Assembly (NCBI GenBank): GCA_025526915.1
Contig: JAHLKH010000219.1
Location: 1 to 38,081 of the forward strand
Reading direction: 5' to 3'
DNA: 38,081 bases
From: Entophlyctis helioformis
Lineage: Eukaryota; Chytridiomycota; Chytridiomycetes; Chytridiales; Chytriomycetaceae
The position numbers and the translations under genes were made by a program. Under the pieces are notes generated by a model, which was not told where the DNA came from, did no database searches, and saw only the letters and a list, made by a program, of their open reading frames with translations. Below, in pieces: positions 1-38,081 of this stretch. How positions within the stretch are numbered: the first letter of the stretch is position 1; each line of letters begins with the position of its first letter.

Positions 1-8
1 CAGCAACA

Positions 9-1910
9 ATGGCAACTGCAGCCACGGCGATGGCAGCGATGGCAGGCGCACCTCGAGCAGGCCGTCGCAGACCCGGTCGGCGTCCCGCTCGGGCATGGCG
101 ACCAGCACGGCGGTTTGCGGGCCAGCCAGGCGCTCAGCACGACGCTGACGCACTCGGCGAGCTCGGGGAACTGCGCCAGCTGCAGCAGGTACTCGGCGAG
201 CATGGCGCCGGGCGGGTTTGTCAATGTGACGACAAGCGGATGCTGCGCGGAGTTGGACGACGTCGAGGGCGAGGGCGAGGGGCGAGGCGGCGGCGGCGCG
301 GCGGTGGTGGTGGTGGTGGTGGTGGTGCGGTCAAGAGCGAGGACGAGCCTGCGGTGCCCGCCAGCAGCAGCAGCGACGTCGACAGCGACGTCGACAGCGT
401 GCCGTCGGACAGCAGCGCCGACAGCATCGGCCGTGCTGCCACGACAGCGGCCAACAAGACGGCCAACGCCAAGACGGCCAAGACGGCCAATGCGAATGCC
501 ACGGCCGGCGACGGCAGCGTCGACACGCCCGCCAAGCCGCGCAGGGTCATGTCCGGCGCCGCAGCCCGGACGCGGCTGCGCGAGGCGATGCTGTTCGAGC
601 TGCGGCGAGTGTCTGGGCTCGTGGCCCACAACGCGCTCAACGACACCGTGCGCATCGTGGGCGAGACGCACTCGCAGCAGCGCTACCGTGCCCCGCCCAG
701 GTGGGCCTTTACGCTTCTGCTCTTGTGCCACTCCTCTGCTCGTCTGCTCTTGTCTGCTCTTGTCTGATACTGTTCTTGTGCCGCTCGGCGCGTCTGACGC
801 CTTGCAATGCATCGGGCAGGGCTGGCCGCTGGCCGCTGGATCCGACCAAGCTGCCGCGCCGCGTCCGCACACGTCCATCCGCCAGGCCGTGCCCGCCTCG
901 GTGCAGCCGCAGCCCGTCCGCACCACGCACCCGGCCAAGCCCGTGCCGTCGCTCGACGTGTCCGAGCACCTGCGCGACCACCTCGTGGCCGCCCTGCGCT
1001 GCGTGGTCGACTCGGAGACGCGGTTGCGGCCGCCGCAGGCCAACTGGAGCACCGTGCTCGCGGATCCGGCTGCCATGTCCCCGCGCGAGGTGGATGCCAT
1101 GATGCGCTTGGGTCACCTGGCGCAGCGGCGGACGAGGCGGTGCACAACGACTCGATCGATCCGTGGGTGTTTGAGAAGAAGTGGGTGGTGAATGGCTGTG
1201 CACGTGCTGTACATACCTGCGACGTGCAGGAGTGCGCTAACGCGGCCGTCTCGTGACTGTGGCAGTGAGACCGTGGCCGGATTGCGAACCAGACGACGGC
1301 CATGGCGATCAGGATCTTGCACACGGTCTCTACAACGCGGCACGCCATTGCGTAAGCTGGACGTCGTGCTCTCTTGTCGCGTCCTCCCTCGCCTCACTCT
1401 TTTTCTTTTGCACTCACGGTGCTGTGCGCTCACCTGCTGGCGACCGACAGAGGCGATCGCGAGTTCTCGCTGGCGGCCGACCCGGAACATCTCTTTCACG
1501 GCGGCGCATCTGGCCGGCGTCCCGGAAAAGTAAGAGTGACGTGGCCTGATGCTGCTGCTGCGTTGGATCACTGTGACGGTGGCGTGATGCGCTGTGACGG
1601 CGACTGGCTGGACTGGACTGAACTGCTGACTCGACTCGGTGACGGACAGTGTGATCATCAACGCGCGGCGGCGGCTGCGAGGGCTGACGCGCGTGCCGGA
1701 CAAGGTCGGACGGTTCTTTATTGCACGCAAGGAGGCGAGACAGGCTGCGCAGCGAGCCGCGCTGGATGCGTCGGGCATTGGTGCAGTGCTGGCTGCGCAG
1801 ATCGAGGCTCGGCTGGAAGCGCAGCAGCAGCGCGCCGTCAGGCTGCAGCGGAGGAGCCGCCTGTCCTGCAGCCGCGGACACAAACACGCGTTGACGGGTT
1901 TCTCCGCGTG
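9..1910 (+). CDS. Multi-exon gene of unknown function (partial or unresolved model)
   Basis: Several plus-strand stretches read like protein, but no full model could be fixed. Frame 0 up to about 692 ends in a helical segment (ARTRLREAMLFELRRVSG) after a Ser/Asp and Ala/Thr/Lys-rich low-complexity part, with a GT donor near 693. Frame 1 from about 845 to 1125 contains SLDVSEHLRDHLVAALR. Frame 0 then resumes with DEAVHNDSIDPWVFEKKW, with no intron-sized gap, so a 1-nt slip near 1125 is likely. Further candidate exons lie at about 1270-1337 (AMAIRILHTVSTTRHA) and 1433-1511 (GDREFSLAADPEHLFHGG), joined by a good GTAAGC...CAG intron, and at about 1650-1860 (KVGRFFIARKEARQAAQ). I do not recognise the family. 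The 5' end may lie before the window. The long minus-strand frame across this region looks like a shadow. Confidence 0.35.
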
Positions 1911-2103
1911 TCCCTGTGCTTCACACGCCATGCTGTTGATGGGCCGTGGCACTTGTCCCACTGTCGCGGCTCTTGGCACCTGTGCCATACATAAACGCTC
2001 GTTGCTGCTTTGCCTCGACGCTTGTACACCCGCGACAACCGCGACAACCACGGCAACCGCCACCACCAGATCCACTTTTACATCCACATCCACATCCAAC
2101 GCA

Positions 2104-4101
2104 ATGCGCCTTCTTGCCAAGACTGTCTTTTCGGCCGCTGCAGCAGCTGCCGCAGTCGCCCTGTTCAGCGGCCGTGCAGCCGCCCAGACGCCAGCCCTCG
2201 ACGGTTTCTTCCAGATCGTCGCGCAGGGGCTTGTAGCCTCGATCCACGCCGTGCTCCTCCCGCGCACCGGCAAAGTCATGATGCTCGAGCGCATCGACGG
2301 CGGCCAAGCCGGCACCGTGCATGCCATGGAGTTTGACACGACCACGTACGCGGTGCGGCCCGTCGCCTTTGCCTCGGACGTGTTCTGCTCGGCCGGCTTC
2401 GTGTCGCCCGACCCCCTTGCCCGCGTGTTCAATGTCGGCGGATGGATCGGCCCGGCGCTCGAGGCTGTGCGCGTGTTTGTGCCGTGCGGGACGCCTGGCC
2501 TGTTTGGCCAGTGCCAGTGGGCCGAGGACGCTACCCTTGCGGCGCTCAAGGTGCGATGACTGTCTGGTTGCTTTGGTGTTGCGCGCGGGGTGGTGATGCC
2601 AATGTAGAGGCAACTGACGTTTTGACGCGCGTGTGTGTGTGTGCGTGCGTGTGTGCGCTTATCGGTGTGTGTGCACAGGTGCCGAGATGGTATCCGACGG
2701 CGCTGCCGCTTGCCAATGGCCGCGTCGCCGTCATTGGCGGCACCACGGGCATCGTCGGCGTGTTCCCACCGGCGTTTAACCAGCCCAACATGGAGTTTGT
2801 GCCGCCGGCGGCCGGCGAGCAGGTGATCACGCTGCAGCTGCCTCGTCGACACGGACACGTACAACATGTACCCGCACGCGCACCTGCTGCCCAACAACCT
2901 GGTGTTTCTGATGGCCGGCGACCGCTCGCAGCTGCTCAACCCCAACACGTTTGCGCCGGTCGCCGAGCTGCCCGTCATTCCGGACGGCAAGCGCACGTAT
3001 CCGTTCACGGGCGGGTCGGTGCTGCTCACGCTGTCGCCGCGCAACAACTATCTGGCCGAGGTACTCGTGTGCGGTGGTGGCACGGGGACAGTGATTACCG
3101 CGCCGGCGCTGGCGTCGTGTGGCCGCATCTCGCCGCTCGATCCTGCGGCCCAGTGGCAGATGGAGGCGATGGTGCGTGCGTGGGATATGGCGTGGATGGG
3201 ACTGGCTGGCAGACTGACTGGCTGACTGACGCGTGTTGATGCGACAGCCGTATGCACGGGTGATGCCGGATCTGACGCTGCTGCCCGACGGCACGGTGCT
3301 CATCCTTAACGGCGCGCAGACGGGCTGGGCCGGGTTCGCCAACGCCGAGTACCCGGTGCAGACGGCGGTTCTGTACGACCCGTACCTGCCGGTCGGAGCG
3401 CGGATGCGGCCGCTGGCCACATCGACCATTGCGCGGCTGTACCACTCCGAGGCGCTGCTCATGGACGACGGCCGCGTGCTCGTGTTTGGGTCGACGCCCA
3501 ACGCCAACGCCAACGTGGACCCGGCCACGGTGCCGTACCCCAACGAGCTGCGCATCGAGGTGTACACGCCGCCGTATCTGGCCAACGGCGGGTACCGGCC
3601 AGTGCTCATGGGCGGCGTGCCGCTGGGCGGTATGGCGTACATGCAGGCGATGACGTTGAACGTGGCGTTGCCGTCTGGCGCACCGCAGCAGGCGCAGATT
3701 GTTCTCATGACAAGTGGGTGCACGGCTCTGCCTGCTGTTCCATGGCTGCTGGTCCATGGCATGCTGTGCTTGGCATGTTGTGCTTGGCAGCGAGACTAAC
3801 GCCAGGCAATGGACGTGCAGACGGCTTTGTGACGCACTCGACGCACATGGGGCAGCGGCGCGTCGAGCTGAGCGCGGTGTGGCAGCGCGTGGGCGGGGCA
3901 GGCGCGGCGGCGGCGGCGCGACAGACGCAGCAGACGCCGCTGTACAACGTGCAGGTGACGGGTCCGCCCAACGCGGCGATTGTGCCGCCGGGCTGGTACC
4001 AGCTGTTTGTGGTGGACGGGCGCATGCCGTCGGTTGCGCAGTGGGTGCAGGTTGGCGGCGATCCGTACGGCGTCGGGCGCTGGCTGCAGAACCTGGCGTG
4101 A
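2104..4101 (+). CDS. Glyoxal oxidase-like copper radical oxidase, secreted (four exons, one apparent frameshift)
   Basis: Exons are 2104-2550, 2679-3171, 3248-3713 and 3821-4101; introns are GT-AG and the last has a CTAAC branch site. The product is about 561 residues, the usual size for fungal glyoxal oxidases, which oxidise aldehydes to acids and release H2O2 outside the cell. It starts with a hydrophobic Ala-rich signal peptide (residues 1-28). Radical-copper residues of the galactose/glyoxal oxidase family are visible: Cys95 in DVFCSAGF, Tyr154 in RWYPT, Tyr378-His379 in [11 protein letters not shown], and a His in THSTHMGQR (about 474-477). The C-terminal [12 protein letters not shown]...VGGDP block is typical of the family's last domain. 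In exon 2 the reading frame changes near 2841 (CTGCCTCGTC): one extra C would explain the break, so this is either an assembly indel or a recent lesion. Everything else is intact. Confidence 0.87.
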
Positions 4102-4378
4102 CGTTGTACTCTCGCGGCTCGCGCGCTGTTCACGCGCTGTTTTGCAGATCTGCGGAATGAAGGCGATGGTTTTCGGAACCGAAAAGTTTTTCATTGTTTT
4201 CTTTCCATTTTCGGACAAGCGACGAGCGGGCGAGCGAACGAGCGAGCGCAGCAGCAACAACAGCGACGCTCACGCCTACGCTCACGCTCACCGCACGCCC
4301 CGCTCCGGCCGCCTGCACACGTCGGGCCACGAGGAGCGACCCGCCCAGCCCGCGCCTTTCGACTCTGCCCCGGCCGCC
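4102..4378 (+). promoter_or_regulatory. Intergenic 5' region of the WNK gene
   Basis: Short gap between the oxidase stop and the kinase start. It holds an AT-richer stretch (about 4160-4215) followed by GAGCGA-type repeats and GCTCAC repeats. The start ATG at 4379 sits in a near-perfect Kozak context (GCCGCCATGG). No TATA box is obvious. Confidence 0.4.
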
Positions 4379-4453
4379 ATGGGCCTGCGATCCGCGCTGA
4401 CGGCGTCGCCCGCAGCACCGGGAGCGGATCCCGCAGGCAAGACTGCCGCCGAA

Positions 4454-4486
<33 letters not shown>

Positions 4487-4700
4487 GACAACAACGACGA
4501 CGGCAACAACGACAGCCGTAACAAGGACGACAACAAGGACGACGGCGAGGGCGACGACGAGGACAGCCAGCGCACGCCGGTGGCCAAGCCGGCACTCGCA
4601 CGGCCAGTGCCAGTGCCCGTGGCCGTGGCCGAGACTGAGGCCGAGGCAGTGGCCGAGACTGAGAGCGCGGCGCCGGCAATGCGGCACGGCTTGAACTCTG
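4379..4700 (+). CDS. WNK kinase gene, 5' part of first coding exon (cut off by the insertion)
   Basis: This encodes the first 107 residues of the kinase described at 13762-18946. The frame begins at the Kozak-like ATG and runs through a poly-Ser tract (AGC repeats at 4457-4483), an Asn/Asp-rich tract, and Pro/Val and Ala/Glu-rich low complexity. It reaches Leu-Asn-Ser inside the 11-bp duplication (4690-4700) and then enters the insertion, where the plus-strand frame continues by chance to a stop at 5386. Reading from 4700 directly to 13762 keeps the frame and continues into the Gln-rich half of the same exon. As the allele stands, this exon is separated from the rest of the gene by 9 kb, so full-length kinase is unlikely unless the element is spliced out or excised. 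Confidence 0.75.
4690..4700. repeat. Target-site duplication, left copy (11 bp)
   Basis: CTTGAACTCTG here is repeated exactly at 13751-13761, immediately outside the other terminal inverted repeat. In both copies TTG-AAC-TCT is read in the same kinase frame (Leu-Asn-Ser), as expected if one original site was duplicated on insertion. Confidence 0.88.
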
Positions 4701-4723
4701 GGCCCGATATTCATACAATTACC
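4701..4723 (+). repeat. Left terminal inverted repeat
   Basis: The reverse complement of 13728-13750 matches this segment at 18 of 23 positions with no gaps. Shared blocks in order are GCCCG, TCATAC and ATTACC. It directly follows the left 11-bp duplication. Confidence 0.83.
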
Positions 4724-4954
4724 AAGCGTTTTGGAATTGGATTCGACCAGAGAGGCGACGAATGCAAACCCACATATCACGTGATTGAAGGTTCGAGTCA
4801 GCAACGAGCATGCGACGACGAGCGGGCGAGGCACATCCACATGCATGAGGGTCTTACCTTTATCGTTAGAAAAAGTGACCCGTTAGGTCGATCGGGAGGT
4901 CCCCCGATTCAAATAGTTGGTAGTGGTGGTGCAAGTCAGAGTGCCAAAGGCTTG
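4701..4954 (-). ncRNA. Candidate guide (omega/fRNA) region downstream of the Fanzor stop
   Basis: This is the 254-bp segment between the Fanzor stop codon and the left TIR, read on the minus strand. In TnpB and Fanzor loci the guide RNA scaffold is usually transcribed from the 3' end of the ORF and its downstream region, and in TnpB elements it runs to the element end. Visible structure is limited: a 6-bp stem ATCGGG/CCCGAT with a 6-nt loop (4891-4908) and the palindrome ATCACGTGAT (4776-4785). If transcription ran through the TIR, the RNA 3' end would copy kinase-exon sequence next to 4700. Placement rests on family analogy, not on a recognised RNA family. Confidence 0.28.
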
Positions 4955-7900
4955 TCATGCGAGACAACACATGGCTGGCAACCAGGCTTGGGCACGACTT
5001 GCACGCCGCTGGATGGCAGTATGCATTGCCTTGATGTCTGCAAGGTGCTCTGGTGTGGCTGGATCGTCACTGGCTGGCGTGTGCGTCAAGTAGAGCGGCC
5101 GGTGTCCAAAGAGCAGATGCCACAGTGCGACCATCCCGATGTTGGTGGCTCCAAGCACATCGCGGTGGTAGACGGTCTTGCATGGTATGCACTCGTAGCG
5201 TCGCAGGTTGGTGCGGTTCTTGTCTGGGATCCGCTGCTTGCACTGCGGGCACATCTGGCTGGTCAGGTTCTCGTTGCAGCGGTAGATCTGTGTGTGTGTG
5301 TGTGTGTGTGCAGGATTGTGTGTCAGTTGGTGCACAGATGGATGGATGGATGGATGGATGGACAGCATGGCATCAGACGCACATAGGCATATCCAGACGA
5401 CCGCAGATGCCTGATGAGAAACCTCTCAAACACAGCGTGCCTGCCACCTTGGCCTGTAAAGTCGATGCCAAATGCCCAGACAACTGGGATGTTGTCCTCT
5501 GCCGACTTTTTTGGATCGAAGGGCAGGCCTTGAGACGCAGCTGATGCGCGCTTGCCAGTGGTTGATCCTGCCAGCTTCATGATGCCCTCAAGAGCGTTTC
5601 CGCGAATAGACATGCTGTTGCTGCGCATGGTGAACCGCTTGGCCTTGACCTTCTGTGGAATGCCATGCCATGCCATGCCATCCAGTGCAATCAGCAGGCA
5701 ATCAAGAAGCATGGCGGTCATGTCAATGGACATCCAGAAGCAGAGAAAACATACCCGTGCATTCAGGAATGGCGAGCAGTACGCACGGCAGCGCAGATCC
5801 CAAAAGGCTCTCTCGCCAGGCTTGACGTTTGGATCGGCATGCTTTGCTGTCTTGAATGCAATGGCCGCCTGGATGTCAGCTGCCTTGGCATATCGATTGT
5901 TGAACCTGGCACAAGAGGCAGGCTCTGTGAGTTGATCTGGTCAAGAGTGCGCATGGCAGAGTCATTGCATACATACCAGTCCTGAAAGATGCGCTCAGCA
6001 TGTGCAATGCCAGAGGAGAGCACGTAGTTGGACTCGAGCTTATACGAAAAGTCTCTGAGATCGACCAAGATGCTGGACGCGCCATACATGTACCGCTGGC
6101 CCCAATCAATGCCGACAATCCGCACAAACCGGTAGCCCATGTTGGTGAACAGCTTGTTGGCTTTGAGGATGTTGCGCAGTCGCTGCGAGGCGTAAAAGTT
6201 GCGCTGGGCCTGTCATGCCATGGCATGAGTGAGGAATGTGCAACGCATGTGCACCAAAGTGCGAGGTTGGCATGCAAGTGGCTTACAGGATTGGTCGCTT
6301 TTGGCTTGGTGGCTGTGGATGGCATGTCAGTCAGTGCTGGTGCCAAGTGTGCGTCTTGATGGCACAGCAACTCACATGTGCCATCCATGTGATCATGCCC
6401 ATCATGCCCATCATCATCATCATCAGAATCATCATCATCAACAACCCACGGCTGCTGGCCTGAAGACACCAGATTGGAGCATGCAGAGCAACGGCAGTAG
6501 TCAGAATCAATGTGTGCACCAAAGCATCCAAGCATGCCACATACAGCAAGGTGACTCTGGACGGTCTGTGCGGCCATTGAGAGCGAGTTGAAAGATGCTG
6601 TATCCATCCGTCCTGACACTGCCTGTCAGGATTGCCTTGGTCCGTTTTGCTGGATGCACAGCATCAATCGCAGCCTTGATATGCTCTCACGCTCCTTGCC
6701 AACCAGACCCTGCTTGTCGGCCTCTTGCGTCGCCTTGGCTGTGGCCTTGGCAACCGCGTCCATCTCCACAAGAGTACCAACTCTGACCTTGATATGCTCC
6801 TCGCGCTCCTTGCCAACCAGACCCTGCTCATCAGCCTCTTGCGTCGCCTTGGCTGTGGCCTTGGCAACCGCGTCCATCTCATCTTTGGCTTGTGCAGGTG
6901 TCTGGAAGCGACCTTTCTCAGGGCGGAGGCCGGGAAGCAGGACGTCGAGAACACAGAGCTCTTGACTTGCGCTGAATGCCGGCTCAATATCCTGGTTGAA
7001 TGACGTGAGGCCCAAGGTGGCTTTTTGGTAGTCTTGGACAAAAGTGCAGTGTCAGCATCAAATCATACAAGCATGGCATAAACAAGTACGACCTACTGAG
7101 TGCATCCAGAAGCTCCAGTCTCAATGTCTGCAAAGCATTACTCTGCTTGCCATTCTTGCGCTCATCCGTGGTCCCCATTACCGCCCAAAAGAGGGTGGCC
7201 TCAGTAATGAGGATGAACGGGTCGCGGCTCGCCGCCTCAGGGCACAACTTGATTGTTGTGCCAACAGCAAGCTTGCGCAGCTCGTAAAAGATCCTGATCT
7301 CTGAGAGTGACGCATTGCTCAAGATGGCACAAGCACATGCAATGCTTGCGGGATTGTATCAAGACCGCCGTTGTCTGTGGCTGGCAGCGTGCTGGGTGTC
7401 GCGGCCGCGGTGGTGGCCTTGTCCTTCCTGCGCCGTTGCCTCTTGGGTTTGGTGCTGTTGGTGGCCGATGAAGAGGTGGACCGGTCGTGCTTGAGACCCG
7501 AGGCAGGAGGGGCAGCGTCTTGAGCAGCGTCTAGTGAGGCGTCCTCAGTGGCCGGTGGTGTGGTTGATGCTGGCCCTTTGCGCCTTTGTTTCTTGCGCGT
7601 CGGTGGGCTTGGTGTGGCGACCTCGGCAGCAGTGCGTTTGGCATCCTTGGCGGTGGCATGCTTGGCATCCTCAGCGGCCTTCTTAATGATCCCATCCACC
7701 TGTCAACATCCTTGGCAGACGCACCCTGCACCAGGCTGTGAGCTGCATCAACCAACAGCTTGGACTGGTTGGTCATAAAATGGGTGGCCAGCATGCGGCC
7801 GACGTCGCGTGCAAGGTTGTTGTAGATGTCGTGCCTTGCTTTTGCACAAAGGCTGCTATCAAGCCTGTAGGGCAGGACAGCCTCCATAGTGTCCGTATGC

Positions 7901-10900
7901 ACAGCATCTGCCGTCGGTGCACTCTTCTGCATCAAGGCAGACAGCTTTGCATTCGCCTGCTCCACAGTTGACTTGAACTTATTGGCCTTGGTTGTCGCTG
8001 TCTGCTGCACGCGTGCTGTCCGTGAGATTGACTTCCGTGTGCCGCTTTCCACGTCGCTGCTTGCCGTGTGGTTTTCTGTGCTGCAGATGCCTGCTGTGTC
8101 GCGTCCACCTGCCCTCCTTCCGTCTCCATGTCCGATGTATGATCAGCTGCATCACGGTGACGATCCAGCAGTGGACAGGGTACTTGATCGCATGCGGCTG
8201 GACCATCTTATCATCCGCCATGATGTATCCAATGTGATATAGCAGCATGTCCAAAGCACCCTCGCCACCAGACGTGCTGCTGGTGAGCGCCGTGAGCAGC
8301 TCATTTGCAGTTGGGACTGCTGGCGGCTGGGCGGCTGGCAATGGTGCACCGGTGCTGCTGGCTGCTGTTGCTGCTGTTGCTGCCACAGTCTGCGATGCAT
8401 TTGCAAAGGTGCAGATCTCAAGCACCGTGCCATGCTCGAGAGGCACCAAACTGCCATAGCGAGGGATCTTCGTGTCGCTGCTATGTGGTCCTGTGCCATA
8501 CATCAGCCATGCATTGATGCGCTTTTGGAGGATGCACCTGCCCGTTGTCTGCATCGTGCCCTTGCCCTCGCCGAGGTCGTCTGGGTTGATGTAGTAGTAT
8601 GTTTTCACACTGCCACTAGTGACTTGCATCACGCAGTAGTCAAGTGGCAGTGGCGCGTCTGGGCTGAGCTTGACAAGAACCTCGACTATCGCGCCGATCA
8701 ACGCGAGGACAGCACACAAGAGGCCGGCTGTGTAATCGTACACCGTCAGGAGGGCGTCCTTTCTGACCGAAATGGCCGTCTGCTTGGCCAGTGGTGTCTT
8801 GGTATGGGTCCCAAAATACTTTGTATACTCTGGCTTGTTTGACAGCATCTTCTGCTCATTTCACGAGTGCACCAGTCAGCCTCACAACACCAAGCATCCA
8901 GAGCAACATGGCAACCAAACCCCATACCGCCAGATCCACAATCATAACACGGCTGTTATGCTGTGCCTCATCCCATCCTCATCCTCATCCTCATCCTTGC
9001 CCTTGCCCTTGCCCTTGCCTTGCTCTTGCTCTTGCTCTTGCTCTTGCCTTGCTCTTGCTGTTGCTCTTGTCCTCATCCTTGTACTTTGGTGCTTTGCGAT
9101 GATGCTGCACGTTTTTCCGACTGTCTGGTGTTTTGACTTTGAGGACCCCATTGACTGTCTGGACTGGCCCTGATGTCACGCAGCAATTGCCCGCAACATC
9201 CAGATGTGTCGCCCGTCTATCATGATATTCGTGTCTACCAGCAGAATCCATGTCAGCAAGCACAATCAGGGCTCGCAGCATGCCATCTGCCACTTACGTG
9301 CTTGTCGTTGTTGGAGATGGGGCCTTCCGGTGGCGTCGCCCTGACTTCTTCTTGTTTTTCTTGATGGTATTCTCGGTCGTAGCCTTCTCAGCTCGCTCGG
9401 CATTCTCCTTTGCATGTGCAGCCTCTGTCTCCTCAGAGAATTGGAATGGCGCCTGCCGTGGTTGGATGCAGCATCAGGCATCCCTTCCTTGTGCACGCAA
9501 CACAGTCACAATCACCAACGGTGCCCTGTAACCTACCGTCGTATTAGTGTCATCAAGTACACCAATGAGAAGTTTCTTGCGGTGTGCTTGTTCAGGGCGA
9601 TCGTTGTCAGATGACTTGGGCAGCGGTGGAGGAGGACCAGCCTGGGAGTAGAATGATCAGCAATCGTGCCAAATCAGTACAGGCACACACCATCAGTGGA
9701 AGATGAGACGCACGGCGGCTTGCTCAATGACTTTCTGCAGCAGGGCAATGGCCGTTTGACGCTGATTGACGAGTGTGATTGAATTGCCCTTGCTGATACG
9801 TCGATTCTTGAGGCCATTCAAGTCATTCAGTAGGTTTGTGGCCTCATCATGGATAACTGCAAACGTGTCTGCCGGCGCCACTCTTGTGCTGATCCGTCCG
9901 CGGTACTCGGTCTTCTTCTTGCCTGTATCTGCAATAGCACATTCAACAAAAACGGCACTGTGAGTGGATTGCATCAACCATTTCAATGCAAGCAGAATAT
10001 ACTTGGAGTGGCTGTATGCCGGAAGGGGGCATTTTGTGGATGCACGATCTCATCCAGCTGCGTCTTCATTCTTGGAGCAACAGTCTGTCCAGGAGCAATG
10101 GATCGAGTCAGTCACATTCAAGATCAACAACCGTGTGTGGTGCAAGAGCAACGGCATGCATCCAAGCCATGCAGCAACTTACAAAAGCATGCCAAATCAT
10201 CTGATCCGCCTTACTGAGCACCATGTAATCATCTGGCTCGATGGACTGCTCGCGCACAATCTGCAGCAGCTGTGCACTAGCCGCCCTGCAGATGGCTGCG
10301 AGGATGTCACGGCTAGTGACTCCATCATACTTGCTCGCAAGGAGATCAACTGTTTGCTCTATGATGGCGTCCAATGCCACGTGGCAGCCATTGACCTCCT
10401 TGAATGCCACATCCAGCCGCCTGCTGGCAACAATGCCATTGGCAAGCTGTTTGACGCGATCGCTCGTCAAGTGGACAGGTGGGACGCCAGTCTTGGCTTG
10501 CTGCTGCAGCTGCTGCGCAGTATGGATCAAACAGCAACCAGGCGATGAGCACCTGCACAATAACAAGATCGCAGCATCAGAAACAGGAAAGCCATGTCAG
10601 TTTTTCAGAAACACCACAGATGGCATGCATGCATACTTGGCTCCAGCCGAGGCTGTCACGTTGACATACATGTGGTTGGCATTGCCTTGTTGAGGCCCAG
10701 ATCTGTGCAAGGCATGCAATCGTGTCAATGCCAATATGTCCATAAAATCCTTCAAGAATAGACTTGCCTGCGACAATCGGGGCTGCATCGTGCCAACTGG
10801 CACTTTGGGCTCGATTCGGTCGACAAAGACCGAGAATGCGTTCTTGAACATTGGTATGAGGCTCTTGTCATGACTCTTGGCCAAGTCCTTGATGTACGCA

Positions 10901-12129
10901 TCCCTGAGGTCATACATGAACACCTTGGCCTCGTCAGGAGTCTCGAGTTTTCTATAGAGCTCGGCCTCCTTGCCATCCAACTTGGCCGCCTTGCGATCGA
11001 ACCACGCGTTAATGAACTTGGCAGCGGCCGCGATCCCTGAAGGCAATACAAGCAGAATCTGCATGAAGACAACAAATGGCATGTGAGTCATGACAGACAA
11101 CAAAACAGGCGCAGCAACCCACCATGGCGATTGCGGCCAAAAAAGTCTGTATGAGAAAACGCTGCAACACCCTGACATGCACCGCGAAAATCCCGCACGC
11201 CCAATGCAGACGCGGTTGAGGCGATACCGCCATGGTTGTATGAGCGAGGCTGGTTAAACCGCCCATGCTGCAAGTGGGTCACAACGACACCACATTGACC
11301 AGCACAATGAGCAACCAGATCAGAGTCATTGGAGACAACAACGACTGGCTTGTCACTGTCACAAAATGGAGACTGTGAGCCATCAGTCACGGCAGAATGA
11401 TCCAAGGCAATGTTACCTTGGCTCGCGAACACGGCGGGCGATGCATACATCAGCCTCATAATCACACCAGCATACCGTGCATCCCTTCTTTTTGCCAACA
11501 AGCTCGTTGAGGGCCTCAACAATGTGCTGTTTGTCGCTCTGCGTCAATGTGAAAAATCGGCCGAGAGCATGGGTCTCCTTTCTGAGTGGCCAACAGCAGA
11601 AGATGGTTAGTAAGGCAGCCACACAGTAGAGAGTAGCAAACCTACTTGGTCATCGACCCAATCTGCTTGTATTCTTGACGGCGGAACGCATACCGCAGGA
11701 CCTTGACCGCCGCATGCAGCATCTTGAGTGCGCGGTGTCGGTGCTCGATCTTGATTCCCGCGTCTCCGCGGCGACCGTCGACGTGGAATTTGATGGTGTG
11801 GCCGTCGCCGACCGACGCCATGAACAGCTCGATGGCCGGCTTGACAATGGCCTTCCAGGCATCCTTGGAGTCGGGCAAGCTGAACGATGCTGAGGCGATG
11901 AGCTGCGAGTAGAATACACTTAGCACGTCAATGTGTAACATGCTGCTGACAAAGTCGTCTGTTGTTGCTGTTGCTGTTGCTGTTGTTGCTGGTCGCTGTT
12001 GCTGCGGCGCTGTTGCTGCAGTGTGCTGTGGACCACGTGCTGCACGACCTGGCTGAGTGCTGTGCCAGCAAGGTAGAGCCAGACGGCACAGCCTAGCTTG
12101 AGCATTCTCAAGTAGCCGCGGACCGTCAT
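4955..12129 (-). CDS. XPG/FEN1-like nuclease fused to (or adjacent to) a Fanzor RuvC nuclease, multi-exon
   Basis: Exons supported on the minus strand: 12129-11646, 11581-11417, 11355-11123, 11036-10768, 10702-10670, 10512-10183, 10084-9714, 9641-9537, 9452-9298, 9234-8951, then a long block from 8851 to 7097, and 7032-6545, 6459-6376, 6209-5977, 5905-5755, 5652-5383, 5287-4955. Splice phases agree at most junctions across the XPG-to-middle boundary and all through the C-terminal 329 codons, favouring one transcription unit of about 1,900 residues. Frame disagreements of 1 nt remain in the poly-Gln tract (near 11960), at a 5-G run (10025-10029), in the hexamer repeat (near 9030), near 8050-8130, 7700, 7370 and 6690, and at the 6376/6209 junction. 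These are either true decay or assembly indels. A two-gene reading, with Fanzor starting near 8050, remains possible. Known Fanzors are RNA-guided DNA nucleases; activity here is inference. Confidence 0.68.
5290..5362. repeat. (TG)n and (GGAT)n microsatellites inside the last Fanzor intron
   Basis: A run of about ten TG repeats (CA on the coding strand) lies directly before the splice acceptor at 5288 and may act as its pyrimidine-alternating tract. A GGAT tetranucleotide array follows at about 5338-5362. Both are intronic (intron 5382-5288). Confidence 0.7.
6674..6880 (-). repeat. Intragenic tandem duplication (about 94 nt) in the Fanzor gene
   Basis: Segments 6674-6766 and 6787-6880 are near-identical. 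Each encodes an EMDAVAKATAKATQEAD...GLVGKERE module. The downstream (6674) copy is one base shorter around 6686-6692. Reading with the longer copy's length restores a frame that continues into the TDG block, so the shorter copy carries a 1-nt deletion. Confidence 0.85.
7097..10702 (-). other. Unrecognised middle region with charged low complexity and nuclear-localisation-like clusters
   Basis: After the XPG-like part come a 33-nt exon (10702-10670), a helical segment (HLTSDRVKQLANGIVASRR...), and a segment beginning TVAPRMKTQLDEIVHPQN. A Lys/Arg/Glu-rich exon (AERAEKATTENTIKKNKKK) follows, then a hexanucleotide-encoded Lys/Arg/Gln/Gly/Asp repeat (8970-9085). A globular block runs from 8851 to about 8180 (TYYYINPDDLGEGKG, LEHGTVLEICTFANA). 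From about 8050 come PYRLDSSLCAKARHDIYNNL, two basic clusters (TRKKQRRKG, KPKRQRRRKDK) that look like nuclear localisation signals, and ASIACACAILSNASLSEIRI. No family recognised. Frame breaks near 10027, 9030, 8090, 7700 and 7370 interrupt it. Confidence 0.5.
8970..9085 (-). repeat. Hexanucleotide coding repeats (GAGCAA/GGCAAG/GATGAG types)
   Basis: On the minus strand this reads alternating basic and acidic dipeptides: Ala-Arg, then Gln-Glu or Gln-Gly, Gly-Lys, and Asp-Glu. The upstream frame ends in a stop at 8991 while a second frame stays open to 8942. A length change in the repeat therefore probably shifted the frame. Confidence 0.6.
10768..12129 (-). other. XPG/FEN1-like (PIN-fold) nuclease domain, N-terminal part of the composite gene
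   Basis: The start MTVRGYLRMLK resembles the MGVxGL opening of XPG-family nucleases. In order follow LHIDVLSVFYSQL (first Asp), IKFHVDG...K..EHRHRAL (XPG-N signature), CDYEADVCIARR (XPG-I EAD motif), VVVVSNDSDLVAH (DSD motif) and AAFSHTDF...RNRHGIAAAAKF (SGTDY plus helix-hairpin-helix-like region). Together these give the acidic metal-binding set of a structure-specific flap nuclease. The last motif appears only when the 11122-11037 intron is removed with phase 1, which supports the model. Between the first motif and LHIDVL lies a poly-Gln tract where the frame shifts by 1 nt, or an unrecognised intron occurs. Whether the domain cuts flaps or serves transposition is unknown. Confidence 0.72.
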
Positions 12130-12157
12130 GTTGCGTGGTGCTGGTGCGTGGGATGGG

Positions 12158-12159
<2 letters not shown>

Positions 12160-12203
<44 letters not shown>
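12160..12203. repeat. (TG)n microsatellite upstream of the XPG-Fanzor start
   Basis: About 21 TG units lie 31-74 bp upstream of the minus-strand ATG at 12129, so they are in its 5' leader or core promoter as (CA)n. Confidence 0.8.
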
Positions 12204-12205
<2 letters not shown>

Positions 12206-12482
12206 CTGTTTGTTTGCGGGCAAACACGGCGCGTTCCAAAGTGGCGCGCTTTGATCAGATCTGATGGGCGGAGTTGAACTTTCATTGCATGAAAACAGAG
12301 AGCGAGTCGATAGAGAGCGAGCATCTGGCACTCGCAGCCCACTGCCCGACAACCATCAAGGGAGCAGCGAGCACAGCCAACAGCCAGGCGTTCAAGATGT
12401 GGTCTGTGTTGCTGGCACAGTCATTGATGTGATGCCACTCAGTGCGCAGCTTGACATGCACTGTGCAGCATCACTCTGCGTG

Positions 12483-13609
12483 TCATGAGCTGCATTGCAG
12501 CGAGCCCTCTCCGAGTGTCGTCTTCTCAGTCAATGTCCCACTGCATCCAACAATCGTCCTGATATGCATCTGCATTGTGACCCAGTGCGATGCAGTTGGT
12601 GTTGCCTGACTGGCCAGCTGGTCCATGGACAGGTTGGCCGTTGGCGCACTGCCTGCATCGCCCCTCTGCTCTGGATTGTCCTTGTCAACAAACACAGTGC
12701 ATGCAAGACTGGGATCGTCAGGATTGTCGCCATCATCATCATCGTTGTTGTGGTTGTTGAATGAATCGAGAGTGCTTGGTCTGTCTGTCTGGCCACTCCA
12801 GTTGCTGCTCAGTGGATCGCATCCAAGATGCCATCGCACCAAGTGCAATGTGGCCAGACACGCCTGCCAGCACTCGCGTCCTCCTCACCAATCTCGTCTG
12901 GATCAGTGTCGTGAGTGTGCTGCTCATCGAGTGTGCTGCCACTGCGAGTTTGGCATCCAAGTCGGCATGCCAATCCAGCTATCCAGCAAGCAGTTCCTGC
13001 AGCCAACTCCCAAGGATCGATCCATTGAGCACGTCTCAGTGGCTGCTCATCTGCGCTGCTGCATCCCATGTCGCAGTCGGAAAGCACCAGGCAGCTTGGT
13101 CCTGCGATGCCAATGCTCTCGCTGTCCTCTTGAACAACAGCCAGATCGCCCTGTTCACGGCCGTCTTGCCAACGTCCCTTGCTGTTTGGACCCATCAGAC
13201 ATGCACACAGTCAGTGCCAAGCCACACAGACACGGCCGTCAGACTGCTGTGCCTCGTCGTCGTCGATGGGCAATGGAGCATGCCTGGACAGACAGCGAGT
13301 CAACGCACCTGCTCGCCTGTCTGCAGCCTGCCTTCTGTCCGCCCGCCTTGTTGGGCACGCCTCTCAGACGGCCACGACCACGCTGCTCTGCTGGATGGCC
13401 TGCTGGACTGCCTGCTGCATGCCACCTTGAGCAGTGGCCTCGCCATCTCCCCTGAAGGACTCATCCAGCAAGCGAGTGCTGTCCCATATCCGTGCTGTCG
13501 CCTGCGTTGCCGTGTCGTTGTCGTTTGGCTCGTTGTTGCTTGTGTGCAGTTGGGCGGCAAGTGCAGCAGCGTCTGGATCTGGCATGGCGCGTTGTTGCTG
13601 TGCTCGCAT
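12483..13609 (-). pseudogene. Possible decayed coding region of unknown function, upstream of the XPG-Fanzor gene
   Basis: The minus strand opens with an ATG at 13609 and 81 codons rich in Gln and Ala (ARIWDSTRLLDESFRGDGEA). Further down, one frame reads RDVGKTAVNRAIWLLFKRT, FPTATWDAAAQMSSH, DVLNGSILGSWLQELLAG and TLTTLIQTRLVRRTRVLAG, with TGA and TAG codons between blocks. Another frame has an Asn/Asp-rich stretch (NNHNNDDDDGDNPDDPS) near 12740. The hydrophobic periodicity looks like protein, but no start-to-stop model holds, so it is either degenerate or has introns I could not place. A 930-bp plus-strand open frame across the same region looks like an antisense shadow. No transposase motif was recognised. 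Confidence 0.3.
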
Positions 13610-13632
13610 CGCGCAGTGTCTGCACCGTGCAA

Positions 13633-13730
13633 CGGCTCTCTAGATCGACTAATCACAGCGATTCCACCAAGATCGGCCAATCAGGAATAGTCCACCAAGA
13701 TTGACCAATCAGGAATATTCCACCAGGGGT
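13633..13730. repeat. 28-bp subterminal tandem repeats at the right end of the element
   Basis: Units start at 13661, 13689 and 13717 (partial), with a degenerate earlier unit from 13633. Each unit contains TCCACCAAGAT, then CCAATCAGGAAT. The array ends against the right TIR. Subterminal repeats of this kind are typical of transposase-binding sites. Only a weak related motif (TTTGGAATTGG, 4734-4744) is seen near the left end. Confidence 0.8.
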
Positions 13731-13750
13731 AATGGTATGAGAACCGGGCA
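13728..13750 (-). repeat. Right terminal inverted repeat
   Basis: Inverse partner of 4701-4723 (18/23 positions). It is followed at once by the right 11-bp duplication. Confidence 0.83.
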
Positions 13751-13761
13751 CTTGAACTCTG
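13751..13761. repeat. Target-site duplication, right copy (11 bp)
   Basis: Identical to 4690-4700. The kinase frame continues from here as Leu-Asn-Ser-Ala-Ser-Gln. Confidence 0.88.
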
Positions 13762-16700
13762 CGAGTCAGCCGCACAGCGAACAGCCGCAAGTGCAGCGAG
13801 AGCAGCAGACACAGCAGCGAGAGCAGCGAGAGCAGCCACAGTCACAGACACAGACACACACGCAGCAGCAAGTGCAGCAGTGGATGCTGCCCCAGCGCAT
13901 CGCCGCTCCGTCGCCCGGCTCGCCAGGAGGGGCGCTGCGGCCGTCGCTCATTGCAGCGTACCAGCAGGCACATCCACAGCCGGTTGCTCTGCAGGCTCAA
14001 CAGCAGCACTCGCAGTCTCAACAGCAGCAACACTCTCAACAGCAGCAACACTCGCAGCAGCAGCACTCGCAGCAGCAACAGCCGCTTTATCGTGAATCAG
14101 CTGCCATGCCGGCAACAGCGCAGACGACCACGCAGATGCCCCGACAACATCAACAACCACAACATCAACAGCAGCAACAGCAACAGCAGCAACATCAACA
14201 GCAGCAGCAAGGGCCGGCCATCAACGTGCATCAGCTCAACGATGACGACGACGATGACGACGACCACCGAGTAGTCGAGGTGTGTGCAGATGCGTGGCTG
14301 TGGCTGTCTGTGCATGTATGACTGTGTGTGACTGTGCGTGCAGAGCCCAAGAGGCTGCCCAAGAGGCTGCCCAAGAGGCTGCCTGCCTGTCTCTCTGGTG
14401 TCGTAATTTGTAAAGTGGCTCCCGTGCTTGCCTTGCCTGGCTGCTTATGCCTGTGCATCGAGTCTTGCCGCTATCGGCAAGAGGCACTTGCGTCATCTAT
14501 TGTGGATGTGCAGTGGATATGCATTGACTGTGCATGCATGCACATCTCGCGACACTGGCTGTCTCACACCGTCTCATCCACTGTCTCATCCACTGCCCCA
14601 TCCCACTGTCTCACACACTGTCTCATCCACTGCGCGCGTGTGTGTGTGGGCCAGACGGACCCCACCGGCCGCTTCGAGCGCTACGCCCAGTCGCTGGGCA
14701 AGGGCGCCTACAAGGAGGTGTTCAAGGCCTTTGACCAGGACGAGGGCGTCGAGGTCGCCTGGAACCAGCTGCGCCTCGACCACCTGTCCAAGAAGGACGT
14801 GCAGCGCGTCTTTTTCGAGATCCAGCTGCTCGAGGGCCTGCGCAACGACAATATCATTGTGCGTCTCTCTTGTCTCTCTTGTCTCGTGTGTGTGTGTGTG
14901 TCTCACGCTTGTCTGTCTCACGCATGTCTGTCTCACGGCTGTCTCACGCTTGTCTCACGGCTGTCTCACTCACTCACGAACGACTTTAGAACTTTTTCCA
15001 CTCGTGGGTCGTCAAGGGCCCCAACGGCAAGGACCGCATCTACTTCATCACCGAGCTCATGACGTCGGGCACGCTCAAGTCGTACAGCCGCAAGACAAAG
15101 GGCCAGATCAGGCCAAAGATCCTGCGCAACTGGGCCCGCCAGATCCTGTCCGGCCTCCTCTACCTGCACACCCGCGACCCGCCCATCATCCACAGAGACC
15201 TCAAGTCCGAAAACATCTTCATCAACGGCAACAACGGCCAGGCAAAGATTGGCGACCTGGGCCTGGCCGCCGTCAAGCGCAGAGAGCACCTCTCGTCGGT
15301 CCTTGGGTGCGTGCTTGTGCTTTGTGCTCTTGTGCTTTGTGCTCTTGTGCTTTGTATCCCTGCATATCCCTGCACATGCCTTGCCTCCTTTATTTTCCTT
15401 ATTTCTGCCCTGCTCACTGCCTCTTCTCCGCCCCGTGCAGCACTCCCGAGTTTATGGCGCCGGAGCTCTACGACGAGAAATACGACGAAAAGGTCGACGT
15501 TTACGCCTTTGGCATGGTGCGTCTGGAAAACGCTCTCGCCCACTCTGCTGCCGCGCTCGTGCTCGTGCTCGTGCTCGCTTCTCCTTACACACTGCCCATG
15601 CCCCTGCACACAGGTCCTGCTCGAAATCGTGTCCAAAGAATACCCCTACTCAGAGTGCACCAACCAGGCGCAGATCTACAAAAAGGTGTCCACGGGCGTC
15701 AAGCCGGCCGCCTTGTACAAGATCTCGGACGAAGAGACCCGCAAGTTTATCGAGCTGTGCATAGAGTCCAACCCGAACAAGCGTCCGTCGGCCGCCGAGC
15801 TGCTCATGCATCCCTTCATCACGTCGGCTGCCCCTGCGCCGCCGCCGCAGCCGGCCAAGTTTGGCTCGAATGGCTCGTCCAGCTCCATGGACAGCATGCA
15901 AGACTCGTCCTTTGGCAACACCCTCCAGAGCTCGCTTTCTGAGCCGGCTTTTGCAGAGAAGCAACAGCAACAGCAACAACAGCAGCAGCCAGTTCGCCAG
16001 CCACTCCCCTCGAATCCGTTGCAGCTCAACGCAAAGCCTCCCACGGGCGCCAAGCAGCTGCCGTTGACCAATGTCGAGCACATGACAGAGTCGCCAACCC
16101 GCATGCGGCAGACGCTCTCGTTTGACTCGCGCAGATCTCCCTCTCCGTCGCACTTGGGCCGCGAACCGACACCGTCGCCGCCACCGCCGTCAGTGCCGCC
16201 AACGCAGTCCTATGCGCAGGCGTCGGCTTCGAGTGCCGCCATGCTCCACGTCCCGTCCGACTCTGCGTCTGCTGGCAGCGGGTCTGCCCAAACGTCGCGA
16301 TCGTCGTCGGCTGTGTCTGTTCCGGCGCTGGCGCTGGCGCCGGCATCGGTGCCGGCTCGCGCATTGTCTCAGCCGCTGCCTGCTCCACAGCAGCCGGCCA
16401 GAATCGCAATCCCCCAGATCATCCAGCCCGGCCCCCAGTCCACATCCACCGCGTCCTCGGCAACCACAGTCGATGCCGAGAACCACACGTTTTTGATTCT
16501 CGAGCGGCCAAGCGTGTTTCCTCCTGGGCAGCAGCCGTCTGGCGTCCTTGCCACCTGCCAGGTCGAAGCGTTTGGATTCCCAGAACCCAGCGTCGTCAAT
16601 CTCAAGATGACGTACCGCAATGGCAATGTCACCCAGGACATCAAGTTCCCGTTCAACCTCAACGAAGACACGGCAACCGATGTGGTCTCGGAGATGGTGC

Positions 16701-18946
16701 GCGAGTCGCTCATCCAGGCCGAGGACGAGCAGATTGCCCGCCGCCGCATCGAGGAAGCCATCCGCAGCGTGCTCATGCGCAGGCGGTCTGTCGACGCCGT
16801 CTCTCAAAAGAGCGACTCGAGCCGCTCGGGTGTGATCGACTCGAGCTCCACGCTGCCTTCTGTCACTGTCAACGCCGCGTCTGCTGCGTTGGCTGCGTCG
16901 TTTGTCGCGGCGTCTTCCTCCTCTGCTGCTCCGATCGCGGCTCAGCCCGCTGCATCCGCTGCCCAGGCTGCACCGTCCAAGAGCGTGTTGCTCATGGACG
17001 CCACCCTTGCAGACGCGCCAGGCCACCAGCGGTATCCGTCTGCAGATGCCGAGAGTCTGCCGATCGAGCCACCGCCGTCACAGGCGTCTGGGCTCTCGCG
17101 CGCCATGTCGCCTGTGCACATCCCCGCACAGGCTGGAGGAATGAGCGTCACGTCGGCGGCCGTTGTGGCCATGATGGAGACGTTGGCTTCGTCGTCGTCG
17201 TCCGCATCGACTGCGTCGTCGATCTCGTCTCTGCAATCGGCTGCCGTGCGGCCCCCGTCCCCAATGCCGTCCGTGCCAGAGTCGGCCGTGCTCGGCATCG
17301 ATGGTGCCGCGACGTTCCCTCGCTCGGCTCGCTCGTCCAACACGCCGGCCCAGTCATCCGCCAATCCGCAGCACTTCACCCTGCCTCTCCCGAAAACACG
17401 CACCTCGCCGCCTCTTCCCCCGGCCCCACACGCCTCTTGGTCCCGTGACGTCTCGCAGCCCGCATCTGGCTTTGGTGCACAAGCTGGCGTCACTGCCGTC
17501 CACACCTCTCCGGCGTTTGGCCCGCTGCATGCAGACGACGCGTTTGGCCAAACCATGGCCCCCGCTACGCTTCCAAGCATGCCCGTCAACCACTCGCCAA
17601 ACGCATTCCCGCCCCGGACCGAGAGCCGCCACACCAAGTCGGCCAGCGTCACCAACTTCCAGCTCCCGCCTGCATGGGCGGTTGACGCATCCGTGCCGCT
17701 GGCCGATGCGGAGCGTCACCCCGTCGAGGTGCCGGCTGTTGGTCCGATCCCGGCCTCACACGCCGTCGCCCTGGCCATGCCGTCCGCACCAGCACCGACC
17801 CTGCTGCAGACCAGCTCGAGCGCGCCGAACCTGGTGCACCTGGCTGATGCCGTTTCTGCCGCAGCTGCTTCCTATGCCGCGACGATCGATCCCCTGTCCA
17901 GGTCTGCGGCGGCGGGGGGTCTGCCCACGTCCATGTCTGCATCGTGGGGGCCGGTGTCTGGACAGCAGCCTGCGATCGTGTCTGTGCCCCTCCCAGCGTC
18001 TGCGGCTGTCATGGCGCAGCACTCTTCGCACCCGGCATCCATCTCGACCTGGCCCAGCATCCCGCCGCCGCACCAGCAGCATGCTCCCCAGTCGGCACAA
18101 CAGCAGTCGCAGCAGAACAGCATCCTGTCCTTTTCCATGGGCCACGCCTCTGTCCAGTCGGCCCTCCCTGCTGGGCAGCTCAAGTCGGTGTTTGCAGCTC
18201 CCAACGCCGACGCCAACGTGGCCGATCGCCTGAGACAGCTGCAGGAGAGCAATCTCTTCAACTTTGGCATCACAATGCAAGGGCCTGGATTCGCCTCTGC
18301 GCCGACCATGCAGCAGATGCTCTCGCGCAAGAACTCGACGACCCAATCCTCACAGCCGTCGTCCCATCCCTCCCAGCCATCCCAGCCGCAACTCCAACAG
18401 CGGCCGCAGCAAGGGTTTGCTGCACCTGCACCTGCACCAGGAGTAGCGCTTTCCAACAGTGTCGGCAGTGTCGGCAGTGTGAGCAGCAGCGCGTCCAGCT
18501 CGACAAGTTCAAGCCCGCAGTCCTTTGGGCAGATCCCACCGCCCCCACAGGCCGCCCGCACACACGCCGTTGGATTTGACGGTCTGCAGCGGCCCATGCT
18601 CCCGCGTCCTGTGCCTGCCGGCCCATCGGCCCATGTCCAGCAGCAAACACACCAGTCGTCGGCATCGTCCTCGTGTGCATCGTCTGTCACGGGCGTGCCC
18701 TCGGCATCTGCGCCATCCTCATCGTCATCCTCGTCACCGGCCTCGGTGTCTGTGCTTGCAACAGGCGTCCCTGCAACCGCCATGCCAGGTGCACCGCAGC
18801 TGCAAGCACCCGTGGCCGTGTCCCGGCCACTGCCGGCACAAGTCTCGCCACCGCCACAGCCTGCCCAAGAAGCGGAAGCGCAGCAACAGCACCATCGCAC
18901 ACTCAGCAGCCAGTCGGCTGCCTCGGCTGCGTCTTTGCATCCTTGA
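13762..18946 (+). CDS. WNK-type serine/threonine kinase, main part (continues from 4379-4700)
   Basis: Exons are 13762-14279 (rest of exon 1), 14655-14858, 14990-15306, 15441-15516 and 15614-18946; all junction phases agree, giving 1,589 residues when joined to 4379-4700. Residues 108-280 are Gln/His-rich. The kinase domain spans about 285-560. As in WNKs, the ATP-binding Lys is in the glycine-rich strand ([10 protein letters not shown], Lys300) and the usual VAIK Lys is replaced (VEVAWNQL, Asn317). The loop is [12 protein letters not shown] (Asp418), the metal motif is DLG (Asp437), and [20 protein letters not shown] follows. Near 16600-16760 an OSR1_C/PF2-like domain ([19 protein letters not shown]) is present, as in animal WNKs. 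The rest is a long Ser/Pro/Ala-rich disordered tail. WNKs sense osmotic and chloride state and signal to OSR1/SPAK-like kinases; that role is inferred here. Disrupted upstream by the transposon. Confidence 0.9.
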
Positions 18947-19218
18947 GCATGCACCATACCTACCTACCCTCGTTTCTTTTGTGTTCATCCGTGGCGTCTA
19001 AATTCTTGCACACGTCTTGCATTTTTGGATCGTGTTTTCCTTTCTTTTCTTCTTTCTTGTCATTGCATCCGGCTCGTTCCAAACTAAAAGCATGCTTTTC
19101 TTATAGGTGCCGTGTTGCTTGCATCGTTTTCTTTTCTCTGTTGGTGGACGTGGACAGTGCACAGTGCGCGGAGAGGCAGGCGGGTTCGTAAAGCGAACGG
19201 GCGGAAAAATCCCTATGC
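18947..19218. other. 3' flank of the kinase gene
   Basis: T-rich stretch (18990-19060) consistent with a 3' UTR and polyadenylation region. No coding signal seen. Confidence 0.4.
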
Positions 19219-19300
19219 GCGTGTGTGGCCGAGTGGTCCAAGGCGCCAGACTCAAGTTCTGGTATCGAAAGATGCATGGGTTCGAACCCCATCGCACGCA
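19219..19300 (+). tRNA. tRNA-Leu (anticodon CAA), intronless
   Basis: An 82-nt cloverleaf. The 7-bp acceptor stem GCGTGTG/CGCACGC has one G-U pair, followed by a TGGCCGAGTGG D-arm. The anticodon stem is CCAGA/TCTGG with loop CTCAAGT (anticodon CAA). A long class II variable arm and the T arm ATGGGTTCGAACCCCAT follow, with discriminator A at 19300. A T4 tract at 19301-19304 serves as the pol III terminator. In many fungi this isoacceptor has an intron after the anticodon; none is present here. Confidence 0.95.
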
Positions 19301-19496
19301 TTTTGCTGTTCATGACCAGCACAGACGCTCGGGACCATGCTGGTCTACTACGGGATGATCTCTCTTTTGTTTTTTTGCAAGGGTCGGATGTACACGGCGC
19401 GTTCTCTTGTGTGGAGACGTGGTGTGTTCCAGCAGTCTTTTTTGCAGTCGGAAGTGTGGCCGTGTCTGAGGGATCCACGCACAGACATGGCAATCA

Positions 19497-22078
19497 CGTC
19501 TTCATTCCAATCGCGAGTCTTGGCTATTGGTACATCACTTGCTTGGTGCTTGCAGGTGCTTGATGGTCGACTCGAGTCTCTCGATGTTGGCTTTTCTGTA
19601 AAGTCCTTGGCTTGCTTGGGCAAGCAGCGACTGTGCCTGGTCCAGTGTGAGACTGCCAACGAGGATATCGATGATGTCGGAAGTCTTGGCGTTGTCGAGT
19701 GCTGAGAGTTCAACCGCGTATCCGCAATCTAGCAAGTACCGCACCATCTAGGGTTTGCCCGCTGTGGCTGCAAACTCGACGGCATCCCATGGCGCGCGGA
19801 CGCCTTTCGAATGAATGTACTTGACAACGTCCACGTGTCCCCGGCTGATGGCGGCATCCAGGGCGGCAGACGTGAGCTCCTCCTGGCGGATCTCGTGGAG
19901 CCACTTGACGACATGCAGGTGGCCGTATTCAGCCGCCTTGTCCATCGCAGCAGCCATGCATCCTTCTGTCCTGTTCTCGTGGAGCCAGACGATGACATGA
20001 AGCTGGCCGTTTTCAGCCGCTCAGTCCATGGCGCGAGTCGTGCATCCAGTCACACCAGCATCAAACAAGTACTGGATAACGTCGAGATGTCCGTATAGGG
20101 CTGCTTGATCAACGACATCAGACCAGTACGTGCTTGTCGGATCGTGCCTGACCATCCAGCCTTTGAGTGTGCGGTACTTGTCGTTGAGATGCTTGAGCAG
20201 ATCGAGGCATCCATAGCGGATCGACATGCGAGCGAGGGAAACCGGATAGCGAAAGTCGAGCAGATCGAACCAGCCGTGCCGCATGGGAATGAGAATCAAG
20301 CGGCTGCTGTCACAAGGAGTGGGATCGAACGGGTCGTCGTAGTTGTTGTTGTCTGCGTCGTCTATCGCATACGAAGGCTCGGTGTACTGAGGAAAGCGCT
20401 TGCAGAGACGGTCGTACATGGAGCGAGAGTGTGCAAGGAGCAGGCCGTTGTCGGCCATCAGCCAAGCATCAGGCAGCAGCGCCAGGTCGCCCTGCCAGTC
20501 CATCTTGAACGCATCGGTCCACAGCTGCAGCCTGGTCGCTTCGTCGAGTGTGTCCGTGTCCCCGAGCAGTCCGCACAGGAAGAGAGTGAGAGGGCCGGCG
20601 TGCTAGAGGATCATGGCATGGATCTCGGCAGGCTTGCCGTCCCAGTGGCTTCTGCCGAACGCCAGGTCGCCGGTGGCTGGCGGCACCACATAGCGAGGCA
20701 ACCCTGGCTGCGCAGTCGCTGCTGCTGCTGCTGTCCTGGCTGCCCTGGCTCGACGGCTTGGCTGCCGCTCGCTCCAACGACCTGCTCGACCACAGCCGGC
20801 TGTTCGCTGTCTGCCGTCTGTAGCTCCGTCTGCATCGTCACGGCCGCTTGCTCGCTTTGTGGCTGTGAGGACAAGATCCACTCGACGCGACCGCGTCCAT
20901 CTGCAGCACTCTTGGCTTTGCTGGTCTGCTCGCTCGCTTGCCGCGCCATCAACGCCAACCTGCTCGGCCCAGCGACCCGCAGCCGCAGCCTCGCTCAGCA
21001 GTGCCCCGCCCACAGCCGCATCCGCTCGCCTCGGCTGGTGCAGCGACTGGCGCACTGCTGGCACGGCGACCTCTGCCGCACGCACAGCGCGGCCAGTCGG
21101 CACACGTCCGAGTCCAAGGCCACCCTGCCGCCGCCCCTCCACCTGCCCCTGCCAGCCTGCTGCCACTCGCAGTCTCCGTGGCACAACGCAGCATGCACAC
21201 TGCACAGTCCCAGTCCCAGCTGCATCTGCGTCCACAGCAAGACTCGGCTGTCCACGAGTGCGCCGTGCGCAGCATGCCATCTGGCCCTGTCGAGTCGCGA
21301 GCCATGCAGATCCACCTGGCCCAAGTGCCGATTGTTGAGCGCACCTTGGCTGGCCGCACTCGAGTCGCCAGCAGCCACGCCAGCGGCCATCCTGCCCGTG
21401 CGCCAATGGCTGCACCTGCAGCATCGGATCTCGAGCCCATCACCGAAACACAGCAGGTTCATGGCCACCACTGTTCAACTGCCCTTGTCCAGCCTGAACA
21501 GCAGCAGCAACCGTCAGCTGCACAGCATGCTATCGCTCGCACTTTCGGCGCATATCCAGAAGAACATACCGACCTGCATGCTGCTCCATCAGCCGAGCAA
21601 CAGCATCAGCAGCCGCCTTGGATCCACTCGCCGCCCTCGCCTCTGCAGCGTCGCAATGCACCATATCAATACACGCCACCAGCCGCAGCACGATACTGTC
21701 CATCGGACCACACGTCCATCGGACCCAAGCTCAAGTCGTTACCGTCGCGTCTGTGTCCAGCCAGCGTCAGGATCGAGCAGACAGCCGTTGACGCTCTGAA
21801 AGCGCATTGCATGAGGATGGGTCTGCTGCGTGACAGCGGCGCTATTCCACTGGATCAGCAAGCAGCCAATGCCAGCAGCGCCGTCCCAGCTGGATTTCTT
21901 CTTGGCCGCCTGCTTTTTGACAAGCATGCCGTGGATCCATCTGATGGCTCCAAAGGCGGCGGCAGCACTGGCGACGCTCCAGTCCGCGATCGTCGAGATG
22001 GCCGACTTGCAACGCTTGTCATTGACCGTTTCGACGCTGGACGGCAGATGCTCACGCGGCAATCTGAGAAGCCGATTG
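19497..22078. repeat. Segmental duplication, copy A (partner at 31496-34276)
   Basis: The block contains the minus-strand F-box/ankyrin pseudogene and the divergent plus-strand Gln-rich gene and aligns throughout with copy B. Relative to copy B it lacks about 227 bp at 20940 (junction at GCTCGC microhomology) and has about 66 extra bases near 20790-20855. Similarity on the left starts within CTTCATTCCAA and on the right ends near 22078. Confidence 0.85.
19535..20892 (-). pseudogene. F-box-like/ankyrin-like repeat gene, copy A (three in-frame stops)
   Basis: One minus-strand frame runs LPRYVVPPATGDLAFG, then LWTDAFKMDWQGDLALLPD, HSRSMYDRLCKRFPQYTE, HGWFDLLDFRYPVSLARM, then ankyrin-type units (YGHLDVIQYLFDAGVTGCTT, YGHLHVVKWLHE, RGHVDVVKYIHSKG) and a C-terminal SDIIDILVGSLTLDQAQ. 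It keeps a single frame but contains stops at 20605-20603 (TAG where copy B has Lys), 20023-20021 (TGA where copy B has Trp) and 19750-19748. An N-terminal Gln-rich stretch (20958 downwards) is in a different frame. The family resembles fungal and amoebal substrate-receptor proteins combining an F-box-like helix with ankyrin-like repeats. This copy is a recent pseudogene. Confidence 0.85.
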
Positions 22079-22170
22079 CCCCGTCGTGTGCAACCGACTT
22101 GGATGTAAGGGCTTGTCAGGCGGCGACATGCGTGACCACAGTTGCTGCCACTCGTTACCGCCCCCCTTGA
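20938..22170 (+). CDS. Gln/Pro-rich protein of unknown function, copy A (5' part deleted)
   Basis: Open frame of 410 codons, divergent from the F-box pseudogene. The first half is Ala/Pro/Gln/His-rich low complexity. The second half is better conserved with copy B and looks globular (SRLCPASVRIEQTAVDALKA, GLLRDSGAIPLDQQAANA, VPAGFLLGRLLF). I recognise no family. The 227-bp deletion at 20940 removes a segment that copy B and the 28-kb partial copy retain (TLKSASKCDTAAIHTAFQMQ), so the native N terminus is probably missing. Other frames stay open here because of composition, so the frame assignment rests on the conserved C-terminal half. Confidence 0.45.
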   Translation: MPRHQRQPARPSDPQPQPRSAVPRPQPHPLASAGAATGALLARRPLPHAQRGQSAHVRVQGHPAAAPPPAPASLLPLAVSVAQRSMHTAQSQSQLHLRPQQDSAVHECAVRSMPSGPVESRAMQIHLAQVPIVERTLAGRTRVASSHASGHPARAPMAAPAASDLEPITETQQVHGHHCSTALVQPEQQQQPSAAQHAIARTFGAYPEEHTDLHAAPSAEQQHQQPPWIHSPPSPLQRRNAPYQYTPPAAARYCPSDHTSIGPKLKSLPSRLCPASVRIEQTAVDALKAHCMRMGLLRDSGAIPLDQQAANASSAVPAGFLLGRLLFDKHAVDPSDGSKGGGSTGDAPVRDRRDGRLATLVIDRFDAGRQMLTRQSEKPIAPSCATDLDVRACQAATCVTTVAATRYRPP

Positions 22171-22661
22171 CTGGAGATCCCAGTGTGGCGGCTCCTCGGC
22201 ACAAGAGAGAGAGAGAGGCAGCATGAGCATTGCCAAGCTGAATGCCTGCAATATGATTGCAACGACGCATGGGGAACAGAGGCGTGGCGATCCACAGAAG
22301 GAATGTGACGCGTTGAGTTCGGCTTGTGTCCAATAAAGCAGAATGGTACTGGTCCAGCAGCTTGGGCACTGTCCCCTGCATCGTAGCTCTTGGCAGAGGA
22401 CGATGTTCAACTGGGCAGCACACACAGGAGGCCTGGCTCGTGAGTTGCTGGTCGTTGACAGGCTGGGAGGGGAACGAGAGCACACATCCAGATGCACCAA
22501 TCAGATGTCGCCATATCCCCACGTGTCGACCGTCTGTGCTCCATGTGGCACTGTAGGTCATGTGCGGCAGTGCGTGGCGAAAATTTGCAGTGCTGCTTGG
22601 CTGCAATGACCATTAAGCTCAAAAGGCTGTATCGATACTCCTCATCCAGTCTTCAACAACC
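22171..22661. other. Intergenic region upstream of the LRR transmembrane gene
   Basis: No convincing coding sequence; several antisense frames stay open without protein-like content. It contains a short GAGA run at 22206-22217. Confidence 0.35.
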
Positions 22662-24451
22662 ATGAGCGTGCCTGCAGACTGCGCTGTCCTGGCGCTGGCG
22701 TTCCCGTCGGTCTTTGGCAATGTTACCGACTGCTGCAACTTTACCAAGATAGACCGTACTGCAGTCGAGTGCACCAACGGCAGAGTCACCAGCCTGTGAG
22801 TGGCTGATTGCAGCCTTGGCTTGCGACTGCGCCTCCTTGCTGACCAACACTTGAACGCCACCTGCTTGGTCGATCCCTGCAGCTCGCTGGCTGGCATTAG
22901 ACAGGCCGGCCCGCTGCCAGACTCGCTCGGATCGCTCACAGAGCTTGTCTGGCTGTAGGTTGCACAGGCCCATCTCAGTCATGGCCATCCCCTCACTCTC
23001 ACTCCTTCACTCCGGCTCATCCCGCCTTCTTCCAGCGACCTCGTATTAAACAGGCTCACTGGCACAATGCCTTCCTGGCTCGGTAACCTCTCCAAGCTGG
23101 TGACGTTGCAGCTTCAAGGCAACAGGCTCAAAGGCAGTATCCCTGCCAGCTTCAGCAACCTGACGTCTCTTGAGAACCTGTAAGTTGTGCTTGTGAACTG
23201 GTCGCATTTGCAAGCAGCGAGACCTGCAGCTGACGTGCCTTGTGGTCATGGGCAGTTTCCTTAATGGCAATGCCCTCTCTGGCCCTGTTGATGCCCTCAA
23301 GCCCCTGACCAAATTGCGCAGACTGTGAGTCCACTTGCTTATGCGAGATACAGGCGATCAACTTGCTGACCATCCAAACAGCTCCTTGGCCGACAACCAG
23401 TTCGCCTCGGATATCTCAGCACTGCCTGATGCTCCACAGCTGACTGATCTGTGAGTGTGATACATACCACTGGCTGCGTTGGATGTGTGCAGTCCGGATT
23501 GAAACTCACCGCATCATGTCCCACTTGCTCAGTGACATTGGCAACAACCAGCTCACTGGCTCCATTGCAAGCTTGACCAAGCTCACGTATCTGAAGACTC
23601 TGTAAGTCGGTGGATCCATCACGCATTGTTTGGATGTCCTGCATCCTGACTGACCCTGAGCAACACTAGCATGCTTTCAAGCAACAAGCTGACTGGCCCG
23701 ATCCCCGAGACCATTGGCCGTTTGTCACGTCTCCTCGAATTGTAAGTCCATCCAGCCAGCCGCTGCGTTGCACAACGAGCTGCGACACTGACTTTCTGAC
23801 GCTCTTGAATGCAGCTACCTGGACAACAACCCGATCACTGGCCCAATCCCTGAATCCATTAGTAACCTGACCAATCTTTATCATCTGTAAGTACTACATA
23901 GTCACATCACGGCTTTCTGCTTGTCTTGTTTGGTGCTCTGAACCGAGCGTTCTGGTTCAATGCACAGGTCGCTCTCAAACTGCCAACTCTCAGGCAAGAT
24001 TCCCGCGTCGTTCCAGAACATGACTTTCCTCGAGGATTTGTTAGTCACTGCTCCACATTGGCCACTCTGCCGTGCACACAGCATGCCATTGACGCTTATC
24101 GCCTCTCACACAGGTTTATTAACGACAACCCCAAGCTGGAGGGCTCCACCGGCTTTGTCCTTTACGCCAACGGTGGCTTTACTGAATGTGACGCACGCAA
24201 CACGGGCATCACGTTCACAGACGCCGCCACTTCCAAGCGCTGCTTCCGTAGTAAGTCACTCTCTGCTGCCTTGTTTCATGCCTGCCTATCTATTAACAAG
24301 CTTTGCCCATACAGCCTCAGTCTCGGCTGCCTTAAAGACAGAGTACAATGCTGCCATTGGCGTTGGCTCTGTGGCTATCCTTGCCACAGTCATCCTGGTT
24401 GTCTTGGTCTATCGCAAGAGAGCCCAGAAGGCTGCAGCGACTGCTGCTTAG
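22662..24451 (+). CDS. Leucine-rich-repeat single-pass membrane protein (ten exons)
   Basis: Exons: 22662-22795, 23036-23179, 23256-23324, 23382-23450, 23533-23601, 23670-23741, 23815-23886, 23968-24039, 24114-24250, 24315-24451; 324 residues. Exon 1 encodes an N-terminal cap with paired cysteines (NVTDCCNFTKIDRTAVECTN). Each middle exon encodes exactly one plant-type LRR of 23-24 residues (for example LSSNKLTGPIPETIGRLSRL) and every intron up to exon 9 is phase 2. Exon 9 gives a Cys-containing LRR C-cap. Exon 10 gives a transmembrane helix (VGSVAILATVILVVLVY) and a short basic tail (RKRAQKAAATAA). No kinase follows, so it resembles an LRR receptor-like or adhesion protein. A classical signal peptide is not visible at this ATG; an upstream exon may supply it. 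Confidence 0.88.
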
Positions 24452-24753
24452 GCTGGTTCCGTTGCCATGATGCCCGCATAGATTCGTCTTCCATCTGTGA
24501 CTTGGCGCATTGCCAGTCATTCGAATACATCCATTTTACCATCCTCTGCATCCATCTGTTGGTACTGTGTGAGCACTGTCCCTTAGCAGACGGCACACAC
24601 GGCTTACACTGCACATCTGTCTGCACGGTCGCTGCTCTGTTGGCAGATGCTCGAGTGGCTTGCCATCTCACCGCGTCGTCGCGACACGCGTCGAGCATCG
24701 CGCTTTGCCGCCAACTGACCGACCGACCGGCCAGCCGACAGATCCACAGCGAC

Positions 24754-26355
24754 ATGCCTAGCAAGCGACGCAACGTCAAGCAGCCGCCTGCTGCCACGGC
24801 ACCACCACCACCACCACCAACATCCGCAAGTCTGCCCGCCTCGGCTGCTGCTGCCGTCACGCAGGCTGCACTCGCTGCACAGGCTGCCGCTGCCACTGCC
24901 GACACGGCCGTCAAGACTGCGACTGCTGCTGCTGCTGCACCAACAGCCAGCGCAGTATCTGATGCAGCCGCTGCTGTCCACTCTGCCATTGCCGCATACC
25001 AGACCGTCGCTGCGGCCCTCGCTGCTCTGCACGACTCGCTGGCTGTCTCGGCCGTCCCAGCCCCACTCGCTGCCGCTCCTCAGCCATCTGCGGCCGTCGT
25101 CACTCAGCCGCTGCGTGAGCTGCCGCCTGGCCATCGCTGGTGGGACTGGATGCCGCCCACCGTCCGTCGCCGTCTGCTCGCTTTCGCTGGCATCGATCCA
25201 GACGCAAGCCGATGGGGCACGATCCCATACGAGATCCAGCTCGTGATCCTCAAGGCAGCCGACCCGCTCACGCTCTTCGTCAACGGTCTGCTCGGCGACA
25301 AGAGCAGCCTCAAGAAAGCGACGATCCAAGCCCTGTGGACCGATGTCATCGCCCAAAACTGGCAAGGCGACCTAGATCTGCTGCCCGACGTCAATCTCTA
25401 TGCTGGCGAGGTTGATCGAAGTGATCGTCGCCCTTCTGTCAGCATGCGGTCACTGCATGTGTCTCGATCCATGTACGACCGTCTGTGCATTCGTTTTCCA
25501 GACCAAGCCAGCGCAGACGACCGCGACCAGGCTGCTCCTCGCAACCACTACGAGACCGAAGTCATTCAGTCATTTGATATCATCATATTGGCTCGCCTCT
25601 GGCACATCCCCTTGTGCAACTGCTGGTTCGACCTCGTCGACTTCTCGTACCCGATCTATCTTGGCTGGAAGGCGATCAGGTTTGGTTGCACAGGACTCCT
25701 CGAGTACCTTGTAGCGCACTACGGCGTTGATCTCAGCAAGTTCAAGATTTATGATGGATGGATGGTCATGGATCTGGCCGCTTGGCTTGGCCACATCGAC
25801 ATTCCCAAGATGCTGCACCATGCAGGCAACACATGGTGCACGACAACTGCGATGGATTATGCAGCCCTGAACGGCCACCTCGATGTTGTGCAGTGGCTGC
25901 ATGCCAATCGCACTGAAGGTTGCACGACGTCGGCGATGGATAGCGCGGCCATGAACGGCCACCTCGAGGTGGTCAGGTGGCTGCATACCAACCGCACGGA
26001 AGGATGCACGACGGATGCAATGGATCATGCAGCTAGGAATGGACATCTGCATGTCGTGCAGTTTCTGCATGGCAACCGCGCCGAAGGATGCACGACAGAT
26101 GCGATTGATGATGCAGTCGGCAATGGGCATCTGGCTGTGGTGCAGTTCATGGCCGCGCGCGGTTACCCCTTCACGTTCTGGGCACTCCGTGAAGCAAAGA
26201 ATGACGCCATTGTCGATACTCTGGTCGAGAGTCTGTCCCTTGCGCGTGCGATCGAGATGCTTCGTGAGGCCAGACGCACAACAGGTCGCACCAAACTTGC
26301 TGCGCGTCTTGAGCGTGCTGTTGCTGAGAAGCAGGCGACAGCTGCTGCCCAATAA
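24754..26355 (+). CDS. F-box-like/ankyrin-like repeat protein, intact family member
   Basis: Single exon of 533 residues. It has a basic start (MPSKRRNVKQ), a Pro run, then Ala/Thr/Val-rich low complexity (25-118). An F-box-like helical segment at about 155-180 (RWGTIPYEIQLVILKAADPL) is followed by NWQGDLDLLPDVNL and SRSMYDRLCIRFPD. Ankyrin-type units of about 28 residues lie at roughly 370-490, each with NGHLxVVxxLHxNRTEGCTT, and the C-terminal helix is Arg/Ala-rich. Proteins of this plan are usually predicted to recruit substrates to SCF ubiquitin ligases, but the F-box match is weak by eye. It is the only unbroken copy among four in the window and shares conserved stretches (SRSMYDRLC, WQGDLxLLPD) with the pseudogenes, though it is clearly more diverged than copies A and B are from each other. 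Confidence 0.8.
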   Translation: MPSKRRNVKQPPAATAPPPPPPTSASLPASAAAAVTQAALAAQAAAATADTAVKTATAAAAAPTASAVSDAAAAVHSAIAAYQTVAAALAALHDSLAVSAVPAPLAAAPQPSAAVVTQPLRELPPGHRWWDWMPPTVRRRLLAFAGIDPDASRWGTIPYEIQLVILKAADPLTLFVNGLLGDKSSLKKATIQALWTDVIAQNWQGDLDLLPDVNLYAGEVDRSDRRPSVSMRSLHVSRSMYDRLCIRFPDQASADDRDQAAPRNHYETEVIQSFDIIILARLWHIPLCNCWFDLVDFSYPIYLGWKAIRFGCTGLLEYLVAHYGVDLSKFKIYDGWMVMDLAAWLGHIDIPKMLHHAGNTWCTTTAMDYAALNGHLDVVQWLHANRTEGCTTSAMDSAAMNGHLEVVRWLHTNRTEGCTTDAMDHAARNGHLHVVQFLHGNRAEGCTTDAIDDAVGNGHLAVVQFMAARGYPFTFWALREAKNDAIVDTLVESLSLARAIEMLREARRTTGRTKLAARLERAVAEKQATAAAQ

Positions 26356-26777
26356 AGTGTCATTGATCAAGTGCAAGGCGTCGTCAGGCAGCTGCAGAAC
26401 AGACGGAGCCTTGGGAGAGACAGACTGTCAGGGCATTGCATGCAAGATGAGCATGAGGGTAGAGCATGGCATCTGGCAGACAGTCGAGGCAAGCAAAACA
26501 AAAAGGCGACCAAAAGAGAAGGCGAATGTCGAGACAGGGGAGTTGAATCAGTTGGTTGATAACCCTGTCTCTTCGGCCCTCGATATGCAGAGTGTGGCAG
26601 AGATGGCTTTCAAGGGCGAGTCGTCACAGCAACAGCTGGTTGTGGGATTCATGTGATGGATGCATCGCTTGACAAGCATGACGTGGATGATGGCTGTGGC
26701 AAGGATTGCGTCGATGGTCGCGTTCGTCGCTTGCCGCAGACAGACGATCAGTGGTCAAACACAAGCCGACCAACCGT
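26356..26777. other. Intergenic region between convergent ankyrin-family genes
   Basis: No coding sequence supported. Purine-rich stretch at about 26500-26545. Confidence 0.35.
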
Positions 26778-27909
26778 TCATTCATCAGACTCGCCAAACA
26801 GAATGGCAAGCATAAAGTTGCATTTGGGGCTGCCATTTTCTTCGGCATCGAGGATCATGGCATCACGCTGCTCGGGGGTCAATGAAGCCGCAAGCATGAT
26901 TGGGATTTGGATATCGAGTGTTCTTGTCATCGCCTCGTACGTGAAGCCCTCGGTGCGGTTGGCCAGCAGCCACTGCACGACAGGCAGGTGCAGACCCTGG
27001 GCGGCCCAGTCCATCGCCAAAGTTGTACATCCCTCAGTGCGATGCTCGTGGAGCCACTTGACCGTGTCGAGATGGCCGTTACATGCCGCATAGTCCATGG
27101 CACTGGATGTCGCACTCGCGTCGTTTTCCGTCAGCAGCTTGATGACGCCGAGCGAGCCGTACTGGGCCACAGCATCGATGCGGCTGGTTGAGCCGGTGAC
27201 ACGGATGGTTTCGTCTGCATCCACCGGGACGAGATCGTTGTCCTGCATGTACTCGAGGAACGTCACAGTCGCCGCGGGTAGCCATTCTGGCGAGGTATTC
27301 GTGTGGCACGAGTGGAAGGCTGTCGAGCCACATGTGGCGAATGGGGATCGTGCACATCCCACCGCGGATGCCGCTGGATCGGTCGACATGCAAGTCATCA
27401 TAGGGAAAGCGTGCCCACAGCCGATGGTACATGCTGCGGCTGCTGACGTGCACAAAGTCTTCGGGAACCAGATCAGCGTCCGGGAGCAGATCTAGATCGC
27501 CCTGCCAGTCCTGCTTGGACGCGTCGACCCACAGCACTCTCTTGGCGTCTTAGTCCATCCGGACGACGTCGAGATGGCCTCACAGCAGCTGCATGAGCGG
27601 GCCGGCATGCCGCAGGATCTTGGCTTGCAGCTCGTGCGGGTACAGCGTCCACCAGTCGGTTGCCTTGACGGCACGGCCAGCCTGCAGCCGGGCAGCCTCA
27701 GTGTAGTGCCTGCTGTCTCGAGTTACTTGGCTGGCTGTCCTGGCTCGACGGCTTGGCTGCCACTTGCTCCAACGACCTGCTCGCTTTGTGGTTGTGAGGA
27801 CAAGATCCACTCGACGCGACCGCGTCCATCTGCAGCCCTCTTGGCTTTGCTGGTCTGCTCGCTCGCTCGCTGTGCAGCGGTCTTGGCAGCAAGTGTCCAG
27901 CCCAGCCAC
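26778..27909 (-). pseudogene. F-box-like/ankyrin-like repeat gene, third broken copy
   Basis: The minus-strand frame reads TLYPHELQAKILRHAGPLM, then two stops around 27580-27545, then VDASKQDWQGDLDLLPDADL, SSRSMYHRLWARFPYDD and IPIRHMWLDSLPLVPHEYLA. Near 27280 the frame changes and continues as VTFLEYMQDNDLVPVDADE, NGHLDTVKWLHEHRTEGCTT, LHLPVVQWLLANRTEGFT and ends LAILFGESDE at 26778. Two nonsense codons plus one frameshift mark it as a pseudogene. Its 5' end lies inside the segment shared with copy B of the segmental duplication. Confidence 0.82.
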
Positions 27910-28107
27910 GCCTCAAGGCATACGGCCTGGCTGTCACGCTCAAGTCAGCCAGCAAGTGCGACACGGCCGCCATCCACACTGCGTTCCAGATGCAGAAGAC
28001 AGCCAGCGTCAGTCGCGATCCAGTCTTTGACCCGCGACGCTCGGAAGATGCACGGTTCCTGATGCTCTTTCGTGTGGGCGGCATCCACACTGCTCGCCCA
28101 CGGTGGC
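27700..28107. repeat. Third, partial copy of the duplicated block
   Basis: Nearly identical to 32735-33143 (the divergent promoter between the F-box and Gln-rich genes plus the start of the latter). Similarity stops at GCTCGCC near 28101, the same sequence that marks the copy A deletion junction. Confidence 0.8.
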
Positions 28108-28815
28108 TGCATGCCACCAAGCGACTCTATCCATCTGAGGCACAGCACTCTGCTGGCGAGTGTAGTACGTCAACAGAGGACAGTGCACAACAAGCCTGGA
28201 TCGCCATCGCTGCCATCGCCACGTGCACAGGATTGATTGTCCTCAGATGCGATGCGATGCGATTCTTGCTGGCATGACGGGCGACGTGTGCCAGCTGGTC
28301 CCAGCCGGCAGCATGCCGTCTTGTGTCATTGCCACTTGCTCGCTTGGCGACACCACGACCAAGCACCATGACCAAGGGCTCGTTGAAAGCAAATGCCGCG
28401 TGGCAAGGTGCTGGTGATGGCGTTTGGCTCACTCTCAACCAATCAGCAGCCACGTGCCCTCTGTGCTCGTGCCCCATGACTTGCGGCCAACTCTGAGCAA
28501 ACGTGCACTTGGCTTCACAGGAACGCCGATAGCTGCTGCTCTGAGCAAGCGAGTTCCAAGAAAGGCTGACCAGCACCTTCCAACAGAGCACAGCTTCCCA
28601 GCAAGCCCAAACACCCCCATGTGCATGCATGCTGTCTGCTGTCTGCAGCCTTGAACGCCACATCCAATTTGGGCTACTTGGCATGCGAGTGTTGTGGCAA
28701 TGTACCAGTGCCAAGAACCGTCGTGCCGTGGCGTTTCCATAAAAAAGGCGAGCCGTTCCCCGCTCGTTTTTCTTCACCATCCACCTCAAGCGAACCAAAG
28801 GATCTCCTCGTTGAC
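28108..28815. other. Intergenic region upstream of the LRR/GPI gene
   Basis: No supported coding sequence. An AAAAAAGG run at 28741-28748 lies about 70 bp upstream of the LRR start. Confidence 0.35.
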
Positions 28816-30856
28816 ATGTCCAGCCTTACGCTCCTCGAACATGACTGCGCCGTTCTGCAGCGCATCTGGCCAGACACGTTCCCCAAGAGCCTCAGCTGCT
28901 GTTACCTCAAAGACTCGCCAGCGTTATGCTTGGATGGCCGTGTCACAAAGCTGTACGTTGTTGCTCCACTCTCTACCAACAGTGCTGTTTCCCGCATCAA
29001 GCCGACTGACGCCGCTCTCTCTGCATTCCATGCTCTGCTCTCTCGCCTGCTTCTGTTCTGCTCTCTGCGTCCCACATCTGCGTCCCTCTTGTCGTCTTTG
29101 TCTACCCCTCGTCCCCTTGTGCACCTTGCTGAACGGCTTGACAACGCCACCGCCCTTGCCCACCATGCCCCTTTCACAACCACAGCACCATGAACTTTGG
29201 GCGTGGCAACACGACCGACAACGCAGTCCCCAACGACATCGCTGCCCTCACTGGGCTGAAGACCCTGTAAGCACCACCGCCTGCAAGCAACACTTGGCGT
29301 CCCAAACGCTTACTCATCAAGCCATCCACATGCCATGAACCACCATGTGTAGTCAGCTTGGCAATAACGGCTACACTTCGATCCCTGATGGAGTCTTTGA
29401 CAATCTGACTGCGCTTGAATGGCTGTACGTGCTCTGTTGCTGTCTCGTTGCGTTTGCTATGGGATCATGCTGACATGGACCTCCGTCTCACGTACGCTTG
29501 ACAACTTAAAGTGACCTTTATGGCAACAACTTTGGGGGCAAGCCCATCCCATCGTCTATTGGCAACTTGGCAAACCTCGTTGATTTGTAAGTCGCCGTGC
29601 ACACTGTCATTGAACCTGTTTCCCATGACGGTGATCTATTATTGACGCATGCACATCACTACTTCTTCCTCGCGCATTCATGAACTTCCTTTCGTGGCAT
29701 GTACCCACCTTCAACCTGCATTGATTCACTACTGAAGAAACTTCGGCTACAGCGGCGTTGGTGGCGAAATTCCCCGCAGCCTTGAGAAGCTGGACAAGCT
29801 TTACTTTCTGTATGCCACAAGCCTGTCATGATGCAATCGATCTTGTGCAATAGCTTCCATTGCTGAAATCACTGCTGTGGACAGCAACCTCAATGGCAAC
29901 ACCCTCACAGGCGTGATCCCACCAGGCTTCAGTAACCTCAAGAGCCTTCATACCTTGTAAGTCCCGGTCTATGGATCATTGTCGTTCATATCTGCGATGA
30001 GCTAACATGATCTGGTGCTCCTTATCGCCTGGCATTCCAATCCAACAGTGAGTTTGCAAGCAACCCACTGCTGACTGGCCCGCTTCCGGATTTGAACATG
30101 GCGGATCTGTATTATTGCGTTGGAAACCGCACGAGCGTTTGTATCACTGATGGGCACAAGGGCAAAGATTGCTTCATCACGGCCAAGTGTGAGTTGCGGT
30201 GTTGGATGTTGGCACGCGTTGTGGATCTGCTCAGCGACTGACACGCATTACGGGTTGCTGTTCAAGGCAATGCCCCTGTCTTTGACACCACGATGTCGAC
30301 CACGACCGCGTCTGCTGCCTCTGCCACTGCCGGACCCGTTGCTCCTTCCGCGACCGCATCTGTGGCTTCATCCGCGACTACTGGCGTGCCTGTTGCTGTT
30401 TCTAAGTCGACCACGACCGCGTCTGGTGCCTCTGCCACTGCCGGACCCGCTGCTCCTGCTTCCACGACCGTGCCTGCCGTGCCTGCTGCCTCGACCACAG
30501 CTGCTCCTGCTGCCAAGACCACCACGACCGTCGCGTCTGTCGTTGTTGCTCCCACCACGACCGCCTCTGCTGCTGCCGCTGTGGTCATCACAACCACCGT
30601 CGCACCTGTTGTTGTTGTTCCTGGTGCCACAACGACCGTTGCTGCCGTGTACGGCCAGCCATCTGCCGCTCCGTCGCCCTCTCCCTCTGGCGGTGCCTCC
30701 ATCTACGGCACCGGCGACAAGCCTGCTGGCGAGACCTACACCAAGCACACGCTGCCTGGCGGTGGCGACGAGCCCATCCTCAGCGGTGCTGCTACCACTG
30801 CTGCCTCGGTCGTGTCGGTCGTTGCTGCTCTCCTCGTTCCTCTCGCCCTCTTCTGA
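28816..30856 (+). CDS. Leucine-rich-repeat protein with Thr/Ser-rich stalk and GPI-anchor-type tail (eight exons)
   Basis: Exons: 28816-28952, 29186-29266, 29353-29424, 29512-29586, 29738-29809, 29885-29956, 30049-30188, 30267-30856; 412 residues. Exon 1 is an N-cap with cysteines (HDCAVLQRIWPDTF...CCYL). Exons 2-6 each carry one LRR (for example SIPDGVFDNLTALEWL, GGEIPRSLEKLDKLYFL) bounded by phase-2 introns. Exon 7 is the C-cap (DLYYCVGNRTSVCITDG). Exon 8 encodes a 150-residue Thr/Ser/Ala/Val mucin-like stalk, then GGGDEPILSGAA and a hydrophobic end (SVVSVVAALLVPLALF), the pattern of a GPI attachment signal. A cell-wall or surface location is inferred. No signal peptide is seen at the chosen ATG, so an upstream start or exon is possible. 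It is a relative of the LRR gene at 22.7 kb with a different C-terminal module. Confidence 0.86.
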
Positions 30857-31081
30857 TCTGCTTTGTGATGCGTCTGCAAAGCGCGATCTGTCCGTTTCCT
30901 TTCTTCTCATGCTCTCATCCACCACCAACCAAGCCACACAAGATGGCACTCTCATCCACCAAGACTGCAACAACAACAGCTGCTACTCCAAGACTGACAC
31001 AACAGCCAATAAACCCGGATGGTCTCCATCCACATAACCCACAAACCACGACTTTCTTTCGGGTCTTTTCAACACAACACA

Positions 31082-31505
31082 CATGCAGCATTCATTGACA
31101 TCAAGAAGGCATTCGACACGGTGCCGATCGGCGCGCTGCTGTGGAAGCTGCGCAAGATGGGCATCCCGCTATGCACGTATGAGTTCCTCAAGGCGCTCTA
31201 CACGTCATCCACTGCATGTGCACGATCAGGCAATGTGCTCTCTGAGCCGTTCAACGTCAGGCGAGGCTGTCCGCTGTCTGGCCTCTTGTTCAACCTGTTC
31301 CTCAACGACATACTCGATGGCATCCCCGAGATCAGCATCCTGCTGTGGCTGATGGTCACAACATCCGTGGACTGATGTTCGCAGACGATGTGGTCATTCT
31401 CGCAGAGTCGCATGCAGCATTGGCAGCCGCTGTGGAAGTCATGGCGGCATGGGCGGACAAGTGGCAGATGGCGTTTGGTGTCGACAAGTGCGGCTATCAC
31501 ATCTT
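31082..31505 (+). pseudogene. Fragment of a LINE (non-LTR) reverse transcriptase
   Basis: One frame reads AAFIDIKKAFDTVPIGALLW, LSEPFNVRRGCPLSGLLFNL and FLNDILDGIPEI. After a 1-nt frame change near 31340 it continues GLMFADDVVILAESHAAL and WADKWQMAFGVDKCG. These are the finger/palm motifs and the catalytic FADD box of non-LTR reverse transcriptases. The 5' and 3' parts of the element are absent. The fragment ends where copy B of the segmental duplication begins. Confidence 0.88.
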
Positions 31506-34276
31506 CATTCCAACTGCGAGTCTTGGCGATCCGTTCATCGCTTGCGCGGCTTTTGCAGCTTCCTGATGGTCGCTTCGAGTCTCTCGATGGTGGCCTGGTT
31601 GGCGTCATCTCCTTGGTTGGCCTCCAGAAGCAACCCCTGTGCCTGGTCCAGTGTGAGACTGCCAACGAGGATATCGATGATGTCGGAAGTCTTGGCGTTG
31701 TCGAGTGCTGAGAGTTCAACCGCGTATCCGCAATCTAGCAAGTACCGCAGCATCTCGATATTGCCCGCTGTGGCTGCAAACTCGACGGCTTCCCGTGGCG
31801 CGCGGACGCCTTTCAAATGCATGTACTTGACAGCGTCCACGTGTCCCCGGCTGATGGCGGCATCCAGGGCGGCAGACGTGAGCTCCTCCTGGCGGATCTC
31901 GTGGAGCCACTTGACGACATGCAGATGACCATAGTCAGCTGCCTTGTCCATCGCAGCAGCCGTGCATCCTTCTGTCCTGTTCTCGTGGAGCCAGACGACG
32001 ACATGCAGATGGCCGTTTTCAGCCGCCCAGTCCATGGCGCGAGTCGTGCATCCCGTCACACCAGCATCAAACAAGTACTGGATAACGTCGAGATGTCCGT
32101 ATAGGGCTGCCTGGTCAACTGCTCTGTGCCAGTACTCGCTTGTCGGATCGTGCCTGGCCATCCAGCCTTTGAGTGTGTTGTACTTGTCGTCGAGATACTT
32201 GAGCAGATCGAGGCATCCGAAGCGGATCGGCATGCGAGCGAGTGTGATCGGAAACGAAAAGTCGAGCAGGTCGAACCAGCCGTGCCGCATGGGAATGAGA
32301 ATCAGGCGGCTGCTGTCGCACGGATCGTCCGTGAACGATCTGTCGTAGGTGTTGTTGTATGCGTCGTATCTCGCACAGGAGGGCTCGGTGTAGTCAGGAA
32401 AGCGCTAGCAGAGACGGTCGTACATGGAGCGAGAGTGTGCGAGCAGGAGTCCGTTGTCGGCCGTCAGCCTAACGTCAGGTAGCAGAGCCAGATCGCCCTG
32501 CCAGTCCATCTTGAACGCATCGGTCCACAGCTGCAGCCTGGTCGTTTCGTCGAGTGTGTCCGTGTCGCCGAGCAGTCCGCACAGGAAGCGAGTGAGCGGG
32601 CCGGCGTGCTTGAGGATCATGGCGTGGATCTCGGCGGGCTTGCGGTCCCAGTGGCTGCTGCCGTATGCGAGGTCGCCGGTGGCTGGCGGCACCACATAGC
32701 GAGGCACACCTGGCTGTGCAGTCGCTGCTGCTGGCTGTGCTGGCTCGACGGCTTGGCTGGCGGCTGCTCTTGCGACTGCCCTGGCCGTCCTGGCTCGACG
32801 GCTTGGCTGCCACTTGCTCCAACGACCTGCTCGCTTTGTGGTTGTGAGGACAAGATCCACTCGACGCGACCGCGTCCATCTGCAGCCCTCTTGGCTTTGC
32901 TGGTCTGCTCGCTCGCTCGCTGTGCAGCGGTCTTGGCAGCAAGCGTCCAGCCCAGCCCCGCCTCAAGGCATACAGCTTGGCTGTCACGCTCAAGTCAGCC
33001 AGCAAGTGCGACACGGCCGCCATCCACACTGCGTTCCAGATGCAGAAGACAGCCAGCGTCAGTCGCGATCCGGTCATTGACCCGCGACGCCCGGAAGGCG
33101 TGCGGTTTCTGATGCTCTCTCATGTGGGCGGCATCTACACAGCTCGCCGCGCCATCAATGCCAACCTGCTCGACCCAGCGACCCGCAGCCGCAGCCTCGC
33201 TCAGCAGTGCCCCGCCCACAGCCGCATCCGCTCGACTCGGCCGGTGCAGCAACCGATGCAGTGCTGGCACGGCGACCTCTGCTGCACACACAGCGCGGCC
33301 AGTCGGCACACGTCCGAGTCCAAGGCCACCCTGCCGCCGCCCCTCCACCTGCCCCAGCCAGCCTGTTGCCACTCCCAGTCTCCGTGGCACAACGCAGCAT
33401 GCACACTGCACAGTCCCAGTCCCAGATGCATCTGCGTCCACAGCAAGACTCGGCTGTCCACGAGTGCGCCGTGCGCAGCATGCCATCTGGCCCTGTCGAG
33501 TCGCGAGCCATGCAGATCCACCTGGCCAAAGTGCCGATTGTCGAGCGCACCTTGGCTGGCCGCACTCGAGTCGCCAGCAGCCACGCCAGCAGCCATCCTG
33601 CCCGTACGTCAATGGCTGCACCTGCAGCATCGGATCTCGAGCCCATCACCGAAACGCAACAGGTTCAAGGCCACCAGTGTCCAACTGCCCTTGACCAGCA
33701 TGAACAGCAGCAACCATCCGCTGCACCGCATGCCATCGCTCGCACTTTCCGCCCATATCCAGAAGAGCATACCGGCCTGAATGCTGCTCGATCAGCCGAG
33801 CAACAGCATCAGCAGCCGCCTTGGATCCACTCGCCGCCCTCGTCTCTGCAGCGTCGCAATGCACCATATCAATACATGCCACCAGCCGCAGCACGATACT
33901 ATCTCTGGGACCACACGTCCATTGGACCCAAGCTCAAGTGGCTGCCGTCGCGTCTGTGTCCAGCCAGCGTCAGGATCGAGCAGACAGCCGTTGACGCTCT
34001 GAAAGCGCATTGCATGAGAATGGGTCTGCTGCGTGACAGCGGCGCCATTCCACTGGATCAGCAAGCAGCCAATGCCAGCAGCGCCGTCCCAGCTGGATTT
34101 CTTCTTGGCCGCCTGCTTTTTGGCAAGCATGCCGTGGATCCATCTGTTGGCTCCAAAGGCGGCGGCAGCACTGGCGACGATCCAGTCCGCGATCGTCAAG
34201 ATGGCCGACTTGCAACGCTTGCCATTGACCGTTTCGATACAGGACGGCAGATGCTCACGCGGCAATCCGAGCAGCC
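31496..34276. repeat. Segmental duplication, copy B (partner at 19497-22078)
   Basis: Same gene pair and order as copy A. Its right end is cut at 34280 by the LTR that starts TGTAACGGATG. It retains the about 227 bp (32921-33147) missing from copy A. Confidence 0.85.
31535..32860 (-). pseudogene. F-box-like/ankyrin-like repeat gene, copy B (one in-frame stop)
   Basis: The frame is open from upstream of 32860 (RRARTARAVARAAASQAVE low complexity), through VPRYVVPPATGDLAYG, AEIHAMILKHAGPLTRFLCG and MDWQGDLALLPDVRLT to SRSMYDRLC. There a TAG (32407-32405) replaces the Lys codon of copy A. After it the same frame continues to 31535 with HGWFDLLDFSFPITLARM, five ankyrin-like units and SLTLDQAQGLLLEANQ. 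A single nonsense codon is the only lesion seen, so this is a young pseudogene or a site worth re-reading. Copies A and B carry stops at different positions and were therefore disabled independently. Confidence 0.83.
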
Positions 34277-34316
34277 AGTTTGTAACGGATGCCGCCGCAG
34301 TCCCGTGGTCACGTGA
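32977..34316 (+). CDS. Gln/Pro-rich protein of unknown function, copy B (3' end replaced by an LTR)
   Basis: The segment from about 32977 reads TLKSASKCDTAAIHTAFQMQ and RPEGVRFLMLSHVGGIYTA in one frame. From 33207 a second frame (369 codons) matches copy A: Gln/His/Pro-rich, then SVRIEQTAVDALKAHCMRMG and VPAGFLLGRLLFGKHAVDP. No intron joining the two frames was fixed. At 34281 an LTR begins, so the last codons are not the native C terminus. Function unknown; divergent transcription from the F-box gene is conserved in both copies. Confidence 0.42.
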
Positions 34317-34454
34317 CCTGCTGGCATTGATCTGGACGCGCCTCGCCCGGACTTGGCTTGGCCCTGTTGTTGTAGTTGTATCCAGCCGTAAGCCTGTATA
34401 CTCACTGCCCCTCTGCCACCAGACGGCCAGCCGCTCTCGACGAGGACAGTTACA
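34281..34454 (+). repeat. 5' LTR (174 bp) of a plus-strand LTR retrotransposon
   Basis: Starts TGTAAC and ends GTTACA (6-bp terminal inverted repeat). It contains the 12-bp palindrome GGTCACGTGACC (34307-34318) and ATACTCACTGCCCCT, both with counterparts in the opposite-strand LTR at 35782-35965. It interrupts the Gln-rich gene of copy B. Confidence 0.75.
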
Positions 34455-34524
34455 ACAACAACCAACGCCACCGACGCCGCCAGCCGCCGTTACCTGCGGC
34501 GTCGAATTTTTTTTTTGTGCGACT

Positions 34525-35832
34525 ATGGGCCTGTCTCGCACGCCCACCCCTGGCGCCGGCCCTGCCGGCGCTGCGGCCGACGCCGACCCGGACGCCAACA
34601 GTGCCTTGTTTGTCTCGCCAGGCACCTCATTCGCCGACGAGCCGTCACACCTCCTGCATGGGTTTACGGGTAACTCTACCATCTGGGCTGATAGCCGCAC
34701 GCGTGATTCTGGGCTTGGCTCCATGGCCAGCGGCATGTCTGCATCCCGCCTCCCTCAGGCTGGCTCTCGTGGCCGCCAGGGTGCTCCATCGGGCAGTGCA
34801 ACCTCTGCCGTGGCCTCCAGCACGCCCGCGTTTCGCCACTCCTCTGCCGCGCCTCGGGGCGGCGGAGGTGCTCTGTTGGGCGGCGCGGGCGGCTCGCATG
34901 CCTTTCCCGTCCACTCTGTTGGCGCCGCGTCCGCTTCTGTGCACCAGCTGCAGGATTCGGCCAGCGAGGACGTCCGGATCACACTGGATGACCACGCCGC
35001 ATCGCTGTCTGCGGTTCAGGTCTCCATCGAGGACCTGCAGACCCGTCTGCATGACACCCACGAGCTGCTAGCCCAGCAGGCGGACTCTTTCACCACGTCT
35101 GCCGCGTCCAATGAGGAGCGTCTGGCCGCTCTGTTCAACTCGGTGTCAGCCAACACGGCAGCCGTGCGAAACTTGCAGACGCAGGCCACCAAGACCGTGG
35201 AATCGATGATCGCCCTTAGCAAGCAAGTTGCCTTGGCCCAGCAGTCTGTGGACAAGGCTGTCGCTGCCACGGCTGCCTTGCAGGCGTCGCGTTCGGCCCT
35301 CGCGATTGGGTCCTTGGTGGACGCACGCCTGCCAGCAGCCGCGGACGCCCGTGCACCAAACCTCGCCAAGGTTTTCACAGACTGCTTGGGTGCCAAGCAG
35401 GTACCATTCAGCGGATTTGTGATGACCAAAGGCCCGGCTCCCTCAGTCGACTGGAACGCCACTCACAAGAACCTCAAGCCATTTGTCATTGCAGTCGGCG
35501 GAGCATACAAGGAAGCCTGCACCACTGCCGGCGTCGACGCGATCCCATTAGGCGCCATCTTCTCGCTACTGCTGCCTTATTTCTCTGGCCGCGCACTCGA
35601 GTTTGTCACCGCATGGCACGAGTCGCATTCTGCCGACGATGATCTGTTCACGTTCCCTCAGTTCCTCGCCGACCTCCAGTCGCTCCACCGCAACCCAGAG
35701 CGGATTCGCAACCAAGCCGAAGGGAAACTGGCGAGCCAGTTCAAGCCGACGCTGTGCCATGGCCGCGCCCCGCAGGGTTGGTGTAGCACTGGGCCTCCAG
35801 GCAGACTTGCCGGCTGGTTGCAGGGGCAGTGA
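34525..35832 (+). pseudogene. Retrotransposon Gag-like protein, truncated
   Basis: Open frame of 435 residues starting 70 bp after the LTR. It has a Ser/Ala/Gly-rich N terminus, a coiled-coil segment (SAVQVSIEDLQTRLHDTHEL, AVRNLQTQATKTVESMIAL), then a capsid-like region (FSGRALEFVTAWHESHSADD, FPQFLADLQSLHRNPERIRN) typical of Ty3/gypsy Gag. No CCHC knuckle, protease or RT follows. The last 17 codons or so (from 35782) come from the neighbouring LTR, so Gag is cut off near 35780. The rest of this element is missing. Confidence 0.75.
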
Positions 35833-35965
35833 GTATGCACGCGAGGAAGGGCGGGCAGACGACTGCAAGAACGGGGGCAACCAGAGCGGGGGACGCGGCC
35901 GGGCGATGTCTGTCCGGTCACGTGGGTCACGTGGATCACGTGACCGCGACCGAGCATCCGTTACA
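35782..35965 (-). repeat. LTR (184 bp) of the same family, opposite orientation
   Basis: On the minus strand it starts TGTAACGGATG just after a purine run (GGGGGGAG, 35966-35973) that looks like a polypurine tract. It carries three CACGTG motifs (35919-35942) and ATACTCACTGCCCCT, and ends CTACA at 35782. This is the arrangement of the 3' LTR of a minus-strand element that interrupted the plus-strand Gag. Confidence 0.65.
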
Positions 35966-36801
35966 CTCCCCCCAGCGTAGACAGCCACTCATAAGAAAGA
36001 AGAGTGGATGAACAGCGACTAAGAGGATGCAGGGGCGTTGCACACACGAGAGGCAGAAGTGCGGGCAACGATGGACGCATAGGACACAGGACGGGGAACC
36101 GTGCGCTCAGAGCGGCGAGGTGGGGCGGGATGGTTGAGAGGGGGAAGAGAAGAGAGAGAGAAGGAAGGAGGAGAAGAGGGAGGAGGGAGAGGAGGGAAAG
36201 ATGGAGAGAGAGAGGGAGATGCGGGTGCAGCAGGTGCGATCGGCTCGTCAGCCGGAGCAGGTGCCGCGGGCGTGGCTGCCGCTGGAGCAGGGGCCACTGG
36301 TGCAGGAGCAGGCGCAGTGCGCTTGCGGCGAGAGGGCTTGGATGCCTTGGGCTGCGTGGGAGCGGGCGCCGCGGCGGGAGCAGGAGCAGCCTGTCAAGGT
36401 CCTGCGTACGAGCGGTCCAGCGGCGCTAGGAGCTCAGAGGGCCTTGTTGACACGGGCGAGAGGACAGATGTCAGCACAGGCTGTCCTGCGTGTCAAGTGA
36501 GATGTATTGGAGATACAAGAGGGATGGAGAGAGAGAGAGTGTGTGTGTGTGGGGGAGGAGTGGGGTTGCAGACCTTGTTGACACGGGCGAGAGGACAGAT
36601 GTCAGCACAGGCTGTCCTGCGTGTCAAGTGAGAAGAAGCGTGGGGAAAGGGCATTGCATATTGGGACGCGGTGTTTGGCAGGCGCGTCGTCCGATCACGT
36701 GACTTTGGCGGGCAGCGACCGACGACGGAGGGAAGCAAGCTGACACCCCCCCTAGCCGAGGAGACTGGAAGGAACAGAGGCGACAGAGGAAGAGAAAATT
36801 T
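35966..36801 (-). other. Region between the LTR and integrase: Pro-rich open frame and repeats
   Basis: On the minus strand a Pro/Ala/Ser-rich frame (from about 36420) ends PRPVSYASIVARTSASRVCN and stops at 36019. It may be an accessory ORF or 3' non-coding sequence of the integrase element. The plus-strand sequence is strongly purine-rich (36130-36230). At 36746-36754 another purine-run-plus-TGTCAG junction lies just after the integrase stop. With TGTCA at 36622 and TGACA at 36745 it could delimit a separate 124-bp LTR-like unit. Confidence 0.35.
36447..36627. repeat. Duplicated stem-loop (two copies, 131 bp apart)
   Basis: Copy 1 is 36447-36496 and copy 2 is 36578-36627. Each has an outer stem TTGACACG/CGTGTCAA and an inner stem AGGACAG/CTGTCCT around a GTCAGCACAG loop, and the two copies are identical over about 55 bp. 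Confidence 0.85.
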
Positions 36802-38081
36802 TTAGGCCTGGAGTATCCTGCGGTGCGCCTGGCGACGTTCGTAGGCAGAGAGCATACGCTGGGCACCCGTGAAGGAGGCGCGCGGTTCCCAGGTGTTGTC
36901 AGAGTCCGGGAAGCCCTCCCATTTGACGAGCCAGCGGCGGTTAGCGCCGGAGCCTTTGGAGTCGACGATGGCTTCGACAACAAACGTGTCGCCTTCAGGG
37001 GACGTGGCGAGCGGTGGCGGGCGCGGATGAGCAGGGCGGGATGGAAAACGTGCCAGAGGGTCGATGAATGGTCGAAGGCGGTCTACATGGAACCAGGGGT
37101 GCACACGGCTGAGCGAGGCGGGCAGGTCGAGGCAGTAGTTAAGGCCAGTGACCATGTCGTCGACGGCAGTGATGGCGAAAGGGCCGAGCCATGGAAGGCG
37201 AACCGAGTCGGGGCGTTGAGCGTCTACGGGCCAGTTGAGACCAGCGGAGGAGAGCCAGACGAGCGAGCCGACTGCCATCGCAGAATGGGGGCGACGGGAC
37301 TTGTTGGCCTGGATGCGAGCAGCTTCTTGGGCATCCGCCAGGCTGCGGGTAGCAATGTCACGCGTCTCCTGCAGACGCTTGAGCAGGTCGGCGGTAGCGG
37401 GAGCGATCGTGGTACCAGGGGCGGAGGGCAGGAGAGCAGGCACAAAGCCGTGGGCTAGGAAGTACGGGGCGAAGCCGGTGGAAGCGTTGGGTGTGCTGTT
37501 GATAGCAAAGGCGACCGCGTGGAGCAGATCCGGCCAGTTCTTGCCCGAGTAGTCGGCGTACTTGGCGAGGATGCTCTTCATGCTCTGGATCGTGCGCTCC
37601 GACTGTCCGTCGGTTTGCTGGTGGCGGGCAGTGGCCATCCTGGCATCGATCTTGAGCGTGGTCATGAGGGACGTCCAGAAGGCCGAGGCGAAGCATGAGT
37701 CGCGGTCCGAGACCACCGACGAGGGCACGCCCTTGCCATCACAGACCCAGTGCTTGAAGAACAGGAAGGCCAGATCGGCAGCAGACGCAGTGCGGGTCGT
37801 TGGGGCAAACGCGACAAGCTTGGTCAGTCTGTCCACCATCACAAAGACGGCGTCGAAGCCATCGTCAGTCGGCGGCAGGAAGGCCACGTCATAGGCAACG
37901 TCCTTGAAGCGGTCCTCTGGGATTGGCAGCGGGTGCAGCAGGCCGGGAGGGGACTGACGGCTGGTGAAGTGGCGCTGACAGGTTTCGCAGGACGTGGCAA
38001 ACGCCTCGGCATCGACACGGAGCGAGGGCCAGTAGAAGTTGTTGAGCAGGCGGCTGGCCGTGTTGTGCGAGCCAAAGTGAC
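36802..38081 (-). CDS. Ty3/gypsy chromovirus integrase with C-terminal chromodomain (partial)
   Basis: The frame enters from beyond the window. It opens with the H2C2 zinc-binding region (HFGSHNTASRLLNNFYW, CETCQRHF). The DDE core follows: Asp in KDVAYDVAFLP, Asp in SSVVSDRDSCFAS and Glu in HQQTDGQSERTIQSM, spaced normally. A GPY-like segment (RLPWLGPFAITAVDD) and DRLRPF come next, then a chromodomain (FVVEAIVDSKG, RRWLVKWEGFPDSDNTWEP) ending at 36802. Chromodomain integrases steer insertion towards marked chromatin. No frameshift is seen within the visible 426 codons, so the element may be young. Its RT and protease would lie to the right of the window. Confidence 0.93.
   Translation of the reverse strand, partial: HFGSHNTASRLLNNFYWPSLRVDAEAFATSCETCQRHFTSRQSPPGLLHPLPIPEDRFKDVAYDVAFLPPTDDGFDAVFVMVDRLTKLVAFAPTTRTASAADLAFLFFKHWVCDGKGVPSSVVSDRDSCFASAFWTSLMTTLKIDARMATARHQQTDGQSERTIQSMKSILAKYADYSGKNWPDLLHAVAFAINSTPNASTGFAPYFLAHGFVPALLPSAPGTTIAPATADLLKRLQETRDIATRSLADAQEAARIQANKSRRPHSAMAVGSLVWLSSAGLNWPVDAQRPDSVRLPWLGPFAITAVDDMVTGLNYCLDLPASLSRVHPWFHVDRLRPFIDPLARFPSRPAHPRPPPLATSPEGDTFVVEAIVDSKGSGANRRWLVKWEGFPDSDNTWEPRASFTGAQRMLSAYERRQAHRRILQA

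Follow-up and report, generated by a model that had tools for sequence, protein, structure and literature searches.

An element of the chytrid Entophlyctis helioformis carries one recognizable gene that, at the gene level, near-certainly encodes a single protein chain of roughly 1,880 residues, in which an XPG/FEN-like module is joined to a Fanzor, a eukaryotic enzyme related to those of CRISPR systems. The element lies in a 38,081-nucleotide stretch, hereafter the window (contig JAHLKH010000219.1, positions 1 to 38,081; assembly GCA_025526915.1; Table 1). The reading of one polypeptide uniting a guided cutter with an XPG-like nuclease, first put forward in an initial annotation of the window, is strongly supported because a sister copy has an intact ORF, the halves meet at a phase-0 splice join, the two parts are linked genome-wide, and each half shows dN/dS values below 1; membership of the first module in the XPG family is suggested by motifs and sub-threshold profile matches.

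Table 1. Coordinates of the element, its gene and its domains in the window
Feature	Position	Strand	Basis or remark
Whole transposon, one 9.05-kb copy	4701..13750	-	inter-copy homology stops here; paired termini separated by 9,049 bp
Left terminal inverted repeat GCCCGGTTCTCATACCATTACC	13728..13749	-	82 genome places at <=2 mismatches; reversed pattern 0
Right terminal inverted repeat GGTAATTGTATGAATATCGGGCC	4701..4723	-	121 genome places at <=2 mismatches; reversed pattern 0
Flanking direct repeat CAGAGTTCAAG (target-site duplication), left copy	13751..13761	-
Flanking direct repeat CAGAGTTCAAG, right copy	4690..4700	-
Single gene, 19 exons, frame-broken in window copy	4955..12129	-	1877 stop-free codons in sister copy C138 (L015)
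Exons 1-4	12129-11646, 11581-11417, 11355-11123, 11036-10768	-
Exons 5-9	10702-10637, 10552-10183, 10084-10003, 9928-9714, 9641-9537	-
Exons 10-13	9452-9298, 9234-8928, 8851-7097, 7032-6545	-
Exons 14-19	6459-6376, 6312-6287, 6209-5977, 5905-5755, 5652-5383, 5287-4955	-
Intron with GC-AG ends	10703..10767	-	required by sister copies' reading frame
Putative XPG/FEN-like nuclease module, exons 1-4, C138 residues 1-377	10768..12129	-	seven invariant acids in 7 copies; sub-threshold XPG_I_2
Middle region, exons 5-13, residues 378-1511	6545..10702	-	no Pfam family over cut-off
Fanzor part, exons 14-19	4955..6459	-	TNB domain over cut-off; Bao-Jurka motif in 9/9 copies
RuvC-I exon	6209-5977	-
E1753 exon	5652-5383	-
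Zinc ribbon/RuvC-III exon	5287-4955	-
Conserved 3' non-coding stretch, candidate guide-RNA scaffold	4701..4924	-	overlaps right end

Gene Model and Coding Continuity

Spliced at the window-copy sites, the natural sister copy C138 yields 1877 codons with no stop, ordered as an XPG/FEN-like nuclease, ~1,100 residues without family assignment, and a Fanzor. The initial annotation had described frame-compatible exons with matching splice phases at most junctions; in C138 all 18 join in frame (17 GT-AG and one GC-AG, the latter accepted because the sister copies' reading frame needs it), and the ATG at 12129 and the stop at 4957-4955 hold, whereas the window copy spliced by the same model contains 34 stops. 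Against five sister copies the window copy shows nine single-base losses, eight relative to every sister covering the place and the ninth relative to three of four; judging from these comparisons, it is decayed or badly sequenced. Frame breaks are present in most copies of the family.

Ten copies with 47-95% identity align collinearly to the C138 protein and share introns at residues 523, 551, 657, 1677 and 1767 in place and phase. It is highly improbable that two neighboring genes of one transposon, one XPG-like and one a separate Fanzor, merely look joined. The halves do differ in history (C158 and C18 share 28-49% identity as far as residue 630 but 74-98% past 720), and the NCBI models P0001 and P0002 cover only XPG parts; however, P0001, whose five XPG-part introns agree with our model, comes from an interrupted copy and terminates at a stop there, neither C138 nor C37 has a stop between the halves, the coding frame continues through the 8-9 kb stretch in sister copies, and the intron at residue 800 is kept in nine of the ten copies. 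The phase-0 exon 11/12 join between the halves, common to copies only ~35% identical there, together with the intact C138 copy, led us to reject the two-gene reading.

Genome-wide, we found at least 148 XPG and at least 150 Fanzor matches. A Fanzor lies downstream, on the same strand and within 15 kb, of 95 of the 148 XPG matches and upstream of one, an order bias that, with so many matches in one genome, argues against chance pairing and contradicts the expectation, named in the initial annotation as grounds for refuting the fusion, that the two parts are always separate, unlinked genes. Unpaired are 53/148 XPG matches and 93/186 Fanzor places.

The Two Nuclease Parts

The motifs HID, HVDG, YEAD, DSD and TDF lie in the window exons where they had first been placed. 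Seven acids in FEN1 order, which we take to be the FEN1 catalytic acids, are invariant in all seven copies of A1 and A2; the last drops out of one further alignment owing to the badly bridged C158 copy. These acids and the EADxCIA and DSDL blocks are shared with XPG/FEN1 nucleases, the nearest Pfam family being XPG_I_2 (Asteroid-like); unlike those nucleases, the module is known from sequence motifs, is fused to a Fanzor and has profile scores below cut-off. The XPG_I_2 profile matches five of seven members (best E 2.1e-4), all matches with a score shown lying below the curated Pfam cut-off, and genome-wide XPG_I and XPG_I_2 searches missed the transposon exons. For P0001, XPG_I_2 and 5_3_exonuc_N rank above NYN_YacP among sub-threshold matches. 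A value of 0.14% was returned by hhalign of the module against FEN1, and a PDB sequence search gave nothing useful. The structure prediction that had been proposed as a check produced two poor models of the XPG part (pLDDT 39.4 and 41.2), neither usable; Foldseek with one of them was meaningless. An M[T/G]xxG start is in frame in 6 of 11 copies, in another frame in four and not seen in one, with Gly second in only two.

In protein-database searches, which start from 5-residue words in common and score candidates only if their length falls within set bounds, the XPG and Fanzor regions of the 1877-residue query each gave no match, and an XPG profile gave two, both from E. helioformis; because of these search constraints, distant relatives may be missed.

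The Fanzor assignment has profile scores above threshold. The last window exon gives a Pfam Cas12f1-like_TNB match above the curated cut-off (E=1.7e-9), as does the C138 zinc-ribbon domain (E=1.2e-10, 41.8 bits versus a cut-off of 26.3). The motif D-X(125,275)-[TS][TS]xx-C4-X-RD, printed as the Fanzor/TnpB definition in PMC3627910, occurs in all nine spliced copies. The RuvC acidic triad, D1584, E1753 and D1810, is invariant, E1753 being assigned by spacing relative to SpuFz1. A PDB sequence search with this part returned one weak RNA-guided nuclease (E 0.56).

Extent and Family of the Transposon

The unit had been given as 4955-12129; these limits hold for the gene, which sits inside a larger, 9-kb transposon (Table 1). 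Its imperfect inverted ends of ~22 bp and its target-site duplication are those of a Class II TIR transposon. A flank repeat of at least 7 bp, mostly 8 bp, borders 10 of 16 elements and is lacking in six, compared with 3 of 240 mismatched flank pairs. Of 38 inverted-repeat pairs more than 7 kb apart, 32 hold both XPG and Fanzor and none holds neither. The transposon is a member of a large, diverse family in the 29.6-Mb genome, where TIR-bounded short derivatives of 1.0-2.2 kb are also present. The idea that 13-16 kb elements are versions with an extra gene was rejected for C2, the one examined, which contains a nested Gypsy-type retrotransposon. tRNA genes as targets, considered on account of GTTCAA in 3/16 flanks, were dropped, aragorn having found none in three empty sites.

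A Pfam scan of the C138 protein (three pieces, minus ~90 low-complexity residues) recognized no transposase family, and the middle region could hide one. Genome searches gave only four fragment matches for KDZ and none for MULE; the hAT search was silent everywhere, controls included, and is therefore no evidence.

Selection and Homogenization of the 3' End

All but one of the 44 module comparisons give a dN/dS below 1; among the close copies C138, C6 and C102 it is 0.19-0.28 for the XPG part and 0.53-0.82 for the Fanzor. Toward the 3' end the synonymous difference falls to 0.09-0.27 in all ten pairs, and introns there are 0.88-0.97 identical. These values indicate that the 3' Fanzor end, introns included, is homogenized between old lineages, of which ordinary recombination could be an alternative source. 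The adjoining non-coding stretch, on the same strand as the gene, has a mean column identity of 81% (19 copies). One hairpin in it shows a compensatory change in two copies, with an overall covariation term that is not favorable, and no fold of the candidate RNA was better than shuffles.

Discussion

Among the closest known systems is SPu-1 (SpuFz1) of Spizellomyces punctatus, a Fanzor1 chytrid TIR element whose single gene ends in RuvC and a C4 zinc ribbon, as described in PMC3627910 and PMC10432273; the triad here is spaced like its D383/E541/D606. SPu-1 measures ~2.1 kb, encodes 633 residues in a single unbroken ORF and has 33-bp ends flanked by putative duplications of TA, whereas the E. 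helioformis element is ~9 kb long, is split by 18 introns, encodes 1877 residues with an XPG-like module at the N terminus and is flanked by 8-bp duplications. ESvi-1B of Ectocarpus (Fanzor1 in IS4-type elements) is likewise a Fanzor element with short TIRs and 8-bp duplications, but such elements, according to PMC3627910, have a separate IS4-type transposase, a family that the Pfam scan did not recognize in our protein. In open-licence PMC full texts we found no earlier description of an XPG-Fanzor pairing, and the fusion is apparently new to that literature. Accessory nucleases or helicases also occur in Academ transposons, some lineages of which reportedly have an XPG-type nuclease. A RecQ helicase in Academ transposons is mentioned in PMC3627910.

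We tentatively favor, at somewhat less than even confidence, guided re-copying by the Fanzor coupled to flap trimming by the tethered XPG-like half. By analogy with other Fanzor/TnpB elements, the 3' stretch would act as guide RNA, with a guide derived from the right-hand flank; the Fanzor half would open an R-loop at a matching empty site (excised or allelic) and cut there; the XPG-like half would trim the displaced strand or flaps of the R-loop and repair intermediate; and repair would restore the element, using another copy as template. Over many such rounds, old lineages would come to share a uniform 3' Fanzor/RNA end, so that the pattern seen is the one expected. For the initial insertion and its 8-bp duplication a transposase is probably still required, encoded either at an unlinked place or, unrecognized, within the middle region. 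That the XPG-like half processes R-loops, nicks or repair intermediates during transposition, as the initial annotation proposed, is plausible by analogy; the active-site acids of both nucleases are conserved among copies.

It is rather unlikely that a DDE transposase encoded elsewhere moves the element while the fused protein aids excision or repair, with no guided re-copying. The transposase-like inverted ends and 8-bp duplications, the Pfam result for C138 and the short derivatives fit such a passenger; the absence of long TIR pairs lacking both parts, the sparse KDZ and absent MULE matches, and the selection on both halves speak against it. We consider it improbable that the element is transposase-free, the XPG-Fanzor polypeptide and 3' RNA forming the whole engine, with the Fanzor picking and opening the site, the XPG-like half and middle region cutting flaps for insertion with 8-bp duplication, and guided repair converting 3' ends. 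NYN_YacP is a family with RNA-cutting relatives. Its place among the P0001 matches, and the shared strand of gene and candidate RNA, would suit an XPG-like half that cuts RNA, trimming the element's own transcript into guide RNA; with XPG_I_2 and 5_3_exonuc_N outranking it and the acids in FEN1 order, this is quite doubtful.

What role a Fanzor plays for the transposon that carries it remains under debate. A Fanzor naturally fused to a flap- or bubble-type nuclease, and maintained by selection across a large, diverse family, suggests a fate for the R-loop or break once guided cutting has occurred; it also provides a two-nuclease protein ready for testing. In the homogenized 3' end the genome keeps a trace through which re-copying driven by the Fanzor could be tested from the sequence of one fungus, and the transposase-free engine, if true, would amount to a new kind of eukaryotic transposition, guided by RNA.

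Gene Structure of the XPG–Fanzor Transposon

The initial annotation placed XPG/FEN1-type motifs upstream of a Fanzor RuvC and zinc ribbon on the minus strand, with mostly matching splice phases, and proposed that the two may form one polypeptide. Relative to five sister copies, the window copy has nine single-base losses (eight relative to every sister spanning that place), some of them intronic, and frame breaks are also present in the C6, C102, C316, C307, C140, and C110 contig copies. Under the window exon model, the copy on C138 (locus L015), which supplies our residue numbers, reads through 1877 codons uninterrupted by a stop; all 18 exon junctions join in frame, 17 of the introns being GT-AG and one GC-AG. 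In the C37 copy (L009), exon 2 is interrupted and the other 1744 codons are open; all 771 codons of the C5 copy (L013), which is cut, are open.

We aligned the C138 protein to ten fetched copies with a purpose-written genewise-like program, which yields 19–27 introns per copy, including spurious calls where the sequence is of low complexity or rearranged. All ten are collinear with it at 47–95% identity over the part available (from residue 210 in C272, 26 in C98, 10 in C10, and 1 in the others, to 1863 or beyond), with 0–5 frame breaks per copy and no stops in eight (one each in C98 and C10). C158 and C272 contain neither breaks nor stops, although C158 is bridged over an insertion by implausible tiny introns. 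Introns at 523, 551, 657, 1677, and 1767 share place and phase in 10/10 copies, those at 155 and 210 in 9/9, and those at 288, 800, 1541, 1549, and 1627 in 9/10; those at 378, 400, 709, and 1512 are less constant. The exon 11/12 join is an identical phase-0 site in copies that are only ~35% identical at that place. A protein database search with the XPG part yielded two Entophlyctis helioformis proteins, P0001 and P0002. The NCBI gene model P0001, which holds the XPG part only and matches C239 at 99.8%, has the same five introns there as our model plus one small intron near its start, and terminates at a stop present in its own copy. The open C138 frame and the collinear copies thus establish, at the level of the gene, a fusion of the XPG-like and Fanzor parts, with one predicted protein as proposed.

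Family Size and Transposon Ends

The transposon is a repeat family of this genome (29.57 Mb, 482 contigs searched, C219 being the window). The Fanzor end gave at least 150 matches (150/150 scored, 530 candidates), as did the Pfam zinc-ribbon family Cas12f1-like_TNB (150/150 scored, 205 candidates); the first XPG exon gave at least 148 (148/150 scored, 152 candidates) at 26–100% identity, two places being split and counted twice. Merging the Fanzor lists left at least 186 places for pairing. Among the matches listed, a same-strand Fanzor lies within 15 kb downstream of 95 of the 148 XPG matches (at 5–7.5 kb in 72 of these) and upstream of one, while opposite-strand Fanzors lie downstream of one and upstream of five. 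Also among the matches listed, 53/148 XPG matches are unpaired, several near a contig end, and 93/186 Fanzor places have no XPG match within 15 kb upstream; part of this is due to contig ends and to truncation, as in the copy at locus L012.

Homology between copies ends at 4701 and about 13749, and the two termini are imperfect inverted repeats of each other. With up to two mismatches, the right end occurs at 121 genome places and the left at 82, vs. 0 for reversed control patterns. A same-strand right end lies within 25 kb downstream of 41/82 left ends vs. upstream of 3 (100 of the 121 right ends used). The 38 end pairs spanning more than 7 kb hold both XPG and Fanzor in 32 cases, XPG only in 3, Fanzor only in 3, and neither in 0. 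Flank repeats of at least 7 bp, mostly 8 bp at the ends, accompany 10/16 elements vs. 3/240 mismatched flank pairs; six elements have none of that length, and the window copy has 11 bp. The duplicated targets of three of the 16 insertions (the window copy, one on C5, and one on C66) share GTTCAA, and a search for tRNA genes at these three empty sites found none.

Features in the window and in other contigs of the same genome (G000)
Location	Feature	Observation
Window 3230-4101 (+)	Open frames adjoining transposon	By eye, presumably C-terminal part of a galactose/glyoxal-oxidase-type protein
Window 4701-13750 (-)	Transposon copy	
Window 4701-4924	3' non-coding stretch	Guide-RNA candidate
Window 4955-12129 (-)	Fused gene	19 exons, broken in frame
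Window 6686-6880	Exon 13	114-bp tandem duplication; single in several sister copies
Window 19219-19300	tRNA gene	Rfam RF00005, 58.5 bits
Window 19489-21801, 31492-34004	Long duplicated stretch	81-95% identity in pieces; 84-nt repeats, ankyrin-like by eye only
Window 35814-36394	Gypsy-type stretch	581 bp at 99% to the L051 element
L051 (C2:178000-183000) 1085-5001	Gypsy-type retrotransposon lying inside one XPG exon	Frames for integrase and reverse transcriptase; by eye, a chromodomain-like tail
C5:119707-128531	Insertion with GTTCAA	
C35:164492-165479	Short TIR-bounded derivative, 1.0 kb	Zinc-ribbon match kept, XPG match absent
C436:7861-8911	Same, 1.05 kb	Same
C199:20581-22748	Same, 2.2 kb	Same
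L048 (C38, match 89474-89623)	Host gene, presumably Asteroid-like	Begins MGIGGL, carries EADAHIA and RDSDF; holds one of the genome's two XPG_I_2 matches
C334:6404-7253, C271:9823-10062, C396:222-449	KDZ transposase fragments	

Fanzor Part, Middle Region, and XPG-Like Module

The Fanzor motif published by Bao and Jurka (PMC3627910) occurs in 9/9 spliced copies, and D1584, E1753, and D1810 are invariant, with spacing much like that of D383/E541/D606 of SpuFz1 (PMC10432273). The zinc-ribbon match of the C138 protein exceeds the Pfam cut-off; matches to NCBIfam TnpB models fall under theirs. The middle (residues 378–1511) matches no Pfam family above cut-off and may contain a transposase, the target- and guide-binding parts of Fanzor, or both.

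In the N-terminal module (residues 1–377), the series D, D, E, D, D, D, D is invariant across seven copies, in FEN1 order. An M[T/G]xxG start (MTVRG, MTFVG, MGIIG, or MGVVG), resembling the FEN1 start MGIQG, precedes the module in frame in 6/11 copies; it lies in another frame in 4/11 and was not seen in 1/11. Pfam finds XPG_I_2 in 5/7 members (best E 2.1e-4), all scores shown being under cut-off; unrelated families each turn up in one or two members. At the XPG_I_2 place, P0001 has sub-cut-off matches to 5_3_exonuc_N and NYN_YacP, which we take to be PIN/FEN-like families. Scanning the genome with XPG_I and XPG_I_2 gave 4 and 2 matches, respectively, all of them away from the listed first-XPG-exon places. 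Sequence searches of the PDB with the XPG part returned no XPG relative, hhalign against FEN1 gave 0.14% (its short alignment sets DSD on DMD, with the later D...GI block in register), and AlphaFold pLDDT values were 39 and 41 for inputs comprising two database proteins and window exons only. Because of these sub-cut-off, negative, or low values, we designate the module XPG/FEN-like by motif and conservation, not by profile or fold.

Selection and Exchange of the 3' End

Among the close copies C138, C6, and C102, dN/dS is 0.19–0.28 for XPG and 0.53–0.82 for Fanzor. Values are below 1 in 43 of the 44 usable (nine pairs, five modules) and 1.00 in one pair for the stretch before RuvC; the interruption in C37 makes its XPG value (0.59) unreliable. 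Synonymous difference in ten of ten pairs is 0.38–0.86 over residues 1–360 vs. 0.09–0.27 over 1681–1877; it stays at 0.36–0.79 across 361–1440 in nine pairs, C35–C18 being low already from 721. Introns 1549, 1627, and 1677 are 0.88–0.97 identical to C138, upstream introns 0.53–0.92, with 1541 (0.62–0.84) and 1767 (0.66–0.95) as exceptions to the high 3' identity. Since introns and synonymous sites are alike, coding constraint does not explain this similarity. Identity between C158 and C18 jumps from 28–49% up to residue 630 to 74–98% past 720, a swap of halves. The 3' end has been exchanged or converted among old lineages that retained their XPG half.

The 3' non-coding stretch has a mean column identity of 81% in 19 copies (of 21 available), and position and conservation alone make it a guide-RNA candidate. 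In the hairpin ATCGGGG-N-ACCTCCCGAT, one double change in two copies preserves pairing, but it concerns a single pair among the 41 predicted, and overall the covariation term comes out slightly unfavorable. The stretch folds no better than shuffles (z -0.80), and an Rfam search found no family there.

Relation to Known Elements and Proposed Mechanism

Earlier work has described one-gene Fanzor elements with TIRs as well as a Fanzor-bearing element whose duplications are 8 bp long (PMC3627910). We found no earlier description of an XPG–Fanzor fusion in our searches of open-licence PMC papers. Some Academ transposons reportedly carry an XPG nuclease and would be a precedent. XPG/FEN1 nucleases act on flaps or bubbles. 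Alongside the observed marks of mobility, conserved active-site residues, selection, and 3' homogenization, we suggest by analogy with published Fanzor/TnpB work that the protein would make guided cuts at matching empty sites; the XPG-like half, as in XPG/FEN1 biology, would act on flaps or bubbles, and repair would proceed from another copy. This leaves the first insertion, with its 8-bp duplication, unexplained. Genome-wide, MULE transposase has no match and KDZ transposase has four fragment matches, three with stops. The first insertion may be the work of an unlinked transposase acting in trans, of a transposase hidden in the middle region, or of the fused protein itself.
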